This document shows positions 1 to 45,174 of a stretch of DNA of 45,174 nucleotides, piece by piece. Each line of letters opens with the position of its first letter. Position 1 is the stretch's first letter. The DNA comes from a virus, in IMG/VR virus record IMGVR_UViG_3300021339_000002, positions 1-45,174 of that record; one strand, given 5' to 3'. The translations under genes and the position numbers were made by a program. The notes beneath the pieces are model-generated. The model made no database searches and was not told where the DNA came from. It was given only the letters and a program-made list of their open reading frames with translations.

Positions 1-127
1 CGGATTCTGGGGATATTTTTAGCACTCTCGATAGCATCCGTGCTTTGGCCGAGCCGCCTAAAGGCCGACCGCCTGACGAGATCAATCCTCCCATTGCGCC
101 AACTACTCTAACGACGGAGCTAATCAA
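1..127. repeat. Terminal direct repeat, left copy (circular assembly overlap)
   Basis: Bases 1-127 are identical to bases 45048-45174, the end of the window. The ORF crossing the repeat stays in frame when the ends are joined, so the overlap marks a circular or circularly permuted molecule. A length of exactly 127 is typical of a k-mer overlap left by a short-read assembler rather than a biological terminal repeat. This last point is inference. Confidence 0.95.
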
Positions 128-3100
128 GAATACCCCGGGTGCCTTAGCGCAAGGCGCGGTTGATCTGGCCAAGAACGTTGCCAGCGCCGGCAAGACGGCG
201 ATCGGCGCAGCCCAAACCGCGGGCGGCGACATCATGGATGCGCTCGCTGAAATTCGCAAGCCTGGGACCATGAGCGCTGCCCTGGAGGCAATCCCTGAGA
301 CCGCCGCGCAGATTGCCAAGGATATTGGCGGGGTCGTCACAAAGGCTGGGGCGGGCTTCACAAAAGGCGTGACGCTGGGAGCCATCAATCCCGAACAAGG
401 GACAGTTGGCATCCCGTTTACCTCTAAAAAATGGGAAGTCGCCCCCAAGTTGGCTGACGCGCTAAAGACCATGGGCGTTTCAGAAGAGATTGCCGATAAC
501 GCTTACGTAGGGACCGGGCCTGAATTGGCGGGCGCTATTGCGCCCTGGAGCCGAATTTCAAAGGCTGTTGGACTTCTAGCCAAGAGCGCCAAGGCCGCGG
601 TCTCAACGGGGGAGATAACGACTCAGGCCGCCGCCAAAACCGACCAGTTTCTAAAGCTCGCCTTCGGCACACCTCTTAAACAAAAGGCGGCGGAGGCGGG
701 ACTAAGGGTCGCCCAGGAGGGCATTACTGGAGGAGTTGTCGGGGCTGCTCAAGTGCGCGACCCCGGCCAAAGCGCACTTGAGAATGCCAAGCATACGGCC
801 ATGTTCGGGGCCGGACTGGGGGCTGCTGCGGAGTCCGTCGGCTTGGGAGCAAGTTACCTTAAGGCCAAGGAAGTCAGGCGTTTTTACGAAAACCTCTCTC
901 AGATTTTTTACGAAACGAAGGTAAAGGACCCGGCCGCCGCTGAGCTGATGGCGCAAGAGGTCATTGAAAAGGTAATCCGAAAGGGCGGCATCGACAACAT
1001 TTCGCATGGCACGATAAAGGACAGCCGTCAAGCCCTCGACGACGTTCTGGAAAATCTCAAAAAAGAACCCAAGGCGGAAACGGCCAGACAGGCGCCTACC
1101 GAAACCACGGTCGACGCGCCGCCCCCCGTCCAGATCCAAGCGCCCCTGGAGCCCACAACGCCGGCGCCGGTCGCCGGCCCAGATGTGTATCCCGAGGTGA
1201 CTGGTCTCGAAGCTTCTACTACCCCTGGTATGACACCCGCTCCGGCCGCTCCGGCCACGCTCCCGAAAACGAACATTATTGATGCGCTCAATGAGGTGCG
1301 TGCGCCAGCGCCAATCCCTGTTACTGAGACCCCCCATACCCCTTCGGGGCCGCAAGCGCTAGAGCCACCACCGGAACAAAAGGGCTTATCTGTCGAAGAG
1401 GCCAAGGCCCAAGGCTACGTGCTTCCTGAGACCCCCGAGGCCATCCCACCAAAAGAAGGACCGGCCTACGCTCTTGAGAAGGGAATTCCTGATCCTATTT
1501 CCGGCAAGAAGATGTACGACATCTTTGGGAATAGCCCAGACCCAGCTCAAGTCCATAAAGGGACATTCTACGAAGGGGCGCCGCAGCTCAAAGGGTTGCC
1601 GGTCATCCAGGGAATCTATTCGCCGATGAGCACCAAGCCTCAAGGCGCGGCGTTTACTCAAGCCAAGGGGGCAGATGACATCGCCGCCGAGATGAGTCCG
1701 GTTGACCGCAAAGCGTTCAAAAAAGCCTACGAGGAGAATGACAAGCTGGCGCTCATGAAGGTCTCTATGGATGCCAAGCAGCAAGGGGAAATCTATACAG
1801 CGATCCGCAACGAGGCGTGGCCGGAAACAGAGGCAGAGCCTCCTTCCTCTGGCGGCGGAGGCTATGCTCTGGACCTAATGCCAAGGGCGGAGCCGCCAGT
1901 CCCAGAAGACAGGTCGGGCCAAGGCGAGCTTTTGCCTCCTACGCCCACAGCACCCGGCCCGCCAGAAGCCACGCACGAGGCCCCGATCTTTGAATTGCCC
2001 GAAATGGTGCAGCTTGCCAAAGAACTCATGGAGGGGAAGTTCCCGCAAGTCGTCAAGAGCATACGCACCGGCAGCGGTAACGCTCTGGGCGTCTTCTATC
2101 CTGGCAAGGGCATTATCAAGATCCGGGCCGATCAATTCCAGAACCCAGAGGAGGCCGCGCACACCCTTTCCCACGAGGTTGGACACCTGTCCGACTGGTT
2201 GCCGGAAAAGGACATTCAGCGCGGCAACGTTATTGGCCGCATCGCCTCTCTCCAAAAACATATGAAGAACGAATTCATTGGAGAAAGTTTTGAAAAACAC
2301 CTTTATAACAACAAGAAATTCCGCGATGAGCTTATCACGCTAACTCATAGGTGGCATCCGTTTGATGCTTCCAAGGCGGGCAAGGAGTACCTTTCCTATA
2401 GATACAGCGCCGTGGAACTTTATGCCGAGGCGTGGAGCGTACTGCTCAATAACCCAAAATTCCTCAAGGACACCGCGCCGGCGTTCTATAAGGCCCTCTT
2501 TGATTACCTTGATCGCAAGCCGGACGTCAAAGCGCTCTATGAGGATCTGGGTGAGGTGATCCGAGAGGGTCGAACAGCCGAGACCAGGCACCAGCGCGAG
2601 ACCGCCGCCTACGCTAAGGGTGATTTGGCGGCCAAACTCAAGAACGAAGCCAAGGGGCACCCACTACGCACGATTTGGGATGAGATGCGCGAGGCCCTGG
2701 TCGACGTGAACTCGAAGATGATTTCCTCCGTGGCCAAGGCGCGGAAGGCGGGCGAGGATATCCCAGCAGGGGAAAACCCGCTCCATGCCTTAGAGGAACT
2801 TCGCTATTCGAGCGCCGAGCTATCCGATTACGCCAAAGAGCAGGGGAATATCTATCACAAACTCAAGGATGCCGGGATCGAATGGAACGATTTGGGCGCC
2901 TACCTCAAAGCCGACCGCGTCATCAACGAGCGCTCGGAAATGGCTAACCCTGGCGGCCAGACGCCCAAGGCCGCGGGGGAAGAGATCGCGCATCTCGAAC
3001 AAAAGTACGGGAAAAAATTCGCTGATCTCAAAGCAGCAGCAGATGAAATGCGTGGTCCCCGGCGCGAATACCTCATCCAAGAACTTGAGAAATCAAAGAT

Positions 3101-5225
3101 GCTTTCGCCTCAACTCCTCGAAAAAATTAAGAAAAACAAAGCCTACTCACCCTTTGACATTCTTATAGATGAGGTCGACAAGAAACTAGGCGGCACAAGC
3201 TCGAATGTCGGCCCACAGATTTACTCGCAGATCGGGACGCTCCGCGACATCAAGAACCCTGCAACCGCTCTGGTCATGAAAGACCTGGCGCTGCTACGGG
3301 CAATTCGCGTTCAACAAGCCAAGCTCAAACAGGCTGAATGGATGCTCAAGCGCGAACCCACATGGATTACCGACGCCGAGACCAAGTGGAACGGAGTTGC
3401 CCACGTACCCGTCGAGCCCGCCGACAGGGAGAATACCGGGCTCCTGGCTTTCTATGAGAACGGCAAGATCAGGGCCTACTACGTCCCGCGCACCATCGCG
3501 GACAGCTTCCGCTACGACCCGCCAGAAGCCTCTTTGATGATGGATGCTTGGGACCGGATGAATAGCTTTTTTAAGCTGGTTTTCACCGCAGCCAACCCCG
3601 GCTTTCAGGTGATGAATGTGCCGCGAGACTTGAGTTCTCTGGTCATGCACATCCGTGGCATGAGCTATTCCAAAGCAATCCGTTATTACATCAAGGTCGC
3701 TGGAAGCGCCAAACGTTTTGCGACCGGCGAGCACGATCCCCTGATCCAAGAGATGCTCAGGCGCAAAATTCTTATTACGCCTCAGAACCGTTGGTCGTCG
3801 GTTGCCCACGATGTTGAAATGGAATCCATTATTAACCGATTCTCCGACAAGGAAAATGAATATGAGCGTTGGTATTCAAAGGCATTCGGCCCGCTCCTAG
3901 ACCGGATCAAGATGATCGGGCAGATGGGCGAATCCATCGCCAAAATCGGAGGGTTTCAGTACCTCAAGGACAACCAGGCTAGGTTCGGCCTCACCGATCA
4001 GGACATCAATCATCTGATCCGCTTTCAGGCCGGGAGCCCGCCGTTTCTCATAGGGGGAAAACAAACCCGCGTTATAAGCCGGGTGCTCTTGTTCTTTAAT
4101 CCGCACGTTCAAGGATACCGGCGCAGTTTTGAAGCGGCCCGGTTCAATCCCGGGGAATACACCGCCAAGCTCATGAAATACGTCTTTCTTCCGAAGCTCA
4201 TCCAGTATCTCTTCTGGGCCGGTGTTTTTGGCGAAAGCGCACGGCGACTCTCTCGGAAATTCAGCTCTTACAATCAGGCGAACTATCACGTTATCCCGTT
4301 AGGGGACGGACCCAACGGAAAAGGGATCGGCCTGAAAATTCCCATGGATGATACCGAGCGCTTTCTTGGCGGTCTGCTCTGGTATGCGCTCACCAGTCAA
4401 CCCGTCGCAAAGACCATGGCCATGCTGGGCTATAGCGTTCCCAAGGGCGACTTCGGTCAGGACTTCACGAAGCTCTTTGCCTACGCCGCGGGCCAAGCGC
4501 CGAACCTCACGCCAGGAATCGGAGCGCTCGTCGACCTCGTGCAATATGCCTCGGGGCATAACCCTTATGATTATTTCCGCGGCAAGCCGGGAATCCCTGA
4601 GAGAGTCTTTGAGGCGAAAGGAAAGCGTTCCCATGAAGCCATGCTCAAGTACGAACTCAACCAGCTCGGCGCAGGGTTAGTCTACCGCTTCCCAACGGGA
4701 GACCTCCAGAAGGTTAAAAGCGACCTCGAAAAGGTTCTGGGCGCCCCCGTCGTTGGCAATGTCCTAAGCCGGTTTTTGATGTCGACAAATTACGGGGAAA
4801 GCGAAATGATCTCAAACGCCGTTGCCATCGCCAAAGAGCGCGTCGCCAACCGGCGCCTCGATTACCGCGAGGCGGTCGTTCAAAACATCATGGCCCACGA
4901 CAAGCCCGCGGGCCTAGATGAAATCGCCAAACTCTATGGCGACATGATGAAAGACGGCCTCCTGGGCGATGCCCTGCACCTTAAGCGCTTCAGCGAGTTT
5001 AAGGGGTTTTACCAGCGCTTACAGAGCCAACGCCTAGACGACCCGTATGCCACTGGCCTGATGTTTGCCGCCGATGACGATGAAAAAGCCGCCGTCTTGG
5101 ACGTCGCCAAGGAAAATCTCAGTGAGGAGGATTACAACAAACTCGTCGGCTATTCCTTGACCCAAAAGTTTATTCACGCAAAAACGCTAGTCTCAGACGA
5201 GTTTCGCAAAGCCAAAAAGAAGTGA
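1..5225 (+). CDS. Large polyvalent ejection protein, 3' part (starts at 44948 across the circular join)
   Basis: With its start at ATG 44948 and the ends joined, the gene encodes about 1774 aa; this is the larger, 3' part. The N-terminal third is Pro/Ala-rich and low complexity. It carries four copies of a short motif: DIFEALSQIR (residues 3-12), DIFSTLDSIR (38-47), DIMDALAEIR (110-119) and NIIDALNEVR (458-467). A zincin-type metallopeptidase signature, HEVGH, lies at about residues 758-762, with downstream acidic residues (SAVELYAEAW) that could supply the third ligand. The region around residues 1200-1420 resembles the large-polyvalent-protein domain LPD38. Proteins of this kind sit at the end of podovirus structural operons and are thought to be packaged in the virion and ejected with the DNA. 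It follows two other ejection-type genes (41956, 43826) and overlaps the next gene by 4 bases. Role in ejection and protease activity are inferred. Confidence 0.8.
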   Translation, partial: DSGDIFSTLDSIRALAEPPKGRPPDEINPPIAPTTLTTELIKNTPGALAQGAVDLAKNVASAGKTAIGAAQTAGGDIMDALAEIRKPGTMSAALEAIPETAAQIAKDIGGVVTKAGAGFTKGVTLGAINPEQGTVGIPFTSKKWEVAPKLADALKTMGVSEEIADNAYVGTGPELAGAIAPWSRISKAVGLLAKSAKAAVSTGEITTQAAAKTDQFLKLAFGTPLKQKAAEAGLRVAQEGITGGVVGAAQVRDPGQSALENAKHTAMFGAGLGAAAESVGLGASYLKAKEVRRFYENLSQIFYETKVKDPAAAELMAQEVIEKVIRKGGIDNISHGTIKDSRQALDDVLENLKKEPKAETARQAPTETTVDAPPPVQIQAPLEPTTPAPVAGPDVYPEVTGLEASTTPGMTPAPAAPATLPKTNIIDALNEVRAPAPIPVTETPHTPSGPQALEPPPEQKGLSVEEAKAQGYVLPETPEAIPPKEGPAYALEKGIPDPISGKKMYDIFGNSPDPAQVHKGTFYEGAPQLKGLPVIQGIYSPMSTKPQGAAFTQAKGADDIAAEMSPVDRKAFKKAYEENDKLALMKVSMDAKQQGEIYTAIRNEAWPETEAEPPSSGGGGYALDLMPRAEPPVPEDRSGQGELLPPTPTAPGPPEATHEAPIFELPEMVQLAKELMEGKFPQVVKSIRTGSGNALGVFYPGKGIIKIRADQFQNPEEAAHTLSHEVGHLSDWLPEKDIQRGNVIGRIASLQKHMKNEFIGESFEKHLYNNKKFRDELITLTHRWHPFDASKAGKEYLSYRYSAVELYAEAWSVLLNNPKFLKDTAPAFYKALFDYLDRKPDVKALYEDLGEVIREGRTAETRHQRETAAYAKGDLAAKLKNEAKGHPLRTIWDEMREALVDVNSKMISSVAKARKAGEDIPAGENPLHALEELRYSSAELSDYAKEQGNIYHKLKDAGIEWNDLGAYLKADRVINERSEMANPGGQTPKAAGEEIAHLEQKYGKKFADLKAAADEMRGPRREYLIQELEKSKMLSPQLLEKIKKNKAYSPFDILIDEVDKKLGGTSSNVGPQIYSQIGTLRDIKNPATALVMKDLALLRAIRVQQAKLKQAEWMLKREPTWITDAETKWNGVAHVPVEPADRENTGLLAFYENGKIRAYYVPRTIADSFRYDPPEASLMMDAWDRMNSFFKLVFTAANPGFQVMNVPRDLSSLVMHIRGMSYSKAIRYYIKVAGSAKRFATGEHDPLIQEMLRRKILITPQNRWSSVAHDVEMESIINRFSDKENEYERWYSKAFGPLLDRIKMIGQMGESIAKIGGFQYLKDNQARFGLTDQDINHLIRFQAGSPPFLIGGKQTRVISRVLLFFNPHVQGYRRSFEAARFNPGEYTAKLMKYVFLPKLIQYLFWAGVFGESARRLSRKFSSYNQANYHVIPLGDGPNGKGIGLKIPMDDTERFLGGLLWYALTSQPVAKTMAMLGYSVPKGDFGQDFTKLFAYAAGQAPNLTPGIGALVDLVQYASGHNPYDYFRGKPGIPERVFEAKGKRSHEAMLKYELNQLGAGLVYRFPTGDLQKVKSDLEKVLGAPVVGNVLSRFLMSTNYGESEMISNAVAIAKERVANRRLDYREAVVQNIMAHDKPAGLDEIAKLYGDMMKDGLLGDALHLKRFSEFKGFYQRLQSQRLDDPYATGLMFAADDDEKAAVLDVAKENLSEEDYNKLVGYSLTQKFIHAKTLVSDEFRKAKKK

Positions 5226-5773
5226 GAAGGTGGTTGCGTGAGGTCCTGGACGGCCGGACATTCTCCTACACCAAGTTCTTTAGTTGGACAGGATACAACA
5301 AAGACGCTATGCCAACGAAAACAGCACTCTGGCTTCCAGAGTCAAACGGGACTTATGAAATGCACTTAAAGCGTGTGCAGTTCACGCCGCTATCTGTCAT
5401 AGGCGAACTGTGGTTGAACGATTGGATGGAGTGCTACACGCTTGAGGATTGCGTTCGCAAAGTCAAGATCGACCACGTTACGGCAATCCCTGCCGGACGC
5501 TATCCGGTGATCATCAACTACTCGGCGCGATTTAAGCGACTCTTGCCTATTCTATTGAACGTCCCGAATTTTGAGGGCGTGCGGATCCATCCCGGCAACG
5601 GAGCCAAAGACACTGACGGATGTATCCTTGTCGGCCGCACGAGGGGCACTGATTTTGTGGGAGAAAGTCGGTTGGCATTCAACCAATTCATGCCGGAGCT
5701 TCAAAAGGCCATAGCCCGAGGAAAAGTATGGGTCAAAATTACAGATGAGTACCCAGTACCAGTAGCCGCATGA
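5222..5773 (+). CDS. DUF5675 family protein, probable lysis/cell-wall function
   Basis: The core from about residue 47 matches the DUF5675 pattern: an LKRV strand, a GELW turn, CYTLEDCVR, AIPAGRYPV, FKRLLPILLNVP, GVRIHPGN and DTDGCILVG. The RIHPGN...GCILVG segment recalls L,D-transpeptidase-like HxxG...GC active sites, so His and Cys are candidate catalytic residues. Members lie in lysis cassettes of many phages, and here a holin-like gene follows directly. No other endolysin was recognised in the genome, which makes this the best candidate. The start is uncertain: GTG 5222 overlaps the upstream stop, but ATG 5309 would remove 29 poorly conserved residues. Activity is inferred. Confidence 0.7.
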   Translation: MRRWLREVLDGRTFSYTKFFSWTGYNKDAMPTKTALWLPESNGTYEMHLKRVQFTPLSVIGELWLNDWMECYTLEDCVRKVKIDHVTAIPAGRYPVIINYSARFKRLLPILLNVPNFEGVRIHPGNGAKDTDGCILVGRTRGTDFVGESRLAFNQFMPELQKAIARGKVWVKITDEYPVPVAA

Positions 5774-5798
5774 CGGGAATTTAAATTAAGGAGGCACC

Positions 5799-6155
5799 AT
5801 GCTAGAAGTCATTGCTTCAACCGGAACTATCGTAAATCCACAGATAACAACCGCTGTTAACAATATGTTCGCCCTGGCGTTCCAGACCGGGCTGCTTGCC
5901 CTTGTAGGCGGGCTCACATGGGCCGTCACGCTGGGCCTATCGTCCATCAAAAACAGCATCGTCAGGGCCTTTGCCCAGCGAGCCGTGGCCTACGCCGCGC
6001 AGCGCCTAAGCTCGGTTTCTGATGAGGAAAAACGCAAGGTCGTAGCCGAAAAGATCCACAAGAAGTTTCCGCGTCTGCCCTCGGAGGAGGTGGAGCACTT
6101 TCTGGAGGAGGCCTACACGAACCTACAGGCGGGCTTAAAGTCAGCGAGTACTTAA
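5799..6155 (+). CDS. Holin-like small membrane protein (LL-H-type)
   Basis: A 118-aa protein with one clear hydrophobic segment (about residues 22-45, FALAFQTGLLALVGGLTWAV), then a basic amphipathic region and a charged C-terminal tail. Size and layout fit phage holins of the LL-H superfamily, where an N-terminal membrane span is followed by a long cytoplasmic helix. A strong ribosome site (AAGGAGG) lies just before ATG 5799. The position after the DUF5675 gene and at the end of the late block supports a lysis role. A dedicated spanin gene was not seen. Confidence 0.6.
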   Translation: MLEVIASTGTIVNPQITTAVNNMFALAFQTGLLALVGGLTWAVTLGLSSIKNSIVRAFAQRAVAYAAQRLSSVSDEEKRKVVAEKIHKKFPRLPSEEVEHFLEEAYTNLQAGLKSAST

Positions 6156-6191
6156 ACTGGGAAGATCGCGGGGATGATTTGCTCTCGTTTA

Positions 6192-6200
6192 TATAATATG
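6192..6200 (+). promoter_or_regulatory. CATAWTATG-type box (TATAATATG)
   Basis: TATAATATG followed by TTAAC, in the 126-base gap between the holin gene and the first RHH-like gene. It contains a perfect -10 hexamer and differs by one base from the 9-base palindrome CATAWTATG found at 16941 and 23369. No convincing -35 is seen at normal spacing. Confidence 0.35.
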
Positions 6201-6281
6201 TTAACTTGTCTGACGGCACCAGAAATAATGAATAAATTTCGTCTTTTTCACTCTAATTAGTGAGGGGGAAAAGGAGATACC

Positions 6282-6479
6282 ATGGAACAAGTCAATACCA
6301 GTATTTGTTGTGGCATGGGGTCAACCGGGAAAAAAAGACGAAAGCTTTACATGGAGGGTTCAAAGGCCCGCGGGTATAAGAGCTTTTCGGCTTACCTGAG
6401 AGATATCATGGACAGAGAACTTAACGTCGATTTGCCAACGACGGACCGCGGACGTCCAGCTATGGCATCCAACCCTTAA
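6282..6479 (+). CDS. Small ribbon-helix-helix-like protein (paralogue of the gene at 6562)
   Basis: A 65-aa basic protein with a good ribosome site (AAAAGGAG) before ATG 6282. The segment KARGYKSFSAYLRDIMDREL has the shape of the second half of an Arc/MetJ-type ribbon-helix-helix domain: a turn with Gly-Tyr, a Ser cap, then a helix with regularly spaced hydrophobics. It aligns with RGYNSLSAFVVDLVDRDL in the next gene, including the trailing VxLP, so the two are paralogues. A transcription-regulator role in the lysis-lysogeny region is inferred. The N-terminal strand is atypical and contains a Cys-Cys pair. Confidence 0.55.
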   Translation: MEQVNTSICCGMGSTGKKRRKLYMEGSKARGYKSFSAYLRDIMDRELNVDLPTTDRGRPAMASNP

Positions 6480-6492
6480 CCAAATCCCATTG

Positions 6493-6520
6493 CTTGATGA
6501 TGATGATGATCATCATCAAG
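6493..6520. repeat. GAT-triplet inverted repeat between the two RHH-like genes
   Basis: Perfect 12-base inverted repeat: CTTGATGATGAT, 4-base spacer GATG, ATCATCATCAAG. It is built from tandem GAT triplets, and more GAT/ATC units follow (GATGATTATCATTATC to about 6536). There is no T-run, so a terminator is unlikely. RHH repressors bind short tandem or inverted boxes, so an operator for the flanking RHH-like proteins is the favoured reading. Confidence 0.5.
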
Positions 6521-6561
6521 GATGATTATCATTATCTATATATGTTATGTTGTGAGATATT

Positions 6562-6765
6562 ATGGGCTCACAAACCGTCACGAGTATTTCGCTTGGAAAG
6601 AAAGAGATTGGAGAAGAACGTCTCAAGTTGTGGCAAGAACGCATAGCACAACGTGGGTATAACAGTCTGTCAGCGTTCGTTGTGGATTTAGTTGATCGTG
6701 ATCTTGGAGTTAAACTTCCCAAGCCAAAGTCTCGCCAAGGCCCCAAACCTCGATTGAAAAAATAG
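6562..6765 (+). CDS. Small ribbon-helix-helix-like protein
   Basis: A 67-aa basic protein. A short N-terminal strand (TVTSISLGKKE) is followed by a helix (ERLKLWQERIAQRG), a turn and a second helix (SLSAFVVDLVDRDL), which is the order expected of a ribbon-helix-helix dimer subunit. The C-terminal tail is Lys/Arg/Pro-rich. It is a paralogue of the protein at 6282. The start ATG 6562 is embedded in GATATTATGG and has no clear ribosome site, which may mean a very short leader. A DNA-binding regulator role is inferred. Confidence 0.6.
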   Translation: MGSQTVTSISLGKKEIGEERLKLWQERIAQRGYNSLSAFVVDLVDRDLGVKLPKPKSRQGPKPRLKK

Positions 6766-6807
6766 CAGCTCCCACGTGATCATCATTTTTAAGTTGATTC
6801 ATGTTAT

Positions 6808-6839
6808 TATAATATGCTAAATAAATACGTTCGAAACGT
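6808..6839 (+). promoter_or_regulatory. Promoter -10 with adjacent dyad operator
   Basis: TATAATATG (6808-6816) contains a perfect -10 hexamer. Immediately downstream lies a dyad ACGTT-CGA-AACGT (6827-6839) that would overlap the transcription start. TTGATT at 6794 is too close to serve as a standard -35, so the promoter may need an activator. The next gene starts at 6845. Confidence 0.45.
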
Positions 6840-6844
6840 TGTTC

Positions 6845-7174
6845 ATGGAAGGTATTGTCTTGGAAGAATTTTTCGACGCTCGCTTTTTCGAAGGCCACAA
6901 GCGGTTCCTCTACAAACTCAGCCATCGTCAGGCTGCGACCCTCTTCAACACAATCGAAAGTTCTATAAGCGCTGGGCTGGCCAAGGAAGGAATGGATTTT
7001 ACCTTTCGGGAAACAGACCGATTCAATCACGAGATCATTCAGAAACATTGCCTTAACAACGCCGAAACCCTTATTCTGTTTGGGCAGTTGGGGGACTACT
7101 TACGGAGACGCTGTCTGGATAGTGGACTTCCGGTTGTCTTGCATGAGGCTGAGTACACATCGAAAAGTGCGTAA
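6845..7174 (+). CDS. Unknown protein in the control region
   Basis: About 109 aa from ATG 6845 (or 111 aa from TTG 6839), not recognised. It is soluble, with mixed charge and aromatic-rich N-terminal helices (EEFFDARFFEGHKRFLYKL). It lies just behind a TATAAT box and dyad. Its last 104 bases overlap the end of the leftward gene at 7071 in convergent orientation, so the two transcripts would be antisense at their 3' ends. The opposite-strand ORF over the same stretch looks like a shadow, because it lacks a good start and overlaps the RHH gene. A phage control function is possible from position only. Confidence 0.45.
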   Translation: MEGIVLEEFFDARFFEGHKRFLYKLSHRQAATLFNTIESSISAGLAKEGMDFTFRETDRFNHEIIQKHCLNNAETLILFGQLGDYLRRRCLDSGLPVVLHEAEYTSKSA

Positions 7175-7352
7175 ATCCGTGCGCGTCGCAATACTTCATC
7201 AATCCTAAGCCGTACACCTCGATAAGCCAGCGTGCTTGAGCCACTGGATCGCGTTTATCCTTTCGGGCGCCAAACATCAATAAATCATATTCCTCGCGCG
7301 TCAGTTTCAAAACGACCCGAATCCCGTCAGATGAATCTTGCGGTGGGGTCAC
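7071..7352 (-). CDS. Small RHH-like protein, third gene of the leftward trio
   Basis: A 93-aa protein starting at GTG 7352, overlapping the upstream stop by 3 bases. The N-terminal part has a strand (IRVVLKLTREEYDLL) followed by two short helices (AQARWLIEVYGLGL), compatible with a divergent ribbon-helix-helix fold. Its tail shares EVHYPxSV with the preceding protein, which suggests duplication within the operon. The 3' end overlaps the convergent gene at 6845. A regulatory role is inferred from fold shape and position. Confidence 0.5.
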   Translation of the reverse strand: MTPPQDSSDGIRVVLKLTREEYDLLMFGARKDKRDPVAQARWLIEVYGLGLMKYCDAHGFTHFSMCTQPHARQPEVHYPDSVSVSSPPTAQTE

Positions 7353-7606
7353 GCGACCTCAGTGTTTTTGCGCGGCCTCGTGCGACGCTCGTTGTTATGA
7401 GGTTTGGCTTCCACGCTGGCGGGGTAATGAACTTCTGTCCCGTAGTAGCGATCCTCCAAAATAATACGAAACAAGTCGGATGGCCCCCGGCGCAACTTGC
7501 CGCACTCATCCAAAAACATTTTATTTAACTCGGGATAGAGCTTGGCGTGATGCTTTCCAGCCAGCTGGTCTTTCGTGAATTCCCGTCGTAAATTTCCGTT
7601 ATTCAT
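7349..7606 (-). CDS. Small RHH-like protein, second gene of the leftward trio
   Basis: An 85-aa protein. The start chosen is ATG 7606, which overlaps the stop of the upstream gene (ATGAATAA) and indicates translational coupling. A longer reading to 7684 is a shadow of the first gene. The core FLDECGKLRRGPSDLFRIIL, ending EDRY, aligns with FLEECKHRRWEPPVLLQFIL, ending EERY, in the upstream protein. Both fit the two helices of an RHH domain. The C-terminus is very basic (RRTRPRKN). The function, probably DNA binding, is inferred. Confidence 0.55.
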   Translation of the reverse strand: MNNGNLRREFTKDQLAGKHHAKLYPELNKMFLDECGKLRRGPSDLFRIILEDRYYGTEVHYPASVEAKPHNNERRTRPRKNTEVA

Positions 7607-7769
7607 TGCGCTCTCCATAGCGTTCTTCCAAAATAAATTGTAGTAAAACGGGCGGCTCCCACCGTCGATGCTTGCACTCTTCAAGGAACGCCGCCAGTGT
7701 TTGTTCTGGAACCGTTGCTTGATGCCTGAATCTCACCTCTTTCGTCGAGCTTTTATTTTCATTTGACAT
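7599..7769 (-). CDS. 56-aa RHH-like protein, first gene of the leftward trio
   Basis: Short gene starting at ATG 7769 behind AGGGGGTAGG. The sequence has a strand (EVRFRHQATVP), helix (EQTLAAFLEECKHRRW) and helix (PPVLLQFILEERYG), a complete minimal ribbon-helix-helix layout. It is the nearest gene to the 21-base dyad at 7805-7825 and is therefore the leading candidate for an autoregulated repressor. It is paralogous to the next gene in the operon. It is too small for standard length cut-offs but is supported by the overlap with the downstream start. Confidence 0.6.
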   Translation of the reverse strand: MSNENKSSTKEVRFRHQATVPEQTLAAFLEECKHRRWEPPVLLQFILEERYGERNE

Positions 7770-7804
7770 CCTACCCCCTAATTGTTAAAACTCAACAAAT
7801 TCCC

Positions 7805-7825
7805 TAAGACAATTTGATTGTCTTA
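7805..7825. promoter_or_regulatory. Perfect 21-base operator dyad with overlapping leftward promoter candidate
   Basis: Perfect inverted repeat TAAGACAAT-TTG-ATTGTCTTA. Read leftward, TTGTCT in the dyad and TTTAAC 17 bases further form a weak -35/-10 pair in front of the gene at 7769. The dyad lies between the leftward RHH trio and the rightward early operon, which is where a switch operator is expected. Confidence 0.6.
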
Positions 7826-7918
7826 TAAAGACGCCGTAGAAAACGCCACCAGAAATGCCGTTGCTGATGCTGTTGCCATGGAGACATTATACAGATTCGT
7901 GCCATCCAATGCCACTAA

Positions 7919-7936
7919 ATGTCACGGGATGTCACG
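7919..7936 (+). promoter_or_regulatory. Tandem operator candidate (ATGTCACG twice, 10-base period)
   Basis: ATGTCACG at 7919-7926 and again at 7929-7936. A period of one helical turn is the classic arrangement for cooperative RHH dimers. TATATAAA follows at 7940, and the early operon begins at 8047. The rest of 7770-7954 holds only a weak dyad (TTGTT...AACAA, 7783-7799) and no convincing gene. Confidence 0.4.
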
Positions 7937-8046
7937 CCTATATAAAGGAAGCTGATGATTCACTCATCCTACAGCTATCGGTATTGCCCGGAGTGTGACA
8001 GTTATTTCGCTTGCGGGTATCGCCCGCCAAGCCCCAGGAGGGGACT

Positions 8047-8979
8047 ATGGAAGATCTTAAGACAGATGTTCGGCCCAAAGGCGCCGAAGTCGCCGACGTT
8101 GCTTCCCGGGATATGGTTGCTTCGCCGGAGAGGGAACTTGAAGTAGCCGATCAGACCGACATTTTCGACGAAGTCATCGCTGCCGCCAACAAGCTCGAAG
8201 CCTACGCCAAAGCCCAGGATCAAATCTTAAACATCATCGTTAAACGCACCTTTGCCGGGGACTGGGTAAGCCATTCCAAGGAAACCCTCTCGGAAAACGA
8301 GCGAACCGCCAACCTCGGCGCTGCGGGCGCTGAGCGCATTGCCAATTTCCTGGGGGTGCAAGAGTCCAACTGGAAGGAATACCCCAAGGAGTGGTCGGAG
8401 GATCATAAACACTACAGCTACGCCTATTCCGCTGATTTCTCGTTCCGAGGAATCACACGCCATGCGGAGGGCCGCGCCGGAACCCGCGACCAGTTTTTCA
8501 GCGTGGGAAAAGCCATGGAGGATATTAACGAAGACGATATCCGCGTGGCGGCTTTCCGAGAGTGCTTCAAAAAGGGACTCACCCGCCTCTTTGGTCTCCG
8601 AAACATCCCTTTAAGCAAGCTCAAAGCCTTGGGTTACGACATCGCTCTGGTCAAGAAGGTTGAATATGCCGACAAAGGCAAGCAAGTTGCCCCTGAAGAC
8701 CGCAAAGCCGGAAGCGACGGGTTGATTGAAAAAACAATTGTGGTCGCCAAGGCGACCCGCGAGACTGGCACTAACAAATCGACTGGCAAACCTTGGGTCC
8801 GATGGGACATTTTCGATAAAGAGGGAATTAAGTACACCGTCTGGAATGACGGCACCCGCGCTACAAAACTTTCGGAAAGGGCGGAAGACCAGCTACCTAT
8901 CCCAATAAAATTCAAAATCATCACCGCAAACAACCGGGAAAGCTACCAAGTGGAATGGGTTGAGGGGGCTGAGGGGTGA
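8047..8979 (+). CDS. Candidate ssDNA-binding/annealing protein with C-terminal OB-like domain
   Basis: A 310-aa protein; ATG 8047 follows CCAGGAGGGG. The central region (about residues 60-190) has a beta-rich part (YSYAYSADFSFRGITRHAEG) followed by a helical part ending AFRECFKKGLTRLFGL. This recalls Rad52-superfamily phage annealing proteins, where a basic helix ends in xLFGL. The last 80 residues (KPWVRWDIFDKEGIKYTVW) look like an OB-fold strand pattern seen in single-strand binding proteins. The gene heads an operon with a Cas4/RecB-like exonuclease three genes downstream, the usual annealase-exonuclease pairing. Family membership is not certain; context and fold shape are the evidence. 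Confidence 0.45.
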   Translation: MEDLKTDVRPKGAEVADVASRDMVASPERELEVADQTDIFDEVIAAANKLEAYAKAQDQILNIIVKRTFAGDWVSHSKETLSENERTANLGAAGAERIANFLGVQESNWKEYPKEWSEDHKHYSYAYSADFSFRGITRHAEGRAGTRDQFFSVGKAMEDINEDDIRVAAFRECFKKGLTRLFGLRNIPLSKLKALGYDIALVKKVEYADKGKQVAPEDRKAGSDGLIEKTIVVAKATRETGTNKSTGKPWVRWDIFDKEGIKYTVWNDGTRATKLSERAEDQLPIPIKFKIITANNRESYQVEWVEGAEG

Positions 8980-9221
8980 CCAACCCGAATGATCCGGCGT
9001 TCGTTGAAACCAAAGAACAAGCCGATGATGGGATTCATGCTTACATCGTCAGAGCTGGCCTGACCAAGCGCGAATACTTTGCGGCGATGGCGATGCAGGG
9101 GATCATCTCTGGGATGCAAACTCGCGCCGTAGACTCTGCTGCTCAAAGAAAAGAGTGGGAAGGGATCGCGAGGAGCGCCGTTCTGTGGGCCGACGCCCTG
9201 ATCGCGGAGTTAAACAAATGA
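8976..9221 (+). CDS. Small conserved phage protein
   Basis: An 81-aa protein starting at GTG 8976 overlapping the previous stop. The segment YFAAMAMQGIISGM and the C-terminal AVLWADALIAEL belong to a widespread family of small phage and prophage proteins of unknown function in recombination/replication operons. A related protein, with IAAMAMEGIL and YADALREAL, is encoded at 26819. Confidence 0.6.
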   Translation: MTNPNDPAFVETKEQADDGIHAYIVRAGLTKREYFAAMAMQGIISGMQTRAVDSAAQRKEWEGIARSAVLWADALIAELNK

Positions 9222-9493
9222 GTCGTTGGAACAAAAACGAAATCACCGTACCCAATCCAGTGGAAGACTCTGCCGATTACGAACGAGAAATGAATCTCCT
9301 TATTAGCTGGCGGCCGGGGTGCCCCGCCAAAGTCTATGGTCCGCCAGAGGATTGCTACCCGGCCGAGGAGCTAGAGTTTGAAATTCTATCCGCCACGTAC
9401 CAGGATGGGCGCGAGGTACCCCAAGACATTCTCGATGTGCTTGACGACGACTCGATCATTGACCGCCTAGAGGTTTACAGTGATTATCCCTGA
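9218..9493 (+). CDS. Small acidic protein of unknown function
   Basis: A 91-aa acidic protein with ATG 9218 overlapping the upstream stop (ATGAG). It contains CYPAEELEFEIL and many Asp/Glu residues in the C-terminal half. No family was recognised. It lies between the small conserved protein and the exonuclease, with overlaps on both sides, so it is translated from the same early transcript. Confidence 0.55.
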   Translation: MSRWNKNEITVPNPVEDSADYEREMNLLISWRPGCPAKVYGPPEDCYPAEELEFEILSATYQDGREVPQDILDVLDDDSIIDRLEVYSDYP

Positions 9494-10445
9494 AACTTTG
9501 CCGGACATCGCCGCCGAGATCCACGCAGAGGTCCAAAAGGACATCCAGCTCATCGAACCCCGGAGTAACTGGGCCTCATCCTTGGGCCATCCTTGCGCCC
9601 GCTACGGTGTCCACCGGCGCCTGGACTGGCAGAGAAAGCCCCTCCACAGCACTACCACGCAGATGCTTTTCAATTTTGGCAAGGTGGTCGAAAAGCACAT
9701 CGCCAAGGACTACCTGGAGCGGGCGGGATACACGATCCTAGAGCACGACCGGCCGATTTCAACGGAGCGGTCCGGCATGATCTCGCGTCTACAGATCGGC
9801 GGCAAGCTCGACTTTATTGCCCGCGACGACCGCAAGGGGCGCAATCCCGGGTTCACGTTTCCAGTCGAAGTCAAAACCATGATGCCGTATGACTGGGACC
9901 GCATCAATACCATCGAAGACCTCCTATTTTCGAAGAAGACCTGGCACAAAACGTACCCCGGCCAGCTCACCTTATATCTCTTGGGTAAAGACTTTGATAT
10001 CGGCTGCTTTATGACGATCAATAAGGCAACCGCCGAGCCAAAAATTATCTGGGTCCATCTCGACTACACCTACGCTGAGGAGCTGGTCCAGCGAGCCGAA
10101 GTCATCAATAAGCACGTCGCCGCCGGCACCTACCCAGACCGTATCCCCTATGAAGACCAGATTTGCGGCAAATGCGACTTTGCCAAGGTGTGTCTGGGCG
10201 ACATCGCCCGCACCGAAGCCGAGATTCTGACCAACGAAGACCTCATCTCCAAACTAGAGCAGCGCGAAAAGCTCAAGCCCGTCGCCAAGGAGTACCAGGA
10301 ACTTGACGAGGAAGTGAAAAAGGAGCTTCAGGGCATCAAAAAGGGCGTTGCTGGGGAGTTCGTGATCATCGGCAAGGAAGTCAACCGGAAGGGGTACACC
10401 GTCGAAGACAAAGCGTACTGGCAAGTTGGAATTAAGAAACTATAG
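9480..10445 (+). CDS. Cas4/RecB-like PD-(D/E)XK exonuclease with probable Fe-S cluster
   Basis: A 321-aa protein from GTG 9480. The nuclease core is visible: Asp111 in GGKLDFIARDD, Glu130-Val-Lys132 in FPVEVKTM, and a QLTLYLLG motif further on. Cysteines occur once near the N-terminus (SLGHPCARYG) and three times near the C-terminal side (CGKCDFAKVC, C229, C232, C238). This is the spacing of the Fe-S-binding Cas4/AddB-type nucleases. Such proteins resect double-strand ends to produce single strands. Together with the candidate annealing protein at 8047 it would form a two-component recombination system. Confidence 0.8.
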   Translation: MIIPETLPDIAAEIHAEVQKDIQLIEPRSNWASSLGHPCARYGVHRRLDWQRKPLHSTTTQMLFNFGKVVEKHIAKDYLERAGYTILEHDRPISTERSGMISRLQIGGKLDFIARDDRKGRNPGFTFPVEVKTMMPYDWDRINTIEDLLFSKKTWHKTYPGQLTLYLLGKDFDIGCFMTINKATAEPKIIWVHLDYTYAEELVQRAEVINKHVAAGTYPDRIPYEDQICGKCDFAKVCLGDIARTEAEILTNEDLISKLEQREKLKPVAKEYQELDEEVKKELQGIKKGVAGEFVIIGKEVNRKGYTVEDKAYWQVGIKKL

Positions 10446-10454
10446 GAGGCCAGC

Positions 10455-10877
10455 ATGACACGAAACACCAGCATCGACGCTTACAACAAAATCAAAGCTG
10501 ACGGGCTCCTGAGCGCCTTACAAATGTCCATCTACGCCAAGCTCTTTGAAAGCGGCCCAATGACCCAGGGCGAGATTTGGCTTAAGTATTTCCAGCACAT
10601 GCAAAGGCACAGCGTCGCGCCGCGTTTTGCGGAACTCAAAGCGATGGGGGTTTTAACCGAAGTGGGTGAAAAACCTTGCCCTGTCTCCGGCATCAACGCG
10701 ATCCTCTGGGATGTGACCGACCAGCTCCCGCATGAACCCGTGGCCAAGCCGACCACGGTAAAAGAATTCATCGTCGGTCTGCTGGAGAGAATTGAGTCCC
10801 TGGAAGCCAAGGTCAAAGACCTTCAAGAGGGTCGCGAGCCCAACGGACAGGGCTTGTTTGCCCTGCGGAACCATTGA
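10455..10877 (+). CDS. Winged-helix-like protein of the recombination operon
   Basis: A 140-aa protein; AGGAGG precedes ATG 10455. The N-terminal 85 residues read as a winged helix-turn-helix: helix (SALQMSIYAKLFESGP), MTQGEIWLKYF, VAPRFAELKAMGVL and a wing with CPVSGINAILWDVT. A C-terminal coiled coil (VGLLERIESLEAKVKDL) could dimerise it. Similar proteins occur beside phage recombination genes. The target is unknown. Confidence 0.55.
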   Translation: MTRNTSIDAYNKIKADGLLSALQMSIYAKLFESGPMTQGEIWLKYFQHMQRHSVAPRFAELKAMGVLTEVGEKPCPVSGINAILWDVTDQLPHEPVAKPTTVKEFIVGLLERIESLEAKVKDLQEGREPNGQGLFALRNH

Positions 10878-10891
10878 AAGAGGGCCCTATT

Positions 10892-11242
10892 GTGCGCGAG
10901 TGCCTCACCTGTTTTTCGCATCACGGTTTTCAGGTTCTTATGCCGGGATGGAAAACGCCGTACGAGGTCAGCGAAGGCATTAAGGGCATCGTTTGGCGCA
11001 ACAACGTGGGCGCCGTAAAGACTGGGCATCGCTATATCCAGTATGGAGTTTCTGGGATGCCGGATATCTTGGGCGTGATGAAAGGGGGCCTGGTGATCGG
11101 GTGCGAGGCCAAGACCGATACCGGCAGGGTGTCGGATATCCAGAAATGGTTTCACCTCTTAGTTCTAAAACTCGGCGGCTACATTTTTGTAGCACGATCC
11201 TACGCTGAATGTGATCTGCGATTGAAGGAGGCAGGGCTTTAA
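10892..11242 (+). CDS. VRR-NUC domain nuclease
   Basis: About 116 aa from GTG 10892, preceded by GAAAGAGGG; a TTG at 10874 is the alternative start. The protein shows the compact VRR-NUC pattern: VRECLTC at the start, WRNNVGAVKTG, YGVSGMPDILGV, then CEAKTDTGRVS with the E-x-K catalytic pair, and a GGYIFVA strand. These small PD-(D/E)XK enzymes act on branched or flap DNA and are common in phage replication operons, where they are thought to resolve junctions before packaging. Substrate is inferred from the family. Confidence 0.8.
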   Translation: MRECLTCFSHHGFQVLMPGWKTPYEVSEGIKGIVWRNNVGAVKTGHRYIQYGVSGMPDILGVMKGGLVIGCEAKTDTGRVSDIQKWFHLLVLKLGGYIFVARSYAECDLRLKEAGL

Positions 11243-11508
11243 TGGATGGAAAAATGAAATGGTGGTCGAGTCAAAAAGGGTATGGCTTTTGCGTCGCAAA
11301 CGATGGACCTTTAGGCAAGCCCATGACCGAAGTGTTTGTGCATTACAAGGAAATCCAAGGCGACGGCCGCAAAGATTTAGCCCAGGGACAGGTTATCGAA
11401 TTCAACGTGAGGCAGACACCAAAAGGCCCGCGGGCGACGGATGTGATTGCGGGTCCAAAGCCGGAGGACCCCGACGTGATTGATTTTGGAAAACCAGCGA
11501 GGGAATGA
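11242..11508 (+). CDS. Cold-shock-domain protein
   Basis: An 88-aa protein starting at ATG 11242, overlapping the TAA of the previous gene. It has the CSD layout: MKWWSSQKGYGFC (RNP1-like KGYGFC), VFVHYKEIQ (RNP2-like VFVHY), then GQVIEFNV and GPRATDV. Residues are Trp/Tyr-rich at the nucleic-acid face. A tail of about 15 acidic residues follows the domain. CSD proteins bind single-stranded DNA or RNA; here it sits in the replication operon and may serve as an RNA chaperone or ssDNA-binding accessory. Confidence 0.85.
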   Translation: MDGKMKWWSSQKGYGFCVANDGPLGKPMTEVFVHYKEIQGDGRKDLAQGQVIEFNVRQTPKGPRATDVIAGPKPEDPDVIDFGKPARE

Positions 11509-12073
11509 TCCTGGGCGGCGGGGGGATGATAAACGATGGACTCATATCCTGGCGCAGCTCGCCACGATCAAACAGGCCATCGCGGCGCTTGAAGCCACGG
11601 CCATTGACCTCAAGGATGAAATCAAGATGTTCGATTCAACGCTTTACGGCGGTGCCCGGGACAAAGACTCGATTCATTTCCGGCTTAAAGGGGTCGAACA
11701 TACGGTGGGGCAGTTGCGGACGGTCGTCATCGGTGACGAGTCCGGCCAGGGCGGGATGCGAAAGCTCATTGAAGGCATGAATTTCCAACTCGGAGTCTTA
11801 AAGGATCTGGTCAAGAGCATGAGCGAATCGCGCAAAGACCGTATCGCCAAATGGAGCGCCTTCGGGATCGCTGGGATGACGACCCTGGGCCTAATCTTTA
11901 CGAGCCTCGACAAGATAGCCCTTGGAACAGAGAAGTTCGTAGAGGTATTTCGCGGACAAAGACCTCTGGATCCAGACCTGATCATGGCGGAGATCCTGAA
12001 AATGCGAAAGACCCGCGGGCCAGAGATCGAAAAGAAGCTCAAGGAAATCGAACGGGCTGCCCGGAGAAGGTGA
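11480..12073 (+). CDS. Coiled-coil membrane-anchored protein of unknown function
   Basis: Up to 197 aa. Helical heptads (about residues 25-55, LATIKQAIAALEATAIDL) are followed by a long helical region and one hydrophobic segment (about 125-145, SAFGIAGMTTLGLIFTSL), then a Lys/Glu/Arg-rich tail. The start is uncertain: TTG 11480 overlaps the cold-shock gene, and no ATG with a ribosome site fits until much later. Not recognised. It may tether a complex to the membrane, which is speculation. Confidence 0.5.
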   Translation: MILENQRGNDPGRRGDDKRWTHILAQLATIKQAIAALEATAIDLKDEIKMFDSTLYGGARDKDSIHFRLKGVEHTVGQLRTVVIGDESGQGGMRKLIEGMNFQLGVLKDLVKSMSESRKDRIAKWSAFGIAGMTTLGLIFTSLDKIALGTEKFVEVFRGQRPLDPDLIMAEILKMRKTRGPEIEKKLKEIERAARRR

Positions 12074-12076
12074 CGT

Positions 12077-12877
12077 ATGGCTTGGATAGAATCCCACACC
12101 GTTTTAGGTAGACACAGGAAGTTAATCGAGATGGCCAAGGAGCTTCGCATTAAACCCGTCTATTTGATGGGGCACTTTCACTCACTCTGGCACATCGCAC
12201 TTGAACAGCAGGAAGATGGCGATCTCACGTCCTGGTCGGACGATTTCATTGCCGAGTCCTCTGCGTTCGACGGCGAAAGTAATCAGTGGGTCTCTCTGCT
12301 TCGTCAGTTTGGATGGCTTGACGGCAACCTCATACATGACTGGCTCGATTATGCCGGCGGATACCTAGCCGCAAAGTACCACAACTCAAACCATGAACGG
12401 CTCGTAAAAATATGGGCCAAACATGGGAGGCAATACGGGTCAAGGAGACAGGAAGGAGGTAAGAAGGAGGCCTTATCAATTGCAGATAACCTGACCTTAC
12501 CAGACCTGACCTTACCAAACAACATACCCCCGCCAGGGGCCTTTGATGCGGTTTGGGCAGCTTATCCAAAAAAAATCGGGATGAAGGTAGCGCTGACGCA
12601 CTTTAACGCCAGCGTCAAGACCATGACGGACTTCTTGGACATCCAGAAGGCCCTTGACCACTACCGGAAATCCGAGCGCGTCAGGAACGGATACATCCAG
12701 AACGGAAGCACCTGGTTTAACAACTGGCGCGACTGGATCAACTACACGGAGGAACCTAATCATGCTCGAAGCAATTCATCCGGCGGAGCTTATATCGGCG
12801 CTCAAGCCGCTCCTGGTAAATACTCCTCGGTCACCGAGAACCGAAAAGACACCGACCCACATCAAAACGGCCAATGA
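12077..12877 (+). CDS. Replication initiator/replisome organiser-like protein
   Basis: A 266-aa protein. The N-terminal region resembles the winged-helix initiator part of phage replication proteins (LIEMAKELRIKPVYLMGH, then DFIAESSAF). A low-complexity linker holds two DNA direct repeats (12489-12517). The C-terminal region, starting AFDAVWAAYPKKIG and ending TWFNNWRDW, is the short helical domain found at the ends of lambda O/DnaD-like initiators. It precedes a DnaC-like helicase loader, as O precedes P in lambda. The role is to open the origin and recruit the loader; this is inferred from context and layout. Confidence 0.7.
   Translation: MAWIESHTVLGRHRKLIEMAKELRIKPVYLMGHFHSLWHIALEQQEDGDLTSWSDDFIAESSAFDGESNQWVSLLRQFGWLDGNLIHDWLDYAGGYLAAKYHNSNHERLVKIWAKHGRQYGSRRQEGGKKEALSIADNLTLPDLTLPNNIPPPGAFDAVWAAYPKKIGMKVALTHFNASVKTMTDFLDIQKALDHYRKSERVRNGYIQNGSTWFNNWRDWINYTEEPNHARSNSSGGAYIGAQAAPGKYSSVTENRKDTDPHQNGQ
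12489..12517 (+). repeat. Two iteron-like direct repeats inside the initiator gene (possible origin)
   Basis: The 14-mer ACCTGACCTTACCA occurs at 12489-12502 and 12504-12517, a 15-base period. It lies in the linker of the initiator gene, where lambda-type origins keep their iterons. Only two copies are present, and they encode a repeated LTLP peptide, so a purely coding repeat cannot be excluded. Confidence 0.35.
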
Positions 12878-13589
12878 CGCTGAGGTATTTCTGCGGGATG
12901 TTGCGGCCCGGGCGACATGGTTTACATGCCCGGAGTGCGGAGGGGAATGGAACAGCCTGGCGCCGGAAGGGCCCTGTATCGCTTGCCTGGACAAGAAGGC
13001 AGCCGATGAGCGGCACCAGGCGGAGCTTGGGGTGTACCTGAGAAAAGTCATCGGGCAGTTTGGCATCGAGCGCTATTCGTTTTCGAGTTTCATCAAGGAC
13101 AGCGAAAATGAATATGCCTATTCAAAGTTTCTGTCCTTCGATGCGGCGACCGACAACCTATTTCTCTATGGCGATTGCGGGACGGGTAAGACGCACCTTG
13201 CCGGCGCTCTGCTCAAAGACGCGTGCGCCAAAAATCTCCGGGTCAAGTGGTGCAATCCGATGTATATAACCCGCCTGATCAAGAGCCGATATCCATCGGA
13301 AGAAGAGGGGATCGTAGACGACCTCGTTATGCAGGACGTCCTGGTGATCGACGACCTTGGCGTGGGAGCCGACCTTATGCCGACGTTGCGATTGATCTAC
13401 GAGCTGACCGACAAGCGAAAGGCCCGAGGGATAAACGGCCTGGTCATCACGAGCAACCTCTCCATGGAGCAGCTCAGGAGCGCTTACAAAGACGACCGCA
13501 TCTCAAGCCGTATCGCAGGGCTTTGTTCGGTCATCGAAATCCGCGGTAAGGATCGCCGCTTGGGCAAGACCTTTGAGATGGTGGGATGA
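12762..13589 (+). CDS. dnaC: DnaC-like AAA+ helicase loader
   Basis: A 275-aa protein from ATG 12762, with GGAGGA upstream; it overlaps the 3' end of the initiator gene by 116 bases. The N-terminus has a four-cysteine zinc motif (CPECGG, then CIAC). The AAA+ core shows Walker A GDCGTGKT (residues 137-144), Walker B VLVIDDLG, sensor region VITSNLS and an arginine-finger region DDRISSRI. This is the layout of DnaC/IstB-type loaders, which deliver the host DnaB helicase to the origin. No phage helicase gene was seen, so it probably recruits the host enzyme. Confidence 0.85.
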   Translation: MLEAIHPAELISALKPLLVNTPRSPRTEKTPTHIKTANDAEVFLRDVAARATWFTCPECGGEWNSLAPEGPCIACLDKKAADERHQAELGVYLRKVIGQFGIERYSFSSFIKDSENEYAYSKFLSFDAATDNLFLYGDCGTGKTHLAGALLKDACAKNLRVKWCNPMYITRLIKSRYPSEEEGIVDDLVMQDVLVIDDLGVGADLMPTLRLIYELTDKRKARGINGLVITSNLSMEQLRSAYKDDRISSRIAGLCSVIEIRGKDRRLGKTFEMVG

Positions 13590-13777
13590 CGGGGCCTTTT
13601 ACCACCATCTCCGTGGACGAATATTTCCGAATGCAGGACGTGATACGGGCGGCGAGTACATGCGAGTTAGGGCATGGGGCCAACTGCCTTGCGGCGGCCG
13701 GAAAGCCATGCACATGCGGCCTGGATGATTTGGACGTGGCTATTTCGAAACTTGAAGCGCTAAGGGACGGAGCATGA
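13586..13777 (+). CDS. Small cysteine-containing protein
   Basis: A 63-aa protein with ATG 13586 overlapping the previous stop. Cysteines occur as CELGHGANC and CTC, a possible metal site. The C-terminal helix (LDDLDVAISKLEALRDG) is amphipathic. Not recognised. It is linked to the helicase loader by overlap and to the next gene by an ATGA junction. Confidence 0.5.
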   Translation: MTGPFTTISVDEYFRMQDVIRAASTCELGHGANCLAAAGKPCTCGLDDLDVAISKLEALRDGA

Positions 13778-13929
13778 CCGATCTCGACTTCATGGCCGAC
13801 CTCGACTGGTTCGTCCAAGTCTGCGATTGGGAGTTTGATCACCTAGATCATACGGAACTTGCCGCGCACGATATGGACATGGGTATTTTCGAACAGGTCG
13901 GGGCGATTTTATCGGGGTTGGGGAAGTAA
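13774..13929 (+). CDS. Small acidic protein
   Basis: A 51-aa Asp-rich protein starting at ATG 13774 in an ATGA overlap with the upstream stop. It is strongly acidic (MTDLDFMADLDW at the start), contains one Cys and has no known motif. Acidic peptides in this position are sometimes DNA mimics or anti-restriction factors, but nothing here shows that. Confidence 0.45.
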   Translation: MTDLDFMADLDWFVQVCDWEFDHLDHTELAAHDMDMGIFEQVGAILSGLGK

Positions 13930-13950
13930 ATATCAAGAGGAGGCAATACG

Positions 13951-14301
13951 ATGTCTAAAAATCAGTGGCAATGGGTGTTTGTGGTTTCTGCTGGTGTAGC
14001 GCTCGGGATGATGTTGGGCGCTGGCCTTTGGGCCTCAGATGTCCAGTGGACCCGCTTTAGGGGCCAGGTTAAGGCGGTCAACTACAAGACTGCGACGCTC
14101 ACCCTAGAATCAAACGGCGATCTCGTCACGGTCAAAATCGACGACGACGTGACGATTCTAAGGGGGAAGGAAGCAATTGACAAGATAAGCGGCGTCTTAA
14201 TCGACGACAAGGTCACGCTCATCTACGCGCCCAAAGCGCCGGCGTCCAAGGACCCCGATGAGCCGCCGCCTGGCGGCGTCTATGCTCCAGAAAGGCGCTG
14301 A
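13951..14301 (+). CDS. Exported or membrane-anchored small beta protein
   Basis: A 116-aa protein, with AGAGGAGG before ATG 13951. The N-terminal hydrophobic stretch (WVFVVSAGVALGMMLGAGLW) fits a signal peptide or anchor ending WASD. The rest reads as a small OB/beta-barrel domain (FRGQVKAVNYKTATLTLES, LVTVKIDDDVTIL) with a Pro-rich tail, similar in outline to DUF5666-type periplasmic domains. A surface or periplasmic role in infected cells or lysogens is inferred. Confidence 0.55.
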   Translation: MSKNQWQWVFVVSAGVALGMMLGAGLWASDVQWTRFRGQVKAVNYKTATLTLESNGDLVTVKIDDDVTILRGKEAIDKISGVLIDDKVTLIYAPKAPASKDPDEPPPGGVYAPERR

Positions 14302-14379
14302 GTGAGGGTCCCGCTGTGGGTTATCGTCGCATGGAGCGCCGTCTGTTTTATCGCGGGATTTATCGCAGGGGCCAACTGA
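14302..14379 (+). CDS. 25-aa single-span membrane peptide
   Basis: GTG 14302 follows the previous stop without a gap. The predicted peptide is almost entirely hydrophobic (VPLWVIVAWSAVCFIAGFIAG), i.e. a single membrane span ending in Ala-Asn. No ribosome site of its own is evident, so it would depend on translational coupling. The gene is short and could be a chance reading frame. Confidence 0.35.
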   Translation: MRVPLWVIVAWSAVCFIAGFIAGAN

Positions 14380-14395
14380 GGGGAGGACTCGTCCA

Positions 14396-14587
14396 ATGGA
14401 AGGAACAAAATTCGACGATTATTTAAAAAAGAAGCTCAAGAACAAGAAGTTTAAAAAGCACTACGAGGCATTTTCTTGGATGCTTGACATAGCCATCGCG
14501 GGGGGAGTCTGTCCAGTTTGTGACAGCAAATACCCACGCCAATCAAAACTTATGCGCCAGAGCGCCGAAAGAAGGAGAAACATATGA
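14396..14587 (+). CDS. Small basic protein resembling the N-terminus of XRE-type antitoxins
   Basis: A 63-aa Lys-rich protein; GGGAGGA lies upstream. TKFDDYLKKKLKNKKFKKHY matches the first helix pair often seen at the start of HigA/XRE-family regulators, but no helix-turn-helix follows. Instead the protein ends with a CPVC knuckle. It is a stand-alone fragment-like protein, either a remnant or an adaptor. No toxin gene lies next to it. Confidence 0.45.
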   Translation: MEGTKFDDYLKKKLKNKKFKKHYEAFSWMLDIAIAGGVCPVCDSKYPRQSKLMRQSAERRRNI

Positions 14588-14814
14588 CCGGAGAAGAGTT
14601 TATTGACGCATTGAGGGACGCGATTACGCAGAGGGGGAGATTGAAAAAGGAGTATAGATTATTCGACCTAGTGCGAGACGCCAGGACGATTGGTCTTTCT
14701 GGCCTCGTCGTGACTGAATTGTCCGAAACATCGCAGGAAGATGACCTCGCGGCGGCGCGGGAGGACATGGCGAAGCTCGGCAAGTCGGGAGGGCCCCATG
14801 ACTCCAGTCGTTGA
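14584..14814 (+). CDS. Small protein of unknown function
   Basis: A 76-aa protein; AGAAGGAGAAACAT precedes and overlaps ATG 14584. It is a mixed-charge helical protein with no recognised motif. It overlaps its neighbours on both sides, in keeping with a polycistronic early transcript. Confidence 0.45.
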   Translation: MTGEEFIDALRDAITQRGRLKKEYRLFDLVRDARTIGLSGLVVTELSETSQEDDLAAAREDMAKLGKSGGPHDSSR

Positions 14815-15055
14815 GCCGGTTGAAGAACTCGCCCAGGAAATCGCCGACCTTACGGTGGGCGTTCAAAGGCTCCTGGCGGGCAAGCTGACCGAAAGGGCGT
14901 TGGTCACGCTGATTCATGATGCGATGCCAACCTCAGCCTACGGCGGCAAGATGGCAAATCGGTCGCAGATCAAAGAGGTCCTTCAAGCGGCAGCGAAGTT
15001 AAAAGAACTCTACCTCAAGAAGGCCAAAAGCAAGGGAGGCGACAATGGCAAATGA
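14798..15055 (+). CDS. Small helical protein upstream of the excisionase-like gene
   Basis: An 85-aa protein; the start chosen is ATG 14798, with GGGAGGG upstream. It is helical with an ILV-rich first half (EELAQEIADLTVGVQRLLAG) and a Lys-rich end. No family was recognised. Its end overlaps the xis-like gene by 11 bases. Confidence 0.5.
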   Translation: MTPVVEPVEELAQEIADLTVGVQRLLAGKLTERALVTLIHDAMPTSAYGGKMANRSQIKEVLQAAAKLKELYLKKAKSKGGDNGK

Positions 15056-15257
15056 CGAGATTCCGTTCCGCGAGGCGGGCAAGACGGCGGGGCTGGCGTA
15101 TAACACGATCAAACGGCGGCGCTATCAAAGAACGCTACCCTTCCCTGTCTACGAACGCACAATTACCCCCGGTAAACGGCCCATGCTTTATTGCTTGGCC
15201 TCAGAAATCGAGGCCTGGAAACAACGCACCACAAGTAGGATTCCTGCTGGGTCTTGA
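15045..15257 (+). CDS. Excisionase-like winged-helix protein (AlpA/Xis type)
   Basis: A 70-aa basic protein with AAGGGAGG before ATG 15045. The order is helix-turn-helix (PFREAGKTAGLAYNTIKRRR), a wing (LPFPVYERTI, GKRPMLYC) and a short closing helix (LASEIEAWKQR). This is the usual arrangement of AlpA/MerR-like excisionases, where a helix is followed by a wing ending in a Y/F residue and a W-x-x-x motif. It lies directly upstream of the integrase, with AGTGTCTC and GGTATCT boxes just after it. It is expected to bend DNA at attachment sites and favour excision. Confidence 0.65.
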   Translation: MANDEIPFREAGKTAGLAYNTIKRRRYQRTLPFPVYERTITPGKRPMLYCLASEIEAWKQRTTSRIPAGS

Positions 15258-15276
15258 AGTGTCTCTAGGTATCTGA
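15257..15276 (+). promoter_or_regulatory. Candidate integrase/Xis binding boxes between xis and int
   Basis: AAGTGTCTC (15257-15265) and GGTATCTGA (15268-15276) lie side by side in the 33-base gap before the integrase start. Both match boxes repeated downstream of the tRNA-like attP sequence (AGTGTCTCAA and GGTATCTAG), suggesting that the integrase or Xis also binds in front of its own gene. Confidence 0.4.
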
Positions 15277-15290
15277 TAGACTTACGCACG

Positions 15291-16706
15291 ATGAAAAAAA
15301 TACAAGGCATTTACGAGGAGAACGGGTACACAAAAATCCGTATCTGGATTGGGCCTAAGCGCAATCCCGATGGCGGGTTCAATCCGCCATACCGTCGCAG
15401 CATGGGTGTCTACAATAACGAAAACATCCAGCGTGCGAAAAACCACATTGACAATATCAGGCGCGACCTCCAGAAGGGCATTCGTCCAATGCCGGAACCT
15501 GAGCCGGTCGTCGTCCCTATGGTTTGCGACATCTATTATAAGCGCCACTGGGTTAATAAGCGCGGTCGTTCGGCTGAGAGTATCCGCAATGTCGGCTACA
15601 AGCTCAATTTCTTCCGCACGTATTGGAAAACCCGGGCCTGGCACACCATTAATTCGCAGGACATCGAAGAGTATATGGTCTGGCGCAAAAGGCAGAAGGG
15701 GCCCAAGGGCGAACCTATAGCCGATGGCACGGTAGACAACGAACTCAATCTCCTTTCATCCATGTTCACAATGATGCGAGAGTGGAATAACCGCCGAGAG
15801 ATCGGCCCCTACTCCTTGCCGACCACTGTCGAGGGAATTCCCTACAATCCAGTCGAGTGCATCGAGAGAGATTCTTTGGTCGGAACCAAGCGCGAACGGG
15901 TCGCCACATTGGAGGAACTCTGCAAGGTTAAGGCTTATTGCAACGAGCATGATCCAGACATGTGGCATTGGATTACGCGGGCGATCATTACCGGACTTAG
16001 AAAGACGGATCTATCCATGGTGAATGGACTTGCCGATGTCCGCGGGGTTCTCTCTAAGAGCAAAGAAAAGAAGCTCTTTAGGTTTCTTCTCGACTTCTCC
16101 GTGAGGTTGCAGGACAAGAACTTCACCGGCCGCTGGAATAACCTTCGTGAAGCGTGCGATATGATGGACTTCCATTGGCACGATTGGCGCCATACCTCAG
16201 CCACGATGCTCAAGTTTCTAGGTTTTAGCGATAAACAGATTCAAGAATTCCTGCACCATACCTCCGAGGAGCAGACACGGGACTACATTAACACGGGAGG
16301 CAAACACCTGGAGCCGCAAGTTAAGGCTCTCCAAGGGAGTTTGGATGGAGTTTCCCAAAGTGTTCCGCCATCTCTCCCCCAAGACGCCAGCAAGAAGGTC
16401 TGCTTGGGCTGTGGCGAGCTAAAGCCCCTGGAAGCGTATGGAAAGCACTCAGCCTTCAAAAGCGGCCTGAATTCGCGTTGTAGGGCCTGTAATTACAAAG
16501 CGACCAAAGAACAACGTCAGCGAAACCCCGCAGCCCGCGCCAAGGAATACGCCAAGAAGCAGTCGCGGTCCCTTAACTCAGCGGTAGAGTGCCTCCCTCA
16601 CACGGAGGAAGTCGCAAGTTCGAATCTTGCAGGGACCACCATTTCAGAGAAGGATCGTAGTGTCTCAAAAAGTGTCTCAATTTCGAAAACTGTAGGGCAC
16701 TCTTGA
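15291..16706 (+). CDS. int: Tyrosine integrase with C-terminal zinc ribbon; 3' end contains a tRNA sequence
   Basis: A 471-aa site-specific tyrosine recombinase. Catalytic residues can be read: Arg237 in TGLRKTDL, a Lys in the SKSKEKK hairpin, His297-x-x-Arg300 in HDWRH, His322/323 in LHHTS and nucleophile Tyr332 in TRDYIN. The N-terminal part resembles an arm-binding domain (YRRSMGVYNNENIQRAK) plus a SAM-like core-binding domain. After Tyr332 there is an extra domain with CxxC at 371/374 and CxxC at 397/400 (CLGCGELKPL, CRACNYK), like the zinc ribbon in front of some phage HNH/endonuclease VII proteins. Codons 426-451 are a complete tRNA gene. Crossover in that tRNA would change or cut off the protein's last residues in the prophage. 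Confidence 0.9.
   Translation: MKKIQGIYEENGYTKIRIWIGPKRNPDGGFNPPYRRSMGVYNNENIQRAKNHIDNIRRDLQKGIRPMPEPEPVVVPMVCDIYYKRHWVNKRGRSAESIRNVGYKLNFFRTYWKTRAWHTINSQDIEEYMVWRKRQKGPKGEPIADGTVDNELNLLSSMFTMMREWNNRREIGPYSLPTTVEGIPYNPVECIERDSLVGTKRERVATLEELCKVKAYCNEHDPDMWHWITRAIITGLRKTDLSMVNGLADVRGVLSKSKEKKLFRFLLDFSVRLQDKNFTGRWNNLREACDMMDFHWHDWRHTSATMLKFLGFSDKQIQEFLHHTSEEQTRDYINTGGKHLEPQVKALQGSLDGVSQSVPPSLPQDASKKVCLGCGELKPLEAYGKHSAFKSGLNSRCRACNYKATKEQRQRNPAARAKEYAKKQSRSLNSAVECLPHTEEVASSNLAGTTISEKDRSVSKSVSISKTVGHS
16567..16641 (+). tRNA. tRNA-Val (CAC), full-length, inside int; probable attP core
   Basis: A complete cloverleaf can be drawn. The acceptor stem is GGTCCCT/AGGGACC, the D stem ACTC/GAGT, the anticodon stem CCTCC/GGAGG with a 7-base loop CTCACAC (anticodon CAC at 16599-16601), the T stem GCAAG/CTTGC with loop TTCGAAT, and CCA is encoded (16639-16641). 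It lies wholly within the integrase reading frame. Integrases that target tRNA genes keep a copy of the tRNA 3' part as attP, normally next to int. Here the entire tRNA is present, so it may be both a functional tRNA and the attachment core. Upstream promoter elements were not seen. Confidence 0.9.
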
Positions 16707-16903
16707 GACGGTAAATGCAATTTTTTCAAGCTATCCTCACACTTTTGTGACTAGATCATTTGGCGAGTGTCTTTATGTATCTTACCGACGACGTGTAAAA
16801 TCTGGTGGTATCTAGAAGGAGTCGGAAGTGCCTTTCCTGGTGTCTCAAAGTCGTGTCTCAAGAAACTTAACACTTACTTAACAAGTATCTAGTGGTATCT
16901 TGG
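16659..16903. promoter_or_regulatory. attP arm region with repeated binding boxes
   Basis: After the tRNA, AGTGTCTCAA occurs at 16659-16668 and 16671-16680, and GTGTCTCAA at 16840-16848 and 16853-16861, i.e. two pairs with 12-13 base spacing. A partial inverted copy (TTGAGAC) lies at 16703-16709. A second box type occurs at 16807-16815 (GGTATCTAG), 16884-16892 (AGTATCTAG) and 16895-16900 (GTATCT within GGTATCTTGG). The 240 bases between int and the next gene hold no ORF. The pattern fits arm-type integrase sites and Xis/accessory sites. This is inferred from repetition and position. Confidence 0.55.
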
Positions 16904-16940
16904 CTTGAATCGTCCCTTTTCTTTTGCTTCAATGACATAA

Positions 16941-16949
16941 CATATTATG
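16941..16949. promoter_or_regulatory. CATAWTATG palindrome at the start of the accessory block
   Basis: CATATTATG, a 9-base palindrome, overlaps the ATG of the following gene and is preceded by ATAA. It is identical to the box at 23369-23377. It may be an operator, or a -10 for a very short leader. Confidence 0.4.
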
Positions 16950-17348
16950 CTAACAGCGGCGACAAAGACGGTCGACCGAATCCTAGCCTTCAGGGACGAG
17001 CGCTTCCCGGTCCAAACGAATTGCGCTTGTCGGCTGCGGGTCTGGCAGCTCAAAAATGGTAGTAACGTGGTCATGGCAACCGAGCTTGAGCCCTCTCCGG
17101 GAGCCAGCGTGACCAATACGGCCGAGACCTGGGCCGCTGAGGCGTGCCGGCAGTACAACCTCAACCCCTTCAAGACAATTTTCATTGAGAATTACGACCG
17201 CCGCGAGGGCACCACGGATCCGTCTTTTCCTTCCGAAAGCTTTGATTTTGTAATCTTCCGTTGGGACAGCGGAAAGGCCACTATGGCGAAATGGCGACAT
17301 GCTGGCCGCGCTACCGTGGAATCACTAATTGGCGAAAAGTTGCCATGA
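16947..17348 (+). CDS. Accessory protein of unknown function
   Basis: A 133-aa soluble protein. The start ATG 16947 lies in the CATATTATG box without a ribosome site, so the mRNA may be nearly leaderless or the true start later. It has mixed alpha/beta composition with SFDFVIFRWDSGKATMAKWR near the end and a Cys pair (CAC) at about residues 26-28. Not recognised. It is the first gene after attP and therefore lies near a prophage end when integrated. Confidence 0.5.
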   Translation: MLTAATKTVDRILAFRDERFPVQTNCACRLRVWQLKNGSNVVMATELEPSPGASVTNTAETWAAEACRQYNLNPFKTIFIENYDRREGTTDPSFPSESFDFVIFRWDSGKATMAKWRHAGRATVESLIGEKLP

Positions 17349-17455
17349 ACGATCCAATAGACATCGGGGTTGTGGGCGGGTTAATCCTATTTGTCGTGTT
17401 GATTTTGGTGGTCCTTCGCTCGAAGGAAAAGCGCAAGGATGAGGTGGCGGATTGA
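17345..17455 (+). CDS. 36-aa single-span membrane peptide
   Basis: ATG 17345 overlaps the preceding stop (ATGA). The peptide has one hydrophobic helix (GVVGGLILFVVLILVVL) followed by a basic RSKEKRK stretch, so the C-terminus should be cytoplasmic. It is similar in size to phage membrane micropeptides; function unknown. Confidence 0.5.
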   Translation: MNDPIDIGVVGGLILFVVLILVVLRSKEKRKDEVAD

Positions 17456-17729
17456 GCTGCACAGAGGCGCTACTTTTGGACTGGCGACGGGCGGCGGGGA
17501 AGTGATTGATAAAGCCTATTGTCGACGCTGCGGTGCAGAGTGTGATGCTTGGAAAATTATTACTGGCTACAGCGGGACAACTGGTAAGCCTTTGGTTGAT
17601 GAGGTTTACCGTTGCCGGAGATATCGTTGGTGGGACTGGATTCCCGTTCTATTTGGCATGAGCGAACACTTCCACAGACACGAGTGGACAAAAGGCAAAG
17701 TGATCGAAGAACGCAAGGCGGGCAAGTGA
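17439..17729 (+). CDS. Zinc-ribbon-like small protein
   Basis: A 96-aa protein from ATG 17439. CRRCGAEC and a later single C (YRCRRY), with His residues in FHRHEW, could bind zinc. The central part is aromatic (YRWWDWIPVLFGM). Not recognised. It overlaps the membrane-peptide gene by 17 bases. Confidence 0.45.
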   Translation: MRWRIELHRGATFGLATGGGEVIDKAYCRRCGAECDAWKIITGYSGTTGKPLVDEVYRCRRYRWWDWIPVLFGMSEHFHRHEWTKGKVIEERKAGK

Positions 17730-17773
17730 GGTTTATAGTTGATAGTTTACAGTAAACCATCGGGGGGAAAGCT

Positions 17774-17992
17774 GTGAGCGTAGAAATCATTTACACCTGT
17801 GACCTCTGCGGGCAGAAGGGGCATTGTACCGAGGCTCCGTCGAAGGAATGCATTAAGGCTCTGAAAGCTGTGATCGACAAATTAGAGAGTGAAGTCAGAG
17901 GCCTTGAGCGTCTTAAGGACAAACCGCGTGATCCAGTTAGAGAATATTTTGGTGATAAACCAAATTGGAATTTAGGCATGAGCAAGCCATGA
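17774..17992 (+). CDS. Zinc-knuckle small protein
   Basis: A 72-aa protein from GTG 17774. CDLCGQKGHC is a zinc-finger-like knuckle, followed by a helical coiled segment (LKAVIDKLESEVRGLERL). A GGTTTA...TAAACC inverted repeat (17729-17757) lies just upstream. Function unknown. Confidence 0.5.
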   Translation: MSVEIIYTCDLCGQKGHCTEAPSKECIKALKAVIDKLESEVRGLERLKDKPRDPVREYFGDKPNWNLGMSKP

Positions 17993-18162
17993 GCCTTCCG
18001 GCGTGGGCACAAAAGGAAATGTTGCTCTGCGACTGTGCCGGTTGCGAGTACGCCATACACATGAGCGATGCCCTCTCTATCGCGTGGGCGGCGTTGAAGC
18101 CACTGGCGGTTGCGTCGTCGGAAGTTAGAAACGCCATGCGCCGCATCGAGGAAATGAAATGA
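17989..18162 (+). CDS. Small protein with CDCAGC cluster
   Basis: A 57-aa protein, with ATG 17989 overlapping the previous stop. CDCAGC gives three closely spaced cysteines, then a helix of alanines (ALSIAWAALKPLAVAS). Not recognised. It is coupled to its neighbours by ATGA-type overlaps. Confidence 0.45.
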   Translation: MSLPAWAQKEMLLCDCAGCEYAIHMSDALSIAWAALKPLAVASSEVRNAMRRIEEMK

Positions 18163-18365
18163 CGCCAATCAAATGCTTTTCAGAAATGACCATCGACCTT
18201 GGTTCAACCGCATATCTTCATATCGCAGAAGACAGCGATGGGGATTGGAATGTGAAGATCGGCAATCCTCACCATATCCGCATTGGAGTCGAAGGACCCA
18301 CGGGCGGCATCCATTTTCGTTATGTGAAAGACCTTATCAACTGCATCGAGGGGCTGGGGAAGTAG
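18159..18365 (+). CDS. Small beta-rich protein
   Basis: A 68-aa protein starting in an ATGA overlap. It is predicted beta-rich (TAYLHIAEDSDGDWNVKI) and ends with a short helix. No recognised motif. Confidence 0.45.
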   Translation: MTPIKCFSEMTIDLGSTAYLHIAEDSDGDWNVKIGNPHHIRIGVEGPTGGIHFRYVKDLINCIEGLGK

Positions 18366-18452
18366 TGGTTTCCGACGGGAAACGCCGACATATGGGCGTA
18401 ACATTCAGGGGCTAAATATGGAGGTAGAAAGAGATGGAAAAAGGAGACCCAA

Positions 18453-18584
18453 ATGAATTGTCCTGCCTGTGATCTTAAACCGCCGCCAAAACTTGTGAAA
18501 ACACGGAACCCGCTCACTGGCATATGGTATTACCATTGCCCGAAATGCGACTACTGTGATCCGCCTAAAGGATCAGGCGCATGA
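18453..18584 (+). CDS. 43-aa zinc-ribbon peptide
   Basis: ATG 18453 follows AAAAGGAG. CPAC and CPKCDYC flank a beta hairpin (NPLTGIWYYHCPKC), a minimal zinc ribbon. It overlaps the next start (ATGA). Small zinc-ribbon peptides recur through this accessory block. Confidence 0.5.
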   Translation: MNCPACDLKPPPKLVKTRNPLTGIWYYHCPKCDYCDPPKGSGA

Positions 18585-19069
18585 AACCCGCCTCCGAAGT
18601 GGCTGAGGAAATCTATGCCGAAGCTGAGTTCTTCCAAATGGATTGTCTTGGGAAAAAGCAGTTCGTGGGCGTTGTTACCCAAGCCCTCACCGAGTTTGCC
18701 GAGGAGCGGGTGAAGGAAGCCTATGAGACTACGGGCGAACGATGCGGGGCTCATGTGGCACAGGCCCGCGCCGAAGGCAAGGAAGAATGTGACGAGCGGA
18801 TCAATAAAGTCCTCGGAAAGAAATGGAATCACATGGAAAAGCATTGGCGCGCCGAAGCTCTGGAAGAGGCGGCGAAGGTGGCGGAGTCCTTAAGCGAGCC
18901 ATGGCAGGGCGGCGAGGTATCGCCGTTAGAACAAGGCATGGGCCGGATGATTGCAAAGCACATCCGCGCCCGCAAGGGCAAGGCGTGCCATGCCGACAGT
19001 CATGGGATTCACCATGCTGATCCCTGCGATTGTAAAAGTGGCCCGATGGAACCAGAAGGCAAGCCGTGA
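18581..19069 (+). CDS. Helical accessory protein
   Basis: A 162-aa Ala/Glu-rich, mostly helical protein. The N-terminal 100 residues look like a continuous amphipathic or coiled region (EFAEERVKEAYETTGERCG), and the C-terminus has a His/Cys-rich patch (CHADSHGIHHADPCDC) that could bind metal. Not recognised. Confidence 0.45.
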   Translation: MKPASEVAEEIYAEAEFFQMDCLGKKQFVGVVTQALTEFAEERVKEAYETTGERCGAHVAQARAEGKEECDERINKVLGKKWNHMEKHWRAEALEEAAKVAESLSEPWQGGEVSPLEQGMGRMIAKHIRARKGKACHADSHGIHHADPCDCKSGPMEPEGKP

Positions 19070-19250
19070 CAGATTTGGGGGATGCTACTCGGGAGTACGG
19101 ACCCAGTAACCAACCTGAAAGAATGTTGGCACTAGTCTGGGCCATCCCCTTTCCCTTTGGCCCTCTGTTGAGCGGGACCAGGAGCGCACTAAGTTAACGA
19201 TAGGCGCTAAGACTCACGCGAAAAGGTCATAACTTGAGAGGGCCTTTGAT

Positions 19251-19351
19251 TTGAGCGCGGCGTATGAGCGGCGGCCAGGAGTCGCAGTTCAGCAACCTGG
19301 ATTATGGGTGCGACCGTACAGAACACGGCGGCTGGACTGGCCCGCGCTCAA
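19251..19351 (+). ncRNA. Candidate structured RNA (multi-stem)
   Basis: In the 333-base gap 19070-19402 there is no convincing gene. A long closing stem TTGAGCGCG (19251-19259) pairs with CGCGCTCAA (19343-19351). Inside it, GGCCAG (19273-19278) pairs with CTGGCC (19337-19342) and GTCGCA (19281-19286) with TGCGAC (19309-19314), and a small hairpin CCGT/ACGG lies at 19314-19328. The nested perfect stems suggest a folded RNA or a DNA site. The strand is not certain; + is assumed because the flanking genes are rightward. Family not recognised. Confidence 0.45.
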
Positions 19352-19402
19352 CCATATCGGTGACGCTACCGAATTGGGCGGTAGCACGACACGGAGAATG
19401 AC

Positions 19403-19723
19403 GTGATCGACGAAAAGAAGCTGGCGGAGTGGAGACAACATTTTGAGGAAGATTGCGATGGCACTTGTGGGCGTACCAAGGAAATATTGGACACCCTCGA
19501 AGTCCTCTGGAAAGAAAACGCCGCCCTCAGAGCGCGCCGGGAAAAGGACAAGGTGTATATCGAAACCTACCTTCAGCCCAGGATGGCAAAGCTAAGGGCG
19601 GTGGCGCGGACGGGGGAACCTTTGATGGCCGCATTAAAGAACATCATCGTCGATCCAATGTACTACATGTCTCTGGAGCGTAACTTCGAAAACGCCCTGG
19701 CGGCGCTAAAGGAGGAGTCATGA
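19403..19723 (+). CDS. Small helical protein of unknown function
   Basis: A 106-aa protein from GTG 19403; GGAGA lies upstream. It is mostly helical with a Cys pair (CDGTCG) near residue 20. No domain recognised. It is followed directly by the gene at 19720 with an ATGA overlap. Confidence 0.45.
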   Translation: MIDEKKLAEWRQHFEEDCDGTCGRTKEILDTLEVLWKENAALRARREKDKVYIETYLQPRMAKLRAVARTGEPLMAALKNIIVDPMYYMSLERNFENALAALKEES

Positions 19724-19962
19724 AAGACGAAATTGTCGTGAAATTCTGGGAAAAGGGAGGATGCTGCGATGGTTCGTTGGAGCATTTTGAGGGCCATCTT
19801 ATGCAGCATCTTAAGAAACTTGGAAAACCCGTTATCATGGATTTTCTTGTTGCCATGAACAAAGCCCTAAAGGGGGGCGGCGGCGTGACCCTGGATACCC
19901 GTAACGGGTTTGTGCGGTATGACCCGCCTGGCGGCGTTCCAGAGACGAGGGGGCACGCATGA
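19720..19962 (+). CDS. Small protein of unknown function
   Basis: An 80-aa protein with an ATGA overlap to the previous gene. Contains GGCCDGSLEHFEGHLM and a Gly-rich segment (KGGGGVTL). The Cys-Cys pair and His residues might bind metal. Not recognised. Confidence 0.4.
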   Translation: MKDEIVVKFWEKGGCCDGSLEHFEGHLMQHLKKLGKPVIMDFLVAMNKALKGGGGVTLDTRNGFVRYDPPGGVPETRGHA

Positions 19963-19974
19963 TGGCTTCCAACG

Positions 19975-20151
19975 ATGGAGCCCGCAAAGCCTAAGTGCCC
20001 ATTTGACCCGCGGACCTACGAGGGGGAAGCGATGGGGGTCTTCGCTTGCCCTGAGTGCGGACAGATGCAGATCGCGGGCTTGCCTCACACCGATGACCAA
20101 CAGGGTAGCGTCTTTCCCGATAAGGAGCGCATTGGGCCAGGTGGGAAGTAG
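19975..20151 (+). CDS. Small conserved zinc-ribbon phage protein
   Basis: A 58-aa protein from ATG 19975. GVFACPECGQMQIAGLPH matches a widespread short phage/prophage family (MGxFxCPECGxMxxAGLPH) of unknown function. The first Cys is in PKCPFDP. It is the last rightward gene before the leftward operon, with the two stops only 8 bases apart. Confidence 0.6.
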   Translation: MEPAKPKCPFDPRTYEGEAMGVFACPECGQMQIAGLPHTDDQQGSVFPDKERIGPGGK

Positions 20152-20174
20152 AGGGGGGACTACTTTTTCTTTTT
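20146..20174 (+). terminator. Weak intrinsic terminator at the convergent gene junction
   Basis: AAGTAG (20146-20151, including the TAG stop), loop AGGGGGGA, CTACTT (20160-20165), then TTTCTTTTT. The stem is AT-rich and short, but the T-rich tract follows at the right place for rightward transcripts. Confidence 0.45.
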
Positions 20175-20426
20175 GGCCTGGGCTACCAGTTGGTTGATGT
20201 ACTCCCAGGGTTTGAGGCCCAGCTTTTCCGCTTCCTTGTCGATCTGAGGATCCAAGGCGTCGACAAATTCAAAACAGTGGACGAAGAGGGGGGAAAGTTC
20301 CGGCCTCCCGTCCTTGTCAACGAACCCCTGGCGCTTGGCGGCGACGTCTAGGCGCCCTCCCCGTTCTTCTGCGGCGCTGCCTGACCCGTAGTAAATCGTG
20401 ACTCTTCCAATGATCTTGAGGTTCAT
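20160..20426 (-). CDS. Small Lys-rich protein, last gene of the leftward operon
   Basis: An 88-aa protein from ATG 20426 with AAAGGAGA upstream. It begins with a strand (MNLKIIGRVTIYYG) and ends with a helix and a KKKK tail. The segment DPQIDKEAEKLGLKPWEYINQL resembles helices seen in small phage proteins, without a known function. Confidence 0.45.
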   Translation of the reverse strand: MNLKIIGRVTIYYGSGSAAEERGGRLDVAAKRQGFVDKDGRPELSPLFVHCFEFVDALDPQIDKEAEKLGLKPWEYINQLVAQAKKKK

Positions 20427-20466
20427 AAAATCTCCTTTCTGTTTGGCATAGGTTCCCGGTGGTATC

Positions 20467-20814
20467 TCAAGCGAACCAGTCTGGCTCGCGAGGTTTGGGC
20501 GGGGTAGCCTTCTCGATGGCCTGGTTTCCTAGCTGTAGGGCTGTCCAAGGTTTCCCGCTTTTTGAGGGAAGAAAATCGTTATCCCTGACTAGCACCATCG
20601 CGAAGAGTACGTCAATGGCCTTCTGTTGGGCCTTACACGCCCCAAGAAGGTCGGCCGCGGCCTCATGCAACGGACAGAGGAACAGCGCGGCTCCCGCCTC
20701 GTCGCCCTTCCAGCCGTCGGCGTTGAGCGTACATCCACAATCGGCGCGGCCCTGGGTCTCATCATCCTGCAACCAAATATACGGTTCCCTCGGTGCGGCT
20801 GTTTTGGCATTCAT
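20467..20814 (-). CDS. Small conserved phage-type protein with a CxC...CPLH motif
   Basis: A 115-aa protein from ATG 20814. ADCGCTLNADG and LCPLHEAAADLL form a metal-binding-like pattern common in small phage proteins that start with PLH-type helices. Its 5' end overlaps the 3' end of the exported-protein gene by 4 bases. Confidence 0.5.
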   Translation of the reverse strand: MNAKTAAPREPYIWLQDDETQGRADCGCTLNADGWKGDEAGAALFLCPLHEAAADLLGACKAQQKAIDVLFAMVLVRDNDFLPSKSGKPWTALQLGNQAIEKATPPKPREPDWFA

Positions 20815-21335
20815 TTTACGGCCTCCTTGCGTCTGATTTCTTCTAGGGCCCGGAAAATATCCCCGGTGTTTTCGGTAGTGGTGTCCGTCGCAATTGCGGG
20901 CTCAACAGGGTCCGCCGCCTTAGCGTCAACTCCGGCCTGTAATTCCTGCTGAGCCTGGAGGCCTCGGAGCATAAGATCAGCCTTGCGCTCCTCAAAATCG
21001 CTTGCCGCTTGCCGTTGCTCGGCGGCTCTGGCACCGATAGCCATTCCATCGGTAAGTCCGGTGCCAAGTGCGGCCCCCGGGCTCTGGTAGGTTGGCCTGG
21101 CTGCCGGCGCGGGGGCACTAACACCTGACCCGTATTGACCATAGGGATTATTAACGCTGGTAGGGCTGTACTTGCTGCCGTACGGCCCGGAGGGATTGGA
21201 AGTTGACTCTGGGTCGTACTGGCTTGCCCCTGTCTTCCCGAGATACTGTCCGTCCTCAGCGTAGATTTTTGTCTCAGCGGCCATGGCATAGGTTCCTGAC
21301 AATACTAGGACCAAAGTCATTAATTTTACGTTCAT
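20811..21335 (-). CDS. Exported moron protein with NPYGxYGS repeats and C-terminal DIFRALEEIR motif
   Basis: A 174-aa protein from ATG 21335, with AGGAGG upstream. A signal peptide (MTLVLVLSGTYAMAAET) predicts export. The mature part has the DGxYLGK...NPxGPYGSKYSP...NNPYGQYGS repeat pattern typical of periplasmic or secreted Gram-negative proteins, then a Pro/Ala-rich linker and a Gln/Ala-rich helical segment. Residues 159-168 are DIFRALEEIR, the same short motif found four times in the polyvalent protein. Its place in an operon separate from the structural genes suggests expression from the prophage. Function unknown; envelope alteration in the lysogen is a possibility. Confidence 0.6.
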   Translation of the reverse strand: MNVKLMTLVLVLSGTYAMAAETKIYAEDGQYLGKTGASQYDPESTSNPSGPYGSKYSPTSVNNPYGQYGSGVSAPAPAARPTYQSPGAALGTGLTDGMAIGARAAEQRQAASDFEERKADLMLRGLQAQQELQAGVDAKAADPVEPAIATDTTTENTGDIFRALEEIRRKEAVK

Positions 21336-21466
21336 GGTAAGACCTCCTGTAAGATTTTGAACCTGGTAAATTCCAGTGATTCCTGCATTGCTTGAGCATG
21401 AGACAGGCCAACGGCGGCGACAATCCATGCTCCATTTACCAGGACTTCCAGTCGATAGCTTGTCAT
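21332..21466 (-). CDS. 44-aa small protein
   Basis: ATG 21466 follows AAGGAGG. It overlaps both the upstream stop (TGA 21463-21465) and the next start (ATG 21333-21335). The short helix-rich peptide begins MTSYRLEVLVNGAWIV. The two coupled overlaps support it as a real gene. Confidence 0.55.
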   Translation of the reverse strand: MTSYRLEVLVNGAWIVAAVGLSHAQAMQESLEFTRFKILQEVLP

Positions 21467-21666
21467 TTCAAGACCTCCTTACAGGCGCAGGGCCCTGCGT
21501 GCAGCCCCGTCGCACAACCGTACTGTCTGTTCTCCAGCTTCTTAACGACATCCCGAACGTCCCCCATGAGCCCTAAGTACCGGGCATGGGTGATATACTT
21601 TGCGCCCCAAGCGTCCTGAATCTTGTGGAGGACTTCCAAACTTTCCGATTCAAGCGGGGAGAGCAT
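21463..21666 (-). CDS. Small protein of unknown function
   Basis: A 67-aa protein from ATG 21666. A helical segment (LEVLHKIQDAWGAKYI) leads to YGCATGLHAGPCACK with three cysteines at the C-terminus, a possible metal site. Not recognised. Confidence 0.45.
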   Translation of the reverse strand: MLSPLESESLEVLHKIQDAWGAKYITHARYLGLMGDVRDVVKKLENRQYGCATGLHAGPCACKEVLK

Positions 21667-21669
21667 GGG

Positions 21670-21942
21670 TTATTTGGCCTCGGATTTGGCGATGGCTTTT
21701 TCAATCCGATGGTAAAGATCCTCAGATAAGCCGGGATGCCGACATTCGCGCAGAAGGGCTACCAACTCCTCATGACAATTAACCGCCCGCACGATGAAGG
21801 CGGCGTTGGCTTGAGAGGTTTCTGGTGAAAGAAACGATGACGAAGAATCAACGATAGAAACGTCTGACCCGTCGTGTTCGTGCCCGTAAACCTTAGTACC
21901 GTCCCATAATTTCCACGGCGTCGGCGTATGTTCCGTTTTCAT
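21670..21942 (-). CDS. Conserved phage protein, HTPTPW family
   Basis: A 90-aa protein beginning near HTPTPWKLWDG, followed by ANAAFIVRAVNCHEELVALL. This pattern is very common in small prophage-encoded proteins of unknown function. A paralogue lies immediately upstream at 21939, with which it overlaps by 4 bases. Confidence 0.65.
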   Translation of the reverse strand: MKTEHTPTPWKLWDGTKVYGHEHDGSDVSIVDSSSSFLSPETSQANAAFIVRAVNCHEELVALLRECRHPGLSEDLYHRIEKAIAKSEAK

Positions 21943-22262
21943 AGGGCCTCCGCTTTAACAATGGCAAGCCTTAGAGCTTTGAAGTCGTCGTACTCCTTGC
22001 CGTCGTCATCATGCGTTTCTTCGCGGTCCTGAGCGTCTAGGAGCAAGCCCTTCGCTGCTTTTAAAAGTTCCGGCGCAGCCGCTATCAGCGCGGCATTAGC
22101 CCGTCGCTGTGAGCGTGTGGGGTAGTCGCCTTCAGGGTCCATCTCTTTACTATTAATGTCCGCGATGTAATGGCACATGCGGCCTTGGGGCGTGATGTAA
22201 ATGCGCCCGTCCATTTCATCGGCTTGCCACGGTCCAGGCGTGTGCTTAGTTTGAGATTTCAT
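21939..22262 (-). CDS. Conserved phage protein, HTPGPW family (paralogue of 21670)
   Basis: A 107-aa protein beginning KHTPGPWQADEMDG, then a beta segment and ANAALIAAAPELLKAAKGLL. It belongs to the same widespread prophage family as its neighbour. Both share the HTPxPW start and the ANAA..A...L helix, indicating tandem duplication. Confidence 0.65.
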   Translation of the reverse strand: MKSQTKHTPGPWQADEMDGRIYITPQGRMCHYIADINSKEMDPEGDYPTRSQRRANAALIAAAPELLKAAKGLLLDAQDREETHDDDGKEYDDFKALRLAIVKAEAL

Positions 22263-22423
22263 ATACGCGCCTCCAATTCTTTAACCAGGAATTCTAATAC
22301 GGCTTGACGGGCATAAGGCATACCGTCAAAACTTGCTGGCGTCCGTTCGTTAATAGCGCGGCATGATTCGTTTGCAATCTTAAGTGCAATGTCATTGGCT
22401 TGACTTTCCCATTTGGATTTCAT
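22259..22423 (-). CDS. Small helical protein
   Basis: A 54-aa protein. The start chosen is ATG 22423, with AAGGGAG upstream; the frame extends further but without a ribosome site. It is helical and amphipathic. Not recognised. Confidence 0.45.
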   Translation of the reverse strand: MKSKWESQANDIALKIANESCRAINERTPASFDGMPYARQAVLEFLVKELEARI

Positions 22424-22475
22424 GTTCGTGGCTCCCTTTAATCGTTTATCGTTATTCACGCGAGTGTGGGGCACG

Positions 22476-22682
22476 TTAGGCCACCTCTTCGACGCAGTTA
22501 GGGTGAACGTATCCCGAATACCCGTTGTAATCGTTATGCTTGCTATTCTTTTCCCAAATAAACAGGCTAGGCTCAAATGACGCACAATGTGTAATTTGGC
22601 CATCGGTGCGCCACACTTTGCGCTTGCCTGATTCCGTCTTATCGAAGTTTTCCAGATTCACGTATACCCGTTTTGATTTCAT
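22476..22682 (-). CDS. Small basic protein
   Basis: A 68-aa protein from ATG 22682. It is basic at the N-terminus and ends HPNCVEEVA. Aromatic and Asn-rich in the middle (NDYNGYSGYVH). Function unknown. Confidence 0.45.
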   Translation of the reverse strand: MKSKRVYVNLENFDKTESGKRKVWRTDGQITHCASFEPSLFIWEKNSKHNDYNGYSGYVHPNCVEEVA

Positions 22683-22684
22683 GG

Positions 22685-22888
22685 CTAGGCCACCTCTTGA
22701 TAGATTGTTTTCTTAACGAACAGGCCCATAGGTCTGTCGCAGCACATAAACACATGATTCTTGGAAAGGTTGAAATAATCCCCTAGGTTGGCGGAGTTTT
22801 GAGAGCAACACACTCGGCATAATAAGAAACGATGATCGTTAGTAACGCCTATCTGGTCCTTTAAATCTGATACTTTGATTTTTCTCAT
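22685..22888 (-). CDS. Small four-cysteine protein
   Basis: A 67-aa protein; the start at ATG 22888 is favoured by AAGGGGG upstream. LLCRVCCSQN and VFMCCDRP give four to five cysteines that could make a zinc ribbon. It ends IYQEVA, similar to the EEVA end of the next gene. Confidence 0.5.
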   Translation of the reverse strand: MRKIKVSDLKDQIGVTNDHRFLLCRVCCSQNSANLGDYFNLSKNHVFMCCDRPMGLFVKKTIYQEVA

Positions 22889-22890
22889 GG

Positions 22891-23067
22891 CTATTTGCCC
22901 CCTTTGCATTTCGTACAAGTTCGGGCTATGACGTTATGGACGCAGTTGTCTAAGTTATCTATTGCTACTACGGCATTCGTGGTATCCGTGAATTGAAATC
23001 TGCCGCATGTGCAGATCTTAACGGTCCCTGATCTTCCCATTACAAATTTATGTATGTGCTTAGTCAT
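22891..23067 (-). CDS. Small zinc-ribbon protein
   Basis: A 58-aa protein; the start chosen is ATG 23067, behind AAGGGAGCC. CTCG and CTKCKGG flank the protein, with further Cys/His in between (HKF at the start, NCVHNV). This is a minimal zinc-ribbon arrangement. Function unknown. Confidence 0.5.
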   Translation of the reverse strand: MTKHIHKFVMGRSGTVKICTCGRFQFTDTTNAVVAIDNLDNCVHNVIARTCTKCKGGK

Positions 23068-23090
23068 TTTATTGGCTCCCTTGAATTTCA

Positions 23091-23339
23091 TTAATCGTTC
23101 CCCCGTTCGTACAATGTGAGCCTGAGCCACTTGCCAGACAGCGGTGATTCCCAAAACTTGATGAGCCTTTGAAGGTAGGCTACTTGGTCGGTGATAAGGG
23201 GGCATGTGGTCTTAAGCTCAAAGCCGCACGCCATCGCCAGCCGTGCGATCTCATCGGGAGCGTACTGGCGAAGTTGGTTATTATGTCTCTTAAGCCAGCG
23301 CCCGAATGCTCTTGATTCCGATTGAGTGTCTAGGTCCAT
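23091..23339 (-). CDS. First gene of the leftward operon, unknown function
   Basis: An 82-aa protein from ATG 23339, with TGGAGG upstream and the CATATTATG promoter box 30 bases away. It is mainly helical (FGRWLKRHNNQLRQYAPDEI) with one Cys pair split across the middle. Its place directly behind the promoter suggests an early-expressed or prophage-expressed gene. Not recognised. Confidence 0.5.
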   Translation of the reverse strand: MDLDTQSESRAFGRWLKRHNNQLRQYAPDEIARLAMACGFELKTTCPLITDQVAYLQRLIKFWESPLSGKWLRLTLYERGND

Positions 23340-23368
23340 GGCGTATCCTCCATTAAGATATAACATAA

Positions 23369-23407
23369 CATATTATGTAATACAAGGGCCTAGATACGTC
23401 TAGATAC
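23369..23407 (-). promoter_or_regulatory. Leftward promoter/operator with CATAATATG box and CTAGATAC direct repeats
   Basis: Read leftward, CATAATATG (23369-23377) is about 30 bases before the start of the operon and contains a CATAAT -10. Two direct repeats CTAGATAC (23390-23397, 23400-23407) lie just upstream; their complement GTATCTAG is the box also seen in the attP arm region. The -35 hexamer is not clear, so the repeats may bind an activator or repressor. Confidence 0.5.
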
Positions 23408-23857
23408 CGATTGTTAAGAGATGTTATGGCTGTCGACGGTGAATTGTTCCACGTGGGAAGATCTTTATTTACGGCCGCGGCTGTAGGATAGACTCATCTG
23501 GACCCGGAGGGGATCATTGCCCAGTTTTAAGCCCAGCGGCATTTAAAGGGAACGCCTCAAGTGAGGTTAACGGCACCGTGCCGCTAGATCGGTGAGCTAG
23601 GTGTACCCATGGTGTACGCCTAGGAGCCCGTGAGCCCATGGCCTTACCGCGCGATATCCTTTAAACGTATCTTAGCGTACTTACCCGTATCTGGACGCAT
23701 CGCAGGATTCGATTCTAGGCCCCTAATAATTCCCGGCCGTGTGTAAGCATGGCCACCGGCGCCGTTTAAATTGATCCTAGAGCCTTTACGCCCCGTTGCT
23801 GGCCCTGCTACAATCCCTTGAGGCCTCCGTTCTTACTGGCGGGGGCCTTTTAATTTT
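23386..23857 (+). ncRNA. ORF-free, hairpin-rich region ending in an intrinsic terminator (candidate long non-coding RNA)
   Basis: No ORF of convincing quality runs through about 470 bases. Perfect or near-perfect hairpins follow each other: CCTCA/TGAGG (23555-23566), CGGCA/TGCCG (23571-23583), a 10-pair stem CTAGG...CCTAG (23597-23623), GGCCGTG/CATGGCC (23735-23754) and the terminator (23821-23857). GGGCCTAGA (23386-23394) is complementary to TCTAGGCCC (23714-23722), a possible long-range closing stem. A parS-like TGTTCCACGTGG lies at 23445. The start of the RNA is unknown, and no family was recognised. Confidence 0.4.
23821..23857 (+). terminator. Strong rho-independent terminator
   Basis: Stem AGGCCTCCG (23821-23829) pairs with CGGGGGCCT (23840-23848), 9 pairs with one G-U; loop of 10; followed by TTTTAATTTT. 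It is oriented for rightward transcripts, yet no rightward gene precedes it for 3.6 kb. Confidence 0.8.
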
Positions 23858-23869
23858 CCCTACCCCCCC

Positions 23870-24075
23870 GTAGTAAGAGGTAAGAGCAGTAAGGGAAGGT
23901 TTACTAAGCCTTTACTAAGGACGTTGCTCTTAAGCCGTATAGACGTGCTCCATTGACTTTAAAGAATTGATGTAGTAGCCTTGCCAACGTAGTAAGATCT
24001 GTCCTTAATGATGTAAAGGCTGTTATCCAGATGTAAGGCTGTTCGCCGTTGGGCTTGCCGGTCGTGGTAGTAAGA
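23870..24075 (+). promoter_or_regulatory. Iteron region upstream of the small terminase gene (packaging-site candidate)
   Basis: GTAGTAAGA occurs three times (23870-23878, 23989-23997, 24067-24075). TTTACTAAG occurs at 23900-23908 and 23911-23919. A 14-15 base direct repeat GATGTAA(A)GGCTGTT lies at 24010-24024 and 24030-24043. Small terminases bind repeated DNA boxes, often inside or beside their own gene, so this is a good candidate for pac/cos. A promoter role for some boxes is not excluded. Confidence 0.5.
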
Positions 24076-24104
24076 CTCTAATCACGATCTGGAGCCTTTG
24101 GCTA

Positions 24105-24707
24105 ATGGAAGCAAGCCCCTCACCTGAGCCTAGCCCTGTAGTACCTAGCCAGATATCCTTACCAATACCAATACCTACTGCAGCTAAGCCTAAGAAGCGC
24201 AACACAGGCGAACGCATGGCACCGGCACGCGCTTATGCTATTCGAGCGTTGGTTGAGTCCGGCTTTAATAAGAGAGAGATTTGTAAACGTGAACACGTAT
24301 CAATCAACACCGTAAATGCTATTAAAAACTCGCCTAGATTCGACCCGCAACGAGTGGATCGTATTAAACAGAATTTGTCCGCGCAGTGGTACGATACGGG
24401 ACATCGAGCACTTAATGAGATAAGTGACCAAAAGCTTTCAGAATCAAGTGCTTTACAACTTGCAACAGTAGCCGCCATATCTACAGACAAGGCACGTCTT
24501 ATAGAGGGGAAGTCAACATCTAGGACGGAATATGTCAACGCAGAGGATCAGGCCGTTAACGATGAGATAGCACGCCTAGAGGCTGAGGTAGGGAAGTGGG
24601 AACGTGGTGAGGTACTCAATACAGAGGGACTTGAATCAGAGGGTACAACCTCCGCAGGACAGTTAGCTCCTGAGACGATAGATGAGGGGGCTAAGGGTGC
24701 GCCGTGA
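24105..24707 (+). CDS. terS: Terminase small subunit-like protein
   Basis: A 200-aa protein. A Pro-rich N-terminus leads to a helix-turn-helix region (YAIRALVESGFNKREIC, HVSINTVNAIKN). A helical oligomerisation-like region follows (ALQLATVAAISTDKARLIEG), then a Glu-rich coiled segment and an acidic tail. The SALQLAT...TDKARLIEGK pattern is frequent in HTH-type phage DNA-packaging proteins. It lies 3.3 kb before the large terminase, with small genes between. GTAGTAAGA iterons in front of the gene could be its binding sites. The assignment is by fold order and context. Confidence 0.6.
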   Translation: MEASPSPEPSPVVPSQISLPIPIPTAAKPKKRNTGERMAPARAYAIRALVESGFNKREICKREHVSINTVNAIKNSPRFDPQRVDRIKQNLSAQWYDTGHRALNEISDQKLSESSALQLATVAAISTDKARLIEGKSTSRTEYVNAEDQAVNDEIARLEAEVGKWERGEVLNTEGLESEGTTSAGQLAPETIDEGAKGAP

Positions 24708-24947
24708 GACTCTAATTGAGACACTAACGCATCGAATCCGGCCGAATTATGCGCCGGTTAGCCCCGCCAGCCCCCCCCTCCCCCACCCCCTTCGCTGTAG
24801 ATCGGGTGCTATTGAGAGCAGACCCAAACAAACATTGCCCCATCCTTCCGCCCGCCCCTCTTACAAACAGTCCCTAGGCCGGATAGAAGACCCTTACTGC
24901 TGTGGCCGTCTCGATCGCCACACTCACCGAACCATAAAAGGCCGTCA
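24708..24947 (+). other. Gap without a convincing gene
   Basis: A Pro/Cys-rich rightward frame crosses this stretch, but it has no ribosome site and a C-tract (CCCCCCCCTCCCCCACCCCC) that argues against coding. A small inverted repeat (CCGGCCGAATTATGCGCCGG) is visible. Nothing further was recognised. Confidence 0.4.
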
Positions 24948-25067
24948 ATGACCTTCTACTTCTCCGAAGAGAATATCTGTGACTGTGTGACCCATAACCC
25001 CCGCGAGCGCAACAGCATCATCGAGCAACTCATGGCGATGTATTTAGGCTTAGCGGAGTGGCATTGA
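24948..25067 (+). CDS. 39-aa small protein
   Basis: ATG 24948 is preceded by AAAAGG. The peptide begins MTFYFSEENICDC and ends in a helix (SIIEQLMAMYLGLAEWH). Its TGA overlaps the next ATG (TGATG), which suggests coupling. Function unknown. Confidence 0.45.
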   Translation: MTFYFSEENICDCVTHNPRERNSIIEQLMAMYLGLAEWH

Positions 25068-25312
25068 TGGCCTTTACGTATGCCATGGAGACTTTCGGAA
25101 GTTGGGCGGAATATGGCGATGAAGTTACGACCAGGGCCAAGCAAGCGCGGCGGCTGGGGCGCAATTTAGCGGATCTGGTTTGGCGCAAGCGTTCGGAAGG
25201 TGGGATGGTCAAGAAGGTCGAATGGTTTGAGCAAAACGATTTTACCATGGTATTTCCGCGGATTGGCTGGAAGCTCAGGGTTCTGGTGCCGATCAAGGAG
25301 CCTGTTTCTTGA
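25067..25312 (+). CDS. Small basic protein
   Basis: About 81 aa from ATG 25067 (GTG 25058 is possible). A basic helical segment (RAKQARRLGRNLADLVWRKR) precedes a beta part ending RVLVPIKEP. Not recognised. It is linked by overlaps to both neighbours. Confidence 0.45.
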   Translation: MAFTYAMETFGSWAEYGDEVTTRAKQARRLGRNLADLVWRKRSEGGMVKKVEWFEQNDFTMVFPRIGWKLRVLVPIKEPVS

Positions 25313-25509
25313 AAACTAGCACTCAAGCAAACGAATTGAATAAGCCTATTCCCGAGGTTGCGCCTTTTTCTGGCCCGCCCGCCCAACAAAAAGGCTTCAA
25401 AGTTAGCACTCTCCGCCCAAAGCCTTTTGAAGGCCTGTCCAAAGCCAACTCTATAAAAACGTACGACAAGTTGATTTCGATGCTCATTGGCCAGGTGAGT
25501 CGTGGGTGA
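25309..25509 (+). CDS. Small protein, weak evidence
   Basis: A 66-aa frame beginning at TTG 25309 overlapping the upstream stop. Composition is Lys/Ser/Pro-rich with no motif. An opposing ORF covers the same region, but overlaps with neighbours favour the rightward reading. Confidence 0.3.
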   Translation: MKTSTQANELNKPIPEVAPFSGPPAQQKGFKVSTLRPKPFEGLSKANSIKTYDKLISMLIGQVSRG

Positions 25510-25684
25510 TTTGATCCCGCGGGTTTTGGAGGGGCGGCCGATACCGCCGGGGGTGTCGTACAAGAAGTTATCGGGGCATCTGTTTGTGTATCTGGGGACA
25601 AAGGACCATGTGGGCAGCCTTCGGCTGACCAAGGAATTTCCTTGGGTGCGGGTTCGGATTTATAAGTTTGAGGCGGACAAGTGA
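25502..25684 (+). CDS. Small beta-rich protein
   Basis: A 60-aa protein from GTG 25502. SYKKLSGHLFVYLGTKDHVG suggests beta strands. No family recognised. The end overlaps the next start (GTGA). Confidence 0.4.
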   Translation: MGDLIPRVLEGRPIPPGVSYKKLSGHLFVYLGTKDHVGSLRLTKEFPWVRVRIYKFEADK

Positions 25685-25878
25685 AGGTTTCAAGGCGGCC
25701 GGGCCGTGGCCGGGCGGTGCAGATCACGAAGGAATGGTTTGACGCGCCGCATCCGAACCCGCTGCATCCGGTGGGGCTGCGAATGGACCCGCGCACCCGG
25801 ACGGTCGAGGTTCCGACCAAAAAAGGGAGCGTGGTTGCCGGCATCGGGTACTGGATCCAAATGGACCAGGGCCGATGA
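25681..25878 (+). CDS. Small basic beta-rich protein
   Basis: A 65-aa protein from GTG 25681 with an N-terminal basic stretch (SRRPGRGRAVQITKEWF) and strands near the end (TVEVPTKKGSVVAGIGYWI). Function unknown. The operon is tightly packed with GTGA/ATGA overlaps. Confidence 0.4.
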   Translation: MKVSRRPGRGRAVQITKEWFDAPHPNPLHPVGLRMDPRTRTVEVPTKKGSVVAGIGYWIQMDQGR

Positions 25879-26039
25879 AGAGTATCCATCAGGCGGTATC
25901 TGACGCCTATGACGACTGTATCGCCGTCGCCAAGGATTTTAGCGGGCAGGGGGTCTTGATCCAGCAGCTACTTCGAGATCACAAGAAGTTGGCCTTGTTC
26001 CACTTAGAGCGCCAGGCGCCGGATGCACGAGATCATTGA
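25875..26039 (+). CDS. 54-aa helical protein
   Basis: ATG 25875 overlaps the previous stop (ATGA). The peptide is mostly helix (GQGVLIQQLLRDHKKLALFH). It overlaps the Acb2-like gene by 17 bases. Not recognised. Confidence 0.45.
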   Translation: MKSIHQAVSDAYDDCIAVAKDFSGQGVLIQQLLRDHKKLALFHLERQAPDARDH

Positions 26040-26352
26040 AGTCAAAAACGACGTCGACGTGGACGGCAACCCCGCCGGCGGGCTGGTGTCGGGCATGGGC
26101 TTGGCAATCCAGTGGCAGAAAGGGGCGCTCGGAGTATTTCGCAGTCGCCAAGAGCCTAACGGGGCGTTTGTCGAAACGGTGCTCGAGGCCGTCCGGCAGA
26201 GGCTTGATTTTTATCAGACCGCGGCCAACGGCAAGTTCGCGTGCCGGGAAAACGCGATGGCCCTTACAAAGATTGACGAGGCGCTCTTGTGGTTGGGCCG
26301 ACGCACTAAGGACCGCCGCGAGCGCGGCGTTGAAGGCACCTTGGCGGTATGA
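26023..26352 (+). CDS. Acb2/Tad1-like cyclic-oligonucleotide sponge (candidate anti-CBASS/anti-Thoeris)
   Basis: A 109-aa protein. The C-terminal half, AVRQRLDFYQTAANGKFACR, then ENAMALTKIDEALLWLGRRT and RRERGVEGT, follows the helical hairpin pattern of small phage proteins in the Acb2/Tad1 hairpin family. These form oligomers that bind and hide signal nucleotides made by CBASS or Thoeris defence systems. The N-terminal half (PAGGLVSGMGLAIQWQ) is the extension common in these homologues. It sits in a block of tiny genes between small and large terminase, a typical place for anti-defence genes. Whether it binds nucleotides is not shown. Confidence 0.6.
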   Translation: MHEIIEVKNDVDVDGNPAGGLVSGMGLAIQWQKGALGVFRSRQEPNGAFVETVLEAVRQRLDFYQTAANGKFACRENAMALTKIDEALLWLGRRTKDRRERGVEGTLAV

Positions 26353-26489
26353 CCGACGGGGATCTCGATGAGGCGTGTATCTATTGCCCGGACTGCGAGC
26401 ATGACGCCCGTTGGCACAGCCAGGCCGGGTGCATGATGCCGATCTGTCCGTGCCGCAAGGAAAAGACGGCTATCAAGGGGGGACTATGA
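26349..26489 (+). CDS. 46-aa cysteine-rich protein
   Basis: ATG 26349 overlaps the Acb2-like stop. CIYCPDC, AGC and CPCRK give six cysteines with His in between, consistent with a small zinc-binding fold. Its own stop overlaps the next ATG. Not recognised. Confidence 0.5.
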   Translation: MTDGDLDEACIYCPDCEHDARWHSQAGCMMPICPCRKEKTAIKGGL

Positions 26490-26668
26490 ACTTGTTAGGT
26501 AAGAAAGGCGAGATCGACATCGTCAAGCTCCTGCTGGTGCTCTTGATTCTGGGGTTCTTTGGGCTCTTGCCGTTTTGGGGGTACTCATCCGGCTACGGGT
26601 TTGCTCCGGGGGGTTTTGTCGGACTCCTGCTGTTGATCGTTTTGCTTAAGGTCTTGGGAGTCATCTAG
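26486..26668 (+). CDS. DUF3309-like two-span membrane protein
   Basis: A 60-aa protein from ATG 26486, with AAGGGGGG upstream. Two hydrophobic helices flank LPFWGYSSGYGFAPGG, the pattern of DUF3309-type small membrane proteins found in many Proteobacteria and Acidobacteria. The function of the family is unknown. A host-derived gene is possible. Confidence 0.6.
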   Translation: MNLLGKKGEIDIVKLLLVLLILGFFGLLPFWGYSSGYGFAPGGFVGLLLLIVLLKVLGVI

Positions 26669-26826
26669 TGGACCCCCAGTGCCAGGTTTGTAAAGGCGAA
26701 GGCTGGGTCTGCGAAGTCCATCCGAACATCGCCTGGGACGGCGGGACGGGATGCTGCGGCGGGGCCGGGCAACACTGCGTGTGTAACCCGCCGCCCGTGG
26801 GGCCGTCGGGTGACGTTCATGGATGA
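26668..26826 (+). CDS. Small conserved cysteine-rich protein (CxxCxGEGWVCE family)
   Basis: A 52-aa protein from GTG 26668. CQVCKGEGWVCEVHP, GTGCCGGAG and CVCNPP match a widespread short protein found in phages and Proteobacteria, probably zinc binding. Function unknown. Confidence 0.65.
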   Translation: MDPQCQVCKGEGWVCEVHPNIAWDGGTGCCGGAGQHCVCNPPPVGPSGDVHG

Positions 26827-27010
26827 GCGCACCGAAATTGCCGCCATGGCCATGGAAGGTATTTTAGTCGGGATGTTTGCCGACCGGCCCACGTCTCGGC
26901 CGCCGCCCGAGAAAGTCGCCGAACAAGCCGTGACCTATGCCGACGCTTTGCGCGAGGCGCTCGTGACATGGCAGGACCCCTTAAAGCCATGTCAGACACC
27001 GCCAGTTTAG
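26819..27010 (+). CDS. Small conserved phage protein, relative of the one at 8976
   Basis: A 63-aa protein from ATG 26819. IAAMAMEGILVGM and AVTYADALREAL align with the MAMQGIISGM and ADALIAEL segments of the early-operon protein at 8976. This suggests a second copy of the same family in a different operon. Confidence 0.5.
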   Translation: MDERTEIAAMAMEGILVGMFADRPTSRPPPEKVAEQAVTYADALREALVTWQDPLKPCQTPPV

Positions 27011-27186
27011 CGGACCTGGCGTGGGCCCACGAGACCTTGCTTCGTTTGATCTGGCTCGTACAGATGAACGCCTTTGTCAACGACCGCCGAAGCGAGTGCC
27101 TGGTTGCGCTTTCCAGAAGCGCGGTCTTGCTTGAAGGTCTGATTCAGGAGCACTTGGGCGATGCCAGACGGCGGCGGGACGATTAG
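26989..27186 (+). CDS. Small helical protein
   Basis: About 65 aa from ATG 26989 (ATG 26968 is possible). All-helical, Leu-rich (ETLLRLIWLVQMNAF) with a basic C-terminus. Not recognised. Confidence 0.4.
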   Translation: MSDTASLADLAWAHETLLRLIWLVQMNAFVNDRRSECLVALSRSAVLLEGLIQEHLGDARRRRDD

Positions 27187-27358
27187 GGGGAGCATCTTTG
27201 TGCGGGAAACGGCGGGAGGGCGAAGGCTTTTTAAGGCCGAGCGGCTGCGGTCGGGAAACTGGCTTTTAGTGGAAACCTCCGGTGCATCCCGCCGGACGGT
27301 TAACCACGACGACTTTTGCGTCGCTTACGAGAAGGTGCCCGATGCCAGAACCTCCTGA
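27161..27358 (+). CDS. Small beta-rich protein
   Basis: A 65-aa protein from ATG 27161. Strands (SIFVRETAGGRRLFKAERL, NWLLVET) followed by VNHDDFCVAYEK. It overlaps the next gene by 17 bases. Function unknown. Confidence 0.45.
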   Translation: MPDGGGTIRGSIFVRETAGGRRLFKAERLRSGNWLLVETSGASRRTVNHDDFCVAYEKVPDARTS

Positions 27359-27656
27359 ACCCGTTCCCATTTGGGGATGGTTTGTCCGGCGAAAGGATGA
27401 TCCGAAAGTGCCCGTACGGGCGATGCACATGACGAAAGTCTTTACTTATGTGGGCGCCCAAGGAGCCGTGCGGGGCCAGGCCGGGGAATGGCTCATTGAA
27501 GACCGGGAAGGCAAAAACCCGAGGGCTCTGGAGGACAAAGTGTTTAAGGCCCTTTACGCGCCATGTGAGCCCGAGCGGCCCGAGCTTATCCAGCCGCCAG
27601 ATCCAGCCCCGCCTTTTGAAGGGCCGCCCACGGACCCCGACAAGGAGTCGATTTGA
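27342..27656 (+). CDS. GDWLV-type phage protein, copy 1
   Basis: About 104 aa from ATG 27342. The pattern VRAMHM...FTYVG...GQAGEWLIEDREG...FKALYAP follows the outline of small PGDYG-like phage proteins (strand, xAGxWL, strand, F...Y). The next gene has the same outline, so the two are tandem paralogues. Function unknown. Confidence 0.5.
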   Translation: MPEPPEPVPIWGWFVRRKDDPKVPVRAMHMTKVFTYVGAQGAVRGQAGEWLIEDREGKNPRALEDKVFKALYAPCEPERPELIQPPDPAPPFEGPPTDPDKESI

Positions 27657-27967
27657 ATCGGACTCATCTTGAAATGCAGGAAGATTTCACCTGGCAGCCG
27701 TACCGCATAAAGCCCGCGGCCGTCTGGGCCATGCGAATGAACCGGGATTTTGAATGCACCTCGCTTGAATGCACGCTCTACGGGAAAGCCGGAGACTGGC
27801 TGGTGCGTGGCGACGACGGCTGGACTTTCCCGGTCTCAAGCGCGGTCTTTGAGCGCCACTTTACAAAACGAGAATGGAGGAAACCCAATGAAGAAACTCA
27901 AAAAAGGCCAGGTCAAGCGCTTCAAGAAAAACAAGTCCATGCCGCCCGTGGCCAAGAAAGCCTTTAA
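27653..27967 (+). CDS. GDWLV-type phage protein, copy 2
   Basis: A 104-aa protein from TTG 27653. VWAMRMNRDFECT, GKAGDWLVRGDDG and FERHFTKREW parallel the upstream protein. Its last 80 bases overlap the basic-peptide gene at 27888 in another frame, so the C-terminal 27 residues are less certain as a functional segment. Confidence 0.5.
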   Translation: MNRTHLEMQEDFTWQPYRIKPAAVWAMRMNRDFECTSLECTLYGKAGDWLVRGDDGWTFPVSSAVFERHFTKREWRKPNEETQKRPGQALQEKQVHAARGQESL

Positions 27968-28022
27968 GCCCGGCAACATCGCCAAGAAATCCCCCAACCT
28001 TTCAGGGATGAGCTTGCGGTAA
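27888..28022 (+). CDS. Very basic 44-aa peptide before the large terminase
   Basis: ATG 27888 behind TGGAGGAAA. The peptide is about one-third Lys/Arg (KKLKKGQVKRFKKNKS). It may bind DNA or RNA. The strong ribosome site supports expression. No family recognised. Confidence 0.5.
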   Translation: MKKLKKGQVKRFKKNKSMPPVAKKAFKPGNIAKKSPNLSGMSLR

Positions 28023-28039
28023 TGGCCCACTAGGTCCGA

Positions 28040-29773
28040 ATGGAAAATGAACAGGAGGCCCCACGTGAAACCGAAAAAGCCCCGCTGCTAGAGCCGGCGC
28101 CGCCAAAAGACCGGGGATTTTTAGAAGACCATCCCCCGGTCCCCAGCCGCGGGCCGGGCGTCGTCAAGGGCAGCCGTCACCCGTTTTCTCCCGAGGCCAA
28201 GGAGAAAATGTCGCGCCTGATGAAAGAAAACCAGCAAAAGCTCGTGGGCCTTCGGATCCAAGCCGAGCTTCGCCGCAAGATCGCCGCGGCCAAGGCGGAA
28301 CTCGCCTACCGGCGAAAGCACGAGTCGATCCGTTACTACGCCGTCCGGCAAGACGGGACGACCTTGGGGCCGCACAAAAAGCAGGACGCCTTTCACCGGG
28401 CGCATTTTCAGATCAGGATCGCTTCGGGAGGTAACCGTAGTGGCAAATCGACCGCGGGAATTAACGAAGACGTCGCTCATGCGCTCGGCTACCGGCCGTG
28501 GCTTAAAGCAGACGACCCTGACTATAAAGTGGCTGTCCGCATCCCCAACAAGGGCCTGGTCTGCGGAGAAAGCTTTCAAGAACAAGTCAAAAAAGTCATC
28601 CTCCCAAAACTCCTCGGAGATGCTGAGAAAGGGGTTCCTGGCGCTTTGCCAACCGCGCAAGTCGCCGACGTCAAAAGAAACCCGCAAGGGGTTATCACCT
28701 ATATTCGACTTACTAATGGATCGGAAATTTTTCTCCAGTCCTACGATCAAGATGTTGACCTCTTTGAAAGCGCCGACTACGACTGGGTCCACTTCGACGA
28801 ACCGCCTCCAAGATCAATCTGGGTTGCCGTCCAGCGCGGCCTTACCGACAGGATGTCGCCATGCTGGCTGACCATGACGCCCCTCAAAGAACCGTGGCTC
28901 TACGACGACGTCTACAAACGCGAAGACTGCAAAGTCCTGTACTTCGACATCGAAGACAACCTCAACTACGGGTTGTCGCGCCAGGGGATCGACCAGTTCG
29001 CCGCGTCCTTAACCGACGACGAAAAAGAAGCCCGGCTCCGGGGCCGGTTTTTTCATTTAACGGGCCTGGTCTACAAAACCTATGGCACTATCCACCGCCT
29101 CAAACGGTCTCTGGTTTTACCTCGTGGAATACCACGGCATTTTTCAACCTGGATGCACATCGACTGCCATCCTCGCAAGCCGCACTGTGCAGTCTGGCTT
29201 ACGATTGGACCAGACCGGCGCAAGATTATCTGCGGCGAACTCAAGAACCACGACCCCAACAACAGGATCGAACCCTTCTGCGAGGCGATGAAAGTCTACG
29301 AGGCCACCGTCCTAAAGCTTCCGGCCGACGCGCCTTGGCGCCTGATCGACCCCTTGTCGGGAACGCCAAACCCCATCGGCGAAGGCCTGTCGATCTGGGA
29401 CGAGTTTGCCCGCTGCGGCTTCGAGTGCAAGGCCGGATCCAAGAACCGCGAGGCCGGGATTCTCCTGTTTCAAAACGAACTCAAGTGCGACACCGAAGCG
29501 GGCGTGTTTCCGACGGCCTTTGTCTTAGAGGATCTTCCGGGCGTCGACTTCGAGCTAAGGCATTACATCTGGGACGAGCACGTCAACCAAAAAGCCCAGG
29601 AGCGCTTAGAGCAAAAGCAAGCCCCCAGGAAAAAAAATGACGACTTTCTCGAAGGGATCCATCGGATCCTTCTTGACGGAGCTGACTATGAAGATTCGGA
29701 AGATGGGGAAGACGACGACGCCCCACGCTTGCCCGCTGCGGCGGCGGGCGCCAACCCGTTTACGAATTACTAG
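28040..29773 (+). CDS. terL: Terminase large subunit
   Basis: A 577-aa packaging ATPase-nuclease. Walker A GGNRSGKS is at residues 130-137. Walker B HFDE has its catalytic Asp253-Glu254 in the segment YDWVHFDEP. The C-terminal RNase H-like nuclease starts near STWMHIDCHP, with an Asp as probable metal ligand, and continues with LIDPLSG. The last 30 residues are acidic (EDSEDGEDDDAP) and Ala-rich. The gene is followed after 9 bases by the portal gene, the standard order in tailed phages. It cuts and drives DNA into the prohead. Confidence 0.92.
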   Translation: MENEQEAPRETEKAPLLEPAPPKDRGFLEDHPPVPSRGPGVVKGSRHPFSPEAKEKMSRLMKENQQKLVGLRIQAELRRKIAAAKAELAYRRKHESIRYYAVRQDGTTLGPHKKQDAFHRAHFQIRIASGGNRSGKSTAGINEDVAHALGYRPWLKADDPDYKVAVRIPNKGLVCGESFQEQVKKVILPKLLGDAEKGVPGALPTAQVADVKRNPQGVITYIRLTNGSEIFLQSYDQDVDLFESADYDWVHFDEPPPRSIWVAVQRGLTDRMSPCWLTMTPLKEPWLYDDVYKREDCKVLYFDIEDNLNYGLSRQGIDQFAASLTDDEKEARLRGRFFHLTGLVYKTYGTIHRLKRSLVLPRGIPRHFSTWMHIDCHPRKPHCAVWLTIGPDRRKIICGELKNHDPNNRIEPFCEAMKVYEATVLKLPADAPWRLIDPLSGTPNPIGEGLSIWDEFARCGFECKAGSKNREAGILLFQNELKCDTEAGVFPTAFVLEDLPGVDFELRHYIWDEHVNQKAQERLEQKQAPRKKNDDFLEGIHRILLDGADYEDSEDGEDDDAPRLPAAAAGANPFTNY

Positions 29774-29782
29774 GAGCCCTTT

Positions 29783-31855
29783 ATGGCAAAAGCCGAAGAA
29801 GTAAATGTCGCCAAGAGTCTGAAGGAAGACGAGCGCAAAGAGATTGCGCGAATGGTCGTGGCCGACTACCAGACCGACGTTTACGGCCGGAGAAACTGGG
29901 AAGATCGCCGCGCCCGGTTCTATAAACTCTGGATGACCAAGAGGGATCCCAAAAACACGCCCTTTCCGAACGCCTCAAACGTGTGCCTTCCGATGCTGGC
30001 CATCGCGTGCAACCAGTTCCATGCCCGCAGCTACCAGGCGATGTTTACCCCGGCGTCCTTTTTAAAGTCGATTCCCATCGGAAGGTCCGATGCCCGCCGG
30101 GCTCAGTCCGTTGAAGACGTCATGAACTGGCAGCTCCTCTACGAAATGGAGGACTACGAAGACGAGTTCGATAAGCTCCTTTTAGGGGTTCCCATTAACG
30201 GCATGGGCTGGAAATACCTGGGCTGGGACTACGAAAACGAGCGCCCGACGGCCACCTATGTGACGGGCATGGACATTATTCTGCCCTATCGCACGCGCAA
30301 CTTAGCGTCCTTCCGGCGCCTGACGCACCGCATCTGGTCGCATTACGACGAGCTTCAAATGAAGGCTGAAAAAGATAAGGACCGCTACGTCGATTTCGAC
30401 AAAGTGCAGAAAGGCTCAGGCGACAGCGAGCACCAGCCGCCCTTGGAAGACGTCAAAGACGAAAACGAGGGCGAGCAGCACGATCAGCAGGAATACCCAA
30501 ACCTGATCCTGCAACAATGCCGGTACTATAAAGGCAAAGACGACAAGACGCTGGCGCCGTATATCTGTACGGTTGACTACGCCTCCACCACTTTGTTAAG
30601 AATGACATCCCGCGTTGTTAAAGTGGCGGGCAAAGAAGCGATTTTCAATCCGTACGTCGACTACCATTTCTTTCCGAATATCGAGGGGTTCTACAGCTTC
30701 GGGTTCGGGCATTTTCTGGAGCAGCTCAATGAAATGGGAAACACCGCGTTCAACCAAATCTTTGATGCTGGTCGTCTATCCAATCAACCATTTGGTTTTT
30801 ATGGAAGGCGGGCCGGAATCAAGCGCCGAGAACTCAAACTCTGGCCGGGCCGCATGGAAGAAGTCGAAGACGCGACGCAAGTCTATTTCCCGCAGATTCA
30901 GCGCGTGGATCAAGTCCTGTTTCAGGTCCTTGGGCTCATTGAACAATACACCCAGCAGTTTACCTCAACCGGCGATTATCTTCTCGGACGCGAGTCTCGC
31001 GGCACCAAGACCCCCACCGCCTCGGGAACGCTTGCCATCATCGAGCAAGGACTTGTCCTCTATAACGTAATGATTAAAAGGCTCTACCGCTCTCTTAAGA
31101 AAGAGTTCGGGACCTTGGCCTTCTTAAACCAGATTAACCTTCCCGAAGAAAAGCAGTACGTCATCTTGGAAGACCCTGACCATCTGGCCTTTCCGACCGC
31201 ACGGCGTTCGGACTTTGACGGCAAGATGCACATTATCCCGGTGGGCGACCCTTCCTACGCTTCGAAACTCAGCCGCCGGCAGGAAGCCGCCGAAATTTAC
31301 TCGGGGCTCTTGGGCAATCCTTTGATCATCGACCCCGGCACCAAACAGATTAAGCAGCCCGAGATCATCTACCAGGCGACAAAGGTGTGGCTGGAAACCT
31401 TTGACCGCAAAGACATCAACAAACTTCTTCCCGAGATGCCGGAAAAAGCCCAGGACCCCGTCATCGAAAACGCCGCGCTCATGCAGGGGGACTTAATTGA
31501 AGTGAGCGAAAAAGACGATCCGATTCACCATCTGGAAGTCCACGAGCGCTTTAAGAAAACGCCTTTCTACGACCACCTTCCCAAAGAGGGGCGTGACGCT
31601 CTTGATAAACATATCAATGAACATAAATCCCAAGCCTATGAACTGATGCACGCCAAGGAGGGCCTTGGGGCCTCAGCGGCGCCGCCCCCTGCCATGCCTC
31701 CAATGCCCGGAGGGGGACAGCCGCCCATGCCGCCTGGCGCACCGCCGCCCGCCGGCGGGGCTCCACCGGCGCCCCCGCCCGCTGAGGAAATGGAGCCTCC
31801 CGTCGATACCCCGGCAGAGGCGGCGATAACGCCGAGCGGCAATGGCGCAGAATAA
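29783..31855 (+). CDS. Portal protein, P22-like
   Basis: A 690-aa protein. It begins with a helical region rich in charged residues, then FPNASNVCLPMLAIACNQFH, a common sequence around the start of P22-type portal cores. A long C-terminal helical barrel region (residues about 520-620) is followed by a Pro/Gly/Ala-rich tail (about 630-690, PPPAMPPMPGGGQPPMPPG). The 12-subunit ring forms the head vertex and DNA channel. The low-complexity tail is unusual and might interact with ejection proteins, one of which has a similar tail. Family assignment is by sequence pattern and gene order. Confidence 0.8.
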   Translation: MAKAEEVNVAKSLKEDERKEIARMVVADYQTDVYGRRNWEDRRARFYKLWMTKRDPKNTPFPNASNVCLPMLAIACNQFHARSYQAMFTPASFLKSIPIGRSDARRAQSVEDVMNWQLLYEMEDYEDEFDKLLLGVPINGMGWKYLGWDYENERPTATYVTGMDIILPYRTRNLASFRRLTHRIWSHYDELQMKAEKDKDRYVDFDKVQKGSGDSEHQPPLEDVKDENEGEQHDQQEYPNLILQQCRYYKGKDDKTLAPYICTVDYASTTLLRMTSRVVKVAGKEAIFNPYVDYHFFPNIEGFYSFGFGHFLEQLNEMGNTAFNQIFDAGRLSNQPFGFYGRRAGIKRRELKLWPGRMEEVEDATQVYFPQIQRVDQVLFQVLGLIEQYTQQFTSTGDYLLGRESRGTKTPTASGTLAIIEQGLVLYNVMIKRLYRSLKKEFGTLAFLNQINLPEEKQYVILEDPDHLAFPTARRSDFDGKMHIIPVGDPSYASKLSRRQEAAEIYSGLLGNPLIIDPGTKQIKQPEIIYQATKVWLETFDRKDINKLLPEMPEKAQDPVIENAALMQGDLIEVSEKDDPIHHLEVHERFKKTPFYDHLPKEGRDALDKHINEHKSQAYELMHAKEGLGASAAPPPAMPPMPGGGQPPMPPGAPPPAGGAPPAPPPAEEMEPPVDTPAEAAITPSGNGAE

Positions 31856-32111
31856 CGAAGACCTCTTTGACCCGGCCGAATTTCGCGCCTGGCAGCAGGA
31901 CCCCCGGGGGGAACGGTTTTGGGACGCCATCCGCGATATGGGCAACCGCCGCATGATGGCCATCCGTACCGCGCTTAAAGCCGGAAACCAGCACGACGCC
32001 GCCACGCACCTGGCCGGAGAGCTGGAAGCCATAGACGAGGTGCGTCAACTCGTGGATCTCATCATTGATGAGTACCGCGCCGAAGCCGAAGAGACAAAGG
32101 AGTCTAAATGA
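31842..32111 (+). CDS. Small phage protein between portal and GroES
   Basis: An 89-aa helical protein with ATG 31842 overlapping the portal end by 14 bases. FDPAEFRAWQQDP and GELEAIDEVRQLVDLI are amphipathic helices. Proteins like it occur between portal and scaffold genes in related podoviruses and may be minor head components. Its function is not known. Confidence 0.55.
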   Translation: MAQNNEDLFDPAEFRAWQQDPRGERFWDAIRDMGNRRMMAIRTALKAGNQHDAATHLAGELEAIDEVRQLVDLIIDEYRAEAEETKESK

Positions 32112-32440
32112 AAATTGAACCGTTTGGCGAACGTTTGATCGTTAAACGCCTAAGTGAAAAAGAGCGAAGCGGGATCTCGATTCCCAAGGAGTCAAGCCTG
32201 GCCAAAGGCAGTCTTGTTGGGCGCGTGATCCATTGCGGGCCCATGGCCGACTTTGTCGCCGAAGGGGATACCATCCTCTTTGCTAAATACTCAGGGACCG
32301 ATCTTCCCGTCGACGGCAAGTACCTGACCGACGAGTACGAGGATTGCCTGTGCATGAACGAAGATAGCATCTTGGGGAAACTTACCCCCGTAGAAGACAA
32401 CGCCGCGGCAGAGCCCGCGCAGGAGGAAGCCCATGTCTAA
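32108..32440 (+). CDS. groES: GroES-like co-chaperonin (Cpn10)
   Basis: A 110-aa protein from ATG 32108. It aligns with Cpn10: MKIEPFGERLIVKRL at the start, mobile loop RSGISIPKES, GRVIHCGP, GDTILFAKYSG, DEYEDCLCMNEDSILGKL at the end. The strand order and the hydrophobic loop motif are kept. A 15-residue Glu/Ala tail is extra. Phage GroES homologues such as T4 gp31 replace host GroES to fold capsid proteins. Its place between portal and scaffold supports this role. No phage GroEL was seen, so it would work with the host GroEL. Confidence 0.9.
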   Translation: MKIEPFGERLIVKRLSEKERSGISIPKESSLAKGSLVGRVIHCGPMADFVAEGDTILFAKYSGTDLPVDGKYLTDEYEDCLCMNEDSILGKLTPVEDNAAAEPAQEEAHV

Positions 32441-33224
32441 ACCGGAACCAGGGGCCGCCGTTGAAGTCGAAAACGAAGACCCTGCCATCGAAGAACCGAA
32501 AGCCAAGACGGAAGAAAAGAAAGACGAGCCGTCCGCCAAGGCGGCCCCGCCCAAAGGGGAGGGCCCCGCGCCGGATACCCCACGCTGGAACGAAGTTTAC
32601 GGCAAGTGGAAGGACACGGCGCGAAAACTCGAAGAACGCGAGAAAGACGTCGAGGCCATTCGGGAACATAATCAGGCGTTGGAAGCACGCCTCAACGCCG
32701 TTGAAAAAGGCAAGGCCGACCGGCCGCAGGAACCTGAGCCCGACCCCTCGGTGGATCCCGACGGCTACAAGAAATGGCACGAGATGAAGCGCCTGACCGA
32801 AAAGCAGGAGTGGGACAAGCAACGCGCCATCGACCGCCATGAGACGCAAGTTGAGATGCAAAAGGAACTGCACGAAGACTATGTCGAGATGATTAAGGTC
32901 GCCGAGCGCGATATGGTCAAGGACCCCGAACTCAAGAACAAGATTTGGGGATCTGGGAATCCTCCGAAGGAAGCCTATCTGTACGCCAAGAGGAGGGCCA
33001 AGGAGATGGAAGAGAAAAGCCAGGAGGAACAGTCTCGTGAAAAAGCCAAAAAGCAAGTCGAAACCGAAACGAGCGGCGAAGCCGGAGCGGCCTCCGAAGA
33101 GGAAGCCGAGGAAAAGCTTACCGACGCCGAAGTCCGTATCGTCAAAAACCTCTTCCCCGACATCGCGCCCGCCGAAGCCAGGAAAAAGTACATCAAGCAA
33201 AAAAAAGCCATGGGCAGAACCTAA
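32433..33224 (+). CDS. Scaffold protein
   Basis: A 263-aa, very charged helical protein with long coiled-coil segments (KDTARKLEEREKDVEAIREH, EKSQEEQSREKAKKQVETE). The Glu/Lys/Ala-rich composition, its size, and its place between portal and head genes are typical of podovirus scaffolds, which guide assembly and then leave the prohead. It ends with a Lys-rich C-terminal helix that could bind the capsid protein. A basic/acidic ORF on the opposite strand is a shadow of this composition. Confidence 0.75.
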   Translation: MSKPEPGAAVEVENEDPAIEEPKAKTEEKKDEPSAKAAPPKGEGPAPDTPRWNEVYGKWKDTARKLEEREKDVEAIREHNQALEARLNAVEKGKADRPQEPEPDPSVDPDGYKKWHEMKRLTEKQEWDKQRAIDRHETQVEMQKELHEDYVEMIKVAERDMVKDPELKNKIWGSGNPPKEAYLYAKRRAKEMEEKSQEEQSREKAKKQVETETSGEAGAASEEEAEEKLTDAEVRIVKNLFPDIAPAEARKKYIKQKKAMGRT

Positions 33225-33252
33225 CATCAACAAAACCAAAGGAGACACTGAA

Positions 33253-33690
33253 ATGAACAAAACCAAAGACGAAAAGCACCAAGCCGAGGAACGAGCAGAG
33301 CTGGCGCAAGCCGTCAAGAAAGCCCCGACGAAGCCATGGAAGGATGACAGTACGCCGGACAATCCGCGCAAGCGCGGAATGCTGGGCCTGGCCAAAGGCA
33401 AAGAAGGATACGAGCTGCGTTGGGTACGCCTTGATTCGGTGGACCGCCGCAAGAACCAGGGCTACGAGCTGGCCACGCCCGAGGAGTTCGATGCGACGCC
33501 TGACGAAAACGGGATGATCCGGCGAAACGAGTTGGTCCTGATGGTGGTGCCGACGGAAGTCTATTTGGCGCGGCGTAATGCCATCGCCAAGACAACCGAA
33601 GCCCAAACCGCGGCCCCGCGAAAGGACTTCGAGCGGGAACGCGAGGTCGCATCCCATCAATCGGGGCATAACCTAAACGACGACCAGTAG
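33253..33690 (+). CDS. Probable minor head/assembly protein
   Basis: A 145-aa protein; the start at ATG 33253 follows AAAGGAGACAC. The N-terminus is charged and helical, and the middle (LVLMVVPTEVYLARRNAIAK) has beta/helix character. It ends with a His/Asp tail. No family recognised. Its place after scaffold and before the late leader suggests a structural or assembly role. Confidence 0.5.
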   Translation: MNKTKDEKHQAEERAELAQAVKKAPTKPWKDDSTPDNPRKRGMLGLAKGKEGYELRWVRLDSVDRRKNQGYELATPEEFDATPDENGMIRRNELVLMVVPTEVYLARRNAIAKTTEAQTAAPRKDFEREREVASHQSGHNLNDDQ

Positions 33691-33704
33691 GGGGGCTCGG
33701 TACC

Positions 33705-33733
33705 TTGACAGATAACCAATACGGAGCCATACT
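33705..33733 (+). promoter_or_regulatory. Promoter for the capsid block
   Basis: TTGACA at 33705-33710 is a perfect -35. A 17-base spacer leads to CATACT (33728-33733), a 4/6 -10. It would drive the decoration/capsid genes separately from the packaging genes. Confidence 0.55.
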
Positions 33734-33741
33734 GTCTTTTT

Positions 33742-33799
33742 CGGGGTCATCCCCGCCTTTCCCTATACGCCAGTTGGCGCCTCCTCGCGGTTTACCGCG
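33742..33799 (+). other. Hairpin-rich leader of the decoration-protein gene
   Basis: CGGGG-TCAT-CCCCG (33742-33755), GCCA-GT-TGGC (33769-33778) and CGCGG-TTTA-CCGCG (33786-33799) follow the promoter, about 40 bases before the start ATG 33842. They probably stabilise a highly expressed mRNA or tune its translation. Confidence 0.45.
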
Positions 33800-33841
33800 C
33801 TTGTGTGATGCACAGCACTTCCAAAAACAAGGAGGCCAATC

Positions 33842-34369
33842 ATGGCTAACGTAGATAATGCAAGAGGCTTTAAGGTGCTTCGCGGATCCAACGGCGGAGA
33901 ACCCCGTATGCGCCGCTATAAGGCGAATGTCACAACCGATGTTTTCCAGGGCGACGTGGTTCAGATGCTTGCCGCCGGGACCGTCAAATCCATTACAACC
34001 ACCACGGGAGCTGCCACCGTCATTGGCGTCGCCGCCAATCGCGTCGATGCTTCCGTTCAAGCGACGTCTCAAGACCTCTGGGTTTACGATGACCCGGATC
34101 AGGAGTTTGAAGTTCAAGACGATGGCGAAGCCGCCACGCCATCTCAGGCTTCGGTCGGGGCGACGTTCGCTCTGATTCTGGGCACGGGCAATACGACCAC
34201 GGGCCTGTCCAGGCAAGAAATCGACGCCAGCGCCGCGGGCGTTTCCGCCACAGACGCCGTTCTCGTGCAGGGCTTTAAGACGGGTCCGACCTATGAGATC
34301 GGCAAGTACGCCAGCCATATCGTGCGCTTGAATCAACACCTCTGGAAAACGGGGAGCGCGGGAATCTGA
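33842..34369 (+). CDS. Head decoration/stabilisation protein
   Basis: A 175-aa, Thr/Ala/Val-rich, beta-predicted protein. ATG 33842 follows AAGGAGG. The layout (MRRYKANVTTDVFQGDVV, AAGTVKSITTTTGAATVIGV, then DDPDQEFEVQDDG) resembles beta-barrel capsid-cement proteins. It has its own promoter and structured leader and is separated from the capsid gene by two inserted genes. The function is inferred from composition and place. Confidence 0.6.
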   Translation: MANVDNARGFKVLRGSNGGEPRMRRYKANVTTDVFQGDVVQMLAAGTVKSITTTTGAATVIGVAANRVDASVQATSQDLWVYDDPDQEFEVQDDGEAATPSQASVGATFALILGTGNTTTGLSRQEIDASAAGVSATDAVLVQGFKTGPTYEIGKYASHIVRLNQHLWKTGSAGI

Positions 34370-35640
34370 TGACTGAAATCCCTATGAAGCCAGGGCTCCT
34401 GGTCTTTGTCATCTCCAATAATCACCACATGCTGCCGGACCCGTTCTTTTGGTCCTATTTGAAGATGCGAAAGCCCAACGGGTCCCTGGCGGTCAAGGGG
34501 GATTCCAGTCTTAAGGCCGCTTCGATTAACGAAGGAGTTCATAAGGCCCTGTTGTTCGGGGCCGAGTGGTTGTTTCTCATGGACGTCGATCAGCTGTTCC
34601 CGCCTCTGACCATACCACGCTTACTTGAAACCGCTAAAAAGCACGAGGCCAAAATCGTCTCGGTTCTCTACCATATCGCCCGGGCGCCGTACGCCCCAGT
34701 CGCCGGTTGGGTCAAGAAAGTCGGAGAAGAAGACGGCTACGTGAATTCCAAGGACATGCCTTGGCGGGACTATTACGCACCGCTGGGCAAAGGCGTCGTG
34801 GAGGTGGATTGGGCGGGCTCCGGCGGGCTGCTCATTCATCGCGACGTGCTACAGGCAATCAGTTGGCCCCCGTTTATGGACGAGTGGCAGCCCAATAAGG
34901 GTTACCGCAAGACGGGGCACGACATCGCGTTTTGCCGACGCGCCAAGGAAGCTGGATTTAAGATTTACGTGGATACGGCGGTATGCACTCCTCACGGGAG
35001 ATTCCAGTATTTTGGGCAGGAGTGGGCCCAGGCGTTTGACGAATCCGACATGGTTGGGCATATGGGCGGGGTGCTGCACCGACAAGCGCTCGAAGCGGAA
35101 TATTGGGACACGGTCTGGCAGGGCGAGCTTCTCAAGGGCTACGAGCGCGACGCCCAGTATGCCGAGACCTTCCAGCAGATTATTGACATGGTGCCGCAAG
35201 GCGCGGTTGTAGCCGACGTCGGGTGCGGCGCCGGCGTCTTGATGGAAAAGCTCAAAGCGGCCAAGAACGTCGATTGCACGGGCTACGATTTCTCCGGCCA
35301 AGCCATCGACATCGTCAAGAAGAAAGGGTTTGAGGGCCGAAGGATTGACGTTCGAAACTTCGCGGCCAACGGCGAGAGCGGCAAATACGATGTGGTTATC
35401 GCTACGCACGTCCTTGAGCACATCCAAGATGACGCCCAGTTTCTTCGCGCCCTTAAATCGCTTTGCAAACCGGGGGGACAAGTGATCGTGGCAACCCCGC
35501 ACCTAGAGGAGATTCAGGACATCACCGAGCACGTCAGGGGATACAACGATCAGCAAATCGCGGACCTCTGCTCGACTATCTTTGCTGGTTCGGCCGTTTC
35601 AAAGAACGCCCGGGATTACATAGCCGTAGGAAAGGTCTAA
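34369..35640 (+). CDS. Glycosyltransferase-methyltransferase fusion protein in the head operon
   Basis: A 423-aa protein that overlaps the decoration gene by 1 base. Residues 1-230 look like a GT-A glycosyltransferase: a first strand LLVFVIS, SINEGVHKALLFG, and a metal-binding DxD at Asp72-Val-Asp74 (LFLMDVDQLFPP), with GTGHD-like KTGHDIAFCRRAKEAG later. Residues 265-423 are a class I SAM-dependent methyltransferase: motif I VVADVGCGAGVLMEKL (GxGxG-like at 285-289), DFSGQAIDIV, and VVIATHVLEHI. The pair could attach and then methylate a sugar. The place between decoration and capsid genes suggests a virion protein as substrate, but host surface glycans are the other possibility. Confidence 0.8.
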   Translation: MTEIPMKPGLLVFVISNNHHMLPDPFFWSYLKMRKPNGSLAVKGDSSLKAASINEGVHKALLFGAEWLFLMDVDQLFPPLTIPRLLETAKKHEAKIVSVLYHIARAPYAPVAGWVKKVGEEDGYVNSKDMPWRDYYAPLGKGVVEVDWAGSGGLLIHRDVLQAISWPPFMDEWQPNKGYRKTGHDIAFCRRAKEAGFKIYVDTAVCTPHGRFQYFGQEWAQAFDESDMVGHMGGVLHRQALEAEYWDTVWQGELLKGYERDAQYAETFQQIIDMVPQGAVVADVGCGAGVLMEKLKAAKNVDCTGYDFSGQAIDIVKKKGFEGRRIDVRNFAANGESGKYDVVIATHVLEHIQDDAQFLRALKSLCKPGGQVIVATPHLEEIQDITEHVRGYNDQQIADLCSTIFAGSAVSKNARDYIAVGKV

Positions 35641-35650
35641 AGGAGACATC

Positions 35651-35974
35651 ATGAAAAAGTCATTGTTTGCCGCCTTACTTTTTACCCTGGGCTTTGCTGA
35701 ATTGGCCCATGCTGTTTGCGACCATAGAACCACCACCTGTATGACGGCGCTTGATGTCTCAGGAGCCGTGGCCATTGGGGGTCCAGTGACCCATACGGCA
35801 GTGATCAATACCGCCTCGAGCACGCCGTATGCGATTAAGTTTTCCAGCAGAACGTCCGCGATCCCCACCGGGACGCCGGCGGCTGTTGGAATCCTGGCCG
35901 TCGGTCTCGACAACATTCTGTATATCTCAACGAGCACCAACCTGGCCGGTTGGCAAAAAGTCGGAGCCCAGTAG
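35651..35974 (+). CDS. Signal-peptide protein with beta domain, next to the capsid gene
   Basis: A 107-aa protein; AAAGGAGA precedes ATG 35651. The N-terminus (KKSLFAALLFTLGFAELAHA) is a classic Sec signal peptide with an Ala-x-Ala site before VCDHRTTTC, where two cysteines could form a disulfide. The rest is beta-rich, ending LYISTSTNLAGWQKVGAQ, a pattern common in phage fibre and head-associated domains. Why a virion-type domain should be exported is not clear. Confidence 0.55.
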   Translation: MKKSLFAALLFTLGFAELAHAVCDHRTTTCMTALDVSGAVAIGGPVTHTAVINTASSTPYAIKFSSRTSAIPTGTPAAVGILAVGLDNILYISTSTNLAGWQKVGAQ

Positions 35975-36017
35975 CACCGTTTTAGCCGCACCCCGCAGAA
36001 CACCGCGCTTTCGTTTT

Positions 36018-36052
36018 CACTCCTAGTGAGTGCCTTCGCCCGACCTAGGGCG
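36018..36052 (+). other. Two hairpins in the capsid gene leader
   Basis: CACTC-CTAGT-GAGTG (36018-36032) and CGCCC-GACCTA-GGGCG (36037-36052) lie in the 128-base gap before the capsid gene. No T-run follows, so they look like leader structures rather than terminators. Confidence 0.4.
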
Positions 36053-36102
36053 CCAAAGATGCAGACATCACTAAAAATGACACCACTAAGGAGATCACAC
36101 CC

Positions 36103-36993
36103 ATGACTGCAATACGAGCGAACTTCGGGCCGCTTCTGGCGCCAGGCTTGCGCGAGCTTTTCTTCGACAAGTTTGATTCCTATCCGACCCAATACGCAGA
36201 GCTGTTTAACGTGGAGACCTCGACACGAAAATACGAGGATGACTATGGCATGAGCGGTTTCGGGCTCGTGCCGGAAAAACCGGAAGGCGTCGGGATCATC
36301 TACGATGACCCGATCCCCGGCTACCCCAAGCGGTACACCCACTCAACCTTTGCGTTGGGTTTCCGGGTGACCCGCGAGCTGTATGAAGACGACATGTACG
36401 GCATTATCCGCAAGATGCCCAAGGGCCTTGGAAAGTCCATGAGGATGACCATCGAAATTGACGGCGCCAATGTCTTTAACCGGGGCTTTAATGCCTCGTA
36501 TCTGGGACCTGACGGCGTCGTGCTCTTTTCGGCGTCGCATCCCCTGACCGGCGGGGGACTGAGTTCCAATACCCTGGCGGTTGCCGCGGACCTATCCGAA
36601 ACGTCGCTTGAGCAAGCCATCGCCGACATCTCGGCAACAACCGATGATCGGGGTATGTTGCAGATGATCCGGCCCAAGAAATTGGTGGTCGGGCCAGGGA
36701 TGGCTTGGACGGCGTCCCGGCTCCTTGAGTCGACCCTGACTCCGGGCAGCAACAACAACGCCATTAACCCCGCCAAGGGGCTCATGCCGTTTGTTGTCAA
36801 CAACTACCTGACCGACCCCGACGCTTGGTTCATCATCGGCGACGAACACCAGCTGAATTGGTTCTGGCGCCGTAAGCCGGACTTTGATCAGTCCAACGAC
36901 TTCGACACCCAGGACGCCAAGTACAGCGCCTCGGCCCGATGGTCGAACGGCTGGTCTGACTGGCGCGGAGTCTACGGAAGCCCAGGAGCTTAA
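36103..36993 (+). CDS. Major capsid protein
   Basis: A 296-aa protein from ATG 36103 (AAGGAGA upstream). The sequence starts with MTAIRANFGPLLAPGLRELF and continues with FDSYPTQYAELFNV, FRVTRELYEDD and GANVFNRGF, then LFSASHPLTGGG. This N-arm, E-loop-like and spine-helix pattern is characteristic of Mu GpT/podovirus-type HK97-fold head proteins in many uncultured phages. Its length fits, and it lies in the centre of the late block with strong leader and trailer structures, as expected for the most abundant virion protein. Confidence 0.85.
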   Translation: MTAIRANFGPLLAPGLRELFFDKFDSYPTQYAELFNVETSTRKYEDDYGMSGFGLVPEKPEGVGIIYDDPIPGYPKRYTHSTFALGFRVTRELYEDDMYGIIRKMPKGLGKSMRMTIEIDGANVFNRGFNASYLGPDGVVLFSASHPLTGGGLSSNTLAVAADLSETSLEQAIADISATTDDRGMLQMIRPKKLVVGPGMAWTASRLLESTLTPGSNNNAINPAKGLMPFVVNNYLTDPDAWFIIGDEHQLNWFWRRKPDFDQSNDFDTQDAKYSASARWSNGWSDWRGVYGSPGA

Positions 36994-37008
36994 ATCACCT
37001 GGTCGAAA

Positions 37009-37035
37009 CCCGGGGGGATTCGCACATCCCCCGGG
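37009..37035 (+). other. Strong GC hairpin after the capsid gene
   Basis: CCCGGGGGGAT, loop TCGCAC, ATCCCCCGGG: ten pairs with one bulged G. No T-run follows, so it is probably an mRNA-stabilising or partial attenuating element that lets capsid mRNA accumulate over the downstream genes. Confidence 0.55.
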
Positions 37036-37059
37036 CAGCGACCCGCCAAAGGAGAACCT

Positions 37060-37488
37060 ATGAAACGCTTGCTAGTGCTTGCGCTTGTTTTTTTGATCCC
37101 CGCTTTGGGTTTCAGCATTGATGCGGTGACCGCCGTCCAGCAGTTTGCGGGTTCGAGAAGGGCTATTTACTCCTTTACAGACGTCTCCGATGGGACCGGG
37201 GAGAGCGCCGTCAAGAAGATCGACATTTCCACGCTGCCGGGAAACCCCGCTGCGGTACGTATCGTGAAAGCCTACTACAACACCTTCGGGATGGCGGTCA
37301 AGATAACGACGGATCATACAACCGATGACACGGTCATGGTTTTACAAGGCGACGGGAGTTTCGACTTTTCTTTCTTCGGGGGACTCAAAGACCCCGCATC
37401 GGCTGGGGACACTGGCGATATTCTTTTTACGACCGTTGGCCATACCGCCAGCGACACCTACAACATCGTTCTCGAAGTAAGTTACTAA
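37060..37488 (+). CDS. Second signal-peptide beta protein, after the capsid gene
   Basis: A 142-aa protein; AAAGGAGA precedes ATG 37060. The first 20 residues (MKRLLVLALVFLIPALGFSI) are a Sec-type signal. The mature part is beta-rich with Thr/Asp/Gly repeats (ITTDHTTDDTVMVLQGDG, ILFTTVGHTASDTYNIVLE), which resembles head-fibre or decoration domains. Together with the protein at 35651 it flanks the capsid gene. Location in the virion or in the envelope is not resolved. Confidence 0.5.
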   Translation: MKRLLVLALVFLIPALGFSIDAVTAVQQFAGSRRAIYSFTDVSDGTGESAVKKIDISTLPGNPAAVRIVKAYYNTFGMAVKITTDHTTDDTVMVLQGDGSFDFSFFGGLKDPASAGDTGDILFTTVGHTASDTYNIVLEVSY

Positions 37489-37694
37489 TGCCGTATACCC
37501 GGGTTTACATCCCCGGTGACAGACTGGTCGATTGTGACCGATGCGGGTTCACCTGTCGCTATTCGCAGATGCGCCGAGAGACCGAACGCACGAGCAAGGG
37601 CCTGGTCGTTTGCCCGGAGTGCTTTGACGGGCCGCATCCCCTTGAGATTCTGCCGCGACATAGGCCCGAAGGTAAAGTGGAGAGGGTTCGATAA
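37488..37694 (+). CDS. Small zinc-ribbon protein of the head-tail operon
   Basis: A 68-aa protein with ATG 37488 overlapping the previous stop. CDRCGFTCRYSQMRRE and VVCPECFDGPHPLE match a family of small structural-operon proteins with a four-Cys ribbon followed by PHPxE/D. Function unknown. Confidence 0.6.
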   Translation: MPYTRVYIPGDRLVDCDRCGFTCRYSQMRRETERTSKGLVVCPECFDGPHPLEILPRHRPEGKVERVR

Positions 37695-38581
37695 TGGCGC
37701 TACCGGCCGATCCGACGATTGCAACCTTGTGCACGGAAGGCTGGAAGAAAACCGGCGTGACTCCGTCGGCTGCCGAACTGGCCCGCGCCCAGACCGAGTT
37801 TCTTCAGGAGATCTTAAATGACATTGGTACCCGCTCGGTCTTAACCGGCAATACCAGGCTCAAGACCCTCCAAACAAAAACGACCTCCGTTGCCGTCAAA
37901 GGCAGCCGGACGATTGAATTGGCCGAGGACGTGGATGAGGAGTATTCGGTAGCCATCCTTGACGGGACACTTCGCGGCACAGCCCAGTCGGGAGCCGCAA
38001 GTGCGATTACCCTGTCTGCCTCCGAAACCGCCTTGACCGCCGCCCGTGGGCTTGGCAAATATATTTTCACGACGGGCGGCACAGGGTCCAACCAGCTCCG
38101 GCAGATCGTCCTCTACAATGCGACAACCAAAGTGGCGACCATCGATTCGGCATGGACGACCCCGCCTGACCTGACGACGACCTATCTGATCGTTGAAGGC
38201 ATCCACCTTTGCGATGAGGACAATGACCTGGGTGAATTTGATTATTACCTGACGACGGCCGCCAGGCGGCCGAGTGTCTACAAAAAGTACGGACGGCAGC
38301 TTATTTTTGACGCGCCCTTTGACCTGGCGACGTATGGGGTTCTGGTCCGCTACTACCAGAACCTCAACCAGGTTGATCTGGTGGAGGGCTCAACGACCCT
38401 TATTACGCGGATTTTGCGTAACTGGCGGGCGGTCCTCACCCAGGGGATCTACTGGAAAACATGCGTTTCTCAAAACGATGCCCAGGAACAAACGGCCAAG
38501 ATTGAATACGAACGCATGGTGGGCGCTCTTTTGGTCAAGGAAATCCCCTTTGGGGGCGAGTTCATGGGGCTCACGATATGA
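37694..38581 (+). CDS. Head-tail adaptor protein (P22 gp4/T7 gp11-type)
   Basis: A 295-aa protein. The N-terminal helices (ATLCTEGWKKTGVTPSAAEL, ARAQTEFLQEILNDIG) and the middle beta insert, then a helical end (RNWRAVLTQGIYWKTCVSQN), are the layout of podovirus adaptor subunits that bind beneath the portal. It is followed by the tail hub gene with a 4-base overlap. Assignment rests on layout and gene order. Confidence 0.65.
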   Translation: MALPADPTIATLCTEGWKKTGVTPSAAELARAQTEFLQEILNDIGTRSVLTGNTRLKTLQTKTTSVAVKGSRTIELAEDVDEEYSVAILDGTLRGTAQSGAASAITLSASETALTAARGLGKYIFTTGGTGSNQLRQIVLYNATTKVATIDSAWTTPPDLTTTYLIVEGIHLCDEDNDLGEFDYYLTTAARRPSVYKKYGRQLIFDAPFDLATYGVLVRYYQNLNQVDLVEGSTTLITRILRNWRAVLTQGIYWKTCVSQNDAQEQTAKIEYERMVGALLVKEIPFGGEFMGLTI

Positions 38582-40140
38582 GCTACCAGGGTCAGGCCTA
38601 CCGGATTCCGTGCGCTTCGGGGGGAAACAACTATTCCCCGAACTTGGATGCGGTCCCGCCCGAGGCCATGATTGACCCGTCTAAGAATATCAACATGCAC
38701 ACAGGCGGCCGTACCAAGAGAGGAGGGACCTCCCACGCCGACGCGGCCGCCATTACGGGAGCGCCTCAGATTCTAAACGGCTATGACTTTCGCAAGAAAG
38801 ACGGGGTCAGGTCTATTGTTCGGTTTGCCGCCACGGGCGCCCTTTACAAAGATAACACGACGACCATTAAGACGGGGATGGCCACGAGCGGCCGCCCCTG
38901 CTTTGAAACCTTTCTAGACGAACTCTTTACGACCGATGGCGTTACGACGCCGCAAACCTGGGACGGGGTGGCTGCCGGGACAAGTAACCTGACGACCCCG
39001 CCGGCAGACTGGACTGGAACGCACCAGCCCAAATTCTGCATCAAACATGGGATTGGGGCGTCGCAGCGCATGTTCTATTTCGGAGTCGATAACCACTTGG
39101 ACCGCCTTTATTATTCGATCCTCGGCAACGCCAAGGACATGACCGCATCGGGATCGGGCCAGTTCACAGTTGAAACTCAGGACGGATTCGGGCTCACGGG
39201 CGGATCGGAGTTTGGCGCCAGGCTCATTGTATTTGGCAAGAACAAAGCGTTCCTCGTCAATGACAACGATTCCAATGTCGCCAACTGGGGAGTGATCCCG
39301 GCGCAATGGGAAGGGGGCGTGGCCCATCATAATTTGCTCGTTAAAACCCCCAACGATTTAATCGCCATGCAAGAAGACGGCGAGATTTATTCGGTGACGG
39401 CTGTTCAGTCTTACGGGGACTACAAGGCGGCCTCAATTTCTAGACCCGCTTTCATGCACGCCTGGATTAAGGATAACGTCAACATCGCTCTCATTGAGCA
39501 GTTCCATGCCGTCTATGACCGCACGCTTCGGGCGATCAAATTCTTTATCATTCGCAACGGCATGTCGGTAGTGGATACCGCCCTGGTATTTTTCATCGAC
39601 CGGCCACCCGCAGAGGCGTGGCAGATCCACGACAACCTCTTGTCTCCATCCGGCTACGACGCCTCGTGCGCCTTTGAAGTGCGCGAGAGTGCGGGGATTT
39701 ACGTGGTGTATACGGGAGACTATTCGGGATGGCTTTGGAAGACCGAACAGAGCGCAAAAAACGACATCAATGCAGGGTATAACTGCAAATTTAAGACGCC
39801 CCCTTTGGCCTTCGACAATCCCAGGGTTCTCAAAAAATACCGCCGGGGCAAGGTCATTTTCGCCGCGCCCGGCAATTACAACGTGAACCTTCGTTGGTGG
39901 GTCGACAACGTAGAGCAGACGCCGCGGATCGTGGCCTTTACCAACCTGGGGTCCGTCTACGACGGGTCTGTTTACGGTACGGCGACCTACGCCGGGCCGA
40001 GCGTCACCGATGCCGATTTCGAGCTGGGGACCATAGGCAAGCGCATTCAACTGGAGCTGGAAAATTCCGTGGCAGATCAGGATTTCTTTGTCTCTCAGAT
40101 CTTGATTGATAACGAAGTCTTGGGAGCGAGGGCCGCATGA
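38578..40140 (+). CDS. Tail hub/nozzle protein, beta-propeller-like
   Basis: A 520-aa beta-rich protein. Repeated blades of the type LYYSILGNAKDMT, FGARLIVFGKNKAFLVNDND and DLIAMQEDGEIYSVTAVQSYG suggest a beta-propeller of the kind in P22 gp10/T7 gp12-type tail nozzles. The C-terminal third is beta sandwich-like. It sits after the adaptor, as expected. It would complete the short tail and close the DNA channel. Confidence 0.7.
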   Translation: MSYQGQAYRIPCASGGNNYSPNLDAVPPEAMIDPSKNINMHTGGRTKRGGTSHADAAAITGAPQILNGYDFRKKDGVRSIVRFAATGALYKDNTTTIKTGMATSGRPCFETFLDELFTTDGVTTPQTWDGVAAGTSNLTTPPADWTGTHQPKFCIKHGIGASQRMFYFGVDNHLDRLYYSILGNAKDMTASGSGQFTVETQDGFGLTGGSEFGARLIVFGKNKAFLVNDNDSNVANWGVIPAQWEGGVAHHNLLVKTPNDLIAMQEDGEIYSVTAVQSYGDYKAASISRPAFMHAWIKDNVNIALIEQFHAVYDRTLRAIKFFIIRNGMSVVDTALVFFIDRPPAEAWQIHDNLLSPSGYDASCAFEVRESAGIYVVYTGDYSGWLWKTEQSAKNDINAGYNCKFKTPPLAFDNPRVLKKYRRGKVIFAAPGNYNVNLRWWVDNVEQTPRIVAFTNLGSVYDGSVYGTATYAGPSVTDADFELGTIGKRIQLELENSVADQDFFVSQILIDNEVLGARAA

Positions 40141-40517
40141 GCGATTTCTATCAATCCGATCACGTCACCTACGACAACTACGAAACGCCGGTAACGCTTC
40201 ATTGCCTGAAATGCCATGCCGTCATTGCTAGGCGCGACGAACTCCCCGGCCGCGAGCCTGGAATATACGTACATACCCTCGTCAAGGGGTCCAATTACCG
40301 GGAAGTCTATGCCGAGCTTTCGGACGCATCGGTGTGCTATTTCCCGATGTGCCAGGATTGCATCAAGCAGCCGGTGGATGGCGCGGCGGCCTTGGATGTC
40401 GTAAAGCGCGGCTGGCAACAGGCGCTCGTCCAGGTCAAGCGTCCCGCTGAGGCCCTAGAAATCCAACGATTGAAAGTCGTTAATCTCACCGTCGTCAAGG
40501 TAGGGGGGGTTCTTTAA
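40137..40517 (+). CDS. Zinc-ribbon-like tail-operon protein
   Basis: A 126-aa protein. CLKCHAVIARRDE and FPMCQDCIK provide two CxxC pairs about 45 residues apart. The rest has mixed structure and ends VVNLTVVKVGGVL. It overlaps the tail hub by 4 bases. Function unknown. Confidence 0.5.
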   Translation: MSDFYQSDHVTYDNYETPVTLHCLKCHAVIARRDELPGREPGIYVHTLVKGSNYREVYAELSDASVCYFPMCQDCIKQPVDGAAALDVVKRGWQQALVQVKRPAEALEIQRLKVVNLTVVKVGGVL

Positions 40518-40518
40518 C

Positions 40519-41511
40519 ATGCCGGGGAACTACAGCAAACTCGTCACGGTCATTACCGGCCAGTCCATCACGGCCGCCGAACGCAACAACGAATTTGACA
40601 ACGTCATCAACAACATGACGCCGGACGGGGTCGATGACGCTTCGGCAAACCTGGCGGCCATGCAAGCAACGGTGGATCCCTCCGGGGGGAGCCTAGCGAC
40701 CGACCTTCGCGGCGAACTCAAACGCCTCCGGTTTCAGCTCTTAAAGCTCGGCGTGGCAAGCGGCAATTGGTATGACGCGCTTGCGTTTCTTGCGGGGATT
40801 ACACCCGTGGCGGCGGGAGCGACGGCAACGGACCTGAACAATCGCTTGGCTCAACTGGCCAGCCAGATGAAGAATCTCGGTGGACTAACAAATTGGTACG
40901 ACGCCATAACCGCTGCCCTCCTCAAGGCTGGGGGAACGATGACCGGGCCCCTTGCCATGGGCGGCCAGCTCATCACAGGGCTGCCCGCAGGAACCTTGGC
41001 GGGCCACGCTCTACGTTTCGAGCAGTTATTCGGCGGTGACGTAACGCTGATAGGCAACCTGATTTTCAATCCCACGACCAAGGGTATTAAGGGAACCACG
41101 ACCAACGACAATGCGGCGGCGGGGAATGTGGGAGAGTACGTCGAATCCGTTATTACAAGCGCCGTTGCAGCCGCCGCGACGACTCAGTGGAAAGACATGA
41201 CCTCGATTGCTTTGACGGCGGGCGATTGGGACGTGTCATTTTCGGCAACCTATCAATGGCTGGCAAACGCAATCTCCATGGGCTTTATGGGAGTGTCCCA
41301 AACGTCTGGCAATTCTGCCACGGGGCTCGTGTATGGGAGTAACTATTTAGAAATTCCGCTCCCCACGGCGGTGCTCGATACGCACCAGCACGTCGTCGGA
41401 TACAGAGTCCTCTTGAGCGCACCAGCGACCGTTTACGCCAAAATAAATGCGACATACACGACGACGGCCCCGCAGTTTTTAGGGCGGTTATCGGCGAGGA
41501 GAAAGCGCTAG
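40519..41511 (+). CDS. Tail fibre/tail spike protein
   Basis: A 330-aa protein. The N-terminal region is helical with repeats around NWYDA (residues about 82-86 and 131-135). It is followed by the collagen-like fibre motif GGTMTGPLAMGGQLITGLPAGT-type turn found in many phage fibres. The C-terminal region is beta-rich (WDVSFSATYQWLANAISM, then AKINATYTTT). It is the only fibre-like protein found, thus the probable receptor-binding protein. Confidence 0.7.
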   Translation: MPGNYSKLVTVITGQSITAAERNNEFDNVINNMTPDGVDDASANLAAMQATVDPSGGSLATDLRGELKRLRFQLLKLGVASGNWYDALAFLAGITPVAAGATATDLNNRLAQLASQMKNLGGLTNWYDAITAALLKAGGTMTGPLAMGGQLITGLPAGTLAGHALRFEQLFGGDVTLIGNLIFNPTTKGIKGTTTNDNAAAGNVGEYVESVITSAVAAAATTQWKDMTSIALTAGDWDVSFSATYQWLANAISMGFMGVSQTSGNSATGLVYGSNYLEIPLPTAVLDTHQHVVGYRVLLSAPATVYAKINATYTTTAPQFLGRLSARRKR

Positions 41512-41945
41512 TGATACTTTACACCTCGGATGGATGTCTTTACGACGGGATGGATGAAACGACGGTTACTCAGTTAAGAGGCGAGTTTGGGTTGTCCACG
41601 GCGTTTGTCAGCGCATCTGAGTGGGCCTCGTATGTTAGTGCCCATCAGCCGGTTCCTTTGACAGCTCCGCAAATACTTGCGGCTGAACGGGTAGAGGCGG
41701 TGTCTTCCTTTTTGACCGGCGTGCAACCGACCTGTAAAACCCTGCGGGCGGCGGCCTTGGTCACCATGGACGAGCTCAACTTGCTCCGTCAATGGATCAC
41801 AGCGTTTAAGGCGGCTGTCTCGTTGGCGGCGACGCTCGCCGACCTCAAGACGCGCGTCGCGGCTTTGGACTCTATGCCTGATCGTAGTGCCTCTCAGATC
41901 AAAGGCGCGATTCAAAACAAGATCAATGCGGGGACGGCGGACTAA
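41511..41945 (+). CDS. Tail-fibre-associated helical protein
   Basis: A 144-aa protein from GTG 41511, overlapping the fibre stop. The N-terminal part is alpha/beta with many aromatic residues (ILYTSDGCLYDGMDE), and the C-terminal part is a long helix (LLRQWITAFKAAVSLAATLA). Proteins of this size next to fibres often act as assembly chaperones. Function inferred from context. Confidence 0.5.
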   Translation: MILYTSDGCLYDGMDETTVTQLRGEFGLSTAFVSASEWASYVSAHQPVPLTAPQILAAERVEAVSSFLTGVQPTCKTLRAAALVTMDELNLLRQWITAFKAAVSLAATLADLKTRVAALDSMPDRSASQIKGAIQNKINAGTAD

Positions 41946-41955
41946 AGGGTACCGT

Positions 41956-43824
41956 ATGAACACACACCTGGATGAACGTCCTTCAAAGAACTTGCGCGAG
42001 AATATTTTGGAACTTGAACACGTGCTTTCCAAGATACCCGGAGCCGTGTTTGGAGACTCGGAATTGATGCCTTTAAATCATTCCTTTGCGGAAGGGATAT
42101 ACGTCAGGGAAATATTCATTCCGAAGGGCACCATTCTGACCGGCAAGATACACCGTCATTCGCACCCGAATTTTTTAATGAAGGGCGAGGTGATCGTCGT
42201 CACGGAACACGGCGGCAGAGAGTATCTCAAGGCGCCCTTGTCGATGATTTCAAAAGCCGGCACAAAGCGGGCGGTCTTTGCCCTGGAAGATACCGTCTGG
42301 ATTACGGTCCATGCCACAGGTGAAACGGACCTTGAGAAAATTGAGGAGTACGTGATCGCCAAATCATACAGCGATCTGCTCCCGCCAGGAGAAAACGCCA
42401 TGGTTGAATCCGAACTCGCTATGAAAAACTGTTTAATCCGGGCGCTCAAGGAGAAGGGCCGGGACTATCAATGTCTTCTGGAGCTTAAAGCCGAGGGGAT
42501 TCTGCTCCCGTTAAAAGAGGCCATCGACCAGTTAAAGCAGAAACACATCTCGATGGAGGGCCTGTTCGCTTCCCGGCAGACTGATGGGATATGGCATGTT
42601 AATTTCGAAACCGGAACTCCTCTCGAAGAACTCTTGCCTTCGGATTCCGACATGGTTGGGGCGTGGGCCGTTGTTGCCGTTGGCGGGGCGGCCTTGATTG
42701 GAGGTGCGGTTGGGTACATGTCAACCCAAGGCGGCAATGCACAGACGCCTGGCGCAGACCCGAACCTAAACGCGCTGGAAAATGAACAGCTTTCGCTCTT
42801 GCGGGAACAAAGAGAGCAACAACGAATGTTCCAGCCGCTCCAGGCCGAGCAAGCTGGGTATCAGCTTGTGCAAACGCCTGTCCAGGCATGGTCCGATGCT
42901 GCTAAGGCCAAGTATTTTAAAGCCAATCCGGGCGCCGAAGCACAGGGGGTTGCCGACTATAACGCAGCGTACCCGCAAGGTACAAACTTCGGGATCAAAG
43001 ACGAAGGCGCTTTGGCGCGTTATAACGATTTATGGAAAAAGATCAACGCCCAGACCGACGATACCTATTCCAAAACGACCAAACGCACCGCCCAAGATAA
43101 GCAAATTGAGGATCTCCAAGGGGCACAGATGGCGACGGCCCAGAGGGCCAACGACGCGCTGAACAAGTATCTGGAGTCGATGGAGACTGACGACTATAAA
43201 GCCTACCAGAAAGCGCAGCAAGAGCTTCAGGCCCAACAAACCCAGATTGCGCTCCAGCAAGGCGAGCGGACGAAAAAGGCCCTAGCGGGCGAGCTTCCGG
43301 TCAGCCAAGGGACAATCGACCGTAAGGCGCAGGACTTCCAGCTCCTCAAAGAGAACCTGGCCCGCAGCGGCAACGCGATCATTGGCGACGACCCTGGGTC
43401 GGCCTATTCCCTCAGCTCGCCCGGCGTTCAGGCGCTTAAGCAGTTTAATCAACAATACGGAACCATTGAGGCGCAGGAGCGCCAAGGACAACTTGATACG
43501 GGAACCCAGGGGTATCTCCAAGCGGTTGGCATGTCCGGCGATATCGGGCAGAACGCTTTAAATACCACGGGCCAGCTTTCTAACGTCGGCGGCTATGCGG
43601 GGACCAGCTCCTCCTTGAATCCGGGCGCAAGCCCCGTTCAAAATAACGCGGGTCTTATCCAGGGCTACAGCGCTGCGATGACGCCGTACCTTCAGCAACA
43701 GCAACTTCAAAATTCAAACAATCAACTTAACGCCGAGATGCAAAACGCCAACAAAGCGGGATGGCTGCAACTAGCCGGTATGGGCGGCGGTATGGTGGCC
43801 GGTGCGTATGGAGGAAAAAAATAA
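41956..43824 (+). CDS. Ejection protein with N-terminal cupin domain
   Basis: A 622-aa protein from ATG 41956. Residues about 45-140 form a cupin-like domain (GIYVREIFIPKGTILTGKIH, RHSHPNFLMKGEVIV) with His residues in the metal-binding positions. Next comes a helical region, then a membrane-type segment (about 236-255, AWAVVAVGGAALIGGAVGYM). From about 265 onward the protein is Gln/Ala-rich and coiled (QLSLLREQREQQRMF), ending with a Gly/Met-rich helix. The second part fits a podovirus internal/ejection protein. The fusion with a cupin is unusual. A frame upstream to 41887 lacks a ribosome site. Confidence 0.65.
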   Translation: MNTHLDERPSKNLRENILELEHVLSKIPGAVFGDSELMPLNHSFAEGIYVREIFIPKGTILTGKIHRHSHPNFLMKGEVIVVTEHGGREYLKAPLSMISKAGTKRAVFALEDTVWITVHATGETDLEKIEEYVIAKSYSDLLPPGENAMVESELAMKNCLIRALKEKGRDYQCLLELKAEGILLPLKEAIDQLKQKHISMEGLFASRQTDGIWHVNFETGTPLEELLPSDSDMVGAWAVVAVGGAALIGGAVGYMSTQGGNAQTPGADPNLNALENEQLSLLREQREQQRMFQPLQAEQAGYQLVQTPVQAWSDAAKAKYFKANPGAEAQGVADYNAAYPQGTNFGIKDEGALARYNDLWKKINAQTDDTYSKTTKRTAQDKQIEDLQGAQMATAQRANDALNKYLESMETDDYKAYQKAQQELQAQQTQIALQQGERTKKALAGELPVSQGTIDRKAQDFQLLKENLARSGNAIIGDDPGSAYSLSSPGVQALKQFNQQYGTIEAQERQGQLDTGTQGYLQAVGMSGDIGQNALNTTGQLSNVGGYAGTSSSLNPGASPVQNNAGLIQGYSAAMTPYLQQQQLQNSNNQLNAEMQNANKAGWLQLAGMGGGMVAGAYGGKK

Positions 43825-43825
43825 T

Positions 43826-44944
43826 ATGGAATACACGAGCCCAGGAGCAGCGCTGTCACAGGGCCTTCAAAGCGGGTTGGCTCTGGCGCAAAACTCCCAA
43901 AAATTAAGGCAAGAGCGGGCGCAACATGAATTGGAGACGCAACTAAAGATCGCCGAGCAAGGCATGAGGCTGGTAGACAACAAGAACGTCGATGAGTCGA
44001 TCCGCATCAAAGCATTCAACGAAGGGGTCCGTCCGGCTTACGCAAAGTTGGGGCTCAACCTTCCGCCAATAACGCCAAAAACGCTTGAGACCAAGCCCTT
44101 TCAAGAATGGGCTCATAAGTCCACCAGCGTCATTGACGACATGCAAAGCAAAAAGATCGACCCGAAAATCGGAATGAACTCCATCATTAAAGGCGGCAAC
44201 GACTTAACGGCAAAGATAGAGGCCTTAACGGAACCGCAGAAGCTCCAGCGCCAATTGATCATTGATACCGCACAGAAATATGGTGACCAGGCCGATAAGG
44301 CGGGCGCTCGCGCAACCGATAACACTCCGACTCCATCTGAGGCGATCAAGCGCCAAACGGAATTGCAGATGCAACTTGCCAACCTTAACAAGAACGATAT
44401 GAACAGCCAGATCACGGCTCAGGCTATGAACAAGGCGGGCTTTAACGTCGACCCCGGGAAGGTCACGCCGGAAATGGTTGAGATGGTCAAGGCGGGCGTC
44501 CGCAAAGAGCTTTCCTTTCTGAATAAATATATCCCAGACGACGAGTACCGCCACAAAGAAGGCATTTCGATGGACGAGGCAAGAAAGCTCAAAGCAAAGG
44601 GGTTTACGACAGATCGCATGTCCAGAGACTTTTTCGTGACGGATGCCCCAGACGGTATGGACCCTTTGGCGATGAGAGCTAAGGGAATCAAAACAATGCC
44701 GATGATGCCGGGAGCTGGCGGTGGTGCCCCTCCGGGCCCAGTTCCGCCGCCCATGCCGCCCGGCGCCGCAGCGCCGGCACCTGGAGGCCGCCCCGTAACG
44801 CCGCCGCCTCTGGCACCACCAGCTCCTATGGCCGCACCACCTCCGGCGCCTACTCCTACAGCCGGACCTATGTCTCTCAGTGGCGGCGCGGTCAAGTCGA
44901 CCCAATCAGGACCTCTGCAATTACAGAATCAGTCGCTCCAATAG
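43826..44944 (+). CDS. Second ejection-type protein with proline-rich tail
   Basis: A 372-aa protein from ATG 43826 (GGAGG upstream). Residues 1-240 are helical and Gln/Lys-rich (ERAQHELETQLKIAEQGM). The segment SMDEARKLKAKGFTTDRMSR and FVTDAPDGMD follow. The last 80 residues are a Pro/Gly/Ala-rich tail (PPGPVPPPMPPGAAAPAPGG). It lies between the cupin-type protein and the polyvalent protein, i.e. as part of a three-gene ejection set. The tail resembles that of the portal protein. Function by context. Confidence 0.6.
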   Translation: MEYTSPGAALSQGLQSGLALAQNSQKLRQERAQHELETQLKIAEQGMRLVDNKNVDESIRIKAFNEGVRPAYAKLGLNLPPITPKTLETKPFQEWAHKSTSVIDDMQSKKIDPKIGMNSIIKGGNDLTAKIEALTEPQKLQRQLIIDTAQKYGDQADKAGARATDNTPTPSEAIKRQTELQMQLANLNKNDMNSQITAQAMNKAGFNVDPGKVTPEMVEMVKAGVRKELSFLNKYIPDDEYRHKEGISMDEARKLKAKGFTTDRMSRDFFVTDAPDGMDPLAMRAKGIKTMPMMPGAGGGAPPGPVPPPMPPGAAAPAPGGRPVTPPPLAPPAPMAAPPPAPTPTAGPMSLSGGAVKSTQSGPLQLQNQSLQ

Positions 44945-44947
44945 CCT

Positions 44948-45174
44948 ATGGCCGATATCTTCGAGGCCCTATCGCAGATTCGGAAGGCTTCGGGAACTAA
45001 CGGGACAGCAGTAGCCGATACGGAGCCGCAGGGTATAACACCGTCGCCGGATTCTGGGGATATTTTTAGCACTCTCGATAGCATCCGTGCTTTGGCCGAG
45101 CCGCCTAAAGGCCGACCGCCTGACGAGATCAATCCTCCCATTGCGCCAACTACTCTAACGACGGAGCTAATCAA
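44948..45174 (+). CDS. Start of the polyvalent ejection protein (continues at base 1)
   Basis: ATG 44948 is the true start of the gene described at 1-5225. The first codons read MADIFEALSQIRK, then DIFSTLDSIR further on. The stop of the previous gene lies 3 bases upstream. The stretch 45048-45174 is the same DNA as 1-127, so only 100 bases of coding sequence are unique here. No strong ribosome site is visible; expression may depend on coupling with the upstream gene. Confidence 0.85.
   Translation, partial: MADIFEALSQIRKASGTNGTAVADTEPQGITPSPDSGDIFSTLDSIRALAEPPKGRPPDEINPPIAPTTLTTELI
45048..45174. repeat. Terminal direct repeat, right copy
   Basis: Identical to 1-127. See the left copy. Supports circular closure of the sequence inside the polyvalent-protein gene. 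Confidence 0.95.

What the first reader, a model, noticed from the sequence alone, without database searches (positions are those of the whole stretch)
16567..16641. Complete tRNA-Val(CAC) nested inside the integrase reading frame
The full cloverleaf, including CCA, lies in codons 426-451 of int. If this is attP, integration swaps the 3' end of int for host DNA, so the free phage and prophage make different integrase C-termini. Integrase activity could thereby be coupled to integration state, similar in principle to phages whose attP lies inside the repressor gene.
Basis: partly seen in the sequence, partly recalled or inferred. Interest (0 to 1): 0.75.

Follow-up and report, generated by a model that had tools for sequence, protein, structure and literature searches.

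The report
Whole tRNA gene inside phage integrase
A phage carries a complete valine tRNA gene inside the end of its integrase gene, almost certainly as the site where it recombines into its host's chromosome; a divergent relative has the same arrangement, and the protein tail that integration would swap shows no sign of being under selection as protein.

Summary
A full tRNA-Val(CAC) with CCA lies at 16567-16641, in codons 426-451 of a 471-aa tyrosine integrase ORF, same strand and in the only open frame. It is not chance: a divergent phage (L012/L016, int 60% identical) has a complete tRNA-Val(CAC) at the same place. All 21 stem pairs are kept, six through double compensatory changes. The record is a closed circle (exact 127-bp end overlap), and int, the tRNA and a conserved array of arm-like repeats are contiguous, so this is most likely attP in a free phage.

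The regulatory claim is not supported. Between the two phages, protein constraint stops at the 5' end of the tRNA. The tRNA-coded and tail codons vary like RNA/DNA, not protein (synonymous codon identity 92% and 86%, against 38-47% upstream; dN > dS).

attP inside int, with a C-terminus changed by integration, is already known from Mx8. What differs here is a complete, sense-oriented, in-frame tRNA instead of a 3' fragment. No prophage, attB or host could be found, so the crossover point is untested.

The parts
15045..15257 (+). 70-aa ORF, candidate excisionase/RDF (small basic protein directly upstream of int, conserved in the relative at L016:10574-10819)
   Evidence: ORF lists, sequences side by side; only a weak HTH hit for the relative's copy (phrog_15534 E=0.28). 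Role inferred from position (compare uoi-int in Mx8).
15258..15274 (+). Repeat copy AGTGTCTCTAGGTATCT between the small ORF and int; same kind of site as in the array after the tRNA; relative has GGTATCTAACGGTATCT at the same place
15291..16706 (+). int, tyrosine recombinase, 471 aa
   Evidence: catalytic residues conserved in relative
15939..16295 (+). Catalytic domain of Int (aa 217-335; R237, lysines 256-261, H297, R300, H323, Y332)
16389..16565 (+). C-terminal zinc-knuckle extension (aa 367-425, CxxC...CxxC, endonuclease VII/HNH-like), 73% identical between the two phages: the most conserved protein segment, ending at the tRNA boundary
16567..16641 (+). Complete tRNA-Val(CAC) including CCA; presumed attP core
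16592..16608 (+). Anticodon arm CCTCCCTCACACGGAGG, identical in the relative; likeliest crossover point (7-nt loop between inverted core sites); inferred
   Evidence: identity; anticodon-loop crossovers are a known class (PMC4383910); not shown here
16642..16706 (+). Int tail of about 20 codons after the tRNA plus stop; would be replaced by host sequence on integration; overlaps two arm-like repeats
   Evidence: dN 0.73 > dS 0.44, 35% aa identity
16655..16905 (+). Putative P' arm: GTGTCYCAA pairs (16660/16672 and 16840/16853) and GTRTCT..GTATCT pairs (16767, about 16799, 16885), largely conserved in the relative
16732..16748 (.). TATCCTCACACTTTTGT block, holding a 16-nt run identical in the relative; contains CCTCACAC, the same 8-mer as in the anticodon arm
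   Evidence: alignment
1..127 (.). Exact direct terminal repeat with 45048-45174 (circular assembly overlap)

Best explanation
This is the integration module of a temperate phage: a small candidate excisionase gene, int, then attP, whose core is a complete copy of a host tRNA-Val(CAC) gene read in frame by the last codons of int, then a P' arm of repeats. Int would recombine the phage tRNA with the host tRNA-Val(CAC) gene. Host tRNA 5' part joined to phage tRNA 3' part restores the host gene at one end; phage 5' part joined to host 3' part gives a second complete tRNA at the other end, still inside int, which then reads through into host DNA and ends with a different short tail. Shown: anatomy, circular record, conservation of a whole tRNA in a divergent relative, loss of protein-level constraint at the tRNA boundary. 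Inferred: that it is attP, the crossover point, the lysogen structure, and that the changed tail is largely neutral because the needed protein ends at about codon 425.
For: Closed circle. tRNA complete and high scoring. Same arrangement in L012/L016, with 21/21 stem pairs kept and 6 doubly compensated. Repeats clustered directly 3' of the tRNA and conserved in the relative. Codon-position signature: differences at positions 1/2/3 are 120/92/252 over codons 1-425, but 7/7/3 in the tRNA and 10/8/8 in the tail (Fisher p=0.0018 tRNA+tail vs zinc domain). Synonymous codon identity 38-47% upstream, 92% in tRNA, 86% in tail. tRNA genes are frequent targets of tyrosine integrases, and integrases that extend across attP are known (PMC4383910).
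Against: No lysogen, attB, attL or attR found: the protein search of genome contigs found no int relative and a tRNA pattern found no match; IMG/VR gave one other int with this arrangement. An attP normally needs only the 3' fragment of the tRNA, so the intact 5' half is not explained by integration at the anticodon loop alone. The selection test rests on two sequences and short segments.
Confidence: 0.72

Rival explanations
1. Integration-state switch as in Mx8: the free-phage tail and the host-encoded tail give Int different activity, so integration itself changes integrase function.
For: Precedent: in Mx8 a 112-residue C-terminus is replaced by 13 residues and the resulting integrase is less active (PMC4701971; PMC6070905). 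The geometry here forces some tail change if crossover is in the tRNA.
Against: The exchanged part is only about 20 residues, 35% identical between the two phages, with dN > dS and DNA-like constraint; all conserved protein domains lie upstream.
Confidence: 0.15
2. Functional phage tRNA: the tRNA is kept whole because it is processed from the int transcript and charged, supplying tRNA-Val(CAC) during infection or replacing the target tRNA after integration. Its place in int is secondary.
For: Both halves conserved, six double compensatory changes, 70-73 bit tRNA scores, encoded CCA.
Against: It is the only tRNA in the genome. GTG is only 23% of Val codons in the larger genes, GTC 47%. No promoter-like site nearby. 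Position at the end of int followed by arm repeats fits attP.
Confidence: 0.2
3. The int mRNA is itself a pre-tRNA: RNase P cuts at codon 426 and leaves a non-stop int message, so the embedded tRNA limits Int synthesis in both states.
For: Cloverleaf complete and conserved in sense orientation inside the coding strand; conserved protein domains end just before the RNase P site.
Against: No expression or processing data; translating ribosomes may prevent folding; whole-tRNA conservation has simpler explanations.
Confidence: 0.12
4. Chance or a misplaced prophage fragment: the contig is a lysogen end with host tRNA attached.
For: A common source of tRNA next to int in contigs (general knowledge, not a tool result).
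Against: Circular closure and phage genes on both sides; same arrangement in the relative, with repeats after the tRNA.
Confidence: 0.02

Closest known systems
Myxococcus phage Mx8 int/attP (GenBank AF396866, D86464)
   Same: attP core lies inside int near its 3' end; small excisionase gene (uoi) directly upstream of int; integration gives int a new 3' end.
   Different: In Mx8 the core is a 29-bp segment (codons 412-421 of 533) with only a tRNA 3' piece, antisense to int; ARAGORN finds no tRNA. Here the tRNA is complete and sense. No detectable protein similarity between the two Ints.
Archaeal suicidal (SSV-type) integrases
   Same: attP lies within the int gene (PMC8371274).
   Different: There integration splits the gene into N- and C-terminal pieces; here the catalytic domain is entirely upstream of the att site and stays intact.
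Streptococcal rumA ICE serine integrases and Dehalococcoides dsiB/ssrA islands
   Same: Integrase ORF runs through att so that its end differs between circular and integrated forms (PMC4701971; PMC3146451).
   Different: Serine recombinases (dsiB is a ccrB homologue); targets are rumA and the tmRNA gene, not a complete tRNA carried in frame.
tRNA-targeting islands as defined by Islander
   Same: Tyrosine integrase next to a tRNA-derived attP.
   Different: Islander expects a tRNA fragment at attP and rejects hits that fall within full-length tRNAs (PMC4383910), so a lysogen of this type would probably be missed.

Membership tests
Tyrosine recombinase (phage integrase) | PF00589 match above cut-off | tested here: met
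   34.3 bits vs 27.1
Tyrosine recombinase (phage integrase) | Catalytic R..K..HxxR..H..Y conserved | tested here: met
   R237, lysines 256-261, H297, R300, H323, Y332 invariant in window and relative
Mx8-type attP-in-int | att core inside the int ORF downstream of the catalytic domain | tested here: inconclusive
   The tRNA is at codons 426-451, downstream of Y332, but that the tRNA is the att core is inferred, not shown
Mx8-type attP-in-int | Integration replaces the Int C-terminus | not testable with these tools
   No prophage or attB found
Mx8-type attP-in-int | The two Int forms differ in activity | not testable with these tools
   Indirect evidence speaks against it: no protein constraint on the tail
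Mx8 Int lineage | Sequence homology with Mx8 Int | tested here: not met
   No significant BLASTP alignment
SSV-type suicidal integrase | att site splits the gene so that the integrated form is broken | tested here: not met
   All catalytic residues are upstream of the tRNA
tRNA-site attP (Islander signature) | attP holds a fragment of the target tRNA | tested here: not met
   It holds a complete tRNA in both phages
Translation-supplementing phage tRNA | Cognate codon enriched in phage genes | tested here: inconclusive
   GTG 23% of Val codons; host usage unknown

The most novel reading that the evidence does not exclude
The complete sense tRNA makes the int mRNA a tRNA precursor: RNase P and 3' processing would cut int messages at codon 426, giving a self-limiting, non-stop int message and a mature tRNA, in both free and integrated states. 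The conserved whole cloverleaf, with protein constraint ending at its 5' end, would be the signature.
Probability: 0.12. Interest if true: 0.75.

Novelty: new variant of a known kind. Interest (0 to 1): 0.42.

Why it matters
It extends the small set of integrases whose gene runs through attP to a case where the att core is apparently an entire, in-frame tRNA kept under RNA-type constraint in two divergent phages. Such lysogens would carry complete tRNA genes at both ends, so island finders that look for tRNA fragments would probably miss them. It also poses a testable question: why keep the 5' half of a tRNA that integration does not need?

Tried and rejected
Host and prophage search: int against genome contigs found no relative, and a degenerate tRNA-Val(CAC) pattern in genome contigs found nothing. 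Searching genomes of a chosen phylum was not possible because the window is a virus record and a plasmid locus is not accepted as a centre. tRNA BLAST against phages and plasmids gave only general tRNA similarity, no host. Viral-contig scans by int, terminase, DnaC, C-terminus, alignment and motif gave one informative int relative. L002-L005 share only a 27-aa catalytic stretch and have no tRNA. L013/L014 are unrelated proteins with a chance CNYKATKE match. AlphaFold2 of Int was poor (pLDDT 46.7, two-sequence alignment) and is not used. Prophage-fragment and chance explanations were rejected on circularity and the relative. No base rate for complete tRNAs inside int genes could be measured, so rarity is not claimed beyond the literature searched.

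Full report
Observation. ARAGORN reports a single tRNA in the window, tRNA-Val(CAC), 16567-16641 +; Rfam RF00005 matches over its full length with 70.1 bits. It lies wholly inside ORF 15291-16706 + (471 aa), codons 426-451. Of the three forward frames through the tRNA only the one used by int is free of stops. The ORF is a tyrosine recombinase (PF00589 above cut-off; phrog_1 E=2.7e-24).

State of the DNA. The record has an exact 127-bp overlap between its ends (128 bp does not match), so it is a closed circle of 45,047 bp. It has terminase, portal, capsid, tail-fibre, replication and helicase-loader genes. A second IMG/VR contig (L011) is 100% identical over 4654-15338 and ends 47 bp into int. 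The tRNA is therefore in the free form of the phage, not at a prophage end.

A divergent relative. A scan with the Int C-terminus found L012 (whole contig L016, 13.5 kb), whose Int is 60% identical. ARAGORN finds a complete tRNA-Val(CAC) at L016:12165-12239, inside int (10853-12301), same strand and same open frame. The two tRNAs are 58/75 identical. All 21 stem pairs are kept in both; six differ on both sides (three acceptor, one D, two T), none is broken. The relative scores 73.4 bits. This rules out chance and shows that the whole tRNA, 5' half included, is maintained as an RNA structure, by selection at this locus or by renewal from host genes.

What the protein needs. Int has its catalytic residues at R237, lysines 256-261, H297, R300, H323 and Y332, invariant in both phages. 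A zinc-knuckle extension resembling endonuclease VII/HNH proteins follows at aa 367-425; it is 73% identical, more than the catalytic domain (66%). Protein constraint then stops. Over codons 1-425 the differences fall 120/92/252 on codon positions 1/2/3; in the tRNA 7/7/3; in the tail 10/8/8. tRNA plus tail differs from the zinc domain with Fisher p=0.0018 and from codons 1-425 with p=0.0004. Among codons with identical amino acids, 38-47% are identical upstream, 92% (12/13) in the tRNA and 86% (6/7) in the tail. NG86 gives dN 0.32 > dS 0.16 in the tRNA and dN 0.73 > dS 0.44 in the tail. These are two sequences and short segments, but the direction is clear: beyond codon 425 the sequence is constrained as RNA or DNA, not as protein.

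Attachment-site anatomy. Directly after the tRNA comes an array of repeats: GTGTCTCAA at 16660 and 16672, and at 16840 and 16853; GTRTCT..GTATCT pairs near 16767, 16799 and 16885; one more copy lies at 15258-15274 between a 70-aa ORF and int. Four of the genome's seven GTGTCTC copies, both strands, lie within 250 bp (binomial p about 3e-8; the motif was chosen after the fact). The relative has the same pairs, as GTGTCCC and GTATC, at largely the same positions and a GGTATCTAACGGTATCT site upstream of int. This independent conservation is the better argument. The small ORF upstream of int is conserved; its excisionase role is inferred from position, as with uoi in Mx8. No promoter-like site was found in 14900-17100.

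Mechanism. The best reading is that the tRNA is the core of attP. Tyrosine integrases commonly use tRNA genes, with crossovers in the anticodon loop, T loop or T/acceptor junction (PMC4383910). The anticodon arm, two inverted 5-bp segments around a 7-nt loop, is identical in both phages, which suggests but does not prove the anticodon loop. Integration would leave a complete tRNA at each end and make int read through host tRNA sequence into host DNA. The proposal that this regulates Int is not supported by the pattern of constraint, and no lysogen was found to test it.

The unexplained part. An anticodon-loop crossover needs only the tRNA 3' half in attP. Both phages keep the 5' half as well, covarying with the 3' half. 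Candidate reasons: a functional tRNA; a crossover nearer the tRNA 5' end; repeated replacement from hosts; or processing of the int message by RNase P. Codon usage gives no push toward a supply role (GTG 23%, GTC 47% of Val codons). None of these could be tested further.

Comparison with known systems. The principle is published: in Mx8 attP lies inside int, integration replaces a 112-residue C-terminus by 13 residues, and the new Int is less active (PMC6070905; PMC4701971). The Mx8 core is 29 bp (D86464), contains only a tRNA 3' piece antisense to int (read by eye from the sequence), and ARAGORN finds no tRNA in the Mx8 stretch or in the 50 kb of Mx9 examined. The two Ints have no detectable similarity. 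SSV-type integrases are split by integration (PMC8371274), which does not apply here. Islander expects a tRNA fragment and discards hits inside full-length tRNAs. Three paper searches for a complete or entire tRNA in attP returned no phage precedent, in a library that lacks most subscription journals. The verdict is a new variant of a known kind: it works like Mx8 in layout, is not a member of its integrase lineage, and the function of the swap is untested.

Noticed in passing
window 1-127 and 45048-45174: Exact 127-bp terminal direct repeat, probably an assembler k-mer overlap; the phage genome is a closed circle of 45,047 bp.
   Followed up: yes
L011 (window 4654-15338): A second IMG/VR contig (3300021408_000069) is 100% identical over 10,685 bp and its contig ends 47 bp into int.
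   Followed up: partly
window 16389-16565: Int carries a C-terminal zinc-knuckle extension like endonuclease VII/HNH proteins; distantly similar enterobacterial phage integrases match the relative's Int only over residues 86-356.
   Followed up: partly
window 16732-16748: TATCCTCACACTTTTGT: holds a 16-nt run identical in the relative and shares CCTCACAC with the anticodon arm; possibly a second core-like or factor-binding site.
   Followed up: no
window 34369-35640: A 423-aa protein joining a glycosyltransferase-like and a methyltransferase domain sits among the structural genes.
   Followed up: no
window 45-5225: A 1726-aa ORF has no PHROG match.
   Followed up: no
window 12077-12877 and 12654-13589: Replication-initiation and DnaC-like ORFs overlap by 224 bp in different frames; the DnaC match starts only after the overlap, so its real start may be later.
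   Followed up: no
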